A model generated the notes under the pieces. That model made no database searches and was not told where the DNA came from. It saw nothing but the letters and a program-made list of their open reading frames with translations. From the NCBI RefSeq assembly GCF_020283565.1, contig NC_060061.1, forward strand, positions 28,123,362-28,187,361: 64,000 bases of DNA, given 5' to 3'. Both the position numbers and the translations under genes were made by a program. This document shows, piece by piece, positions 1-64,000 of the stretch (position 1 is its first letter; each line of letters begins with the position of its first letter). The stretch is from Trifolium pratense (lineage: Eukaryota; Streptophyta; Magnoliopsida; Fabales; Fabaceae).

Positions 1-676
1 TACACCGGCTGAACTTATCTGCAACCTCTCATAACTTAGCTCAATTTCATGGAGATTTCAAACATGCAATTTCATAAGCTCTTAAGTATTGCCACAAATC
101 ATGAGTACAATAAAATTAAAATCAACATCTATAATTTTCAATAAAGTGTTGAAGGTATGCCTCACATAAACCATAAATTCCTTAGAGGCATGCACCTCAC
201 TCCAGGAAACTTATTCAAAATATGGATAAACAAAAGAGTGCAGAAATACCAACAAAGTGACACTTACCATGCCAAAAGAATCACCTATAAAATAAAATCA
301 GTTATGTGTGCACAAAAGAATCGGTTACAACGATTTTGATTTTTGAAATAAGAAAATTATAATTAATTAAAGAAAATTCAAATTTCAAAAACTAATTAAC
401 CTCTTTGTTTTATTTACTTTGAATTATGTTGTTGAAAACCTTGGTTTCCACTATTGATGTTTGTTTGATAACATATATCAGCTAGAAAGACAAAACTACT
501 AATCTAAATTAAATTAGCTCTAACCGATATCTGTCATCAAGGTCCATACCATAAAGAGCAATCCTATTAAAACAACAATTGGAATTAAACATTAACCGCC
601 AAATCAAAAGTGCGCACATTAGCAAATGCATCTACCACAATATCAAAGATAAAAAGCTTTACAAAAATCACAGCAC
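1..676. other. AT-rich stretch, no gene recognised
   Basis: Both strands were read. I see only short open frames without family resemblance. The minus-strand continuation of the RPA-like fragment may extend into about 585-676 (an open stretch follows the last recognisable exon), but no domain could be assigned there. Confidence 0.4.
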
Positions 677-1250
677 CTCTGAAAATCTTGACTTTAGCGA
701 ATTGTATGACAACAACAGGAATGCCTGAAGCAGTTTTGCCAACTTTCTTACTTAAATCATCTACATAGTCACCACATAGAGCACATTTGCACTTCCCACT
801 AGTAAAATAACAATTCACAAACATCACATCTCATAAACAATGAATGAAATCTATAACAATGAATGAATGAAATCCATAACAGAAAACTGTAATTTCGAAT
901 TTATCACCATTATACCTTGAATCAGTAAGCTCTATCACAACCATTTTTGTTACCTTACCATCCCTAATATACTCTCTTTCAGCAGAGATTGCAGTCATAA
1001 CACCAATCACATCTGTTACAAACCACAACATAATCCGAAATAAATATCAATTCAATAAAAAAATCATTCCATATATGGAGAACTTTGTTTTAAAAACTAA
1101 TCAACTAAAAATTCGTAATTATGCAGGTGTGCAAAAACTTCAGCCAAATTGGTGAGAGACGATCCATACAAAGATATATCTGGACAAACAGAAGCCTGTA
1201 CTTTTGTCTTAATTTGGAAATTAAGCTTGTAAGGATGAAGCGTGGTTCTA
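677..1250 (-). pseudogene. RPA70-like (DUF223 / OB-fold) single-strand DNA-binding protein fragment
   Basis: Three minus-strand exons resemble plant replication protein A large-subunit-like proteins. The first (about 1105-1250) encodes a DUF223-type stretch with KLNFQIKTKV and PDISLYG. The second (916-1012) encodes DVIGVMTAISAEREYI and KVTKMVVIELTD. The third (677-798) encodes GDYVDDLSKKVGK and PVVVIQFAKVKIFR. Acceptors (cag at 1013-1015; ag at 799-800) and donors (gtat below 916; gtgc below 677) flank exons two and three. The donor of exon one reads AT where GT is expected and is followed at once by a stop. Such proteins bind ssDNA in replication and repair, and RPA-like genes are also a known passenger of plant Helitrons. 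Only the N-terminal and central OB part is present and the C-terminal zinc-binding part was not found, so I call it a fragment. Confidence 0.75.
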
Positions 1251-1375
1251 TAAATCATCAAATAATCTAGAAATTTCAAATCTTCTAGGGTTGATTTCTC
1301 TTACCTTAGTTTTTCCAATACCCAAAAGAATGCACTTTGGATGGAAAATTTTGTAATACGAGTATAATAACAAAC

Positions 1376-2395
1376 AGTAGCTTCATTACTGTCCAGTGAT
1401 AAAGAGAAGCAGGTTCCCAGGGAAGTGGACAAAACAGCCTTCTAGGAACACTATCTGGAACGTAGGATGGCATTAAATAAGATACTGCAGTCCACAACAC
1501 TACCATCACTGCAACACCATAATCTGCAATAAAGCCTCGTAGCTTCCCTGAATTGAAATGCAAGAATAAAGATCAGTGGAGTGATAAGATAAATCAAGTG
1601 TAAACGACACAAAAACCCATCTGCTTAAGGTCTAATGCGGTATGAGATATTTGGAATCATTTACTTGTTCCATATTGCCATGATCTTGCTGTTCTGCTTT
1701 TTCGTGCAGTGACAATTAGTCCAAAAGCGAAAATGATTGCAAGTAATCCATTTGTAAACCGCCATTGGGGTTGAAGTTCCTCTGAGGAAGGTTTTTCAGC
1801 CTTGTGAGTGCCGAACTCGCCTATCAGTCCCTGAGGTTCAAACAATTTTTGTCAGTTTGATTGCCAAAATCAGTCTATTTTGTGTTTGCTTGAAAGAGGA
1901 AACAATGAAACACCTTAATAGCCTCTTGAAAGAAAAGAACAGTGATCAGCATTCCGAATAACTCTTCTGCAATTCTTGTAAATCTAGAGATAACATTGCA
2001 AGCATTAAAAATTGCAAGCAAAATTAAAAAGAGTGCTGTCCAAACACAAACCCTGCAACACAGATATGAATATGAAACTTAGATTTACTTGTCATTCAGG
2101 AAATGTAAAAACCCCTAGAAACAGAAATTCATATAATGCTGAAAGAGCTTACCAACCAGCCCAAGCTAGAAAGAGCTTGGGACCCAAATCAGGTGTACTT
2201 TTGCAGAAACTGTAGAGATAAGTGTACATTATAACAGTTGGTTCTGCAACTCCTAAAATCAACAAAGGTTGGCCCACCTATAATTGAGTGGATAATTCCA
2301 CAAATGGCGGTAGATGCTAGTGTTTCTACTGTGCTCAAGCTTCCATCTGTATCCCTACTAAGTTGCTCTCCAAAAGCAATAACAGGAAGTGGCAT
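1376..2395 (-). pseudogene. boron/anion exchanger (BOR family) fragment with a frameshift
   Basis: Four minus-strand exons match BOR borate exporters (plasma-membrane SLC4-like anion exchangers): 2153-2395 ([20 protein letters not shown], then [13 protein letters not shown] and LFLAWAGW), 1914-2052 ([28 protein letters not shown]), 1675-1830 (GEFGTHKAEK, FTNGLLAIIF) and about 1376-1547 (LRGFIADYGVAVMV, PRRLFCPLPWEPASLYHWTV). GT/AG junctions are in family positions for the first three. The N-terminal exon is missing: only unrelated sequence lies upstream of 2395. The C-terminal half, with the later membrane helices, is also missing. In the first exon one extra G at about 2271-2272 shifts the frame in the middle of the highly conserved [10 protein letters not shown] stretch. 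Both truncations and the shift argue for a captured, dead fragment; the single-base shift alone could be a sequencing error. Confidence 0.85.
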
Positions 2396-2398
2396 CAC

Positions 2399-3473
2399 AT
2401 GTCAACTCCTAAGATGATCAAGGAAAATGTTAAAATCAACTCCTAAAACTTTACCTCAGTTTTGAAGTGATATTCGGAAAGTTCTGTTTTTATACTGGAT
2501 TGACCAACTTCTGCACAAACCTAAAACAAAACAGCAAACACAGATTTAATTGAACAGACTGCATAAAATCCCCAAATTAGAACCAAATCATTCTCATGAA
2601 AAAAAAAATACAGATAAAGAGTTAGAATTTGGGGAGGAAATATTGTAGTGAAATTGTCATTATGTTTTCATGATCTGTATTCTATTTTCATGAGCTGTAT
2701 TTTCATCTCCAAAGCAATGAAGCTAAGGAGAAATTGTTTCTTTACATGGTAACTAATTGAGCTACATTAGCCTGCTGCTTTACTAATCTACAAAAAGCAT
2801 CTATACTCCAATTCAAGGCCGCTTCTTTTTCCTGCAACAAAAGGAGATTGAGCATTAGCAACTCCTAATCCTCTTAAACATCGCAGGACAAACATGCATT
2901 AGATCATAAAAAAAACCAAACAATGATAAGAACCTTCTCAGAGCTGGATGACCAAAACGCATCCCAGAATCTCTTGAAATCCAATTCCAGCTCATGTCTG
3001 TCCTTGATTTAAAGTAAAGGAAAATCACAATCACATCTAACTTCATAACCAAAGCATGTCATAATATCAAACCATTCTTAAGAATCGGTTCTTACCAATT
3101 ACAAAAATACAGGAATTTGAAATAAGATACACAAGATAAAAAGAATTTAACATAGAGTATAATGAAAATAGACCAAACAGTAGTAAACCAAGGCAAGACA
3201 TTTTCTACCATCTGTCAAAAGCTACCATTTTACAATAAATTTATTATGCAGCAGCTTACATTTTCAGGGATGAATGTGTGAAAGAAATAAGTGATTTGTT
3301 TTCATCATTCTAAACATGTTTTAATTCTAGTCAACTATAAGGATCAGTTTCATGTAAGAGGCATTGTGTGAAAATAACCATTTCCTAAATTTATATCCGT
3401 AGATAACCCAAGGAACCGAAATGAAAATAATCTTTAGTTATGCAAGTTTCATAGAGTTATTAGCCATTTATAC
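2399..3473. other. spacer between BOR and ORC6 fragments; possible orphan exon
   Basis: Mostly AT-rich, intron-like DNA. On the minus strand about 2930-3010 there is an open, exon-like stretch (HELELDFKRFWDAF followed by SSSSEK) that could be a further exon, but I could not assign it to ORC6 or BOR. Confidence 0.35.
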
Positions 3474-4446
3474 CTCTGCTCCATCATCAGACAAATAACC
3501 ACCGTCCTCAGCTTTTCTTTTGCTTGGTAAGACATCAAGCAAATCTGCACAAAGAGCAGGAAAAGCTGGAAAGAACATACTTAATGCAAAAATAGGAACT
3601 GAAAAAATAATCTGAATAAAGTATACATTGTAAAGCAATACATAAAGCTGAAAAAATGGTATACCTCTATTGGTCTTAACTTCTTTAGGATATTTCTTTT
3701 CTTTAGCTACCCCAAAAACATCATGGCACAAATCTTTCATAGTAGTAGAAACCTGCAGCACCCATTCACAATTCATTTAAATTCATGAACACCACTCACA
3801 AGCTTAATAAAATCATCACACATTAGATATTCATTGTACATATAAAACACTTACACTGGAAAATTCAGCTTCAAATGTACCACAGAGTTCAATTAGCTTA
3901 ATCTTATCAACTTTGAGCTGCAAAGAACAATCACAAATCATGTCATTACAATATATAACCACATGCCATGTGTTTGTATTGAGATTATTACAAATGTACC
4001 TTGTGTTTCTTTGCACATAAATAAAAAGCAACAGCCATAAACACCGAATGAGTAAAATCAGCACTAGCACCGCGATTTTCAGCAACACATTTTAGTGTTT
4101 TTTCTCAATAGCATTTCATCAAACATGTAGCAGACATTATTAAAACCACAAAATCAATAACTTACAGCTTAAGACCGTCACAAACATAAGGTATAATCCG
4201 AACACAACCGTATTGAATCGCCAATTCTCTCACATCTAGCTTCAACCTAAAACACCAAATTCATCAATTAAAAAACAGGAAAATCTAAATAAATAAAAAA
4301 ATAAATCTATAAAAGGAAAACTAACTAACTTGACTCCGATGCCATTGTGAAGTGAATTATAGGATCTAATATAAGCTCTTGCAGACATTCCACTTAGTTT
4401 CACCGCAGCGGATCGATCGAAGAGAACACCAATTTGTCAAAAAATA
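3474..4446 (-). pseudogene. ORC6: origin recognition complex subunit 6 (ORC6), N-terminus missing
   Basis: Six minus-strand exons resemble plant ORC6, the TFIIB-like subunit of the complex that marks replication origins: about 4330-4446 (DRSAAVKLSGMSARAYIRSY), 4166-4246 (LDVRELAIQYGCVRIIPYV), 4000 to about 4098 (ASADFTHSVFMAVAFYLCAK), 3855-3917 (LKVDKIKLIELCGTFEAEFS), 3665-3752 (TTMKDLCHDVFGVAKEKK) and 3474-3544 (LLDVLPSKRKAEDGGYLS). Most introns have GT..AG ends and reading phase is kept across them, so this region itself is little decayed. The first exon, which should encode roughly the first 60-70 residues, is absent. In its place, about 55 bp upstream, lies a ribosomal protein S25 exon. 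It therefore looks like a captured part of ORC6 fused behind a foreign first exon. A short functional product from an internal ATG cannot be excluded. Confidence 0.85.
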
Positions 4447-4500
4447 AACTTTTACAGAAAGAAAAAAATTAAAAAAAAAACTTTGAAGAGAAAAACGAAC

Positions 4501-4580
4501 CTTCTTCTGCTTGCCACCACCAGATTTGGCTAGCTTGGAGGAAGGTGGAGGTATGGAGGAGCCTTATCCTTCCATGGAGC
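4501..4580 (-). pseudogene. RPS25: ribosomal protein S25 exon fragment, frameshifted
   Basis: The minus strand shows a canonical acceptor (ttttgcag) directly before codons for the S25 N-terminus: (A)P, then KDKAPP, and further on AKSGGGKQKK, followed by GT at 4500-4499 where the exon ends. RPS25 is a small-subunit protein with a basic, lysine-rich N-terminus. Relative to that pattern there is a substitution giving W in place of K and an 8-bp insertion (TACCTCCA, a near-copy of neighbouring CTCCTCCA) that shifts the frame into a stop. The rest of S25 is not present; the next exon-like sequence is ORC6. Identification rests on about 20 residues, but the motif is distinctive. Confidence 0.75.
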
Positions 4581-4589
4581 CTGCAAAAA

Positions 4590-5300
4590 TACAACACAGA
4601 GTACCACCACACATCACCACCACCTCCAATCTTCAACCATCTTCACCAGCAAAAAAAAAGCAACGAAAAAATAAAAAAATAAATATAGCATAGAAACTAA
4701 GATCAAACCAGAGGAACGAAGGAGCAATAAGCATCGCCGTCGCCAAACACTGCCGCGAACCGCCACCGGAACTATCTATCACGGCCGGAACTTCTCTTCC
4801 TCACCGGAACTTCCCTCCCCGGCAAATCTTCTCTCACTCGGCCACTCCCTCCCTCTGACGAGTGATTGATTTGTAGGTGGTGGTGGGGGGTTGTGGTGGA
4901 TGTTATGGTGAAGGATGAGATGAGGCAGAGAGGAGGGAGAGAAGAGCGTACGAGAGAGAGGGAGAGAAGAGCGTACGAGAGAGAGGGAGAGAAGAGAGAG
5001 AAAAAATCTTTACAAATGAAAAAAATTTGGGAAAAGAGAAATATATATTTTAGTGGAGCCCAATGCATGTGTTACATATAGCTAGTCACGTGGAAGCTTC
5101 TAGTTACCTTCTCTGCATCACAACCCACACACTTGTCATGTGAAGCTTTGCATGTGTGACATATAGATGGTTTCAAAGTTGCATGTGGAACATGATCATT
5201 GGGCCGAGACAAGCACATGGTGGCAATACACAATTGGACATGAGGCAAGGTGTGAAGCATTCATTGGCCAAATAATTAGGGTTTTGCATTAGGGTTTCCC
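4590..5300 (-). promoter_or_regulatory. captured ribosomal-protein-type promoter and leader
   Basis: Upstream (minus strand) of the S25 exon are two telo-box motifs (AAACCCTAAT as minus strand, 5275-5284 and 5288-5297), a site-II-like TGGGCC (5200-5205) and a G-box CACGTG (5087-5092). A strongly pyrimidine-rich leader (minus strand) follows between about 4990 and 4780, with a tandemly repeated CT-rich unit near 4940-4990. Telo boxes with site II elements are typical of plant ribosomal-protein promoters, so the capture probably included the promoter and the mosaic may be transcribed. A near-repeat of GCATGTGTNACATATAG occurs at about 5064-5080 and 5149-5165. Confidence 0.55.
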
Positions 5301-5320
5301 AATCCATGATCTTTTATGTA

Positions 5321-5358
5321 TATTATAGATTATAGATTATAGATTATAGATTATAGAT
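5321..5358. repeat. ATTATAG microsatellite
   Basis: About five consecutive copies of the 7-mer ATTATAG. Confidence 0.85.
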
Positions 5359-5439
5359 GACATAGAAACATATAAATTTGAGACGATGCCTATGGTCGCA
5401 TAATTTCATATTTGTGTCTACATGGTTGGATAATGTTGT

Positions 5440-8225
5440 ACATCAATGGCCTTGAATGCAAAATAGTATGATCTTAAATGTTGGTCTTTTATTGACAAAT
5501 ATTTGTTGTTTTGAATCGACTTTAATCTGCAGCCTCTCAAACATATTTATAACGTGAAATTCAAGTTATAATGACCCTTAATGAAATTACTGTTGAAACA
5601 TGATAAGTTGAGACGATGATGATGGTTCTTTCAAACTAATTAACAACACATATTCATGTTTCACCGACCCTTAATAGAATGACAATAGAAACATGAAAAT
5701 TTGAAATGATGGGTATGAATGCATAATTTCATATATGTGTTTACAGAGTTGAATAATATTATACTTCAATGACCCTTGATTGAAAAATATGATATTTGAA
5801 CTTGATGATTCTAAATTCGAGAAAACGGAAGAAGAATGATGGAATTATGCATGTGATATTGAATACAAAATTTGATATTTTGATTTATAAATTGAATTGA
5901 CGGTATCGTGACTTAGAAGGATGACTCGTATTACATTGAATTGACGTTATTGTGTCTTATATGAAATCGAATTGATGGTTTCGTGTCCTTAAATGATATT
6001 TGAATTGAATTGAAGGATAATGGTACTATGACCGAATGCTATTGAATACAAAATTTTAAAATGATGGCTCGGTTGAAGTTGATTTGACGGTATTGTGTGT
6101 CTCGGTTAAAATTGAATTGACGGTGTTATGTCATATAAGAAATGAGTTGATGGTATTGTGTGGCTTGTATGAAATTGAATTGACGGTATTGTGTAACAAA
6201 ATGACGGCTCATATGAAATTGAATTGACGGTTTTGTGTCCTTAAATGATAATTGAATTGAATTGACGGATAATGGTATTATGACCGAATGCTATTGGATA
6301 AAGAATTTTAAAATGATGGCTCGGTTGAGATTGGATTGACGGTGTTGTGTGACTTGTTTGAAATTGAATTGACGGTATTGTATGGCTTGTATGAAATTGA
6401 ATTGACGGTATCTTATAACAAAATGATAGCTCGTATGAAGTTTAATTGACGGTGTTGTGTCTTTAATTGATATTTGAATTGAATTGAAGGATAATGACAT
6501 AATACTATCTGATAGAAAATTGGATATTTGGATCTATAAATTGAATTGACGGTAACGTGACTTAAAATGATGGCTCGTATGAAATTAAATGGACTGTATT
6601 GTGCTATAAAATGACGGTCCGTATTACATTGAATTGATGGTAGGTATTGTGTTTTAAAATGATGACTTCTATGAACTTGTTTTCTTAAGTTAATTGTTTG
6701 TTTCTCTTTCCGGTTCAAAAGACGAATAAAAAAGCGATGAAAAGTTGAAGTAATGAAATGCAAAGCTTCTTAACGGGACATTCTATAAAGTTGCAGTTCT
6801 TTCACAAGGTATGTTTTGCAATTTTATCTGATACATATCTGAAATATTGATGACATATATGATACTTGAGCTTATATGGTTTAAATGATAAAAATTAATA
6901 TGATTATGCATCGATGACCTTGAATGCAAAATAGAATGATCTTGAATGTTTGTCTTTTATTGACAAATATTTGTTGTTTTGAATAGACTTTAATCTGCAG
7001 TCATCTCAGACATATTTATAACGTGAAATTCAAGTTATAATGACCGTTAATGAAATTACTGTTGAACATAAGTTGAGACGATGATGACGGTTCTTTAAAA
7101 CAAATTAATCACACATATTCATGTTTCACTGACCCTTAATAGAATGACAATAGAAATATGGAAATTTGAAATGATAGTTATGAATGCATAATTTCATATA
7201 TGTGTTTACAGAGCTGAATAATATTATACTTCAATGACCATTGATTGAAAAATATGATATTTGAACTTGATAGTTCTAAATTCGAGAAAACGGAAGAAGA
7301 ATGATGGAATTATGCATCTGATATTGAATAAAAAATTTGATATTTTGATTTATAAATTGAATTGATGGCATCGTGACTTAGAAGGATGACTCATATTACA
7401 TTGAAATGATGTTATTGTGTCTTATATGAAATCGAATTGACGGTTTCGTGTCCTTAAATGATATTTGAATTGAATTGAAGGATAATGGTACTATTACCGA
7501 ATGCTATTGAATACAAAATTTTAAAATGATGGTTCGGTCGAAATTGAATTGACGGTATTGGGTGACTCGATTAAAATTGAATTGACGGTATTATGTCATA
7601 TAAGAAATGAGTTGATGGTATTGTGTGGGCTTGTATGAAATTGAATTGACGGTATCGTGTAACAAAATGATGGTTCGGTCGAAATTGAATTGACGGTATT
7701 GGGTGACTCGATTAAAATTGAATTGACGGTATTATGTCATAGAAGGATGACTCATATTACATTGAAATGATGTTATTGTGTCTTATATGAAATCGAATTG
7801 ACGGTTTCGTGTCCTTAAATGATATTTGAATTGAATTGAAGGATAATGGTACTATTACCGAATGCTATTGAATACAAAATTTTAAAATGATGGTTCGGTC
7901 GAAATTGAATTGACGGTATTGGGTGACTCGATTAAAATTGAATTGACGGTATTATGTCATATAAGAAATGAGTTGATGGTATTGTGTGGGCTTGTATGAA
8001 ATTGAATTGACGGTATCGTGTAACAAAATGACGGCTCGTATGAAATTGAATTGACGGTTTTGTGTCCTTAAATGATATTTGAATTGAATTGATGGATTGG
8101 TATTATGACCGAATGCTATTGGATACAAAATTTTAAAATGATGGCTCGTTTGAGATTGAATTGACGGTGTTGTGTCTTTAATTGATATTTGAATTGACGG
8201 TAACGTGACTTAAAATGACGGCTTT
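5440..8225. repeat. degenerate minisatellite region with a 1,468-bp tandem duplication
   Basis: The phrase GAATTGACGGTATTGTG recurs dozens of times at roughly 35-40-bp spacing, mixed with AAAATGACGGCTCGTATG. On a larger scale the block starting near 5440 returns near 6908: the word gtcttttattgacaaat is at 5484 and 6952, and cttgaatgca at 5451 and 6919, both offset 1,468. No coding potential is seen; small open frames here are by-products of the repeat. Confidence 0.8.
7381..8102. repeat. 361-bp direct tandem duplication within the minisatellite
   Basis: The sequence from gaaggatgac at 7381 restarts at 7742 and stays near-identical through the second copy, with differences only near its end. 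It is a younger duplication than the 1,468-bp one. Confidence 0.75.
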
Positions 8226-8450
8226 ATCGAGAAAATGTGGTGGTGTTGCTTTTGACTAATTAAGGGCATTATCGCAATTTATTACTCTAAACTTTTTCAT
8301 AAAAAAATATCTATGTACATGTTTGATTTCACAGTAGAGAGACACCCAAAAGTGATTTCAGACACATGAAATTGATTTTTTTTAAATATTTATTGAAATT
8401 TATTTTGTCCTTTGAAATTTATTTTAATTTGAAGCTATGATTTGTATTTT

Positions 8451-9002
8451 AACTCCAAATGTGATTTCTAGGCCGGTTCGGTGGGAGAAACCAGGAGTGG
8501 GATAGATAAAGTGTAATGTTGATGCTGCGTTTGTAGTTGGGTCCGGTGTTACTTCTATGAGTCTTTGCTTTCGTGATACCAATGGGCATTTTGTGGCTGA
8601 CTTGACACAATGACAGCAACCTTTTTGTTCCATAGTGGAAGGCGAAACATTAACACTATTACATGCTATGAAAGAGGCTATTCATCATGGATTTGAGCGA
8701 GTTCAATTTGAAAGTGACTCAAAGCTGTTGGTTGACGCTATCCATTCGAGAAGACGGGGCAACTCGGAATTTAGTTTAATAGTTAACGACATTATTCTTC
8801 TTATGTCATCTTCTTATGTAAACTTTGAGGTTAAGTTTGTTAGGAGACAAGCGAATTTGGTTGCTCATACTCTTGCTAGGGCGGCCAATGTTTGGGCTAG
8901 TTTCCATAGATTTGAGATTATTCCCTTATGTATTGAACATTTATCAGTTAATGATATGAATTAAGTTTGTTTGGTTCAAAAAAACTCCAAATGTGATTTC
9001 TA
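8451..9002 (+). mobile_element. 5'-truncated LINE (L1-type) insertion with 20-bp target duplication
   Basis: The 20-mer aactccaaatgtgatttcta occurs at 8451-8470 and again at 8983-9002, flanking 512 bp. The inserted piece ends with a short A-rich tail and carries the RNase H end of a non-LTR element ORF2. Long target duplication, 3' A tail and 5' truncation are the hallmarks of target-primed reverse transcription. Confidence 0.85.
8480..8964 (+). pseudogene. LINE ORF2 C-terminal RNase H domain (RVT_3 type), with stops
   Basis: In one frame the piece reads as the plant LINE RNase H domain: IKCNVDAAF near the start (first acidic residue of the fold), then EGETLTLLHAMKEA, FESDSKLLVDAI and RRQANLVAHTLARAA, ending in a natural stop at 8964. 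Two in-frame stops (TAG just before IKCNVD and TGA where a Trp is usual before QQP) leave only the last 109 codons open. The reverse transcriptase and endonuclease are absent. It is a dead-on-arrival copy whose target duplication is still perfect, so the stops may already have been in the source element. Confidence 0.8.
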
Positions 9003-9984
9003 TAATTAAATTTATCATCCAACTCATTTTTAACTAAAATCAATTTTATAAATTCAATTCATTTAATTTTGTACCAAAAAATAAAACAATTCAATACATT
9101 TAAAATCAATGTTTGTAGACATAGTACTATGTTGCCTTTCTCAATGGTGAATTTTCACGTTGACATGGAAGTTTGAATTTGTCGTTTCTAAAAATCACAC
9201 CAAAAAGCCATTGAAATGCAAGAAGTTATAAGAAAGCGGAACCAATCACTACATATATCGGTGCTGGTTTTGTAGGGATTGTGAAAAGCCATTCTCAAAT
9301 TGATAAGCATTTTTCCAAGATTGATTAGGGACTCGTTTGGATTGACTTATTTTTAAACTTATACAAAAAAAATTATGTGTTATTCATAAGTTTATCAAGG
9401 TGATTTATAAAAATAAAAAATAAAGTTTATAACATAAAAACTTGTTTATTTCCGTTAGCTATTTTTCATAAGCTCATCTCAAGACAGTGCCTAGTCTATT
9501 TCTAAAATCATCTCTTTCTTGTGCAAGTTCTTTTTTCAACAAAGTATTTTGTGCCATACGTACGATAATTTTAACAGTAAGGTAGATAACAAAGATCACT
9601 TTTTTCATACGCACTTTTGTTTCTTGCGGGCCAATGTTGGTACTTTCTTTAATTCCTACAAGTAGCTTTTGAAAATCTGTCTTTTTGCTCCCTTCTCCAT
9701 CTAAATTCACCAATAATTCAAAGAGCTAAGGAAAGACGGGTCAATAACCCCTATACTGATTTCTTCTCCTATATATTAATTAATCATTTTCTATTTTCCA
9801 TTTCACTAGTGCTCATATAATTCTTGATTATGACCCTCCTAGCAAACACACAAAAAGATCGATAGTGACATTTGATTACTACATAATACAACTTTTTACT
9901 CAAATTTTAATTTAATAATTAAATAATTTCATATTTGGGCATTATTTGATCTCTCTAGTTCTTGCATTCTATTTCTCAAACTCC
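9003..9984. other. AT-rich intergenic DNA, nothing firm
   Basis: No gene seen. At about 9325-9345 there is a GGGACTCGTTTGG start after TTA that resembles the Tourist-like MITE at 35000, with similar internal words (aagtttat, cataagctc), but no matching second end was found. Confidence 0.4.
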
Positions 9985-9986
9985 TA

Positions 9987-10125
9987 CTCCCTCCGGTCTT
10001 ATTTATAAGCAAAAGTTGTTTTCTAGATTTATTGAAAAATCAATGTATCTATATTTAAGTTAGATATATTTATTTTTCAATGAATTTAAAAAATAACTTT
10101 TTCTTATAAATAAAGCATGAGGGAG
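9987..10125. mobile_element. Stowaway-type MITE
   Basis: Starts CTCCCTCCG and ends in the matching GAGGGAG, flanked by TA at 9985-9986 and 10126-10127. The arms (about 50 bp each) are imperfect inverted repeats, so the element folds almost end to end. The last 15 bp, aagcatgagggagta, recur just outside at about 10150. Non-autonomous Tc1/mariner class. Confidence 0.85.
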
Positions 10126-10127
10126 TA

Positions 10128-12009
10128 AATAATGAAATGATAAAAAAAAAAGCATGAGGGAGTATTTCTTTATACACGCATGGTCCAACCCAAGGGAATA
10201 CTTTAATATATCAAAGGACACCTTGATAATTAATTCACCTTAATTAAAAAGAATTAGATGCTACTAGTGCAAATGGTGGAGTGCTTTAGTTTTTCTTTTC
10301 ATGGCAAATATATTAGGTTACATGGCAATATCTTATTGGTTGATTTATGTTATAGTGGTAGTCAATTCCATATCCACGAGTATACAGTGCATGCCTCTCC
10401 TCTATATAGTCACTATAAGCGCGTTTATTAAGAGACATATTAGTATGTCCAATGTATGACAACAACCCTATCCAATAAATAATTGAATGATGTTTATTTT
10501 GTTTTTGTTTTCCCAACCGGCATCCGGTCCATTGGACCGTCTAATATCATTCGGAAGTCAGTTTTGATATCAAGTGGTTCTAGCCCCCTGACAATTACAA
10601 TGTAAGAGATTTAAACTACGATCCTCCATATTAAGTCCAACATTAATCATCACTAAATTAACTAAAGATAAAGATTGGTTTAATTGAATGTTGTTTATCA
10701 AATAGTTTGATCTTCTAATTGTATTAAATTTGGTGGTGGGGTTATTATTGTATATATATATTTAATTTACATAGAATCACGCTTGTGCTTGTTGTTGACA
10801 ATTATCATCAATCTAAAATACTATCACCTAATAAGAGTTGCGCCATAAGTGATAGCTACTTTCCATTTTAATTACTTACTCGTTAGTATTATATGGTCTG
10901 CAAGTGATGAATATTATACGTCATAAACAAATTATAGTTTTTATTATAGATTGATAATTTTTTTTCTTGGTACAAATAGATTGATAAATTCTATTTTTGA
11001 ATTAAATGAGAAATATGATGAGATTTATTATAGATTCTGTTTTTTGTGTTTATTTTCGGTGTCCGCATATATACGGTGCCGTTGTTATGTAGTTCGTTAT
11101 TTACCGATCTTTCTTCATCTTGAGTAGAGATCAGATTATTAATATATTTGCTGATTAAAAAAAATAAATTGTATAGTTGTATATATGTACATTACAAAAC
11201 TATTTAACTTATATACACATTAAACAAACATTAGTTATTGATTATACATAAAGTACTACGTGCTTTACAATTGTTGACCAAAAAGTTGCCAATCATGTAG
11301 ATAGCCCACCTTAGCACTCAACACTCCAAGGGAAGAGGTATGCAGGCGATTATCCACTTTAGATCCCATCTATATTGCATTTACTAGTCACCATATGATC
11401 AAATTGGTTAGTTAGTGATTGATTTGGAAATCGAAATACCTTTGTAACTATAACATTATAGACCAAAATTTTCAACATTTATTTCCAACTCTGTGTATTG
11501 CCTGCTTGGTTGCAAATGTTTTTTTTGTTCTGCCGCGAATAGAATTAGATGATTTTGAGTTAGTTATGATGGAGATAGACTTCAGGTACAGTGAATCACG
11601 ATGAGAAATATATCTGCAAAACACGTTAGCACTTCAACGCTCAAATCAGTATGTGACTGAGACAAAGTGAATAAAATTGTGTACCCTGACACCAAAATTT
11701 GCTTTATATATATAGGGAGAGATGGTTATAACCGTCTATGCATGTTGACAACAACTAGCATTCGAGAAGATGAGGGCTATCTAGATCGATCTAAAGGTCC
11801 TAGGAGCATGTGGAGCGATGCGTTGTAGGAGGGGTACAATAATAACCATGTCCGTTGTCTTTGGCGTATAAGAGAAGCTTCTGCAAAATGGTATTGGACT
11901 AGATCTGGAGTACTTGAACAGCGTGTATCGAGTCTTTGTCTATTCTAGAACATGCTTTAAAGATCAAATTAGTTGTTAATTTTTTTGAATGGCAAATTAG
12001 TTGTTAATA
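10128..12009. other. AT-rich intergenic DNA
   Basis: No gene, RNA or element with recognisable ends. Small open frames (for example 10313-10516 minus and 11419-11604 plus) have no family features. Confidence 0.5.
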
Positions 12010-12011
12010 TA

Positions 12012-12258
12012 CCCTTCGTCCCAAAATAAATGATTTAGTTGATCATTGTCACGTTTGCCAATGTACCACTTTGATCGTTAATATCTTAAATTATATTTTA
12101 TTAAAAATTATATATTTTGAAAATATTCATCGAAACAAATCAAACATCTCATATGCTAATATTTGCATTTATATATTAGTAGAAAAATATGGTCAAAATA
12201 GATCATATGAATAGTACACAAAGTAAAAAATATGTCATTTATTTTGGGACAGATGAAG
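12012..12258. mobile_element. Stowaway-like MITE
   Basis: Both ends carry TCCCAAAATAAATGA in inverted orientation, behind CCCTTCG at the left and CTTCATCTG (complement) at the right. TA flanks at 12010-12011 and 12259-12260. Interior is AT-rich and non-coding. Confidence 0.75.
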
Positions 12259-12260
12259 TA

Positions 12261-15242
12261 TATGGTTTGATGCAATCAAACACACTCAAACTAATGCCTA
12301 CAAAGAAACCTTTTTTTTTTCTTTTTCCATATTATATTTGGAACATGATCCGTATATTCTTTTATATTCAATTTTTTTTCATGAGAGCATCCATTTTATT
12401 TTGTCATTAATTGTACAATTCATTCTCTCTTCAACCATTATATGTTGAGACATCTTTGAAATTATTTTCTCAAACTTGATTTCATGTTTTTTTGTAAGTC
12501 TTCAAATGAACTCATGTATTCACCTGTTTTGCCACAGTTTAGCTTCTTTGTTTTTTTTTTTTTTTTTTGACATAAGCTTCTTTGTTTTCTCTTCCAAAGC
12601 TTGCATGAAATTAATAGTAGATTTTTTTCTAAAAGGCCACTTTTAGTGTAATTTTTAATAAAAGTAACAAAATATAATGCACTATAAATAAGATATACTA
12701 TTAATTATGCAAACAATTAACAATGTGAACTAGATCTGAAATGTATGATCTCATTTGAAGACCAAAACTATGAAGTAAACTCTATATTTTTACCATTTTA
12801 AAAAATAATGCAAGACATAAAAAATTTGTATATATTTCACCGGAAGACATGTATGTTATAAATCATTAGATGCATTTCCAACTGCTTTCACTTCCAAGTT
12901 TGTGTGATTGGGTATGGTGGAGGCGGAACCAGGTGTGGCCCAAGTGGGTCACAGCCCAACCCCACCCCAATTTTTTTTATATATTTTTTTTTTGTATTTT
13001 TTGTATATTTTGTTATTCTCTTTTGTGTATTTTATTCTTCCCCTTCGTATATTTTAGTCATCCTCTTATTATTTGGTGTTGTTTTTGTAAGTGGATTTCT
13101 ATATGAAAATGGTGTTGGGATATATAGACTTTTGTTTGTAATTAGGAAGTTTCAATCTGAGGATATGAAGTTGCAATTATACATAGAGTATTTATTTTTT
13201 TTTAACAAATATATGTAGAATATTATAAGGTTTGCACAATTTAATTTTATGATGATCAAATATATATTTATTTTATAACTTAAATTTATATGTAATATAA
13301 TTTTTGTATTCAGCTTATATATTATAATTTTTTCTGTGACCCATCTAATTTTTTTTTTCTTCTAGTTCTACTACCGGTGGTGGTGACACAAGCCATGAGA
13401 TCCCTAGATAGGGATGTTTCCAACAATTGTCATTTAATACTTAAGTATTCTTCTCGAATATAAGACTTCAAAGCCTTTTAGATTCAATAATACTTAGCTA
13501 GGTCATAAATATACTTCAAATGTGGCTTCTAACTCTAAGTGTTGTTAAATGTCATCCTTGCCGGTGTTGATGAATTTTATCCTAAAAGAAGGAAAAATTA
13601 CATTACATAAACAAATGAAAAATGTTTTGTCAACATATACAAAAATACAACAACTGCCTAGTTTGTACACCGTTTGACATTTTTTAATAATTTTTTGGTG
13701 TCTCGATATACATGTATAGAGTGGGTGAACTACAAATCTAATTGTTATCTGCAAAGTTTGAAGCTCCAATAGCAATTCTCTAAAAAACTACCTCATCAAT
13801 TTTATTGCCCTAAGGGTACCTATTATTCGTCGGCGGCACACCCCCCTACTCACTTAAAGGATGCTACTTAATGACGAAAAAAATTCTTTATTAATTAATA
13901 TAGAGACTTCGTTCCCTTTCGTTAAACGCATCGAGCCAGGAGTAAGCATCATCATTTGTAGACAAATCCAGATCCTATTTCGTCATTAGCTTAACTAAAG
14001 TGGAATAGTATGATTGGCTTACGAAAAATGAGACCTCGTTTGAATAGGAATTTTGATATAACACAAATATACTTTGAATGATGTGATATTGAGCCTCATT
14101 AATAATGTTTACTTTTTTATATATGGATAGAAAAGTATTTTAATTAGTAGTCAATGGAATTCAACTTATAGTAATTTTATTTCCCAAATCAAATAACAAA
14201 CCAAACAAAATAAAATTTTGAAATTGCTTTAGTTGTTAGTCTATTAAAGAAACATCCTACTCAATTATTCTATAAAGAAACCAAGCATATCTCTCGAAAA
14301 GGTGAAGTATAAATTTACAAATCCAAAAAGAATATTCATGTGAAAGTAGTGCTGTCTTTTTTTTTCCTGTAAAGTTGGTTTGCTAAAATTCAATAAGATC
14401 TTCTACACCATCTTACCTTGCTTAGAAAATGACCTAAAAATGTAAAATAAAAATAAAGAAAAATAAATAATATTAAATAAAAGAATTATTAGTTAAGTAA
14501 TGTAAAAAAGGCACATATTCTCCAGCTTTTTTATAAGCAGAAGCATGTGAGTTCCTGTAATGGAATCCTAGATCTAACTTTGTTCTGTATGGGACAACTG
14601 TTCCAATGTAATCAAGCTAAGTCTCTGCATCGTTGAATTTAGGAACTTTACATTTACAAGACTATCCTTTCTATAGTAATTTGAGCTTAATCTCGTTTTC
14701 AAAAATGTTCATCACATTAAAATTAGCATTGGATATGCTATCTATACTTTGATTTAATATTAAAATAGGCTAGATGTGAATCATGAGTTTATGTCATTGT
14801 TAAGTAAATCATGTTTAGGCCTCAATATTCATTTCATTTTACTCATTATTCATATTAGGCTTAATAATGAATATTTATTTCATTTCACCTTATTTACTTT
14901 TTCTTAAATTCGATATGTGATTTATGGACAGACTAATTTAGGAACTAATTTTATTTCAAATCAAAATAAAGTTTTGTATGAATTTAAACAACTAAAATTG
15001 ATTCGGAGAATTTGAGTTTAAGATCGATTTAAAGAGAACCACACTTCAAGATCCAAAATCTACGCCACCGAACGCCATTTTATTTACTGATTTCACAATC
15101 AATTCTAAAATGACACGTGGTTTACCTTTTAAACAAGACAAGGTAAGAAACGAACATATATACCCTTGGTGGCAACAATTTGCTTTTCCCTAAACCTTTC
15201 TGTTTTCTTCAATTGAGCACTATTTCTATAACTATATCGGTA
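12261..15242. other. AT-rich intergenic DNA
   Basis: Nothing coding recognised. A poly(T) run near 12549-12570 is bracketed by two copies of agcttctttg, perhaps an old small retroposition. Low-complexity T-rich sequence at 12970-13020 generates spurious open frames. Confidence 0.5.
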
Positions 15243-15244
15243 TA

Positions 15245-15365
15245 CTCCCTCCGTCCCAAAATATAAGCAAAAAGTGGTCAACTAAAATGGATGTATTTGG
15301 TTAAAAATTTAGTCCAAATACATCCACTTTGATTGACCACTTTTTGCTTATATTTTGGGACGGAG
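15245..15365. mobile_element. Stowaway MITE, near-perfect palindrome
   Basis: CTCCCTCCGTCCCAAAATA at the left and its complement at the right, TA at 15243-15244 and 15366-15367. The arms are complementary over about 55 bp each with a very short centre, so the transcript would form a long hairpin and could feed small RNA production. An open frame crossing it is an artefact. Confidence 0.9.
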
Positions 15366-15367
15366 TA

Positions 15368-16355
15368 GTATTTGTTTTGAGAGAAGTTGTGAAAAGAGAG
15401 TTAGCAAAGAGAGAAATTGGAGAGAGACAGAGAATTTCATGTGTTTGGCATGCAGAGATATAGGAAAGAGAGAGTTGAAAAACGTGGACCCCACCACTTT
15501 TTTTGTGGTCTTCTCTCATGTGAGAAGAAAGCATAAGAAGACAAAATGTTATATTTATTATTACATTAATACCCTTGCTCCTAGAAATTAATTAAAGCCA
15601 TCAGATTGCTTTTACTGGCAGTAGTTGCATCACAAGGCCACATCCAACACATGACATTTTTCAGTAAATTCTTTAAAAAAATATGAGATTTTTTAAATAG
15701 GGGTCTTTTTAGTCAATTTGTTAAATCACTTTATTTTTCTCTTTTCTATTTCTCTTCTCTTTCTCTTACACCTCAAATCCTCTATTTTTTATCAACCTCT
15801 CTCTTCTCATATTCTTTCTCACATCTTTCTCTCTTTTCTATTTCTTCTCATAACCAAACACACCCTAAGTTAAGGGAAAGAGAGAAGATTGTACTAGTAA
15901 TTGTTTATGGGGGGCCCTGTGGAGTTTGAATAGGAATCTGAATGGGCCTTGAAAGTTGAAGCCTTTGAGAGTTGGAGGGTGAGAGAATATTCTAAGGCCA
16001 CCAAAGTTCAACAACTAAACTCCAAAGATTTTATATTAAACAATGTTAGAAAGGAAAACATCATTAGATTATGATTATGATTATGGATGAGAAATTTTTT
16101 GCAGGAGAAGTCAGCCCACAAGGAGACGACTGCTCAAACTTCCAAAAATTCACTGCCTTTGTCAGCTGGCTGTCTTCCTATTTCTATATTAAATCAAATA
16201 TTTCCTAAATTTATTTACTTAATGGTATTTCCAAGATTATCATATTTAACTTCCATTCCATGTGAATGTACAGTAGATGTAAATATATCTAGAGTAAACT
16301 CAATGTATTTCTGATTAAAAAAAACTCAATAATGTATTTCAGGTATATTATTTAG
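15368..16355. other. intergenic DNA, CT-rich patch
   Basis: No gene. Pyrimidine-rich sequence at 15730-15860 (ctcttttctatttctct repeats) is low complexity. Confidence 0.5.
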
Positions 16356-16516
16356 TGTGAAAACTGAATATATTATTATATTTCAAGTTATGAATAATTT
16401 ACAATCACTAATGTGTTTATATAGGCTATTATAACATAATGGGCTCATGGGCCTAATACAAATTACTAATAAAAGATTACTCCTAATAATAGAATATTTA
16501 CTATTTATTTACAACA
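16356..16516 (-). repeat. probable short LTR of the adjacent copia element
   Basis: On the minus strand a polypurine tract (gcttgagggggag) ends at about 16517 and is followed by TGTTGTAAATAAATAG. About 160 bp later there is a CA-type end (TTTTCACA). This is the usual 3' end layout of a small-LTR copia element. The far end is uncertain because no second LTR is available for comparison. Confidence 0.45.
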
Positions 16517-16523
16517 CTCCCCC

Positions 16524-17911
16524 TCAAGCTGGTGAATGAATATTTATCATTCCCAACTTGAAAACAATTCTTTCAAAGTTATTGTCGTTCAGCCCCTTAG
16601 TTAGAAGATCTGCAAGGTTGCCTCGGGAAGAGACATATGGAGTGCAAATTAGACCACTATCTAATTTTTCTTTGATGAAGTGTCGGTCAACTTCAATATG
16701 TTTGGTCCTATCATGTTGCACTGGATTATGACCTATGCTAATAGCAGATTTATTATCACAATAGAGTTTCATTGGTTTATCACTCTTTATCCTCAAGTCT
16801 TCCAAGATGCTTTTCAGCCATAGTAATTCACATATACCTTGTGCCATTGCCCTGAACTCTGCTTCAGCACTAGATCTGGATACACGCTTTGTTTTATACT
16901 CTTCCAAGTCACAAGATTTCCACCTAAAAAAGTGCAATATCCTGTAGTTGATCTCCTATCCACAATTGACCCTGCATAGTCAGCATCAGTATATCCTTCA
17001 AGTCCCGCACTTCCATTTCGTTCGAACAAAATTCCTCTACCTGGAGTTCCTTTCAAATATTGAACAATTCGGAGTGCAGCTTGTAGATGAATCTCCTTTG
17101 GTTGGTGCATGAATTGGCTGACCAAGCTTACAACAAAAGCAACATCAGGTCTAGTATGTGATAAATATATTAGTTTGCCGACTAATCTTTGATACATTTC
17201 CTTATTAACCACAACATCTTCTTCTGCATTCCCCAACTTTATATTTGGATCAATTGGTGTACATGCAGGCTTGCATGTTGTCTTGCCAGTCTCTTGCAAA
17301 AGGTCGGTAATGTATTTTTGTTGGGATATGAAAATTCCTTTCTTAGATTGAGCCACTTCTATTCCCAAAATATACTTCAATTTTCCCAAGGTCTTAATCT
17401 CAAATTCCTTGGCTAAGTGTTGACTTAACATTTGCTGCTCCTCTTCATCATCGCCTGTTACGATAATGTCATTCACATACACCAATAACACCGTGACTTC
17501 CCCCGACTCAGAGTGTTTAACAAATAAAGTATGGTCTACCTGACTTTGTTTGAAGCCCAAACCAACCATAACTTTAGTGAATCTTCCAAACCAAGCTCGT
17601 GGTGATTGCTTTAGTCCATATAAAGCCTTTTTTAACTTACACACGGTGTTGGTAGCAATATCTTCACGATATCCAGGGGGTACATCCATGTAGATCTCTT
17701 CTTCAAGTTCTCCATGAAGGAAAACATTTTTTACATCAAATTGCTGCAAGTTCCAATTGTAATTAGCTGCTAAAGATAATATCACCCTAACAGTATTCAT
17801 TTTTGCAACTGGAGCAAATGTCTCTGAGTAATTTATTCCATAAGTCTGAGTGAACCCTTTGGCTACCAATCTTGCCTTGTACCTCTCAATAGATCCTGTT
17901 GGGTTTTTGTA
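16524..17911 (-). pseudogene. Ty1/copia pol: reverse transcriptase and RNase H, decayed
   Basis: Reads as copia RT (start ARLVAKGFTQTYGINYSETF, FAPVAKMNTVR, then [15 protein letters not shown]) followed by RNase H (SRSSAEAEFRAMAQG, LYCDNKSAISIGHNPVQHDR, and LADLLTKGL near the end). The frame breaks once near 16885, where one base appears to be missing. The catalytic YVDD box reads YVND (17468-17479): an aspartate is replaced by asparagine, which should abolish polymerisation. Gag, protease and integrase are absent because the element is cut at 17911, where an unrelated LTR begins. Confidence 0.9.
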
Positions 17912-18872
17912 TGTTGGCTACATTTTGCAAAATCATCTTTTAGCCAAGTGTTGAGACATATGCGCCTACGCCAAGTGTTGAGACAGATGTGGGTACACAT
18001 TGGAACAACACCTGTCCGTCTGACTGTGCGCGCCAGCTAGCGGGTTTTTATTTTCTACTCAATCTTTCGAAGATTTGATTGAAGAATTGTTTCAAGGTTT
18101 CTTACAGAGCAAGGCGCACATGTTTAACATGTTTCAGGAGGCAGCCAAACCCTAGTTATATTTTCTAAAGGAATTATATTTTTAGAAAATATATTTTTGT
18201 GATTCAAAAATATAATTATTATTTTCAAAAATATATCAGCTGCTGCCGCAATTCTAGAAGCCCTAATTTTGTCTTGAAGCCCAAGTTGTTCTACTACTAT
18301 AAATACAAAGGCAAGCATATGTTTTCAAGTATCTAAAATCGTGTTCTTACAAAGCGCGTGTGTTAGGGATTTTAGAGTTTTAATTGTGAGCCTTTCTTGT
18401 ATCTCATTGATGCAAGCTTAGGACCTGAGTGTTATTGAGTTGTAAGTGTGAACTTCTCCTAAGCTTTGAAGTACGGAGATTGTTCTAGTGTGTTGTATGA
18501 TTTGCTCGCAATCTTTTAAGCAAGAGTGAATCCTAGTTTCATAGGAGTGTGTCTCCACCTTTTGTAATCGTTGAAGTTTATAACAACGCTGAGTGTGTTG
18601 TTAAGGTGGGAATTGGGACGGGGTCTCATATCTAGGAGTTCCTAGGTAGAAGTGTCATTGGGTAGTGATTAAGTGAGAAGTTGTAAACGGGTGAGTTTAG
18701 CTTCGAAGTAATACTGCTGATAGTGGACTTCATTCCTGGATTGGTATCCCCTAGAGTAGGCTGTTAGGCTGAACTGGGTTAACAACTCTTGTGTGTTATT
18801 TACGTTATTGTCTTTATTGTTTTATGTTCTGTGTTCTGTTTATAGACAAGTGTTGGTGCACCTGTAGCAACA
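17912..18872 (+). repeat. isolated copia-type LTR (solo or fragment)
   Basis: Begins TGTTGGCTACA and ends CTGTAGCAACA (matching inverted ends), 961 bp, with TATAAATA at 18298-18305. It abuts the broken copia pol at its left. No internal region or partner LTR follows and the immediate flanks (ttgta / tcggt) do not match, so a rearrangement has removed one flank. Confidence 0.5.
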
Positions 18873-18885
18873 TCGGTCTACTACA

Positions 18886-19966
18886 TGAAGGTGTGAAAAC
18901 ACAAGAAGGGGGGTTGAATTGTGTTTTAGCCAAGTTAAAACTTTTTCAAAGTTCTTAACTTAACTACGTTAGCAGCGGATAAACAACACAAATAATAACA
19001 AGATCAGAGAGAGATAAAAGCACACAACCAATTTATACTGGTTCCTCTCACAAAACGAGAGTAGTCCAGTCCCCTTGCACTTCCAAGGGATTTCACTATA
19101 ATCACACAAGATTACAATTGCTCAAGCACACAAGCAAGAGACTTCACCACAATGCTCAAGCACACAAGCAAGAGACTTCACAAACACAAAGTAAATAAGT
19201 TCGTTGAATGTAATACAACTGCTCTTGAGAGAACCTTAAAGATCAAATACAATGAGTATATAAAACTACACAGTATTTGGACTAAGAGTTAAAAACACTA
19301 GTTCAGAGGTTCAGAGCTTGTATTCGTAAGTATGAAAATAATCGAGCGCGTGTTGTGATTGTTAATTATTGTTGGTATCTTGCAAACTGATTCTTCTAAA
19401 AATATATAGGACTAAGAAAGAGTCGTTGCAAAGATGACCGTTGTTGAAGATAACCTTTTGTCTTCAAGCAAGTTGTCTTGATGCAGTTTGGTCGTTTCCA
19501 AAACAGAGTAAGAGTTTCAGTAACTTTGACCATGTGCAGAGAAGACTTTCCTTATTCAGCTAAGGAGTCAGATAGGTCACGTTCTCCCTTGTGGACAGAC
19601 AAAATGTAAGTAGCTGTTCTGATCAAGGTTGAGAGGTCCTTTTCTTCATTGGTAAGGGATTTGACCTTCAAATTCGAATCTTCACACAATCCAAGATATA
19701 CATCAGAGTTTGATTCACTTCAGACTTTAGCAAGTTCTGATGTCTTCATCCTCTGATGCATGTAACTTCTGAAGATTCTTATCTTCTGAGTTCTTGCGAA
19801 CTTCTGAGAACTTAACTTCTGAGCTTTCTTCAGAGCTTGTCTGAAACTAAGTTTTGCACACTTAAAATAAATTTTTAGTACTTCCAATTGTATATTAATA
19901 CTTTGTTATCATCAAAACCTTAATAGATTTAGGGGCAAACATTTTTAAATCAATTTTGTTCCAACA
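18886..19966 (-). repeat. 3' LTR of the minus-strand Sirevirus-type copia element
   Basis: On the minus strand it starts TGTTGGAACAAAATTG right after the purine tract AAAAAGGGCGAGAT and ends CACACCTTCA at 18886; 1,081 bp. Inside are a 34-bp direct repeat (19120-19153, 19154-19187) and a run of TTCTGA/TCAGA words at 19690-19860. Length and the purine-tract/TGTTGG junction fit Sireviruses of legumes. Confidence 0.7.
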
Positions 19967-20410
19967 ATCTCGCCCTTTTTGATGATGACAAACATAAGTA
20001 TTAATTGACAATTGTTGTTAAATTAACTTATCATGTTTCTCTTAGGTTTGTGAGGTTTGCAAGCTCCCCCTAAGATTGATACTCCATAAAGCCTTAGCTT
20101 TAAGTTTTATCCATGATATTTTAATTTAGTATAAGATTAATTAATTTTTAGAATGAAATTAAATTCCATATTTTTCTTCAGGATGAGAGGTTTGCAAACT
20201 CTCCCCCTAAGTCTCATAAGGTTAAGTTAAAATTGCACTCTTAACTTATCCTTACTTATGAAATTTATTTTCAATTAAAAAACTTAGTCTCCGCATAAAA
20301 TAATTAAGACAACCATTTGTAACAAACTTTAATGACATAACAAACTTTAAGCGTGGTTTCAGAATTTTGAAACATATCAATTAATGCGTAACTACTCCCC
20401 CTTTTGTCAT
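19967..20410 (-). promoter_or_regulatory. polypurine tracts of the Sirevirus
   Basis: On the minus strand, AAAAAGGGCGAGATTG lies directly before the LTR (19967-19983) and a second tract, GACAAAAGGGGGAGT, lies at 20393-20407. Multiple purine tracts before the 3' LTR are known for Sireviruses. The rest of the stretch is AT-rich. Confidence 0.6.
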
Positions 20411-20531
20411 TATCAAAAAGTAATGGTCAAAAGTAAAAAAATTGAGAAAACCAAGACAGTCAAAGATAGGAATTGGTTGTTACGGAGGTGAAATTAATTT
20501 CAAAAGATAAAAACCAAAGCGCCAAAGTGGC

Positions 20532-20539
20532 TATAAATA
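20532..20539 (+). promoter_or_regulatory. TATA box of the antisense acidic ORF
   Basis: TATAAATA lies 65 bp upstream of the ATG at 20604, followed by an A-rich leader: textbook plant core-promoter spacing. It points opposite to the surrounding retroelement. Confidence 0.6.
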
Positions 20540-20603
20540 GGTTACGATTGAACAACATTCTTCACAAAAAAAATCAAACTTAGTATTCAAAGAAAAAAGA
20601 ATA

Positions 20604-20918
20604 ATGAAAAGATTCAGCGCTCGCATCACAGAATTTCGTAGAAGGAAGGAAGATGAACGTGAAAGAGAAAACAAGAAAAATCAAGAAGAGGAAGACAAGA
20701 AGAAACAGGAGGCAGAGATAATCATCATCTCTTCAGAGTCTGAGTCAGAAGAGGATGAAATAGACGCTGACTATGCTGAGTTCTTAGCAGGCTATGTTCC
20801 TGAGGAGGAACAAAACGAAGAAGAAGAAGAAGAAGAAGAAGACCCAGAGCCAATAGAAATATCCTCAGATGAATCTGAGAAGAAATCTGAGATTTCCTCT
20901 GAGACTTTATCTGATTAG
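20604..20918 (+). CDS. small acidic coiled-coil-like protein, antisense to the Sirevirus
   Basis: 104 codons from the first ATG after a TATA box to TAG, with an AATAAA at 20988-20993 about 70 bp after the stop. The protein has a basic N-terminus (residues 1-35, rich in Arg/Lys/Glu heptad-like repeats), then a hydrophobic-acidic stretch IIIISSESESEEDEID, a Glu run near residue 75, and a second PIEISSDESEKK. Both stretches look like SUMO-interaction motifs (branched hydrophobics followed by Ser and acids). No known domain is recognised. It lies between the env-like gene and the 3' LTR of the minus-strand element, in the opposite direction. It is open although the neighbouring retroviral genes are broken. 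Additional antisense ORFs are known in some plant LTR elements; whether this one is expressed is unknown. Confidence 0.5.
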   Translation: MKRFSARITEFRRRKEDERERENKKNQEEEDKKKQEAEIIIISSESESEEDEIDADYAEFLAGYVPEEEQNEEEEEEEEDPEPIEISSDESEKKSEISSETLSD

Positions 20919-21171
20919 GATTAGGTTTTCTTTTTCTTATGCTAATGTACTCAAGGCATTGTTAGCCAATTTAATGAAAAAATTTTAAATAAATTTTGCT
21001 TGTGTTTCTTTGTCTCTGTCTTTTGATACTTGTAAAAAAAAATTATAAAAAGAAAAACGAACCAAAGCATGCAAACAATATAATCAAGAATATAATAAAT
21101 AAAGAACCAAGTGTTCGAAATTTAACAAGATAAAACATAAAATCTTTAACAAAACAAAAAATGTGCATAGA

Positions 21172-21370
21172 AGCCTAGGGTTTTTGGAGGAGGGCGATGA
21201 TCATATCAAATTTGTTATTCAGAGTATCCACTTTGGAATCCAACTTATCCACCTTGCTTGCAAGAACTTGGTGTTCTGACCTCTGTTCTTCAATAGCTTG
21301 CTCCAAAACCCTTAGATGATCCACATCTGCTTCCATAGGGGCTTTTCCTTTATCAGAGGAAGATCCACCA
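21172..21370 (-). pseudogene. Sirevirus env-like gene, C-terminal part (cut off by LARD-A)
   Basis: Minus-strand frame encoding the C-terminal end, with a coiled-coil-like heptad stretch (VLEQAIEEQ, LASKVDKLDSKVDTL) and a stop at about 21172. It continues the frame of the larger piece at 29354-31829; the break is exactly at the target duplication cacca of the inserted LTR element. Function of this gene in Sireviruses is unproven; env-like is the usual label. Confidence 0.7.
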
Positions 21371-22146
21371 TGTAACGACCCAATTTTCATATTATTATTT
21401 TTATGTGTTAAAATATTTTATTTAACGTGGCATTTTAATTAAGTTAATAACTAGAGTTATTTATCGAGTACTTTAGTTATTAAGCGAATAGTGAGAGTTA
21501 TCGTGCGTTTGGGCCAAGCCAATTGGGCTTGAGGCCCAATGGGCCTTGAGTGTGTGAAGGTGGCGCCATATGGCCATGAGGGGGGAGAAGAGAAACATTT
21601 CATTTCATTTCTCATAAGTTTTGTGTTCTTGAGAGAAGAAAGGAGAGAGCTTGAGGAGCTAGGGCAAGAAGGAGAGCTAGGGATTCAAGAGCTTCGTCGT
21701 GTTTTCTTCGAATCCAGGTAAGAGAGTAGATTTCATATTCGTGGGTGACTCGAGGAAGGGGAGAAGATTTCTCCTCACCCGAACTTCCTCCACCCCATTT
21801 TCGTTTTAGTTGTGAATGGATTTTCTTAATGGAAATCGATTCTAAGGTTCATAACATGTTTAACATGCTCTTATCATGATGTATGAACGAATTTATTGGA
21901 TAAAAACGAGTTTATGAAAGATTAAACTCAAGAACTTTGTGTTCTTGAGTGTTTTGAGTAAAAGTGATAAATCCTTACTTTTTCGTAGTAAAAATGGTAG
22001 ATCGGTGAAATGAACCGTCCTTTTGTGTTTAGATATGCTTGTTATGCTTGAATATGAACTTATTTGGGGTTTATAACATGAAAAATGGGATTTTTGGGTG
22101 ATTTGAGATGAAAATCGCAAGGTTTGAACTGTCCTGACAGGAGGCC

Positions 22147-22262
22147 TTCGCTACGGGTTCGCTTAGCGAATAGTTCGCTGATTGCTCGCTACTGGTTCGC
22201 CACGAGCTCGAACTACCCTGACTTGGTTCGCTATCCATTCGCTACGGGTTCGCTTAGCGAAC
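22147..22262 (+). repeat. TTCGCT-rich module of the LARD-A LTR
   Basis: The word TTCGCT/CTCGCT recurs about eight times, with the palindromic hairpin TTCGC-TTA-GCGAA at 22158-22170 repeated near 22248. At the same LTR position LARD-B instead has a CGCC/GGCG module (about 45404-45555). Confidence 0.7.
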
Positions 22263-22440
22263 AGTACTAATTCAGCAATTTTTGTTGATGTTTTTAAGTG
22301 CAATTAGGCACTTGTAACATGGATTTGAGGTATCCTAGCATGCAATTGAGTGTTTGTAACCATGATTGATTGCTTGTTGATGAATTGTTGTTGATTATGA
22401 TTATGATTATGATGATGTTTATTTAAATGTCAAAGAAGTA

Positions 22441-22717
22441 TATTAAGGTGTTAATCAACTTAGTAAAGAAGTATATCGAATTATGTTATTCGATAAAGAC
22501 GGATATTAAGGTATTGGTTATCTTAATAAAGACGAACGTTGGATAGTGTTCCACGTTATTGTTAATGGGCTATATGCCATAATTGTTGATGAATATATTC
22601 ATGAGTTTTGAGTGCATGCATCATGAATATTTAGGGATATTGGCTTGTCCAATAAAGAAGGATATCGAACTATATTTGTTTGATAAAGAAGGATATCGGA
22701 GGTGAGATACTCTGATA
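22441..22717 (+). repeat. stem-loop chain in the LARD-A LTR
   Basis: Eight short stems in 277 bp: 22441-22447/22459-22465, 22474-22481/22488-22495, 22504-22510/22522-22528, 22535-22543/22550-22557 (one bulge), 22595-22604/22621-22630 (10 bp perfect), 22638-22643/22649-22654, 22663-22670/22678-22685 and 22694-22701/22710-22717. Most begin TAT and end ATA and are joined by AAGAAGGA or AAGACGGA. Inner stem sequences differ from unit to unit but remain paired (some G.T pairs). Confidence 0.8.
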
Positions 22718-22868
22718 AAGACGATGGTACCACATGCATTAGAGGTGTCTAGAGGACATAACATGAATGTGAAGCATTAGATTGCATTAGGGATTTTGTG
22801 TGCATTTTATGATAAATGATGTTTGACACATACTTGGTAAATGTTGATTGTTAATCCGTATGTGAGGA

Positions 22869-22996
22869 GCAGAGTCCGTCATGACTATAAAATGAACAAC
22901 GCAGAGTCCGTCATGACTATAAAATGAACAACGCAGAGTCCGTCATGACTATAAAATGAACAGCGCAGGGTCCGTCATGACCATAATCTGAACAAT
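22869..22996 (+). repeat. 4 x 32-bp tandem repeat in the LTR
   Basis: Unit starts GCAGAGTCCGTCATGAC; units at 22869, 22901, 22933 and a diverged one at 22965. The 3' LTR repeats this at 28649-28776. LARD-B LTRs have only two units (46131-46194), so copy number separates the subfamilies. Confidence 0.9.
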
Positions 22997-23573
22997 GTAT
23001 TTGTTAATGTTTTGGTATTGTCCGAGACGACGTGAAACTATATGTTTGGTGTATTTTGTGAATCATTGATTATGTGATAAATGAAGTATATGCATGATAT
23101 ATGAATATGCATGAATGATGGTGATGTATATGTATAATGTATGAATTATGCATGTTTTTTTATGAAGAAGTGTTTAAGTACCATTTACTTACACTTGTAT
23201 ATTTTGAGTATGTTATCTAACTCTCTTTTATGTGTTATGTGCTGGACCGTTGGGGGTCCAGATTTACAGGTTTTGTGGTATTCGATGTCGAGTCGTCGGT
23301 GAAGCTCTGCTCTGATTGTGACACGGGAAAGGGTTTTATATTGTATATAAAGTCTATTGTCTAGGTTGTTTTGTATAATCAATAAATACATTATTTGATT
23401 CAAAGATTTGTAAAAACACTATTTTTACTAATTAATTACATTAGTATTATTTTGATAGAGGAGTGTAATACTCGAACCGATATTCAATAAATTAAATGTG
23501 ATTTTCCGTTGCGTATTTTGAAAAAGATTTTACTAAAGGTAGAAATATATAAATAATGGGTTTGGGTGTTACA

Positions 23574-26500
23574 ATTGGTATCAGAGCCCCGTTGTCTTCG
23601 GACTGTGTGGGTTATGTGTCGATCAGAGCAGGTCTGTGCAGTCAGACCAAGTGAGTGTTGTGTGTCAGTCGTGTTTGTCTAACAATTTTGTTGTGTTTGT
23701 TTTGTGAAATCACTTATATTGTTCATTTAAGAACTATGAGTGGTGTGAATTGGATTAGTTGATCCATTCTTTTGTTGAGTAATTGTATGAGTGCTATACT
23801 TCTATGTTTATAATAGTTGTATATGCGTAGAGTTTAACCTTTTTGTAGTTTAAACTTGATGGATTGATGCTTATTGCTAATTGTTGATGATCCGGCATGA
23901 TGTAAAACTGCATGTGACGATCCGGCATGATATAAAACTGCATGTGACGATCCGGCATGATATAAAACTGCATGTGGTGATGACGATTTGAAATAATTTT
24001 AAAAGAAAAACTAATATTATTTCGTGAAGATTTTGGTGAAAATAAAGAGTTATTTTCTTTTGAATAAGTGAAAACTAAAATTTCAAAATGGTGAGAAGAT
24101 TAGGATATTAATGTGTCCTTGTATGTGTTTGTTATATGTTTGTTTATAACATGTGTTAGATGATTACTAGGGATTTGAATTGCTATGCGTTTTATGAGTA
24201 AAAACATGAAGATCTCATAATTCTATGTTGTGATTGTTGATGCATGATTCAAATTGTGCTTTCAAGTCTATAATGATGTTATATGCTTGATGTTTTGGAT
24301 TTTGTGGATTAGTGAGTCGAGAAAACGAGAGTTTAGTGAGCGTAAGTTCAAAACCGTAGCAGAGCACCCAGATTTTTGGATGTGCTCGCTAGGCGAAGAA
24401 TGAACCTCGCTGAGTCTCGCTAAGTCTCGCTAAGTCCTGTGAATGTTTGTGACTTGTCTCGCCGGGAGCTCGCTAGCTTTTGCTAAGCGAGGGAGCCAGA
24501 CAAGAAATTTATTTTGTTGACGTCTTGTTCTGAGTTGATTGAATGTGAGTATGAATTATTGCTATGCAATGTTCATTTTTCTTGTGTTGTTTTGATTTCC
24601 TAACTTTGAGAAGTGAGGGAAGTATAGGTTACTTGAATGCTTGCATGAATTTGTGTTAGTGTTTAGGTATCGTGGGTTAGGCTTTGTCCCTTGTATGCGA
24701 CATGCGTGTAAACGATGTCGATACTAGTTTCTTCTTTTGGGAAGAATATGTTTAGAGGCGATAGAACCGTTAGGTGTGAGCACCAGAAGTTCTAGTGGAA
24801 GAGTGTAGGTGGGTTTGAGATAAGTGGGGGAGAAGGTTATATCCCTCCGAGATGTTTCGAACGTGAGAAGATTGGATGAGTAGAGATGTTCTTGAAGCGG
24901 AATATTCAGGAAGTGGTGACGTTGTTCGAAGTGGAATGAATGGGAGCAACAAGTTGTGAGAAACTACTAGAAGAGAAGTTGTCGGACCAAGTGTTTCGTC
25001 GTGGGGCGTTAGTGAGATTGGTTAAGTGAGATGAAGAGTATTCGGAACGGTTGGAGATTGTGTCTTACACTAAAAGTTTGAAGGCATCATTTTTGTGGAC
25101 CAAGGTTGAAGTACCTGTTTGATCGGAAGGAGTCGAATATGAGGAAGAGGAAGTGATTATGATTCTTGAGAGGTGATGATTTTGAAGTAAGTTGTCATCC
25201 AAGTGGATCGGATGTTGTAGCGGATTCTTGAGTAAGAAGTTTTACGTGAGTCGTGCATTTGGTAGTAGGTTGAATTGGTTGAACAATTTGGAGTTCTAAG
25301 TCTAGTGTGTGAAGTAATTTTCATAAGAGATGTGAAGATTAGTGAACCGTTGGTGTTCATTAATCGATGAAGGGAAGTAGGCTTTAAAGTAGACGAGAAT
25401 GGAATTGAGAAATATCATAATAGGATTGGTATGTTTGTTGAATCGTTGGAAGTAAGGATTGTATGGGTAGTCGAGTTTATTCGAAGATGGAAGTAGGATA
25501 ACAATTCGAAAGATTTTGTGAGAGGCTTGTCGAAGAAAGAGTGATTGGATTTGGATAATGACCGGACAAATTGTGTCACATGTTGAACGAGAACGTAGAG
25601 TCTTAGAGGTTGAGACGAAGCTAAAAGAGAGGTATCATTTTTGAATGATGAAGAATAAGGAAGTTAGCCGTTGAGGAACGTGAGGAGAATGAGTATATGA
25701 GGTCATGTTGGAAGTGACTTGTGTTAGGTGAGAATTTGCGAAAAGGATTATCGCACATGTGAGTAGATGTCGTGTTTTAGCACATATAGTAAGGAGTTGA
25801 AGGCGATGTCTAAGGTAAGTGTCGGAGAGCATTTAGTAGTGCCCACAAGATAAGAGTGAGTAAGTATTTGCTAAGGAATTTGGATTCATGGAATGGAAGA
25901 GTCGGTAGAGACTAGTGTTGTTAGATGCATCGTGGATGTTGATGTGGTATGGTCACAATCGGTGACAATGAAGTAAAAGATTTTAAATTGTTTCATCATG
26001 GATGATGAAACGGTAGTGACTTGGTGCATAACTTAAAGTGTATTTGGACGAGAATTTTGGAAATTTTCTAGAGATGTCATATTGGGATTAGACAAGGAGT
26101 CATGAGTAAGAATACTAAGACAAAGGTTGATTAGAATTTAATGGATGGGATTAGATCGTATGACGAGTATTTGAAGCCTTGTGGATTTAATTCAAGAGTT
26201 TGATTTTGGTATCGAATGTACTAAGGGGGAGTTTAAAGATAGCTATCCAAAGAGAGATGATGATTGGTAAAGGTCGTAAGTGAATAAGAATTCGATGAGT
26301 GAATAAACGGAGAAGATTATGCTTGTTGCAATGCAAGATGACGAGGAACATCGATAGATGGATTATGGGCGAATTGAAGATGTCGTTTGGAATCAACGAG
26401 ATAGAGGTTATGATTGTTTGGAGAACCAATTTTAGGCGGTAGCCTAATTTTGAAGTAGCAAATTGCTAAGGGATTAAGGAGAAGTGGTATTGGAAAATGT

Positions 26501-27145
26501 TTGCGTTAAGGAATGCAAATATTGGTTGAGAGATTACTTGGGAACAGAGTAGTCGTATTGGATTCGACTCAATGTGAGAAAAGGAATTTGACAGTTAGAG
26601 ACGGTAGTTTTTAGCATGTGTCGAGGAAGATTTGAGAATGTGGGTCATCAAGTGATCGTTGGAATTGAATTATCGAGTGATATGTTTGGAATGAGATACG
26701 ATATGAATAGGTGATGTAACATGGTTAAGTGATCCATGAGGGAATCAAAGATTTATGAGAATTATGGAGTTGTGGAAGTATTCCACGGAAGTATCTTTCG
26801 GAGAGTTCGATTGGTTATACCTGTTTTGGGGCAGAGTTGTGTGTACCGTAGAATGTGAGTCTATGGATGTTTCGTGCGGAGTGGACGTTTTAGCGGTTTG
26901 ATAGGAATGGTTTATGTCGATATCATGATTGTTGACTATCTATCGACAAATTGAGGAACTGGCCGTCCTTGATCTCTTGTTGATAAATGGACAAAAATTG
27001 TGTTGGATGGGATAAACTAATTTTGTCAAACTTGGTAATGTGTAGCGTTTTGAGCGTTTCGTTGGAGGGTCGGATACAGGAGTTATCCGGAGTTGCTTTA
27101 GTCGCGTAATTTTCGAGGGCGAAAATCTTTTAAGTGGGGGAGAGT
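23574..27145 (+). mobile_element. LARD-A interior, non-coding
   Basis: No open frame of note on the plus strand. It holds the PBS TGGTATCAGAGC (23576-23587), a 3 x 30-bp repeat (unit GATCCGGCATGATATAAAAC, 23889-23978; two units in LARD-B), a hairpin-prone CTCGCT region at 24385-24492, and the purine tract AGTGGGGGAGAG (27133-27144). Short minus-strand frames (for example 24770-24952) are shared with LARD-B but show no codon-like constraint by eye. Confidence 0.8.
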
Positions 27146-29353
27146 TGTAACGACCCAATTTTCATATTATTATTTTTATGTGTTAAAATATTTTATTTAA
27201 CGTGGCATTTTAATTAAGTTAATAACTAGAGTTATTTATCGAGTACTTTAGTTATTAAGCGAATAGTGAGAGTTATCGTGCGTTTGGGCCAAGCCAATTG
27301 GGCTTGAGGCCCAATGGGCCTTGAGTGTGTGAAGGTGGCGCCATATGGCCATGAGGGGGGGAGAAGAGAAACATTTCATTTCATTTCTCATAAGTTTTGT
27401 GTTCTTGAGAGAAGAAAGGAGAGAGCTTGAGGAGCTAGGGCAAGAAGGAGAGCTAGGGATTCAAGAGCTTCGTCGTGTTTTCTTCGAATCCAGGTAAGAG
27501 AGTAGATTTCATATTCGTGGGTGACTCAAGGAAGGGGAGAATGTCGATTTCTCCTCACCCGAACTTCCTCCACCCCATTTTCGTTTTAGTTGTGAATGGA
27601 TTTTCTTAATGGAAATCGATTCTAAGGTTCATAACATGTTTAACATGCTCTTATCATGATGTATGAACGAATTTATTGGATAAAAACGAGTTTATGAAAG
27701 ATTAAACTCAAGAACTTTGTGTTCTTGAGTGTTTTGAGTAAAAGTGATAAATCCTTACTTTTTCGTAGTAAAAATGGTAGATCGGTGAAATGAACCGTCC
27801 TTTTGTGTTTAGATATGCTTGTTATGCTTGAATATGAACTTATTTGGGGTTTATAACATGAAAAATGGGATTTTTGGGTGATTTGAGATGAAAATCGCAA
27901 GGTTTGAACTGTCCTGACAGGAGGCCTTCGCTACGGGTTCGCTTAGCGAATAGTTCGCTGATTGCTCGCTACTGGTTCGCCACGAGCTCGAACTACCCTG
28001 ACTTGGTTCGCTATCCATTCGCTACGGGTTCGCTTAGCGAACAGTACTAATTCAGCAATTTTTGTTGATGTTTTTAAGTGCAATTAGGCACTTGTAACAT
28101 GGATTTGAGGTATCCTAGCATGCAATTGAGTGTTTGTAACCATGATTGATTGCTTGTTGATGAATTGTTGTTGATTATGATTATGATTATGATGATGTTT
28201 ATTTAAATGTCAAAGAAGTATATTAAGGTGTTAATCAACTTAATAAAGAAGTATATCGAATTATGTTATTCGATAAAGACGGATATTAAGGTATTGGTTA
28301 TCTTAATAAAGACGAACGTTGGATAGTGTTCCACGTTATTGTTAATGGGCTATATGCCATAATTGTTGATGAATATATTCATGAGTTTTGAGTGCATGCA
28401 TCATGAATATTTAGGGATATTGGCTTGTCCAATAAAGAAGGATATCGAACTATATTTGTTTGATAAAGAAGGATATCGGAGGTGAGATACTCTGATAAAG
28501 ACGATGGTACCACATGCATTAGAGGTGTCTAGAGGACATAACATGAATGTGAAGCATTAGATTGCATTAGGGATTTTGTGTGCATTTTATGATAAATGAT
28601 GTTTGACACATACTTGGTAAATGTTGATTGTTAATCCGTATGTGAGGAGCAGAGTCCGTCATGACTATAAAATGAACAACGCAGAGTCCGTCATGACTAT
28701 AAAATGAACAACGCAGAGTCCGTCATGACTATAAAATGAACAGCGCAGGGTCCGTCATGACCATAATCTGAACAATGTATTTGTTAATGTTTTGGTATTG
28801 TCCGAGACGACGTGAAACTATATGTTTGGTGTATTTTGTGAATCATTGATTATGTGATAAATGAAGTATATGCATGATATATGAATATGCATGAATGATG
28901 GTGATGTATATGTATAATGTATGAATTATGCATGTTTTTTTATGAAGAAGTGTTTAAGTACCATTTACTTACACTTGTATATTTTGAGTATGTTATCTAA
29001 CTCTCTTTTATGTGTTATGTGCTGGACCGTTGGGGGTCCAGATTTACAGGTTTTGTGGTATTCGATGTCGAGTCGTCGGTGAAGCTCTGCTCTGATTGTG
29101 ACACGGGAAAGGGTTTTATATTGTATATAAAGTCTATTGTCTAGGTTGTTTTGTATAATCAATAAATACATTATTTGATTCAAAGATTTGTAAAAACACT
29201 ATTTTTACTAATTAATTACATTAGTATTATTTTGATAGAGGAGTGTAATACTCGAACCGATATTCAATAAATTAAATGTGATTTTCCGTTGCGTATTTTG
29301 AAAAAGATTTTACTAAAGGTAGAAATATATAAATAATGGGTTTGGGTGTTACA
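27146..29353 (+). repeat. LARD-A 3' LTR
   Basis: 2,208 bp, same as the 5' LTR apart from one extra G near 27360, a 4-bp difference near 27543 and isolated substitutions (for example 28240s, which restores the first stem of the chain to a perfect pair). Confidence 0.92.
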
Positions 29354-31829
29354 CACCATCCTCTGGATAATCAATCAAAAGAACTTGTTCTTGATCTAGC
29401 AATGCAGCCTCTTGAGCAATCCTCTCAGTCTCGATCCTCTGATCCTCTAAACATTTGAACAAATTGGAGTCCACCCAGCAGTTCTTGAACACATGAAATA
29501 GCATATCATCAACAGCTTTCCTTGCAGATACAGCTGCAGCCCTAGAGGTCTCAGCTTCTTCATGGTTAAACATGGTCAATCTCTTCAGACTTGCTCTAGT
29601 AAAAGCTTCCCTCAGCAGACTGACAACCTCCAAGTCCCTTGTACCAATCTCAGCTTTGATGTCCTCACCAACCATATCCAGCGTTTCACATATCTTGGCC
29701 TTGATAGCAGAAACCTCAACATCCACATCAGACGGACACACCAAGAACCTGTTCTTAAGTGCAGACAACTTCAAAAGATCATCATAAAGCTGATTGGATA
29801 GACTTCCAAAGGGGTCAAATGTTGTGGGATAGGTATAAGGAATTGTGTAAGTCTTGGGGGATTCAGGAGCAGAGTTGGTATTATCAACAACATCCACTTC
29901 TGAGGGACAAGGAGCACAAGTGTGAACACGTTCAGGAGATACATGTTCAGCACTTGGGTTTGGGTTAGGTTCAGAATTTTGTTCAGAGTTTGTGGGTTCA
30001 GTAGTTGGTTCAGGAGATTGGATAGGAGAGTTTTGCTTAGGTTGTTTAGTGGGAGAGTGTATGGGTTCAGGAGATTTTTTTGGTTGTGGATCAGATGTTT
30101 ATTTGGCAGTTGTTTCTTGTTGTGGTTGAGTTTGTGGTGATTTTGGTTTAACAGGAGATTTTGGTTCGGTAGTTTCGTGAGAGAAAGGATGATTGTTCAG
30201 AGTATCAGGGCTAAGATGTTTCTCTAGTTCAACAATAGGATCTTCAGAAAGAACTTGTTTGTCCTTCTGCTGAGACTTATCAGAGGAGGTAAGTTTTGAA
30301 AGATTTTTCTTACCTTCTTTGATCAGCTCATCAGTTGAACAACTTTGTTCCTCTGAGTCTGAAATATTAATGGGGTCAGGGTGAATGGTTCTAAGTGGTT
30401 TTGTGAAACCTAATCCAATTTCAGCTTCATTAAAAGAGATCTTAGGAGTCTTGCCTTTAGATACAGGAACTTGTTTCTTCCGAAGGCTATCAGCAAGAGT
30501 TTCCTCATCAGAGTGTGTCTCTTCTGAGTCAGCTTCATCATCATCCAGCTTTAGTTTCCTCTTAGGAGCTCTAGAGGATTCCTCAGCAACCTTTTCAGCA
30601 GGTGCTTCATGCTTATGCTTTGTCCTTTGTTCAGCCACAGCTTGTTCCACCTTGATCTTCTTCTGAGCCAGAAGATCTGGCTGAACTTGTTCCTCTTGAG
30701 TTTCAGCCTTTCTTTTGGACTTCCTTTTTCTAGGGTTGTACATGCTGAAAGTTGGCTCTTTTGGTACCATATCCCTAGAGACCACATAACCTTCTCCCTT
30801 AAGTGCTTTTAAATAGTTCTGAATAACTTCTTCACAATCCAATTCAGAGACTATTGGATACCCATCCACATAAAATGGATCACCTTTGCGAACTTGAAAG
30901 TCTTGTGTAGGTTGAACCACTTTAGTGTTGATGAGATGCATTTTGGTTAAGAAGTTAGCAGACAGAACTTCTGGTGTAATCTGATTCTCAAAAAGTTCTG
31001 GATGAAACTTCTTAAGCTGCTTTACTATTCTCCCTTGAAAAAGTAGGTCAGACAACAATCTAGGATGAACAATGGTTGTTCTCCTCTGAGACTTGCTTAA
31101 GAAAATAGCTTCACATACCCGTTCAAAGAGGTAATCTCCCAGATTAACCTTTCTTTGAGTCAGAAGAAAATAGATCAGATGACGATGAGGCCAAGAGATT
31201 GTATCAGTACCACCTAATCTTGGACAGATAGATGATATGATAATCTTAAACAAAACCCTGCACTCATCAGTCATTCCCTTGACTTTACCCTTCAGTTTTA
31301 GATCAGTAAACATCCTGTGCAGAAGATCTTCTCTGAATCTTGTATCCTTTTCAAAGCTGTCCAAAATCATACCAGAGTTTGTTAACCCAAGTAGAGCGTT
31401 GAAGTGAACCTTTGAGAAAGTGAGATTTATGCCGGAGACATTTGACCTAATTTGAGTACTAGTAAACTCAAGAAGACCCATCTCCTTCCTAGATTTTCCT
31501 TTCAGTCTTGGATTCCTTTCAATAGCTATAGAAGTTCTTCTTGCTTTGCTTCGTACTTGGTGAAGACCTTAACTTTCATCTAGAAATGCTTAAGGAGATC
31601 TGGATAGATTTGGACCGTTCAACATCTCGAAATACCTGTTCCAACCTTGAGAAGCAAAGTACGGTTCCACATCATATCCATTAACTTTCAAGCTATTGAA
31701 GTCGACCATCTTCTCAGGCAAAAGAGTTAGCAAAGATTCTTGGAATTTCATCTCGTTCGCAATAAATTCCATGTTCTTGAAGATAAATGGAGGAATAGTG
31801 ATTGGATTTGTTGAAGTTGAAGCAGACAT
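29354..31829 (-). pseudogene. Sirevirus env-like gene, N-terminal and central part
   Basis: One minus-strand frame runs from an ATG at 31829 to the LARD-A insertion and contains three in-frame stops (about 31590, 31560 and 30100), so it is dead. The N-terminal third (FIFKNMEFIANEM, YFEMLNG) and the region after 31481 (GLLEFTSTQIRSNVSGINLT) match the env-like proteins of legume Sireviruses. The middle is charged with nuclear-localisation-like KRK clusters (NPRKRKSKRK, APKRKLKLDDD) and a SUMO-interaction-like DPINISDSEE. A Pro/Ser/Glu-rich repeat follows, then a coiled coil. It lies directly downstream of the pol end (32290-32555), the usual order. No membrane segment is obvious; real function in the family is not established. 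Confidence 0.75.
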
Positions 31830-32289
31830 GATGAGGGTTTAGGTTAGGGTTGATGCTAACAAGAGAGAAAGAAAGTTTTGTTGGAGGTTTAGAGAGATGA
31901 AAAGTGTATGTTGTGAGAGTGAAAAGTGTGCAAGTGTATTGTGTAAGTTTATTTAAATACGTACAGTTAACACAAAAATGGCAAATTTGGGAAGTTACGC
32001 TTATTGACAAAAATTTGAATACAAAAAGTCATCATAAACCACCCACTACCTGACATACATAAGCCACGTGTAAAAGATTATTTGGTACTGCCATCTTAGT
32101 GGACAACTGTTCAGCATCAAATGTTAAACGTTTTACACTTAGATAGGTCAGAGCCTCTGAGTTGAAAAGATTCTATCAGGGGTAAGTACTTCAGAGCTTT
32201 TGCATTCAGATGTTCTGAGGCAGAAGTTCTGATGTACACAACCTCTTGCACCTTAGAAGCCAAAAAAAATTTATTCAGAGATCGAAAAC
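31830..32289. other. spacer between Sirevirus pol and env-like gene
   Basis: No coding sequence. Contains the leader of the env-like gene and scattered TTCTGA/TCAGAG words like those of the LTR. Confidence 0.5.
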
Positions 32290-32555
32290 ATGTTCAGATG
32301 TTTCTTTATAAAATCAAATCTTTCAACAGGTAAGGCTTTAGTAAATATGTCAGCCCATTGATTTTCAGTATCAACGAACTTAATATCTATTATGCCTCTC
32401 TGAACATAATCTCTGATGAAATGATGTTTAATTTCAATATGTTTGGCTCTAGAGTGAAGGATAGGATTTTTAGATAAATGAATGGCTGCAGTATTATCAC
32501 AATATAAAGGAATATTATGACTGCTTACTTGATAATCTTCTAACTGATATTTTAA
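32290..32555 (-). pseudogene. Sirevirus pol, RNase H C-terminus only
   Basis: Open minus-strand stretch with the conserved end of copia RNase H: LYCDNTAAIHLSKNPILHSR, then KHIEIKHHFIRDYV and WADIFTKALP. The rest of pol is missing because the sequence is cut at about 32556 and joined head-to-head to the plus-strand element. It is followed downstream by the env-like gene. Confidence 0.85.
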
Positions 32556-32556
32556 C

Positions 32557-33247
32557 CAGAGGTCATGAATGTGAGGGATATGGACACATTAGAACTGAAT
32601 GTGCAACCTTCCTAAAGAAACAGAAGAAGGGGTTAACTGTATCTTGGTCAGATGAGGATTCTGAAGGAGAAGCTGATACTGCAAAGTCTATACATGCACT
32701 GACAGGTGTATGCACATCTGACACTGAATCATGTGATGAAGAGCTGACCTTTGATGAACTTGCTGAATCATATAGAGAGTTGTGTCTGAAAAGTGAAGAA
32801 GTTTGCAGGGTCTCAGAAAAGCAAAAAGAGACAATTACTAAGTTGCAAACTGAAAGAACTGCAAATCTATCAAAAATCTCTGAGATTGGTGCTAAATGTG
32901 AAGAGAGTTTGAAAACTATTGAGGAGCAGAAGGCAACTATCATCAGCTTAGAAGCAGATAAAGTCAAGCAACTAGCAGAAATAACTCAGCTGAATGAAGA
33001 GGTAACTGAATTAAACTCTCATCTTGAGAATTTAAAGAAGCATGTTCTTAGGCTATTCAAAGGAACTGATCTAGATGAAATCCTAGAGACATTACCTACT
33101 CCTAGTAGAGCCAAAACAGGAATTGGGTATGAGTATAAAAATGTTAATAGGATTATGGATTACAACAAAGAAGGGAAATATATGCCTGAGATAAGTAAGC
33201 AACCTTCTCCAACAATGTATGGCAAGATGTCACCACACTTGTCATAG
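32557..33247 (+). pseudogene. Sirevirus gag C-terminal part
   Basis: Starts inside a CCHC zinc knuckle (HECEGYGHIRTEC, its first Cys replaced by Gly at the junction). It continues with an acidic linker and a long coiled coil (EKQKETITKLQTERTANL and on, about 32810-33050), typical of the extended Sirevirus Gag that assembles the particle and binds RNA. It stops at 33245, and the pol frame takes over by overlap in another frame. The capsid part and the 5' LTR are absent. Confidence 0.8.
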
Positions 33248-34333
33248 ACAAGTGTTACCACATATGGCACCACATCAACAAAGAAGGCAGAGACCTAGAT
33301 TTATACCTAGACATAAAAGCAAATACCACTCATGGAGATGTCACCACCGTGGAAGAAAGGGGCACATAAGGCCTTACTGCTACAAATTATATGGGTATCC
33401 AAGTGAATTCTTTCAAGAGTCTGATCCATCCATTACTAAAACAAAGATGGAATGGAAACAAACGGATGATACAACCAACATCAAGAAGTGTACAGCTGAA
33501 AGTAGTGAGAAAAGCCTGATTGCTCATACTTCTCTCAGAGCCTCATCAAAAGAAGATTGGTACTTTGATAGTGGTTGCTCCAGACACATGACCGGTGTTG
33601 AAAAGTACTTAAGGGAGGTAAAATCTTATACAACAAGTTTTGTGACATTTGGAGATGGAGCTAAGGGGGAAATTAAAGGTATTGGAAGACTGATTGACAA
33701 TGGTCTGCCAAAACTTGAAAATGTTCTTCTTGTAAAAGGGCTAACGGCTAATCTAATTAGTATAAGCCAACTATGTGATCAAGGCATGCAAGTCAACTTT
33801 ACAAAAAATGAATGCCTTGTTAGCAATAATGAAGGAGACATCCTTATGAAGGGTGTTAGATCAAAGGATAATTGTTACTTGTGGGTCCCTCTAGAAGAAG
33901 CTAATGTATCTACATGTCTCTTAACTAAAGAAGATGAGGTTAAGCTGTGGCATCAAAAATTAGGACATCTTAACCTGAAGAGTATGAATAGAGTTATATC
34001 TGAGGAAGCTATCAGAGGATTACCAAGTCTACAGATACAGGAAGGTAACATCTGTGGTGAATGTCAGATTGGGAAGCAAACCAAGGTGTCGCACCAGAAG
34101 TTGCAACACTTGTCCACTTCTAGAGTTCTTGAGTTACTACACATGGATCTGATGGGGCCCATGCAGGTTGAGAGCCTTGGAGGTAAGAAATATGTTTTTG
34201 TTGTTGTTGATGACTTCTCTAGGTACACTTGGGTCAATTTCATTAGGGAGAAATCTGAGACTTTTGAGGAATTCAAAGACCTTTGTCTACAACTTCAAAA
34301 GGAGAAAGATTGTGGTATTGTAAGAATTAGAAG
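33219..34333 (+). pseudogene. Sirevirus pol: second zinc knuckle, protease, first part of integrase
   Basis: In order: a zinc knuckle WRCHHRGRKGHIRPYC whose second Cys is Arg (33348-33350), so it should not bind zinc; the aspartic protease active site WYFDSGCSRHMTG (about 33558-33596); the integrase HHCC domain (LWHQKLGHLN, CGECQIGKQ); and the first catalytic Asp in LLHMDLMGPM (about 34146). The frame is broken relative to gag near 33230 and the gene is cut by a hAT element at 34334. Confidence 0.85.
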
Positions 34334-35636
34334 TAGGGGTAGACAACGGGCCGGGTTGGGTCGGTACAGGCCCAAAACCTCAAACCGGCCCAGTCCACGG
34401 GTGGAATATACATGTTCATTTCGACCCTTTTCCTTACATGGTTTGAGCGGGTTACGGGTCTGTCGGAAATGGGTCTTTCGGTTCGGTTCACACGGGTGAA
34501 TCTCTGTACATGAAAAAAAAAAATCTTCTTAGATTTCTAAAATCAAAAGATAAAGAAAAGCTGAGAAAAAGTTTAGATTCAGAACACATATTATAAACAA
34601 AACAAGAAGAAAGAAAATCATTCATCATCAACTCCAGATCTGTTAAAAAGAAAAATAAGACGATGAAGAAGAAGGAAGAGAACTGTGATTATTCTATGCA
34701 TGGTTGTATTGTTTAGAGTCAAAATGAGATGAAGAGGTGGACAACTTAAAGGAACAACAGTCACAACATGGCGGCGTTAAAACTTGGAAGAATGAGAGCA
34801 ACTGGAAAAGTGAGGTTTTGTGTTGATAGGTTTTAAAAGAAAACACGGTATTAAAGATTAACTTTTCGTTTTATTATAATATACTGTATATAATCTGTCA
34901 AAAATTATAATAGGCAGTATTACTAGTAACTAGTACTAGTAATTTCAAAAGTTTTATTTTTTTATTTTTTGGTATAAAGAAAAAAATTATTAGGCGTTAG
35001 GGTCCGTCTGACCAGACTTTTTTTCCTCTTATTTAAGGTTTATGCAAACAACTTATGCAATTTTTATATATTATTATAAGGTTGTCAAGGTAATTTATGA
35101 TAAAATACCTTATAAAATTACAATTTTTACTAGTGTGAACTTATAAAATAACATAAAACTTAATTTATATTGCATAAGCTATTTGCATAAGCTCAAAAAA
35201 AAAAACTAGGCCAAACGTACCCTTAGTATTAGTAGCTATTAATATAATTAAATATTGTACTAAATTGGATTGATCTCTATGCTCATCCGTTCAAAAGCAA
35301 TAAAGTGCATTGATTATTATATTATATAATACTAGTAAAAATAAAGAAATTGTATTGAATATAGCACTGAAATATCGCTGTCCAAGGCAGTCAAAAAGTC
35401 ATAAATTATAACATAGGTACAAACTATGGACAAGAAGGGTCAGGGTAGATGCATTCTCGGTTGGGTGCGGGTACCCATGGATCTTGATTTTAGATCCGAA
35501 CCCGGCCATTTTAACTCTTTTGAAACCGATTTTGAAACCCGTTCACCCGATTGACCGACCCGGCCCATCCGTTTGCACTTATTTTGTTCCGGTTTACTCG
35601 GGTCTCGGTCGGGTCGGCGGGTCCTGTCCACCCCTA
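34334..35636. mobile_element. non-autonomous hAT element inside the integrase gene
   Basis: Ends TAGGGGTAGACA and TGTCCACCCCTA are inverted repeats and the 8-bp target duplication attagaag is perfect (34326-34333, 35637-35644). The subterminal regions are unusually GC-rich with repeated CGGGT/CCCG words in both orientations, as in hAT elements where transposase binds. No transposase coding is present; removing the element restores the integrase reading frame. Confidence 0.9.
35000..35223. mobile_element. Tourist-like (PIF/Harbinger) MITE nested in the hAT element
   Basis: Ends GGGTCCGTCTGACC and GGCCAAACGTACCC are imperfect inverted repeats, flanked by TTA at 34997-34999 and 35224-35226. 224 bp, non-coding. 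Confidence 0.8.
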
Positions 35637-35644
35637 ATTAGAAG

Positions 35645-35932
35645 TGACCATGGTAAGGAGTTTGAAAACTCTAAATTTGCTGAGTTTTGTGCTACTGAAG
35701 GAATAGCTCATGAATTCTCTTCACCAATTACACCTCAACAAAATGGTGTGGTTGAGAGAAAGAACAGAACTTTACAAGAATCTGCTAGAGTTATGTTGCA
35801 TGCCAAAAATCTTCCTTACAAGTTTTGGGCAGAAGCCATGAATACTACATGCTACATTCACAATAGAGTAACATTGAGAACAAGTACTGCTACAACATTG
35901 TATGAGCTATGGAAGAATAGAAAGTCTACTGT
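35645..35932 (+). pseudogene. Sirevirus pol: integrase core, second half
   Basis: Continues the integrase after the hAT element: second Asp in SDHGKEFEN, then the catalytic Glu in NGVVERKNRTLQE. Open until cut by the solo LTR at 35933. Confidence 0.85.
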
Positions 35933-37846
35933 TGATCGTGCGCGACAACGCAATGGTACTGCAAGTATACAGTCGTGTCGTGTAGTTTTAAAAGATATCG
36001 AACCCAAAGGACCAATAATCGACCTACCGTATTCTAGTGTTGCTTTGTAAATCTAAGGCTAATGATTTAAAGGGTTATGATTAATTGAATAACTAAAATA
36101 AGAGAGATAAATATTTTTTAGATTTTTAATATGTAAATAAAATATTGCTAGGACGTGCTATTAGTTGCTTCAGAGGGTTCAATACTTAGTTCGCGCTAGA
36201 CAAAATTACTACCACATCTAATTGTCGTATTTTAATAAAATCGATGCTCCAGGCGAAAGCCGTTCTCACTTCCAGCTCTCACAACTCTCATCATGAAATT
36301 AATAAAATACTTTACAAAGTAGTTGCATTACTTCTAGATTTTAGTGGTGTAAACAATTAAATTTTCGAAACTATATTGTTTTAAAAATACAATTCAGATA
36401 GTATTATAAATTATAAAGGTGGTGCTTAACTCTCGTCCTCACATCCGCTAATAAAATACTCTTTGAAAAACAATATAATTTAATTAACTCTAATCCCAAC
36501 TCTCGTTGCGAATTAGATTTAATGTTCAGTTTTTACTATCTAGTAGAAATCTCACGCTCTCGCTCTATTGATTTTTACTTTAATTAATTCTCACTCTCGT
36601 GACGAATTATAATCAACGCTTAATTAAAAACTGCTTAAGAAAATAAAACCGTTGTCAGTTTTCAAGAATTATATTTAATTTAAAAACACTAATCTCAGCT
36701 CTCGCAAATCTTGACTAGCGTTATACTTAGATAAAATAAATGCTCAGCTCTCACGCGCTCACTTACCTATATAAGTACCTTTGAAAATCAATATAAAACT
36801 CATTAATCCTAAATAGCTCTCGCGGACTTTAGAACTAACGGTCAGTTTTAACTATCCGACCCTAAACCTCAACTCTCGTCAATGTTGGTTTATTGCCTTT
36901 AAAATAATCCTCACTCTCGTGACGAATTATTTGATAACGTATTTATTTAAAACTGGTGGTTGAAAACTATTAAGCGCGAATTAACTACCGAACCCCAATC
37001 AGCTACTAACTACACATCCTAGCAACGCTAAACTTAGCTAGACATAACTAAAAATAAAGACATAAAAATAAAATAAGCAAATAAATAAATAGACATAAAA
37101 ATAAAAGCAGAAATTAAAAGCATAAAATAAAAGCAATAAAATAAAGATAAGAAATAAATAAGACCATAAAATAAAATAAGAACCTGAATTAAAAAGAAAT
37201 CTCGAGTACGGATTCCGACAGCGTAACGGTAGGAAAATAAAAAAAACTTATTTTATTCTCAACGGAGAATAAAATAATACTAAACTCTCGACTTTAGAGA
37301 AGAAAACCTTGTGGTACTAAGCCTAGTTTTCAATTCTCCAGTCAAGTGTTATCAGTTGGTTTTGTAAAGTGGAGAAAAGGGGCCTATTTATACTAATTTC
37401 ACAAGAGACAAAACATCAATTTGGCCGATGTGGGACTTAAGGAAAAATAGCGCGTGACCGTTTGATGAAACGTGTGGCCATGATGAAAAGGGAGTGGCGA
37501 GAGCCACTTTGGTGCATGTGGCGGTTGCCACTTTTGGTTGGCTGGCGAGCAGCACTTGTTTCCTTGTGGCAGGCGCCACTTTGGGCTTCTTGGTGACCGT
37601 CAAGTGTGTTTGGTGGGCTGCACATGTGTGGCCCAATTGGCTGCACATGTGTGGTCCTTTTTGTCCATTTTTGCTCCTTTTCGGTCCATTTTCGCTCCTT
37701 TCTTCAACTCGTACACTTTTTATCTGTTTATTTAAAATACGAGAAATAAGTAACGATTCATAATATAAAACTTCGAAATCGAAATAAAAATAATTAAAAT
37801 ATAATAGTAAATTAACTAAATAAATAGCATATTTTTAGGCGTATCA
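35933..37846 (-). repeat. solo LTR of an Athila-type (Ty3/gypsy) element
   Basis: 1,914 bp; on the minus strand TGATACGCC...CACGATCA. Perfect target duplication actgt at 35928-35932 and 37847-37851. No interior, hence a solo LTR left by LTR-LTR recombination. Related to the LTR at 39559-41258 but in opposite orientation and about 200 bp longer. Carries the CTCTCG (minus: CGAGAG) hairpin series at about 36180-36960 and GTGGC..GCCAC hairpins at 37493-37579. Confidence 0.92.
37493..37579 (-). repeat. GTGGC/GCCAC hairpin cluster of the solo LTR
   Basis: Three hairpins within 87 bp share the stem but not the loop: AGTGGC/GCCACT with loop GAGA (37493-37508), GTGGC/GCCAC with loop GGTT (37518-37531) and the same stem with loop AGGC (37566-37579). 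The sister LTR has two of this kind at 39873-39941. Confidence 0.75.
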
Positions 37847-37851
37847 ACTGT

Positions 37852-39558
37852 AAAATATTTCCATGTGTTCGGATCAAAATGCTACATTTTGGCAGATAGA
37901 GAACCTAGGAGAAAATTGGATCCCAAAAGTGATGAGGGGATATTTTTAGGTTACTCAACCAACAGCAGAGCCTACAGAGTTTTTAACTCCAGAACAAGAA
38001 CTATGATGGAATCAATCAATGTTGTTGTTGATGATACTGATACGACAAATGCATATCCAGCTGAAGAGACAGATGTTATCACACCTGTCCTCGCACCAGA
38101 TGATGATCAAGCTGAACCTGAATCTGATCAAAATTCTGAATCTACTACAGAGGTTGCTAGACCAAACAAAGGACCATCTACTAGAACACAGAAAAATCAT
38201 CCTCTGGATCTTGTCATTGGAAATCCAAATCAAGGAATTGCAACAAGAAGATCAAAAGAAGCAATCTCTAACTCATGCTTCATATCTAAGATTGAGCCAA
38301 AGAATGTTAAAGAAGCTTTGACTGATGAATACTAGATAAATGCTATGCAGGAGGAACTAACTCAGTTCAAAAGAAGTGAGGTATGGGATCTAGTACCTAG
38401 ACCAGATGGTATAAATGTTATTGGTACAAAATGGGTCTACAAAAACAAGACTGATGAAAATGGTGATATTACTAGAAATAAGGCCAAACTTGTGGCACAA
38501 GGATACACCCAGATAGAAGGAGTAGACTTTGATGAAACTTTTGCTCCAGTTGCTCGTTTGGAGTCCATAAGATTACTCTTGGCTGTGACATGCATCTTAA
38601 AATTCAAGTTATATCAGATGGATGTAAAGAGTGCATTCCTAAATGGCTATCTAAATGAAGAAGTGTATGTCGAACAACCAAAAGGGTTTGTAGATCCAAG
38701 TTTTCCCAACCATGTCTACAAACTAAAGAAAGCTCTCTATGGTTTAAAACAAGCCCCTAGAGCATGGTATGAGAGATTGACTGAGTTTCTTGTCAGCCAT
38801 GGATACAAGACGGGAGGCAATGATAAAACCCTGTTTGTAAGAGAAGAAAAAGGGAAGCTCATGATAGCTCAAATATATGTGGATGATATTGTATTTGGAG
38901 GAATGTCAAGACAGATGGTGGAACACTTCGTCCAACAAATGTAATCTGAATTTGAAATGAGTCTTGTAGGTGAAGTAACTTATTTTTTAGGTCTTCAGGT
39001 GAAACAAATGGAAGACACTATATTTATCTCTCAAGAAAAGTATGCGAGAAACATTGTAAAGAAGTTTGGAATGGAAGGTGGGAGTCACAAAAGGACACCT
39101 GCACCTACACATTTGAAACTTACCAAAGATGAGAAGGGAATTGATGTGGATCAAAGTCTCTACAGAAGTATGATTGAAAACTTGTTATATCTTACAGCTA
39201 GCAGACCTGATATCATGTTTGCAGTAGGAGTTTGTGCTAGATATCAATCTGAACCCAAGATGAGTCATCTGACTCAAGTAAAGAGAATCTTTAAATATGT
39301 GAATGGAACATGTGGCTATGGAATATTATACTCTCAGGGTAACAATTCTACCTTAGTTGGCTATTGTGATGCAGATTGGGCAGGAAGTGCTGATGATAGA
39401 AAGAGCACCTCTGGTGCATGTTTCTTCTTGGGAAGCAATCTAGATTCTTGGTTTAGTAAGAAGCAAAACAGTGTGTCTCTATCCACAGCTGAGGCAGAAT
39501 ATATAGCAGCTGGTAGTAGTTGTTCACAATTATTATGGATGAGACAAATGTTGAAGGA
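37852..39558 (+). pseudogene. Sirevirus pol: integrase tail, reverse transcriptase, RNase H
   Basis: Resumes after the solo LTR. The integrase C-terminal part (FGSKCYILADRE, FLGYSTNSRAYRVFN) is followed by an acidic linker, then reverse transcriptase with an intact YVDD (38876-38887), [15 protein letters not shown] and the start of RNase H (YCDADWAGSADDRKSTSG, AEAEYIAAGSS). In-frame stops at about 38334 and 38942 kill it. The 3' end is cut by the Athila-C LTR at 39559; the missing end presumably lies beyond the window. Confidence 0.88.
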
Positions 39559-39872
39559 TGATACACCTAAAAAGATGCTATTTATTTAGTTAATTTACTA
39601 TTATATTTTATATGTTTTTATTTCGATTCCGAAGTTTTACTATATAAATAGTTACTTATTTCTCATATTTTAAATAAACAGATAAAAAGTGTACGAGTTG
39701 AAGAAATGAGCGAAAACGGACCGAAAAGGAGCAAAAGAGGACAAAAAGGCCACACATGTGCAGCCAATTGGGCCACACATGTGCAGCCCATCAAGTCACG
39801 CAGGCCAGCCCACAAGCAGCAAGGCAATGCCACTCACCAGCCTGCCAAGGATGGCGCTCACCAGCTGGCCCA

Positions 39873-39941
39873 AAGTGGCGGTCGCCACTTCATTAATCCT
39901 GGTCGTCCACTTAAAGTCAAATCGTGTGGCTTTCGCCACAC
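39873..39941 (+). repeat. GTGGC/GCCAC hairpins of the Athila-C LTR
   Basis: AAGTGGCG/CGCCACTT with a 2-nt centre (39873-39890) and GTGTGGC/GCCACAC with loop TTTC (39924-39941). Confidence 0.75.
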
Positions 39942-40392
39942 AGCTTAAGTCCCACATCGCCTGTTTCAGTATTTTTGTCCCCTAGCTACTACTATAAATA
40001 TGTGTCCTTTCTCCACTCGTAAAACACACACCAACTGGTAACAGTTGAGGAAGAGAATTGAGACTAAGATTTAATTCTTGGTTTCTTCTCTTAGTTTAAT
40101 ATTTTTATTTCCTGCTGTTGCGCTGTCGGTGTCCGTACTCAAGATTTCTTTTATTAATTCAGGTTCTTTATTTTATTTTCTTTTCTTTATTTTTATGTTT
40201 ATTTTATTTATTTTATTTTTCTGTTTTTATTTAATGTCTTTATTTTTATTTATTTATTTTATGTCTTTAGTTTTAGTTATGTCTAGCTAAATTTAGCGTT
40301 GCTAGGATGTGTAGTTAGTAGCTAATAAGGGTTCGGTAGTTAATTCGTGCTTAATAGTTTTCAACCACCAGTTTTAAATAAATACGTTTTCA

Positions 40393-40838
40393 AACAATTT
40401 GTCACGAGAGTGAGGATTGTTTTAAAGGCAATAAACCAACATTGACGAGAGTTGAGGTTTAGGGTCGGATAGTTAAAACTGACCGTTAGTTCTAAAGTCC
40501 GCGAGAGCAATTTAGGATTGATGAGTTTTATATTGATTTTCAAAGGTACTTATATAGGTAAGTGAGCGCGTGAGAGCAGAGCATTTATTTTATCTAAGTA
40601 TAACGCTAGTTAAGATTTGCGAGAGCTGAGATTAGTGTTTTTAAATCAAATATAATTCTTGAAAACTGGCGACTGTTTTATTTTCTTAAGCAGTTTTTAA
40701 TTAAACGTTGATTATAATTCATCACGAGAGTGAGAATTAATTAAAGTAAAAATCAATAGAGCGAGAGCGTGAGATTTCTACTAGATAGTAAAAACTGAAC
40801 ATTAACTCTGATTCGCAACGAGAGTTGGGATTAGAGTT
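40393..40838 (+). repeat. GAGA-loop stem-loop series of the Athila-C LTR
   Basis: Clear members: AACAAT..CAC-GAGA-GTG..ATTGTT (40393-40421), AATTC.TCAC-GAGA-GTGA.GAATT (40716-40738) and AACTCTGAT..CAAC-GAGA-GTTG..ATTAGAGTT (40804-40838). The loop is always GAGA and stems differ. In the solo LTR the first stem reads AATAAT/ATTATT, a compensated change. Confidence 0.75.
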
Positions 40839-41264
40839 AATTAAATTATATTGCTTTTCAAAGAGTATTTTATTAGCGGATGCGAGAACGAGAGTTAAGC
40901 ATCACCTTTATAATTTATAATACTAGTCAAGATTTGTGAGAGCTGAGATTAGTGTTTTTAAAACAATATAGTTTCAAAGATTTTACAGTTTGTCTAGCAC
41001 GAATTAAGCATTGAACCCTCTGAAGCAACTAATAGCACGTCCTAGCAATATTTTATTTACATATTAAAAATCTAAAAAATATTTATTTCTCTTATTTTAA
41101 TTATTCAATTAATCAAAACCCTTTAAATAATTAGCCTTAGATTTACAAAGCGACACTAGATAACGGTAGGTCGATTATTGGTCCTTTGGGTTCGATAATC
41201 TTTTAAAACTACACGACACGACTGTATACTTGCAGTTAAGTTGATAAACACGCGATCAAGTTTT

Positions 41265-41282
41265 TGGCGCCGTTGCCGGGGA
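41265..41282 (+). promoter_or_regulatory. primer-binding site of Athila-C
   Basis: TGGCGCCGTTGCCGGGGA, the plant Ty3/gypsy Athila/Tat-type site (Asp-tRNA class), just after the LTR. Confidence 0.85.
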
Positions 41283-41354
41283 CCAATTTAGTCAATATCG
41301 TAACTCCAATGTTGCACCGTAGAGACTAAGGCATTTTTATTTTAAATTTTTAAA

Positions 41355-42218
41355 ATGGATTACTCATATTTCCTCTACGACCACCACCCCCAATATTATG
41401 AGGAACCACAAAATCACTATAAATCCAATCTCGAAATATTAATGGAGGATTTCATTGAGACTCAAACACTCTCTAGGCTAAAGTTTATGATGGACGGGTT
41501 TGTGGAAGCACAAACTCGCATAAATAAAGAAGTAAATGAAGCATTCATACAGATAAACACTAAGGTCGAGTCCCTGGAGGCTGGCAACAAGGCAATAGAG
41601 ACTCAAATCTCCTTGCTTGCACAAACATGTCTAGGATCGTTCACTAAGAGTCATGTAGACGTCATAACAACTAATGAAAGTCAAAATAAAAATCCTAAAG
41701 AGAGTGATAATGAAATAAATGAGAAATCTAATGAGAAAAGAGTAGAGATTGCGAAAGTTCAACCGACACCACCTAAATAGGAGGTTGTCAAAGAGGTAGA
41801 GAAGGAAGCATCTTACATTCTTCCTCCTCCTTACAATCCACCGACCCCTTTCACCCAAAGGCTTGTGGAAGCCAAGGTAGAATCCCAATCTAAAAGGGAT
41901 GTAGAAGAGTTGAAAAACATAGACACTAATGCCCCTTTATATGAAATCCCGTATAAAGTCCCGTGCAATAGGGAAATTATTAGTGTTAAAAAGGGGAGAG
42001 TAGACTTTGAGGTGCCTAATGAAGAAATTAAACCTAGTCCCGAAAAACTAATAATAAAAATTGATCCAGAACCACCACCACACGATCAGACCTCTGAACT
42101 TCCCTACAAGAAAAAGAAAATAAAGAGTGAAGGGTATGGAAGATGGGTTGAAAGGTGGCGATGGAAACCAAGATTAATTAGAAGTTTAATCGGAGATTCA
42201 TTTTTAAAACACCCTTAG
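41355..42218 (+). pseudogene. Athila-C N-terminal ORF with one stop, pol absent
   Basis: One frame of 288 codons interrupted by a single TAG at about 41778. The first part is a Tyr-rich N-terminus followed by a long helical, coiled-coil-like stretch (KFMMDGFVEAQTRINKEVNE, VESLEAGNKAIETQISLL). The second part is Pro/Lys/Glu-rich (PPPYNPPTPFTQRLVEAK). I recognise no Gag, protease or RT domain; it occupies the Gag position but the family of this protein is unknown to me. About 20 bases after the stop begins the conserved post-pol sequence (including cgctacgtgggaggcaaccc) that normally follows the integrase in such elements, so the whole pol seems to have been deleted. Confidence 0.6.
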
Positions 42219-42899
42219 TGCTTACACTTCTAAACAGTCGAGCCAACGACGTTAAACAAAAGCGCTACGTGGGAGGCAACCCATGACTTTTAATCACTTT
42301 CTTTTATTTCTGCTTTCTTTTTCTTTTAATTATTTCCCTGTTTTTCCGTGTGATTTTATTTCTGCATATTTTAGTATTTTCATTCAGACGTTTTCTTTTC
42401 CATTTCAATACGTTCTTAAATATTTTCATTAGTATTTATTTTAGTCATTATTGCGAAATTATTTTCAATGATTTTCAATTATTTTCGTAACCGTCTATTA
42501 GTCGATTAGTATATGCATTTACAAATGTCTATTTAATTGGTCAAACATAAATTAAATGTGCATTCAATCAAAAGAGTAGTCTTTGGTCAAAAAGCATTTT
42601 TCAAAGCAAACAAAATTCAATTTCCCACACTCTTAAAATGAAGCATGGCGTGACCATGCTATAGATTCCATAGGGAAAATGTTTTTGGAAGTTCATGGCA
42701 TGCAAATTTTGATCCCCTTACACAATTTCCTTTTCACCTTACAAAACAATCAATGAAAATTAATTGGTAGGACCTTGTGTTTCATAAGGAGATTCTTTTT
42801 CAAAGTTATAAATACATGTCTTTCAACACAAACTAAACTCACCATTTCTACAACATTCTTTCTAAAGCATAAATTCTCTATCTATTTCCAAATCACAAA
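42219..42899 (+). other. post-pol untranslated region of Athila-C
   Basis: T-rich DNA with the lineage-typical stretch gcgctacgtgggaggcaacc near 42260. No gene. Confidence 0.55.
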
Positions 42900-44234
42900 A
42901 TGGTTTATGAGTTAGTTTTTAGAAGAAGTTCAAATCAATCTCAAATTTACGAGGATTTGAAAAGAAGGGAAATACAAGCTACAAGGTATGCCGACAATTC
43001 TCTCTTAAGAAAATTAGGATTGTTAGATAGCGTAAATTATTTGCTTGATAATTTAAATCTTCGACATTTCCTATCTCAACAAAATCCCGTTTATACTCAA
43101 CTAACGCTAGAATTCCTAAGCTCTTTAATTGTTAACACTGTTCGTGAAACTAGGAGTTCGCATGGCGCTGTTTATTTTAGAATGTTTAATACTGAGTATG
43201 AATTTTCTTTGAATGATATGGCTGACATTTTGCGTTTCCCCCATGGACCAAGTGTAACATGTGAAGTCCATGATAATGAACAGTGGCAAAATAGTTTTAG
43301 CCATTTTTGGATGACTATCACCGGTAAACAAATTAATAGTCATGAAGGAAATAAGGCCTCATCCATCCATAATCCGGCCTTACGCTATTTCCGCCACTTA
43401 TTGGCACATACCATCTTTGGCCGAGCCTATTTAAGCAAAGTTAACTCCAAAGAAATGTTTTACATGTTTGCTGCAATTAGAAAAACAAAAATTAACACCG
43501 TCCCGTTTTTATTTTCACATATGCTTTCACAAGTTAATACAAGTCGGGGAGGAGCGATAATTTTTGGAGGCCTAATCACGACCATAGCTAAAGCCATAGG
43601 ACTAGGACCTCGATTAGAAAATTTAGAACATACTCCACCTCGGTTAATCGATGAAGATATGGTAAGGAGTATGAACCTAGTAAGGTTAAGAGAAGATGGT
43701 AGATATGACTTAATGATTCAAAATCGTGTTTTTAATAATATCACCCTTCCTAACCAATGGCTAACGGATGTACGTGACCCGAGAAATCTTTGCTATACTA
43801 ATAATTCTACGACTAATAGAGCTCCCACGCACATTTCTCCAAATGTTGCTGCTGGTGGGGGCGCAAGCATTGTTTCACCTGCACACACTACACATTTTTC
43901 TAACACTTTTGCAGGTAGTTCCTCCTCATCAAGGCGAAGCACCATCGATGATGTACTCCATGAGATACGCGCCCAAAATGAATTAAATCAAGAGCGCGAT
44001 GGATTATTTTATGCCATGCACCAACAACAAGAGGAGATGATGGAACAAATGACATTCATGCAAGCCCAGCAAAACCAAATTCTTCAAAACCAACACGAGA
44101 TGCAGGGCTATTATCATAGATGGGAGAGCTCAGAAGAGCACCGTCAACAACAGCTCGACAATGTCATTCAAGAGCTAGGCGATTTGAGGCTTCAGTTCAA
44201 CAATTTCCAAAATTATCAACAGCCTCCCTCATGA
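42900..44234 (+). CDS. ATHILA ORF (PF03078-like; env-position protein), intact
   Basis: 444 codons, uninterrupted. The N-terminal 270 residues resemble the plant ATHILA ORF family: LLDNLNLRHFLSQQNPVYTQ, LTLEFLSSL, YFRMFNTEYEFSLNDMADIL, then LRYFRHLLAHTIFGRAYLSK. A Ser/Gly-rich linker (about residues 315-345) leads to a Gln/Glu-rich coiled coil (about 355-440: QERDGLFYAMHQQQEEMMEQ, DNVIQELGDLRLQFNN). Its role is unknown; it sits where Athila elements have their env-like gene. A purine-rich tract (taagtttaggggagt) follows at about 44297-44312. Being intact in a pol-less element suggests either recent activity helped in trans or simple youth. Confidence 0.75.
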   Translation: MVYELVFRRSSNQSQIYEDLKRREIQATRYADNSLLRKLGLLDSVNYLLDNLNLRHFLSQQNPVYTQLTLEFLSSLIVNTVRETRSSHGAVYFRMFNTEYEFSLNDMADILRFPHGPSVTCEVHDNEQWQNSFSHFWMTITGKQINSHEGNKASSIHNPALRYFRHLLAHTIFGRAYLSKVNSKEMFYMFAAIRKTKINTVPFLFSHMLSQVNTSRGGAIIFGGLITTIAKAIGLGPRLENLEHTPPRLIDEDMVRSMNLVRLREDGRYDLMIQNRVFNNITLPNQWLTDVRDPRNLCYTNNSTTNRAPTHISPNVAAGGGASIVSPAHTTHFSNTFAGSSSSSRRSTIDDVLHEIRAQNELNQERDGLFYAMHQQQEEMMEQMTFMQAQQNQILQNQHEMQGYYHRWESSEEHRQQQLDNVIQELGDLRLQFNNFQNYQQPPS

Positions 44235-44653
44235 TCTATCACAGGTTTTACGCTCCAATTCTACTCTTGAGTCGCAACAGTGAGGACACTGTTGGATTTA
44301 AGTTTAGGGGAGTATTCTACTATCTTTATTTATTTTTAATTTTTAGTTATTTGAATTTTTATTTCCTTTCGCATAATAAAAAAATTGAATTTATAGTATC
44401 TTCTTTGGTTTTCTAAATCTTTCCTTTTCTTGAGCCAAATTAAAAAAAATTTCCAAAGACTTAGGATAATAGCTCACTTAGAAAGTATATAGGTTAAGAA
44501 AAGACGAGAGGCTAAGTTAAGGAAATTAGGGAATTTCACAACAAAATCGGTATTTTTCCAACACCCAGAAGTCTCCCTAGTATAGATATCAATTTGAATA
44601 ACCATTGTGCCAAAATCTTCTGATTTAAATTTGTGGAATCCTTTAGTAGTTTA
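44235..44653 (+). other. 3' untranslated part of Athila-C up to the LARD-B insertion
   Basis: T-rich non-coding sequence including a polypurine-like tract. The Athila-C 3' LTR is not in the window, presumably displaced beyond 64 kb by the insertion. Confidence 0.5.
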
Positions 44654-45403
44654 TGTAACGACCCAATTTTCATATTATTATTTTTATGTGTTAAAATATT
44701 TTATTTAACGTGGAATTTTAATTAAGTTAATAACTAGAGTTATTTATCGAGTACTTTAGTTATTAAGCGAGTAGAGAAAGAGTTAACGTGTTATTGGGCC
44801 AAGCCAATTGGGCTTGAGGCCCAATGGGCCTTGTGTGTGTGAGGGGCGCCCATATGGCCTAGGGGAAGGGAGAAACATTTCATTTTTTCTCATGTTCTTG
44901 TGAGAAAGAGAGGAAGAAGAGGAGAGCTTGGGAGCTAGAGCAAAGGGAGAGCTAGGGATTCGAGATCTTCGTCGTGTTTTCTTCGAATCCAGGTAAGAGA
45001 GTAGATTTCATATTCGTGGGTGATCCGAGGAAGGGGAGAATGTCGATTTCTCCTCACCCGAACTTCCTCCACCCCATTTTCGTTTTAGTTGTGAATGGAT
45101 TTTCTTAATGGAAATCGATTCCAAGGTTCATAACATGTTTAACATGCTCTTATCATGATGTATGAACGAATTTAATGGTTAAAAACGAAGTTTATAGATG
45201 ATTAAACTCAAGAACTTTGTGTTCTTGAGAGTTTTGAGTAAAAGTGTTAAATCTCTACTTTTTCGTAGTAAAAATGGTAGATCGGTGAAATGAACCGTCC
45301 TTTTGTGTTTAGATATGCTTGTTATGCTTGAATATAAACTTATTTGGGGTTTATAACATGAAAAATGGGATTTTTGGGCGTTTTTGTGTAGAAAACGCAT
45401 GTT

Positions 45404-45555
45404 TTTTCCGCCTCAGGCACATAAATTTCCGCCTGAAACGGAAGAGCAGTGAGCAGCCAACCTTTCAGATGTTTCTGCGCCTCAAACGTAAACTTTTGCG
45501 CCTCAGGCGAAAACTTCCGCCTCAAACGTAAATATTTCCGCCCCAGGCGGAAATG
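45404..45555 (+). repeat. CGCC/GGCG hairpin module of the LARD-B LTR
   Basis: Reiterated CCGCCTCAGGC/CGCCTCAAACG words. Best stems: ATTTCCGCC/GGCGGAAAT with a 3-nt loop (45534-45554, 9 bp perfect) and TTTTGCGCC/GGCGAAAA (45494-45513, one bulge). Confidence 0.75.
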
Positions 45556-45701
45556 CTGCAGATTTCACCAATTTTTCATCTGCTATCTTCCTTTGCATGT
45601 ATTTTCAATCAGTGTCTTATTCTTACATGATTGTTGATGCTTGTTGATGCTTGTTGATGCTTATAACGATTGTTAATCATGTATGAAGTATAAATGAAGT
45701 A

Positions 45702-45970
45702 TATTAAGGTGTTAATCAACTTAATAAAGAAGGATATTAGAATTATGTTATTCTAATAAAGACGGATATTAAGGTATTGATTATCTTAATAAAGACGGAC
45801 GTTGGATAGTGTTCCACGTTATTGTTGACGGGCTATACGCCAAAATTGTTGATGTATATATTCATGAGTTTTGAGTGCATGCATCATGAATATTTAGGGA
45901 TATTGGCTTGTCCAATAAAGAAGGATATCAAACTATAATTGTTTGATAAAGACGGATATCGGAGGTGAAA
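45702..45970 (+). repeat. stem-loop chain in the LARD-B LTR
   Basis: Same chain as LARD-A with changed stems: 45702-45708/45720-45726, 45735-45743/45750-45758 (TATTAGAAT/ATTCTAATA, 9 bp) and 45926-45933/45941-45948 (TATCAAAC/GTTTGATA, perfect), linked by AAGAAGGA/AAGACGGA. Confidence 0.8.
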
Positions 45971-46770
45971 TACTCTGATAAAGACGATGGTACCACATGC
46001 ATTAGAGGTGTCTAGAGGACATAACATGAATGTGAAGCATTAGATTGCATTAGGGATTATGTGTGCATTTATAATAAATGATGTTTGACACATACTTGGT
46101 AAATGTTGATTGTTAATTCGTATGTGAGGAGCAGAGTCCGTCATGACTATAAAATGAACAACGCAGGGTCCGTCATGACCATAATCTGAACAATGTATTT
46201 GTTGATGTTTTGGTATTGTCCGAGACGACGTGAAACTATATGTTTGGTGTATTTTGTGGATGTTTGATTAGGTGATAAATGAAGTATATGCATGATATAT
46301 GAATATGCATGAATGATGGTGATGTATATGTATAATGTATGATTATGCATGTTTTTATGAAGAAGTGTTTAAGTACCATTTACTTACACTTGTATATTTT
46401 GAGTATGTTATCTAACTCTCTTTTATGTGTTATGTGCTGGATCGTTGGGGGTCCAGATTTACAGGTTTTGTGGTATTCGATGTCGAGTCGTCGGTGAAGC
46501 TCCGCTCTGATTGTGACACGGGAAAAAGGGGTTTTATATGTATATAGAGTCTCCTTATCTAGGTTGTTTTGTATAGCTAATAAATACATTAGTTGATTTA
46601 ACATTTGTATAAACAAGTATTTTTACTAATTAACTACATTAGTATTATTTTGGTAGAGGAGTGTAATACTCGAACCGATATAAATAAATTAAATGTGATT
46701 TTCCGTTGCGTATTTTGAAAAAGATTTTACTAAAAGTATAAATATATAAATAATGGGTTTGGGTGTTACA

Positions 46771-49700
46771 ATTGGTATCAGAGCCCCGTTGTCTTCGGAC
46801 TGTGTGGGTTATGTGTCGATCAGAGCAGGTCTGTGCAGTCAGACCAAGTGAGTGTTGTGTGTCAGTCGTGTTTGTCTAACAATATTGTTGTGTTTGTTTT
46901 GTGAAATCATTCATGTTGTTCATTTAGGAACTATGAGTGATGTGAATTGGATTAATTATTCGTTCTTTTTGTGATTAATGGTGTGAGTGCTATACTCCTA
47001 TGTTTATAATAGTTGTATATGCGTAGAGTTTAACCTTTTTGTAGTTTAAACTTGATGGATTGATGCTTATTTGCTAATTGTTGATGATCCGGCATGATGT
47101 AAAACTGCATGTGACGATCCGGCATGATATAAAACTGCATGTGGTAATGATTTGAAATAATTTTAAAAACTAATATTATTTCTTGAAGATTTTGATGAAA
47201 ATATAGCGTTATTTTCTTTTGGGTGAGTGAAAATTAATTTTCAAAATGGTGAGAAGAGTAGGATATTAATGTGTCCTGGTATGTGTTTGTTATATGTTTG
47301 TTTATAACATGTGCTAGATGATTACTAGGCATTTGAATTGCTATGCGTTTTATGAGTAAAAACATGAAGATCTCATAATTCTATGTTGTGATTGTTGATG
47401 CATGATTCTAATTGTGCTTTCAAGTCTATAATGATGTTATATGCTTGATGTTTTGGATTTTGTGGATTAGTGAGTCGAGAAAACGAGAGTTTAGTGAGCG
47501 TAAGTTCAAAACCGTAGCAGAGCACCCAGATTTTTGGATGTGCTCGCTAGGCGAAGAATGAACCTCGCTGAGTCTCGCTAAGTCTTGCTAAATCCTGTGA
47601 ATGTTTTTGACTTGTCTCGCCGGGAGCTCGCTAGCTTTTGCTAAGCGAGGGAGCCAGACAAGAAATTTATTTTGTTGACGTCTTGTTCTGAGTTGATTGA
47701 ATGTGAGTATGAATTATTGCTATGCAATGTTCATTTTTCTTGTGTTGTTTTGATTTCCTAACTTTGAGAAGTGAGGGAAGTATAGGTTACTTGAATGCTT
47801 GCATGAATTTGTGTTAGTGTTTAGGAATCGTGGGTTAGGTTTTGTCCCCTGTATGCGACATGCGTATAAACGATGTCGATACTAGTTTCTTCTTAGGAAG
47901 AATATGTTTAGAGACGATAGAACCGTTAGGTGTGAGCACCAGAAGTTCTAGTGGAAGAGTGTAGGTGGGTTTGAGATAAGTGGGGGAGAAGGTTATATCC
48001 CTCCGAGATGTTTCGATCGTGAGAAGATGAGATGAGTAGAGATGTTCTTGAAGCGGAATATTCAGGAATTGGCGACGTTGTTCGAAGTGGAATGAATGGG
48101 CGTAACAAGTTGTGAGAAACTATTAGAAGAGGAGTTGTCGGACCAAGTGTTTCGCCGTGAGGCGTTAGTGAGATTGGTTAAGTAAGATGAAGAGCATTCG
48201 GGACGATCAAGGATCGTGTGTTGCACTAGAAGTATGGATATATGGTTTGTGTGGAGCGAAGTTGAAGTACCTATTCGATTAGAAGAAGTTGAATATGTAG
48301 AAGTGGAAGTGATTAGGATTCTTGAGAGGTGATGATTTTGAAGTAAGTTGTCATCCAAGGGGATCGGATGTTGTACCGGATGTTGGAGTAAGAAGTTTTA
48401 CGTGAGTCGTGCATATGGTAGTATGTTGAATTGGTTGAACAAGTCGGAGTTCTAAGTCTAGTGTGCGAGGTGATTTCTAGAAGAGGTTTGAGAAACTTAG
48501 AGAAAGAGATGTGAAGATTAGTGAACTGTTGGTGTTAATTAATTGATGAAGGGAAGTAGGTTTTAAAGTAGATGAGAATGGAATTGAGAAATATCATAAT
48601 AGGATTGGTATGTTTGTTGAATCGTTGGAAGTGAGGATTGTATGAGTAGTCGAGTTTATTCGAAGATGGAAGTAGGATAACAATTCGAAAGATTTTGTGA
48701 GAGGCTTGCCGAAGAAAGGGTAATTGGATTTGGATAATGACAGGGCAATTTGTGTCGAAGTTGAATGAGATCCTAGAAGTGGAGATGAAGCTAAAAGAGA
48801 GGTATTATTTTTGAATGATGAAGAATAAGAAAGTTAGCCGTTGGAGAACGTGTTGAGAGTGAGTAATCGGAGGTCATGTTGGAAGTGACTTGTGTTAGGT
48901 GAGAGTTTGCGAAAAGGATTACCGCACATATGAGTAGATGTTGTGTTTGAGCACATATAGTAAGGAGTTGAAGGTGATGCCTAAGGTAAGTGTCAGAGAG
49001 CATTTGGTAGTGCCCACAAGATAAGAGTGAGTAAGTATTTGCTAAGGAATTTGGATTCATGGAATGGAAGAGTCGGTAGAGACTAGTTTTGTTAGATGCA
49101 TCGTGGATGTTGATGAGGTATGGTCACAATCGGTGACAATGAAGTAAAGGATTTTAAATTGTTTCATCATGGATGATGAAACGGTAGTGACTTGGTGCAT
49201 AACTTAAAATGTATTTGGATGAGAATTTTGGAAATTTTCTAGAGATGTCATATTGGGATTAGACAAGGAGTCATGAGTAAGAATACTAAGACAAAGGTTG
49301 ATTAGAATTTAGTGGATGGGATTAGATCGTATGACGAGTATTTGGAGCTTTGTGGATTTAATTCGATGAGTGAATAAACGGAGAAGAGTGTGCTTGTTGC
49401 AATGCAAGATGATGGGGAACATGGATAGATGGAGTGTGAGAGAATTGAAGATGTTGTTGGAATCAGCGAGATAGAGGTTATGATTGTTTGGAGAACCAAT
49501 TTTAGGCGGTAGCCTAATTTTGAAGTAGCGAATTGCTAAGGGATTAAGGAGAAGTGGTATTGGAAAATGTTTGCGTTAAGGAATGCAAAGGTTGGTTAAG
49601 AGATTACTTGGGAATAGAGTAGTCGTATTGGATTCGACTCAATGTGAGAAAAGGAATTTGACGGTTAGAGACGGTAGTTTTTAGCATGTGTCAATGAAGT

Positions 49701-50189
49701 TTGAGAATGTTGGTCAACGAGTGATATGTTGGAATAAGATTCGAATATGAATAAGTGGTGTAGCACAGTTAAGTGATTCATGAGGGAATCAAAGATTTAT
49801 GAGAATTATGGAGTTGTGGAAGTATTCCACGGAAGTATCTTTCGGAGAGTCCGATTGGTTGTACCTATTTTGGGGGTAACGTTGTGAGGTCGTAGAATGT
49901 GAGTCTATGGATGTTTCGTGCGAAGTTGACGTTTTAGCGGTTTGATAAGACTGTTTTGTGCCGATATCATGATTGTTGAATATTTATCGACAAATTGAGG
50001 AACTGGCCGTCCTTGATCTCTTGTTGATAAATAGACAAAAATTGTGTTGGATGGGATAAATTAATTTTGTCAAACTTGGTAATGTGCAGTGTTTTGAACG
50101 TTTCATTGGAGGGTCGGATACAGGAGTTATCCGGAGTTGTTTTAGTAGCGTAATTTTCGAGGGCGAAAATCCTTTAAGTAGGGGAGAGT
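46771..50189 (+). mobile_element. LARD-B interior 1
   Basis: PBS TGGTATCAGAGC at 46773-46784, a 2 x 30-bp GATCCGGCATGAT repeat at 47096-47155, no coding sequence, purine tract AAGTAGGGGAGAG before 50190. 3,419 bp. Confidence 0.85.
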
Positions 50190-50586
50190 TGTAACGACCC
50201 AATTTTCATATTATTATTTTTATGTGTTAAAATATTTTATTTAACGTGGAATTTTAATTAAGTTAATAACTAGAGTTATTTATCGAGTACTTTAGTTATT
50301 AAGCGAGTAGAGAAAGAGTTAACGTGTTATTGGGCCAAGCCAATTGGGCTTGAGGCCCAATGGGCCTTGTGTGTGTGAGGGGCGCCCATATGGCCTAGGG
50401 GAAGGGAGAAACATTTCATTTTTTCTCATGTTCTTGTGAGAAAGAGAGGAAGAAGAGGAGAGCTTGGGAGCTAGAGCAAAGGGAGAGCTAGGGATTCGAG
50501 ATCTTCGTCGTGTTTTCTTCGAATCCAGGTAAGAGAGTAGATTTCATATTCGTGGGTGATCCGAGGAAGGGGAGAATGTCGATTTC
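50190..50586 (+). repeat. LARD-B LTR 2, left part (split by Athila-2)
   Basis: First 397 bp of an LTR matching LTR 1, cut exactly at the Athila-2 target duplication atttc (50582-50586); the remainder resumes at 59401. Confidence 0.92.
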
Positions 50587-51674
50587 TGATCACGGTCGTT
50601 TCGTGGTCAAAATAATTTTTAAAATAAGTAGTACAAGGCAGTAACCTTGGTCGTTTCACAAGGACTCACGATCGGTTTAACAATATTAGAATAAATTTTA
50701 AAGGTTGCAAATTGGGGGTGTTTGATTTTGATAGCAGTAACAACAATAACAAGGGTTTATGTTTCGGTTTCGAAATTTAAAATTGAAATAAGTGATTAAT
50801 TAAGCTAAAACGACTAATCTACTGTTTCGGTTTCCAAACTTATCATCGATTCATACAATTTCCAATTCCTAAGCGGATTCTAATCCCTTTTCGAAAATAG
50901 TACCAATTAAACAAGCGAAATCGATACTAAAAAAAAATATATGTTCCTGATTTCCGAATTAAGCAAACGGATTAAAACTATCATGAATTAAGCAAACATG
51001 ATCAAACATACGCGAATTAAGCAAACGCGATCAAGGTACAAGAACATATAATCGAAATTAATAAACACCTATTCTATAGAACTTGAATTAAGCAGACAAG
51101 ATATATATCATAGATATTGAAAGGGAAAAGCAATTTGATTAAAAATTATAGAACCTCAAAGTCTCGGCGGAAACCGATTACAGCAGATCAATCTTTGGTG
51201 ATTAGTTCTCCATGAAGATGTGACGGCTAGGGTTTTCTGATTTTCGTGAACAGTGAATGAATCCCTAGCTGCCTATTTTTTCGGTTTAAATAATACATGG
51301 AACGGGCCTTAAAACAATTGGGCCGAAAAATATAAAGTTGTGTTGAATTAAATTCGTCTGGAACATAAACGCAATTATTTGACACACTTGCGCTCCGAAC
51401 TGGGTTTTGGCCTCAACATGAAGGTCGTAGCTCTTGATCTCAGCTTTCCAACGCATCTTCCCGCGCCTCAATCCGATATTTGTAACTCCAGTTATGACCT
51501 GCGGACCAGAAGGGTGTCAAAGTGCTATTTATTCATAAATTAAGTGCGAGAATAAAATAGAGTTAGAAATAAACTTAAATATAAAAACACCTTAAAATAG
51601 TGAAAATAGTAAATTAAACCATAGGAATACACTAGTACAATAGTAGAAGAATGTGCATTAAAATGCACTGATCA
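50587..51674 (-). repeat. Athila-2 3' LTR
   Basis: 1,088 bp, TGATCACGG...CACTGATCA as plus strand. Contains four hairpins with the same 11-nt loop AATTAAGCAAA/AATTAAGCAGA at 50953-51100. Confidence 0.93.
50953..51100. repeat. constant-loop hairpin set in the Athila-2 LTR
   Basis: Loop AATTAAGCAAA at 50957-50967, 50986-50996 and 51015-51025, and AATTAAGCAGA at 51086-51096. Each is enclosed by a different complementary stem: TCCG/CGGA, ATCATG/CATGAT, CGCG/CGCG and CTTG/CAAG. The other LTR has the same set about 7,726 bp further right. Confidence 0.8.
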
Positions 51675-51690
51675 AATTCCCCCACACTTG
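51675..51690 (-). promoter_or_regulatory. Athila-2 polypurine tract
   Basis: Minus strand CAAGTGTGGGGGAATT directly before the 3' LTR. Confidence 0.85.
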
Positions 51691-52554
51691 AACTTTTGCA
51701 CTCCGAGCAAAACTCAAATGAAAAATTTAAAAACAAATCACAAGCAGTCAACATATTCCAGGTTTCAAGCTTCAAACCTTGGGTCAAAATTCAAAGATTG
51801 GCACAATTCTTATCTATCAACTTTCAATAATAATCTTGCGTGTGTGTGTACTGTCTCCCACTGTCAACCAAAGTAATGTCAAGATCCCTCTCTGAAACTA
51901 CCATTCTAGATGCTAAGCTGTCATTCTTTTCCTATAATTTTGGATTTAACCAGAATTTCAGACTAGGGGGGGGGCTATTTCTTTTCAAGAGATCCAAAGC
52001 TTTTCAACAACAACTCAAGGGCAACTACCTTCAAGCATTATTATAGTTTATTATTATTTATTGTTTTTAAGCTTTAGGTACTACTCCACCTTTTCACCTG
52101 ACGGGATCTTACTTGTAATAAGTCCAACCTGTTACTCAGAGTAGAGCATCCTACACAGCACTTGTTCCTCCAGTTTCGGGCACAGGAACTTGTTCCTCCA
52201 GTTTCAGGCACAGGAACTTATTATATTATATTCATTATTTTTAGCTCTTAAGCAGTTTCCCTTTTTCTCAATTAATAGCAATGATCGGTCTATCTGTTAC
52301 TCTAGCCTTTCCCCCACACTTAGTTCTAGTCATGCCCTCCATTATATTCGAATTAGAGAACTTAGTCTAAAGAATAAATATTTCAGAGATTTATCTAGAC
52401 ATTACTAAGTTTGACAGTGTTCAAGCAGTTGTGCATTAAGTTGCAAAGACTATCATGTCAAGTATCAAAACAAAAAACTCCAAAAATTTCACTGACCCTA
52501 TAGCTATCTGCCCTAGCCTTAGAACATGTGACTACTCATGACAATTTATTTTAT
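51691..52554 (-). other. Athila-2 3' untranslated region
   Basis: No gene on either strand; an env-position ORF would be expected here in complete Athila elements but is absent. Contains a duplicated phrase cttgttcctccagtttc (near 52161 and 52190). Confidence 0.6.
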
Positions 52555-55500
52555 TTAAAAAAAAAATGTAAATGTAAAATGTCCCTCCCCCACACTTAAA
52601 ACAGACAGTGTCCGCAATGTAATAATAAACACAGGTGCTATATTAGGCATCGAACTGTCATGGAACAGCTTTAGCCGCTGTCCATTTACTTTGAAGACTT
52701 TGCCGGTACCTGTACTTTTTATTTCTATAGCACCAGAAGGAAAAACATTAGTAACAACAAAGGGGCCAATCCATTTGGATCGAAGTTTCCCAGCCATAAG
52801 CTTAAGGCGGGAGTTAAACAATAAAACCTGTTGGCCCACAGAAAATTCCTTCCTAGAAATCATTTTATCATGGAAGTGCTTAGTTTTCTCTTTATAAATC
52901 CTAGAGCTTTCATAAGCCTCTAATCTAAGCTCTTCCAGCTGTTGTAATTGGAGTTTTCTTTCAATACCTGCTTGTTGCAACTCAAAATTACAACTTTTCA
53001 CCGCCCAATAAGCACGGTGTTCTACCTCAACAGGAAGATGGCATGCCTTACCAAAAACAAGTCGATAAGGAGACATCCCAATGGGTGTCTTGAAAGCTGT
53101 TCTTTGAGCCCAAAGTGCGTCTTCTAGACGACGACTCCAGTCCTTCCTGTTTGGCTGCACCATTTTCTCTAAAACCTGTTTGATCTCCCTGTTTGAGATC
53201 TCAGCTTGCCCATTCGTCTGTGGGTGATATGCAGTAGAGACTCTGTGTACAACTCCATACTTTCGGAGCAAAGCTTCCATGGTGCGGTTGCAGAAATGAG
53301 TGCCTTGGTCACTGATGATAGCTCGTGGTATTCCAAACCTACAAAAGATATTAGACCTGACAAAATCTGCTATTTGGCACTCTTTACAAGTGCGGTAAGT
53401 CTCATAAGCATCCTTAAAAATAGTTGGCCAATAGAAACCTGAATCGAGTACTTTTCTCGCAGTTCTTTGCGGACCAAAGTGTCCGCCGACTTGAGATGCA
53501 TGAGCAAATTTCAAAATAGATTCAATCTCATTGTCGGGGACACATCTTCTGATTACCTGATCACTACCAAACTTCCATAGATATGGATCATCCCAAACAT
53601 AATATTTGGCATCACTCTTGAGTTTAAGAACCTGTGATCTCGATGCACCTGTAGGAAAAACACCAGCAACAAGAAAATTAACAATGTCAGCAAACCAAGG
53701 TGTAATACCATGTAAAAGAAACAACTGCTCATCAGGAAAGTCATCCTGAACAGGAAAAGGATCTTCATCTCTCTCTATCCTGCTCAAGTGGTCAGCCACT
53801 AAGTTCTCAGCTCCACTTTTGTCTTTAATCTCTACATTAAACTCTTGGAGCAACAACATCCATCGGATCAATCTCGGTTTTGCATCCGGCTTCTTCAGCA
53901 AGTACTTCAAAGCTGCATGGTCAGTAAAAACAACAACCTTGGAACCTAGCAAATAAGATCTGAATTTATCAAGAGCAAAAACAATAGCTAGCAGTTCTTT
54001 TTCAGTGGTAGTGTAATTTGACTGTGCAGAATCTAAAGTCCTAGAAGCATAGTAAATAACATGGGCAGCCTTGTCAATTCTTTGTGCAAGAACAGCTCCA
54101 ACAGCATAATTAGAAGCATCACACATAAGCTCAAAAGGGAGGGTCCAGTCAGGGGGCTGGATTATGGGAGCGGAGGTCAATGCTTTCTTCAAGAAGTCAA
54201 ACGCTTGTTTGCACTTGTCATCGAAGCTGAAAGTGACGTCATTCTTCAACAAGTTTGACAGCGGAAGAGCTATCTTGCTGAAATCCTTGATGAAACGCCT
54301 GTAAAAACCTGCATGACCAAGAAAAGAACGAATCTCGCGAACGCAAGAAGGGTAAGGCAGTGTAGAAATCACATCAATCTTAGCAGGGTCAACAGAAATT
54401 CCTTTTTCAGAAATAATGTGACCAAGAACAATTCCCTGCCCAACCATAAAATGACATTTTTCATAATTTAAAACAAGGTTAGTCTCGATGCATCTTTCTA
54501 ATATCAAGTTTAAACTGTTCAAGCATGCATCAAAAGAGGAACCATAGACAGTGAAATCGTCCATAAAGACTTCCATGCAGTTTTCAATGAAATCAGAAAA
54601 AATGCTAATCATGCATCGCTGGAAAGTGCCAGGAGCATTGCAAAGACCAAAGGGCATCCTCCTGTAAGCAAAAGTACCGAAGGGACAAGTAAAAGTGGTC
54701 TTCTCTTGATCTTCCGGTGCAATATGAATCTGAAAATAACCTGAAAAACCATCAAGAAAACAATAATGTGATTTACCAGCTAGCCGTTCAAGCATTTGGT
54801 CAATGAACGGTAAAGGGAAGTGATCCTTTCTCGTAGCCTGGTTCAATCTCCTGTAATCAATACAAACCCGCCAGCTGTTCTGAACTCTAGTGGGAACAAG
54901 TTCATTTTTTTCATTTTTCACCACTGTAAGTCCAGATTTCTTAGGTACAACCTGCACTGGGCTTACCCACTTACTGTCAGAGATAGGATAAATTATACCT
55001 GCTTGCAAGAGTTTGGTTACCTCCTTCTTCACAACATCAAGAATCAAAGGATTAAGCCTCCTTTGGGGCTGCCTTACTGTTTTGGATCCATCCTCAAGTA
55101 GAATCCTGTGCATGCACATCGATGGACTAATACCTGGAAGGTCGGCTAATGTCCACCCGATTGCTTTCTTGTGCTTCTTCAGAACCTGCAAAAGTTTGTG
55201 TTCTTGATCGAAATCAAGGTTAGAAGAGATAATAACAGGTAGTTTTTCATTACTCTCCAAGTAAGCATATTTCAGGTTCTCGGGGAGCACTTTTAGCTCT
55301 AAGGACGGGGGATGCTCGATGGATGGAATGCTTGGGGCAGCCGGGATATCAAGAGCATCAACTGCAAAAACAGCTTCATCGGTAACAATTTCACTTGTAG
55401 GAAATGTATCAGCCTGCAGGGCAGCATCAATCTCAGCACATACAACACAAAGGTTAGTGTCAGTACAATCAGAACATAAATAAATATCATCAAAACCAGC

Positions 55501-57873
55501 GAGAGAAGGAAAATCAATGGAAAATAATTCAGAACAAGTGTCATCAACTAATCCAGAGATTAACTCAATGTGAAAAACGGAATGCTCCTCCAAGGGATGT
55601 TTCATGGCATCAAAAATGTTGAATTTTGCGACAATGTCACCAAATTCCATGGACATGGTTCCATCGTCAACATCAATTTTCGTTTTCGCCGTTTTCATGA
55701 ACGGTCTGCCTAAAATAATGGGAGCTCTGCTTGTCCTGGTTTCTCCTTCCATGTCTAAAATATAAAAATCTGCTGGAAAGATCAAATCGTTAACTTGAAC
55801 AAGAACATCTTCGACAACCCCGGCGGGTCGAGCGTTGCTCCTGTTCGCCAATTGAATGATTAAACCTGTATGCTGCAAAGGGCCAAGACAAAGGTTATTA
55901 TAAACAGAAGTAGGCATAACATTAATGCCCGCTCCCAAATCAAGCATGCAGTTCTCAAATTTACTATCCCCGATGGTACAAGGAATAGCAAATGTTCCCG
56001 GATCCTTCTGCTTTTGTGGCAGAACCTGAGTAGTGAGGGCTGAAACATTTTGCTCGCCTACAACCCCTTCAGATGATTGTTTGGGCTGTTTGGGCTGAAT
56101 AAAGGAAGAAATATTTCGTCCTAGGTTCACTCTTTCACTTCCCTTAATCCTCCTCTTGTTGGTGCACAAATCCTTCAGAAACTTAGCATACTTGGGAACC
56201 TGCTTTATAACATCAAGTAGCGGAATGTTGACCGCAACTTTTCGGAAAACATCCAATATCTCTCTTTCTTTATCTTCCTCCTCAATTCTTTTGTTTTTCA
56301 GAACTCTATGTGGGAAGGGGACTGGTGGCACATACTCTTTTTCTTTATTTTTTTCAGTTTCGGCCACAGCAGGAGAAAGTTCAGAAGGAGAAGGTTCAAA
56401 AGTTACCTCAATGATTTTTTTACCTTTTTCAGGGGCAGGTTCTATAACCTTTCCGGACCTCAAAGAAATAGTGCTCACATTGGCATTTGGAACATTCGGA
56501 TTGACGACTGTCTGGGCTGGAAGTTGATTTGAACCTTGAGCTTGCATGTTATTTAATTGAGTAGCAAGCTGTCCCATCTGTGTGTTCAAGGTCTGAATGC
56601 TAGCATCGGTCCTTTGTTGGAACTGGAGGTTGTTCACGGACATTTGTTTAACAAGATCCTCTAAGGATGGTCCGGAAGGTGTAGAGGCAATAGCTTGAGG
56701 TGGATTCTGTTGTTGGCTGGTTTGTGGGTTTCCATATCGAAGGTTGGGATGGTTCCTCCAACTGGGGTGATATTTGTTGGTGGACAGGTCAGGAGTGTTA
56801 TTGTATCTGTTTTGGTTGTAAAGGTTGGCTGCATAAGCTTGTGGCAGATCAGTAATGGACTCGTCTTTCAGAATGGGACAGGTGTCGGTTGGGTGCTCAG
56901 GAGAGGTACAAATACCGCACAAAGTTGTTGTTTGAGGTTTCACTAATGCCAACTGTTTGACTAAGGTGGTGAGGTCGTCAAGCCTAGTCTCTAGAGCTTT
57001 GTTGGAAGAAACCTGAATTTGATTCACGCTTTTAACAGAATTGTCTCTAGTGGAAAACTGTTGAGAATTAAGAGACATGTTTTCAATGAGGGCTTTGGCA
57101 GCGGCTGGAGTTTTATCGACTAGTGCTCCACCACTAGCAGCATCAAGAATGTTCCTGTCCATCGGTAACAACCCCTCATAAAAGTATTGGATGAGGAGTT
57201 GCTCGGTAATCTGGTGTTGAGGGCAGCTAGATACCAAGTGTTTGAACCTCTCCCAATACTCGGTAAGCGACTCATTACCTTGTCTAACGCCACAAATCTC
57301 CTTTCTTATTGAGGCAGCTCTGGAAGCAGGAAAATATCTTTCCAAGAACACTTTTTTCAGGGCAGTCCAGCTTGCAATTGAGTTTGGCTCGAGATAATAT
57401 ATCCAATCCTTCGCTGCACCCTGCAATGAAAAAGGAAAAGCTCGAAGTTTGATGTGATCTTCAGTGATCCCTTCAGGCTTAAGTGGTGTAGAACACACCA
57501 CTTGGAATTCTTTCAGATGTTTGTGCGGATCCTCACCTGCAAGACCACTAAACTTGGGCAACAAGTGTATTAAACCTGATTTTAATTCAAAAGGAACAGC
57601 AGCAGCATCATATTCAATACACAAGCCATTATAATTCACATCAGGAGCAGCTAATTGCCTTAAGGTTCTATTATCAGCCATTTCAAAATCAAGTTCAGAA
57701 TCCGAAGCAAACAAGTTATGGAAGTAGTCAGGCTCAGAATCAGATATAGGGTTAGAATCAATGTTACCGGAATGCACGCTGTTAGCTCGGTTGAGCCTTT
57801 TGCGTGCGTGGAGTGTTCTTTCTATCTCAGGGTCAGGAAGCACTAATTGGAACTGTCCAGCAGACCTGGTCAT
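52555..57873 (-). CDS. Athila-type Gag-Pol polyprotein with a deleted integrase core
   Basis: Open for 1,779 codons from 57894; I prefer the ATG at 57873 ([10 protein letters not shown], typical start). Domains by residue counted from 57894: retrotransposon Gag about 115-270 ([19 protein letters not shown]); a Cys/His knuckle near 322 ([14 protein letters not shown]); protease near 650 ([10 protein letters not shown], where the usual D-S/T-G is DLG, as often in this group); reverse transcriptase about 960-1160 with FMDDF near 1110; RNase H from about 1256 ([14 protein letters not shown]); integrase HHCC ending CKECQ near 1503. Straight after CKECQ comes [14 protein letters not shown], so about 55 residues carrying the first catalytic Asp are missing. 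The second Asp (ISDQGTHF) and the Glu (NREIKQVL) remain. The frame is kept. RT and protease look usable, integrase does not. Confidence 0.93.
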
Positions 57874-58291
57874 GCAAGAAGTGATAAATAACAATTACGG
57901 TAATTCCAACTATGTCCCTACAACGAAAATAGGTGAGTAAAATAGAAAACAGGTCAAACTGAATGAGAAAAAATCTAAAAATACCACGAAAATTCTAATT
58001 AACTAAAATAAAGATGACACAAATTTTTTTGGATTTTTTTGAAAATACAAAATCAGTAAAAAATTAAAATAAAATAGAAAAACAAGGAATTTGGGGCTGA
58101 GAGGGTGGTGTCCCGTATTTTGTTCCAAAATAGGGGATTTTGAACCCTGATTTTTTTCTGACGGAATGGGATGGTCGAAAAGCAGAACAGACGCAAAATC
58201 AGCCCTAATTCGTCTCTTAATTTTTTCGTACGGCAAACACGCAATAGCAAAAGAAACAAGCAATTCTAATACTGATTAACACAATTATGAG

Positions 58292-58309
58292 TCCCCGGCA
58301 ACGGCGCCA
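58292..58309 (-). promoter_or_regulatory. Athila-2 primer-binding site
   Basis: Minus strand TGGCGCCGTTGCCGGGGA, three bases from the 5' LTR; Asp-tRNA class. Confidence 0.88.
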
Positions 58310-58312
58310 ATT

Positions 58313-59400
58313 TGATCACGGTCGTTTCGTGGTCAAAATAATTTTTAAAATAAGTAGTACAAGGCAGTAACCTTGGTCGTTTCACAAGGACTCACGATCG
58401 GTTTAACAATATTAGAATAAATTTTAAAGGTTGCAAATTGGGGGTGTTTGATTTTGATAGCAGTAACAACAATAACAAGGGTTTATGTTTCGGTTTCGAA
58501 ATTTAAAATTGAAATAAGTGATTAATTAAGCTAAAACGACTAATCTACTGTTTCGGTTTCCAAACTTATCATCGATTCATACAATTTCCAATTCCTAAGC
58601 GGATTCTAATCCCTTTTCGAAAATAGTACCAATTAAACAAGCGAAATCGATACTAAAAAAAAATATATGTTCCTGATTTCCGAATTAAGCAAACGGATTA
58701 AAACTATCATGAATTAAGCAAACATGATCAAACATACGCGAATTAAGCAAACGCGATCAAGGTACAAGAACATATAATCGAAATTAATAAACACCTATTC
58801 TATAGAACTTGAATTAAGCAGACAAGATATATATCATAGATATTGAAAGGGAAAAGCAATTTGATTAAAAATTATAGAACCTCAAAGTCTCGGCGGAAAC
58901 CGATTACAGCAGATCAATCTTTGGTGATTAGTTCTCCATGAAGATGTGACGGCTAGGGTTTTCTGATTTTCGTGAACAGTGAATGAATCCCTAGCTGCCT
59001 ATTTTTTCGGTTTAAATAATACATGGAACGGGCCTTAAAACAATTGGGCCGAAAAATATAAAGTTGTGTTGAATTAAATTCGTCTGGAACATAAACGCAA
59101 TTATTTGACACACTTGCGCTCCGAAATGGGTTTTGGCCTCAACATGAAGGTCGTAGCTCTTGATCTCAGCTTTCCAACGCATCTTCCCGCGCCTCAATCC
59201 GATATTTGTAACTCCAGTTATGACCTGCGGACCGGAAGGGTGTCAAAGTGCTATTTATTCATAAATTAAGTGCGAAAATAAAATAGAGTTAGAAATAAAC
59301 TTAAATATAAAAACACCTTAAAATAGTGAAAATAGTAAATTAAACCATAGGAATACACTAGTACAATAGTAGAAGAATGTGCATTAAAATGCACTGATCA
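58313..59400 (-). repeat. Athila-2 5' LTR
   Basis: 1,088 bp, nearly identical to the other LTR; three substitutions seen (positions corresponding to 59126, 59235 and 59276). Confidence 0.93.
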
Positions 59401-61124
59401 ATTTCTCCTCACCCGAACTTCCTCCACCCCATTTTCGTTTTAGTTGTGAATGGATTTTCTTAATGGAAATCGATTCCAAGGTTCATAACATGTTTAACAT
59501 GCTCTTATCATGATGTATGAACGAATTTAATGGTTAAAAACGAAGTTTATAGATGATTAAACTCAAGAACTTTGTGTTCTTGAGAGTTTTGAGTAAAAGT
59601 GTTAAATCTCTACTTTTTCGTAGTAAAAATGGTAGATCGGTGAAATGAACCGTCCTTTTGTGTTTAGATATGCTTGTTATGCTTGAATATAAACTTATTT
59701 GGGGTTTATAACATGAAAAATGGGATTTTTGGGCGTTTTTGTGTAGAAAACGCATGTTTTTCCGCCTCAGGCACATAAATTTCCGCCTGAAACGGAAGAG
59801 CAGTGAGCAGCCAACCTTTCAGATGTTTCTGCGCCTCAAACGTAAACTTTTGCGCCTCAGGCGAAAACTTCCGCCTCAAACGTAAATATTTCCGCCCCAG
59901 GCGGAAATGCTGCAGATTTCACCAATTTTTCATCTGCTATCTTCCTTTGCATGTATTTTCAATCAGTGTCTTATTCTTACATGATTGTTGATGCTTGTTG
60001 ATGCTTGTTGATGCTTATAACGATTGTTAATCATGTATGAAGTATAAATGAAGTATATTAAGGTGTTAATCAACTTAATAAAGAAGGATATTAGAATTAT
60101 GTTATTCTAATAAAGACGAATATTAAGGTATTGATTATCTTAATAAAGACGGACGTTGGATAGTGTTCCACGTTATTGTTGACGGGCTATACGCCAAAAT
60201 TGTTGATGTATATATTCATGAGTTTTGAGTGCATGCATCATGAATATTTAGGGATATTGGCTTGTCCAATAAAGAAGGATATCGAACTATAATTGTTTGA
60301 TAAAGACGGATATCGGAGGTGAAATACTCTGATAAAGACGATGGTACCACATGCATTAGAGGTGTCTAGAGGACATAACATGAATGTGAAGCATTAGATT
60401 GCATTAGGGATTATGTGTGCATTTATAATAAATGATGTTTGACACATACTTGGTAAATGTTGATTGTTAATTCGTATGTGAGGAGCAGAGTCCGTCATGA
60501 CTATAAAATGAACAACGCAGGGTCCGTCATGACCATAATCTGAACAATGTATTTGTTGATGTTTTGGTATTGTCCGAGACGACGTGAAACTATATGTTTG
60601 GTGTATTTTGTGGATGTTTGATTAGGTGATAAATGAAGTATATGCATGATATATGAATATGCATGAATGATGGTGATGTATATGTATAATGTATGATTAT
60701 GCATGTTTTTATGAAGAAGTGTTTAAGTACCATTTACTTACACTTGTATATTTTGAGTATGTTATCTAACTCTCTTTTATGTGTTATGTGCTGGATCGTT
60801 GGGGGTCCAGATTTACAGGTTTTGTGGTATTCGATGTCGAGTCGTCGGTGAAGCTCCGCTCTGATTGTGACACGGGAAAAAGGGGTTTTATATGTATATA
60901 GAGTCTCCTTATCTAGGTTGTTTTGTATAGCTAATAAATACATTAGTTGATTTAACATTTGTATAAACAAGTATTTTTACTAATTAACTACATTAGTATT
61001 ATTTTGGTAGAGGAGTGTAATACTCGAACCGATATAAATAAATTAAATGTGATTTTCCGTTGCGTATTTTGAAAAAGATTTTACTAAAAGTATAAATATA
61101 TAAATAATGGGTTTGGGTGTTACA
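59401..61124 (+). repeat. LARD-B LTR 2, right part
   Basis: Resumes the LTR after Athila-2 (first five bases are the duplicated atttc) and ends GTGTTACA at 61124. Sum of both parts without the duplicate is 2,116 bp against 2,117 bp for LTR 1 (one T fewer in a T run near 59757). Confidence 0.92.
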
Positions 61125-64000
61125 ATTGGTATCAGAGCCCCGTTGTCTTCGGACTGTGTGGGTTATGTGTCGATCAGAGCAGGTCTGTGCAGTCAGACCA
61201 AGTGAGTGTTGTGTGTCAGTCGTGTTTGTCTAACAATATTGTTGTGTTTGTTTTGTGAAATCATTCATGTTGTTCATTTAGGAACTATGAGTGATGTGAA
61301 TTGGATTAATTATTCGTTCTTTTTGTGATTAATGGTGTGAGTGCTATACTCCTATGTTTATAATAGTTGTATATGCGTAGAGTTTAACCTTTTTGTAGTT
61401 TAAACTTGATGGATTGATGCTTATTTGCTAATTGTTGATGATCCGGCATGATGTAAAACTGCATGTGACGATCCGGCATGATATAAAACTGCATGTGGTA
61501 ATGATTTGAAATAATTTTAAAAACTAATATTATTTCTTGAAGATTTTGATGAAAATATAGCGTTATTTTCTTTTGGGTGAGTGAAAATTAATTTTCAAAA
61601 TGGTGAGAAGAGTAGGATATTAATGTGTCCTGGTATGTGTTTGTTATATGTTTGTTTATAACATGTGCTAGATGATTACTAGGCATTTGAATTGCTATGC
61701 GTTTTATGAGTAAAAACATGAAGATCTCATAATTCTATGTTGTGATTGTTGATGCATGATTCTAATTGTGCTTTCAAGTCTATAATGATGTTATATGCTT
61801 GATGTTTTGGATTTTGTGGATTAGTGAGTCGAGAAAACGAGAGTTTAGTGAGCGTAAGTTCAAAACCGTAGCAGAGCACCCAGATTTTTGGATGTGCTCG
61901 CTAGGCGAAGAATGAACCTCGCTGAGTCTCGCTAAGTCTTGCTAAATCCTGTGAATGTTTTTGACTTGTCTCGCCGGGAGCTCGCTAGCTTTTGCTAAGC
62001 GAGGGAGCCAGACAAGAAATTTATTTTGTTGACGTCTTGTTCTGAGTTGATTGAATGTGAGTATGAATTATTGCTATGCAATGTTCATTTTTCTTGTGTT
62101 GTTTTGATTTCCTAACTTTGAGAAGTGAGGGAAGTATAGGTTACTTGAATGCTTGCATGAATTTGTGTTAGTGTTTAGGAATCGTGGGTTAGGTTTTGTC
62201 CCCTGTATGCGACATGCGTATAAACGATGTCGATACTAGTTTCTTCTTAGGAAGAATATGTTTAGAGACGATAGAACCGTTAGGTGTAAGCACCAGAAGT
62301 TCTAGTGGAAGAGTGTAGGTGGGTTTGAGATAAGTGGGGGAGAAGGTTATATCCCTCCGAGATGTTTCGATCGTGAGAAGATGAGATGAGTAGAGATGTT
62401 CTTGAAGCGGAATATTCAGGAATTGGCGACGTTGTTCGAAGTGGAATGAATGGGCGTAACAAGTTGTGAGAAACTATTAGAAGAGGAGTTGTCGGACCAA
62501 GTGTTTCGCCGTGAGGCGTTAGTGAGATTGGTTAAGTAAGATGAAGAGCATTCGGGACGATCAAGGATCGTGTGTTGCACTAGAAGTATGGATATATGGT
62601 TTGTGTGGAGCGAAGTTGAAGTACCTATTCGATTAGAAGAAGTTGAATATGTAGAAGTGGAAGTGATTAGGATTCTTGAGAGGTGATGATTTTGAAGTAA
62701 GTTGTCATCCAAGGGGATCGGATGTTGTACCGGATGTTGGAGTAAGAAGTTTTACGTGAGTCGTGCATATGGTAGTATGTTGAATTGGTTGAACAAGTCG
62801 GAGTTCTAAGTCTAGTGTGCGAGGTGATTTCTAGAAGAGGTTTGAGAAACTTAGAGAAAGAGATGTGAAGATTAGTGAACTGTTGGTGTTAATTAATTGA
62901 TGAAGGGAAGTAGGTTTTAAAGTAGATGAGAATGGAATTGAGAAATATCATAATAGGATTGGTATGTTTGTTGAATCGTTGGAAGTGAGGATTGTATGAG
63001 TAGTCGAGTTTATTCGAAGATGGAAGTAGGATAACAATTCGAAAGATTTTGTGAGAGGCTTGCCGAAGAAAGGGTAATTGGATTTGGATAATGACAGGGC
63101 AATTTGTGTCGAAGTTGAATGAGATCCTAGAAGTGGAGATGAAGCTAAAAGAGAGGTATTATTTTTGAATGATGAAGAATAAGAAAGTTAGCCGTTGGAG
63201 AACGTGTTGAGAGTGAGTAATCGGAGGTCATGTTGGAAGTGACTTGTGTTAGGTGAGAGTTTGCGAAAAGGATTACCGCACATATGAGTAGATGTTGTGT
63301 TTGAGCACATATAGTAAGGAGTTGAAGGTGATGCCTAAGGTAAGTGTCAGAGAGCATTTGGTAGTGCCCACAAGATAAGAGTGAGTAAGTATTTGCTAAG
63401 GAATTTGGATTCATGGAATGGAAGAGTCGGTAGAGACTAGTTTTGTTAGATGCATCGTGGATGTTGATGAGGTATGGTCACAATCGGTGACAATGAAGTA
63501 AAGGATTTTAAATTGTTTCATCATGGATGATGAAACGGTAGTGACTTGGTGCATAACTTAAAATGTATTTGGATGAGAATTTTGGAAATTTTCTAGAGAT
63601 GTCATATTGGGATTAGACAAGGAGTCATGAGTAAGAATACTAAGACAAAGGTTGATTAGAATTTAGTGGATGGGATTAGATCGTATGACGAGTATTTGGA
63701 GCTTTGTGGATTTAATTCGATGAGTGAATAAACGGAGAAGAGTGTGCTTGTTGCAATGCAAGATGATGGGGAACATGGATAGATGGAGTGTGAGAGAATT
63801 GAAGATGTTGTTGGAATCAGCGAGATAGAGGTTATGATTGTTTGGAGAACCAATTTTAGGCGGTAGCCTAATTTTGAAGTAGCGAATTGCTAAGGGATTA
63901 AGGAGAAGTGGTATTGGAAAATGTTTGCGTTAAGGAATGCAAAGGTTGGTTAAGAGATTACTTGGGAATAGAGTAGTCGTATTGGATTCGACTCAATGTG
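61125..64000 (+). mobile_element. LARD-B interior 2, runs off the window
   Basis: The LTR is followed not by flanking DNA but by a second PBS (61127-61138) and a second copy of the interior, nearly identical to 46771-49650 (for example G to A at 62288). A third LTR would be expected near 64.54 kb. Confidence 0.9.

What the first reader, a model, noticed from the sequence alone, without database searches (positions are those of the whole stretch)
22441..22717. Chain of stem-loops with constant linker and changing stems in a non-autonomous LTR
Eight short hairpins follow each other in 277 bp of the LARD LTR. Each is framed by TAT...ATA and joined by AAGA(A/C)GGA, often creating AATAAA at the boundary. 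The inner stem sequence differs between units (TATTAAG, TATCGAAT, TATTGG, TATCGGAG and others), yet the partner arm changes with it. In LARD-B the second unit reads TATTAGAAT/ATTCTAATA instead of TATCGAAT/ATTCGATA, with both arms changed together, and the seventh becomes a perfect TATCAAAC/GTTTGATA. Covariation within and between copies argues for a structure under constraint (RNA dimerisation, packaging, 3'-end control) or for a copy mechanism that writes inverted arms. I know of no description of such an array.
Basis: partly seen in the sequence, partly recalled or inferred. Interest (0 to 1): 0.9.

Follow-up and report, generated by a model that had tools for sequence, protein, structure and literature searches.

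The report
Hairpin chain in plant retrotransposon LTRs
A family of plant jumping genes carries, in its long terminal repeats, a chain of about eight small hairpins whose paired arms change together while the spacers between them stay nearly constant, which points to a working RNA (or single-strand DNA) structure, perhaps a signal that helps the element's full-length RNA get exported or packaged.

Summary
The eight hairpins at 22441-22717 are real and far above chance. They lie in the 2.2-kb LTRs of a non-autonomous Tekay/Del-like LTR element (21371-29353). The block directly behind the chain recurs at 2,488 places in this 413.6-Mb genome, and a gag-pol-coding copy also has the chain. True covariation exists on a wider scale. 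At stem pair 4, 4,096 of 4,136 counted hairpins are C-G or T-A; random re-pairing of arms never reached the observed pairing (0 of 20,000); between LTR families most changed pairs I tallied changed on both sides. In one CpG-balanced context single-arm hits were symmetric (16 and 12) with 0 doubles, so rewriting of both arms is not frequent. This fits selection on the active lineage. The chain sits between a conserved 5' splice-site-like motif and a conserved branch-point/3' splice-site-like block. I propose a cis-acting structure of the unspliced genomic RNA (export, dimerisation or packaging). Function, transcript ends, splicing and strand are not shown.

The parts
21371..23573 (+). 5' LTR of element A (TGTAACGACCC ... 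GGTGTTACA, 2203 bp); 5-bp direct flank CACCA at 21366-21370
   Evidence: repeats at 27146-29353
27146..29353 (+). 3' LTR of element A; flank CACCA at 29354-29358
21715..21720 (+). candidate 5' splice site CAG|GTA (AG|GTRAGAG or AG|GTATGAG in most copies looked at, all LTR families)
   Evidence: use not shown
21752..21790 (+). possible second covarying helix just after the candidate 5' splice site (GAGGAAG/CTTCCTC here, GAGAAAG/CTTTCTC in L027, AAGAGAG/CTCTCTC in D31)
   Evidence: in family D the lowest-energy fold pairs the 3' arm elsewhere
22441..22465 (+). chain unit 1 (TATTAAG/CTTAGTA; CTTAATA in the 3' LTR)
22474..22495 (+). chain unit 2b (TATCGAAT/ATTCGATA); neighbouring unit 2a of other copies is absent here
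22504..22528 (+). chain unit 3 (TATTAAGGTA/TATCTTAATA)
22535..22557 (+). chain unit 4 (AACGT..GGA/TCC..ACGTT; AATGT/ACATT in group C)
22595..22630 (+). chain unit 5 (10-bp stem; loop holds the self-complementary TGCATGCA)
22638..22654 (+). chain unit 6 (TATTGG/CCAATA; TATCAG/CTGATA in family D)
22663..22685 (+). chain unit 7 (TATCGAAC/GTTTGATA; TATCGGAT/ATCCGATA in 4 of 6 group C arrays, TATCAGAT/ATCCGATA in 2)
22694..22717 (+). chain unit 8 (TATCGGAG/CTCTGATA; TATTAGAG/CTCTAATA in group C)
22723..22742 (+). conserved block GATGGTACCACATGCATTAG directly after the chain, used as family anchor
   Evidence: 2488 places genome-wide at up to 2 mismatches, reversed control 0
23217..23269 (+). candidate branch point CTAAC, hairpin CTGGACC/GGTCCAG and 3' splice site ACAG|G; similar block in family D
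   Evidence: use not shown
23381..23386 (+). AATAAA, candidate poly(A) signal of the LTR
   Evidence: position only
23576..23587 (+). primer binding site string TGGTATCAGAGC (initiator tRNA-Met, label recalled)
27131..27145 (+). polypurine tract before the 3' LTR
28212..28522 (+). chain and anchor in the 3' LTR of element A
45693..46003 (+). chain in element B, first copy (unit 2a present, 2b absent)
60047..60357 (+). chain in element B, second copy

Best explanation
The chain is a cis-acting nucleic-acid structure, most likely RNA, in the transcribed part of the LTR of a Tekay/Del-like retrotransposon group, shared by coding and non-coding members. Constant purine-rich linkers (AAAGA[AC]G) are held single-stranded between hairpins whose sequence is free but whose pairing is kept by selection while the lineage is active. 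Shown from sequence: the chain, its copies, covariation, single-arm decay without double changes in one context, and conserved splice-site-like motifs around it. Inferred: transcription runs from the first third of the LTR to near its end, so that the chain lies in a 1.55-kb leader intron (21718-23269) and is present only in unspliced RNA; the repeated linkers and the unit-5 loop palindrome then serve export, dimerisation or packaging of the full-length RNA, which the non-coding elements need as cis signals when they use the Gag of coding relatives. The step to a specific function is the weakest; I give selection on a structure about 0.8 and this function about 0.35.
For: Arms covary across distinct stems: 22 arm combinations 81 of 88 canonical at pairs 4-7, shuffle mean 67.9, 0 of 20,000; 13 distinct 5' arms 48 of 52 against 39.0, 0 of 20,000. 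Pair 4, genome-wide, units with the GGATAT form: C-G 1800, T-A 2296, T.G 35, C.A 5. Groups AB (30 arrays) and C (6) differ by both-sided changes at 22537/22555, 22668/22680, 22670/22678 and 22697/22714. In family D adjacent units TATCAGACTTGTCTGATA and TATTGGACTTGTCCAATA differ by four changes, all in two pairs. Stem columns vary less than loops with AB and C pooled (32 of 130 against 29 of 65). A gag-PR-RT-RH-IN coding copy has the chain (L042). Chain end plus anchor is one of few LTR blocks that BLAST aligns between A and the three D LTRs, with the branch-point/3' splice-site block. AG|GT of the 5' splice-site-like motif is kept in 42 of 46 LTR stretches whose start was found (hand count). 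ATGCAT between units 4 and 6 in 40 of 40 arrays. No retrocopy of the predicted spliced junctions for two families.
Against: No transcript data: start, end and splicing are predicted only, and absent spliced junctions fit 'never spliced' equally. Folding does not single out the chain: other LTR windows score as low, and the minus strand folds as well or better. Strand is unresolved: the genome-wide T.G:C.A excess (35:5) is partly copies of one form (8 of the 14 strings shown) and vanishes in a CpG-balanced context (16:12, p 0.57). Two A.C mismatches spread. Within group C alone stems are not less variable than loops (12 of 130 against 5 of 65). Copies are related, so counts of copies are not independent events. 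The 3' flank is only moderately more variable than the chain. The helix after the 5' splice-site-like motif is not in the lowest-energy fold of family D.
Confidence: 0.5

Rival explanations
1. Mutational origin: template switching in DNA replication or reverse transcription copies one arm onto the other and unit exchange spreads stems, without any function of the structure.
For: Template switching can create and mend hairpins (PMC8794818, abstract read). Unit 7 of A and of 4 of 6 C arrays differ in several stem pairs while the loop TATATTT is the same; linker types GAAG/GACG change in several units of one array together.
Against: In CpG-balanced units 2b/7C there are 16 T.G, 12 C.A and 0 double T-A; whether all 28 are dead, independent copies is not known. 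Among 21 same-element or tandem LTR comparisons, 8 stem changes: 5 keep pairing, 3 break it, 0 double (classified by hand). G.U intermediates exist at several pairs. A rare process, or one confined to reverse transcription, is not excluded.
Confidence: 0.17
2. DNA-level element of the U3 promoter: a tandem enhancer of palindromic protein sites, or a cruciform.
For: Tandem repeats in plant LTR promoters are known (recalled). The constant linker AAAGA[AC]GGATAT could be a repeated protein site. DNA folding is as exceptional as RNA folding (z -5.2).
Against: A double-stranded site needs no pairing between flanks, yet the flanks covary while their letters are free. The chain lies about 1.1 kb into the LTR, downstream of the splice-site-like motif and purine-rich stretch. 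A cruciform would fit the covariation.
Confidence: 0.15
3. Splicing control: purine-rich linkers bind splicing factors and the hairpins keep them exposed, tuning retention of the LTR intron.
For: Position between conserved splice-site-like motifs; linker AAAGAAGGA is purine-rich like exonic enhancers (recalled).
Against: Splicing is not shown; no spliced retrocopy found.
Confidence: 0.15
4. 3'-end control through AATAAA at each hairpin boundary.
For: 131 of 209 counted unit ends read AATAAA.
Against: 77 of 209 read GATAAA, set by stem pair 4; the family D arrays are mostly GATAAA. A separate AATAAA lies near the LTR end at 23381.
Confidence: 0.05

Closest known systems
Ty1 5' leader (TIPIRT) with pseudoknot and kissing hairpins for dimerisation and packaging (PMC5454406, abstract read)
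   Same: structured cis RNA of an LTR retrotransposon, supported by compensatory changes
   Different: there tested by mutation and probing; a pseudoknot with two kissing hairpins, no repeated unit with constant linker in the abstract; here sequence evidence only
RNA transport elements of mouse IAP and musD (passage in review PMC12786077)
   Same: structured RNA of an LTR element that acts on the full-length transcript
   Different: the review reports export through NXF1/NXT1 for them; it says LTR-element RNA export has not been studied directly in plants
Parasitic BARE2 packaged in BARE1 particles (PMC3735527, passages read)
   Same: non-autonomous plant LTR element said to keep dimerisation and packaging signals and to use a partner's Gag
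   Different: BARE elements (copia type, recalled); 'stem-loop' does not occur in that paper's main text
Mtr58, Tekay clade of Medicago truncatula (PMC2533021, passages read)
   Same: 8.8 kb, LTR 2.1 kb, PBS matches tRNA-Met, over 600 copies: fits the coding relatives by description
   Different: sequence identity not tested; 'hairpin' does not occur in that paper's main text

Membership tests
Non-autonomous Tekay/Del-like LTR element (LARD) | paired LTRs with TG..CA ends and target site duplication | tested here: met
   21371-23573 and 27146-29353, 99.7% identical, CACCA flanks
Non-autonomous Tekay/Del-like LTR element (LARD) | PBS and polypurine tract, no coding capacity inside | tested here: met
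   PBS 23576, PPT 27135; 3 open stretches of 90 aa or more in 23000-27600, the longest 110 aa, all on the minus strand
Non-autonomous Tekay/Del-like LTR element (LARD) | coding relative with the same kind of LTR | tested here: met
   L042: gag, CCHC, protease, RT, RNase H, integrase in two open stretches in different frames; its LTR aligns to A in several blocks
Tekay/Del clade of chromoviruses | RT phylogeny in the Tekay clade | not tested
   label rests on LTR ends, PBS and PPT strings (recalled) and the likeness to the description of Mtr58
Tekay/Del clade of chromoviruses | chromodomain at the end of integrase | tested here: inconclusive
   no Pfam chromodomain in the two open stretches nor in the overlapping 80-aa piece at the 3' end; frames change
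Packaging/dimerisation or export element of genomic RNA | conserved pairing with compensatory change | tested here: met
Packaging/dimerisation or export element of genomic RNA | present in genomic RNA, absent from spliced RNA | tested here: inconclusive
   splice-site-like motifs only; junction searches 0
Packaging/dimerisation or export element of genomic RNA | needed for export, dimerisation or packaging; bound by Gag or export factors | not testable with these tools
   needs experiments
Product of template-switch mutation | both arms rewritten in one step also in copies not under selection | tested here: inconclusive
   0 double against 28 single in one context and 0 of 8; a rare or reverse-transcription-only process would be missed
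Described RNA family | match in Rfam 15 | tested here: not met
   0 matches in the window at gathering scores

The most novel reading that the evidence does not exclude
An intron inside the LTR of a plant gypsy-type element carries a beads-on-a-string RNA: a repeated single-stranded linker as the protein-binding letter, separated by hairpins of free sequence. Only RNA that escapes splicing keeps it, and this marks the genome copy for export or packaging, for the coding element and its parasites alike. It would be a plant counterpart of psi or a transport element, built as a repeat array.
Probability: 0.28. Interest if true: 0.82.

Novelty: new variant of a known kind. Interest (0 to 1): 0.62.

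Why it matters
[quoted passage not shown] Here one compact, repeated, covarying element is shared by a coding element and non-coding relatives, with its flank at 2,488 places, which gives a concrete target and natural stem variants for testing how non-autonomous elements get mobilised. It also offers a test ground for selection against template switching as the source of compensatory change, because older and recent copies can be compared.

Tried and rejected
Rejected: the LARD-A/LARD-B second-unit comparison as covariation (absence of a unit). Rejected as proof of a plus-strand RNA: G.U excess over A.C (17 against 3 pair cells among 44 distinct hairpins; 35 against 5 genome-wide), because a CpG-balanced context gives 16 against 12. 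Rejected as evidence: sliding-window folding scores, which are equally low elsewhere in the LTR. A Fisher test on broken pairs (0 of 13 against 3 of 8) is not used: it left out the two A.C mismatches that spread. With them, double changes are 9 of 15 between families against 0 of 8 after insertion (p 0.007; hand tally; pair 7 of unit 8 in family D, which I read as a bulge, is left out). Nothing found: Rfam; a 19-base anchor in viral contigs and in prokaryote genomes; spliced junctions. The A-type junction through the alternative acceptor CCAG did not complete. Literature searches in whose listings I saw no description of such a chain: (0 papers). The enod40 structured-RNA paper (PMC10578108, passages) names other repeats; PMC7730604 (passages) reports splicing of sunflower elements but no expressed Tekay.

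Full report
What is there. The window lies at G000:C3:28123362-28187361 of a 413.6-Mb genome in 90 contigs; the species is not stated and I did not establish it. The finding sits in the 5' LTR (21371-23573) of an LTR element that ends at 29353, has CACCA on both flanks, a TGGTATCAGAGC primer site at 23576, a polypurine tract before 27146 and no open stretch above 110 aa inside. The LTR ends and primer site are of the Tekay/Del type (recalled); Mtr58 of Medicago truncatula is described as Tekay with 2.1-kb LTRs and a tRNA-Met primer site (PMC2533021, passages).

The chain. Eight hairpins occupy 22441-22717. Six are TAT...ATA units joined by linkers that begin AAAGA[AC]G; unit 4 and the 10-bp unit 5 are of another make. 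The motif ATAAAGAMGNATAT occurs 15 times in the window, only in the four copies of the chain, against 0.01 expected. Genome-wide, a linker-hairpin-linker pattern has 2413 places and the 20-base anchor behind the chain 2488 places (up to 2 mismatches); reversed controls gave 0. That each anchor place has a whole chain was not tested.

What the copies show. From 58 loci and the window I collected 77 anchor hits, 40 distinct arrays, parsed. The sample is biased: the best matches to the window's own chain (8 loci and 20 fetched regions) plus 30 loci from the first part of one chromosome. Chains in L009, L012, L021, L023, L033 and others have two units between units 1 and 3. LARD-A has one of them and LARD-B the other. 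The 'perfect' seventh unit is one difference between two LARD-B copies in a stretch that is 99.9% identical over 4.6 kb.

Covariation is nevertheless real. Across 44 distinct TAT-type hairpins (241 instances), re-pairing the arms at random never reached the observed pairing in 20,000 trials, whether I used 22 arm combinations (81 of 88 canonical, mean 67.9) or one hairpin for each of 13 distinct 5' arms (48 of 52, mean 39.0). Genome-wide counts at stem pair 4, in units with the GGATAT form of the linker, were C-G 1800, T-A 2296, T.G 35 and C.A 5, so 4096 of 4136 are Watson-Crick. These copies are related and not independent. Between groups AB (30 arrays) and C (6 arrays), four homologous pairs changed on both sides; four coincidences out of five changes per side in 55 pairs have chance 7e-5 (the five-and-five count for A against the commonest C form is mine by hand, unit 5 left out because it is shifted in the alignment). 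Family D (LTR pairs about 3.0-3.1 kb apart, L029-L032 and L054:2070) has the same linkers and order with quite different stems that are paired but for one bulge in unit 8.

Selection or copying? In the 21 same-element or tandem comparisons, 12 differences fall in the chain: 8 in stems, 2 in loops, 2 in linkers. I dropped 31 differences of L040 upstream of the chain, where one copy has other DNA, and one of L050 outside the chain. Of the 8 stem changes 5 keep pairing, 3 break it, none is double. In a context where both arms have a CpG, 16 places carry the T.G hit, 12 the C.A hit and 0 both (the unmutated C-G count in this context did not complete, and I do not know that all 28 are independent dead copies). 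So I see decay of single arms and no frequent rewriting of both. Between families I count 9 double changes among 15 changed pairs (4 double and 2 one-sided between A and C, 5 double and 2 one-sided between A and D in units 6-8, and the 2 A.C mismatches; the bulged pair of unit 8 in D left out; hand tally; Fisher p 0.007 against 0 of 8). Older comparisons have had more time for doubles, so this is support, not proof. Stems vary less than loops when AB and C are pooled (32 of 130 columns against 29 of 65), but within C alone they do not (12 of 130 against 5 of 65).

Results against a simple RNA reading. Two A.C mismatches spread: unit 8 in 9 of 36 and unit 7 in 2 of 36 arrays. The minus strand folds as well as the plus strand and the chain is not the only low-energy part of the LTR. 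The G.U excess that would point to the plus strand does not survive the CpG-balanced test (binomial p 0.57). The strand is open.

Where the chain lies. BLAST aligns A to the three family D LTRs only in short blocks, not all the same in each: a TTCGCTA-rich stretch (D29, D54), one near the chain start (D31), chain end plus anchor (all three), LTR 1639-1691 and LTR 1835-1901 (all three), besides matches between different units. The last holds CTAAC, a CTGGACC/GGTCCAG hairpin (G.U in D) and ACAG|G or TCAG|G. In the first third A, B, C, F42 and D each have AG|GTRAGAG or AG|GTATGAG at LTR 332-372. In one search, of 46 LTR stretches whose start was found, 42 keep AG|GT by my count; L003 and L047 have lost the GT and L026 and L027 showed no motif; 5 more rows had no LTR start. 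Behind it 12 of 14 LTRs show a 7-bp helix by pattern, GAGGAAG/CTTCCTC in ten, GAGAAAG/CTTTCTC in L027 and AAGAGAG/CTCTCTC (first pair A.C) in D31; D29 and D54 did not fit the pattern, and the lowest-energy fold of the D LTRs pairs the 3' arm with bases next to the splice-site-like motif instead. So this second helix is suggestive only. The layout is that of a 1.55-kb leader intron with structured RNA inside. No retrocopy of the two predicted spliced junctions exists at up to 3 mismatches, which fits either no splicing or no copying of spliced RNA.

Mechanism. A coding copy, L042 (gag with CCHC knuckle, protease, RT, RNase H, integrase), carries the chain, and so does the non-coding element of the window. 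What such parasites keep in common with a coding partner is expected to be cis signals; BARE2 is said to keep dimerisation and packaging signals and is packaged in BARE1 particles (PMC3735527, passages). Unit 5 shows a self-complementary TGCATGCA in its loop in element A, and ATGCAT lies between units 4 and 6 in 40 of 40 arrays, as a kissing loop would need; in groups C and D it is at least partly in predicted stems. I therefore favour a role of the unspliced RNA in export, dimerisation or packaging. All steps beyond structure and conservation are inference.

Verdict. A real, strongly covarying array in an LTR family, with a wrong first proof and an open function. In the listings of seven literature searches I saw no description of it; one library of open papers was searched.

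Noticed in passing
window 50587-59420: A different element with 1.1-kb direct terminal repeats (50587-51695 and 58313-59420, 99.2%) appears inserted in an LTR of element B.
   Followed up: partly
window 44654-64000: Element B continues after its second LTR into another internal region (45043-49646 and 59398-64000, 99.9%), a tandem or recombinant arrangement sharing an LTR.
   Followed up: no
window 22869-22995 and 23885-23976: 32-bp tandem repeats in the LTR and 30-bp repeats just inside the element look alike (CCGTCATGACTATAAAATG and CCGGCATGATATAAAACTG); copy number differs between elements A and B.
   Followed up: no
window 22147-22265: Short repeats around TTCGCTTAGCGAA in the LTR; this stretch aligns to two of three family D LTRs.
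   Followed up: no
L042:488-9288 and L008: Coding copy in a tandem of at least three LTRs at 7358-bp spacing; the first two are identical over the 1.1 kb compared.
   Followed up: partly
window 5441-8202: Complex tandem array with units around AAATTGAATTGACGGTATT, including a 361-bp higher-order repeat.
   Followed up: no
window 36351-37846 and 39559-40991: Inverted pair of 1.5-kb sequences, 79% identical.
   Followed up: no
G000:C1:16951084, 16957645, 22493562, 22500201, 44008926, 44015495: Anchor hits at about 6.6-kb spacing that may point to a further element family with the chain's flank; DNA could not be fetched.
   Followed up: no
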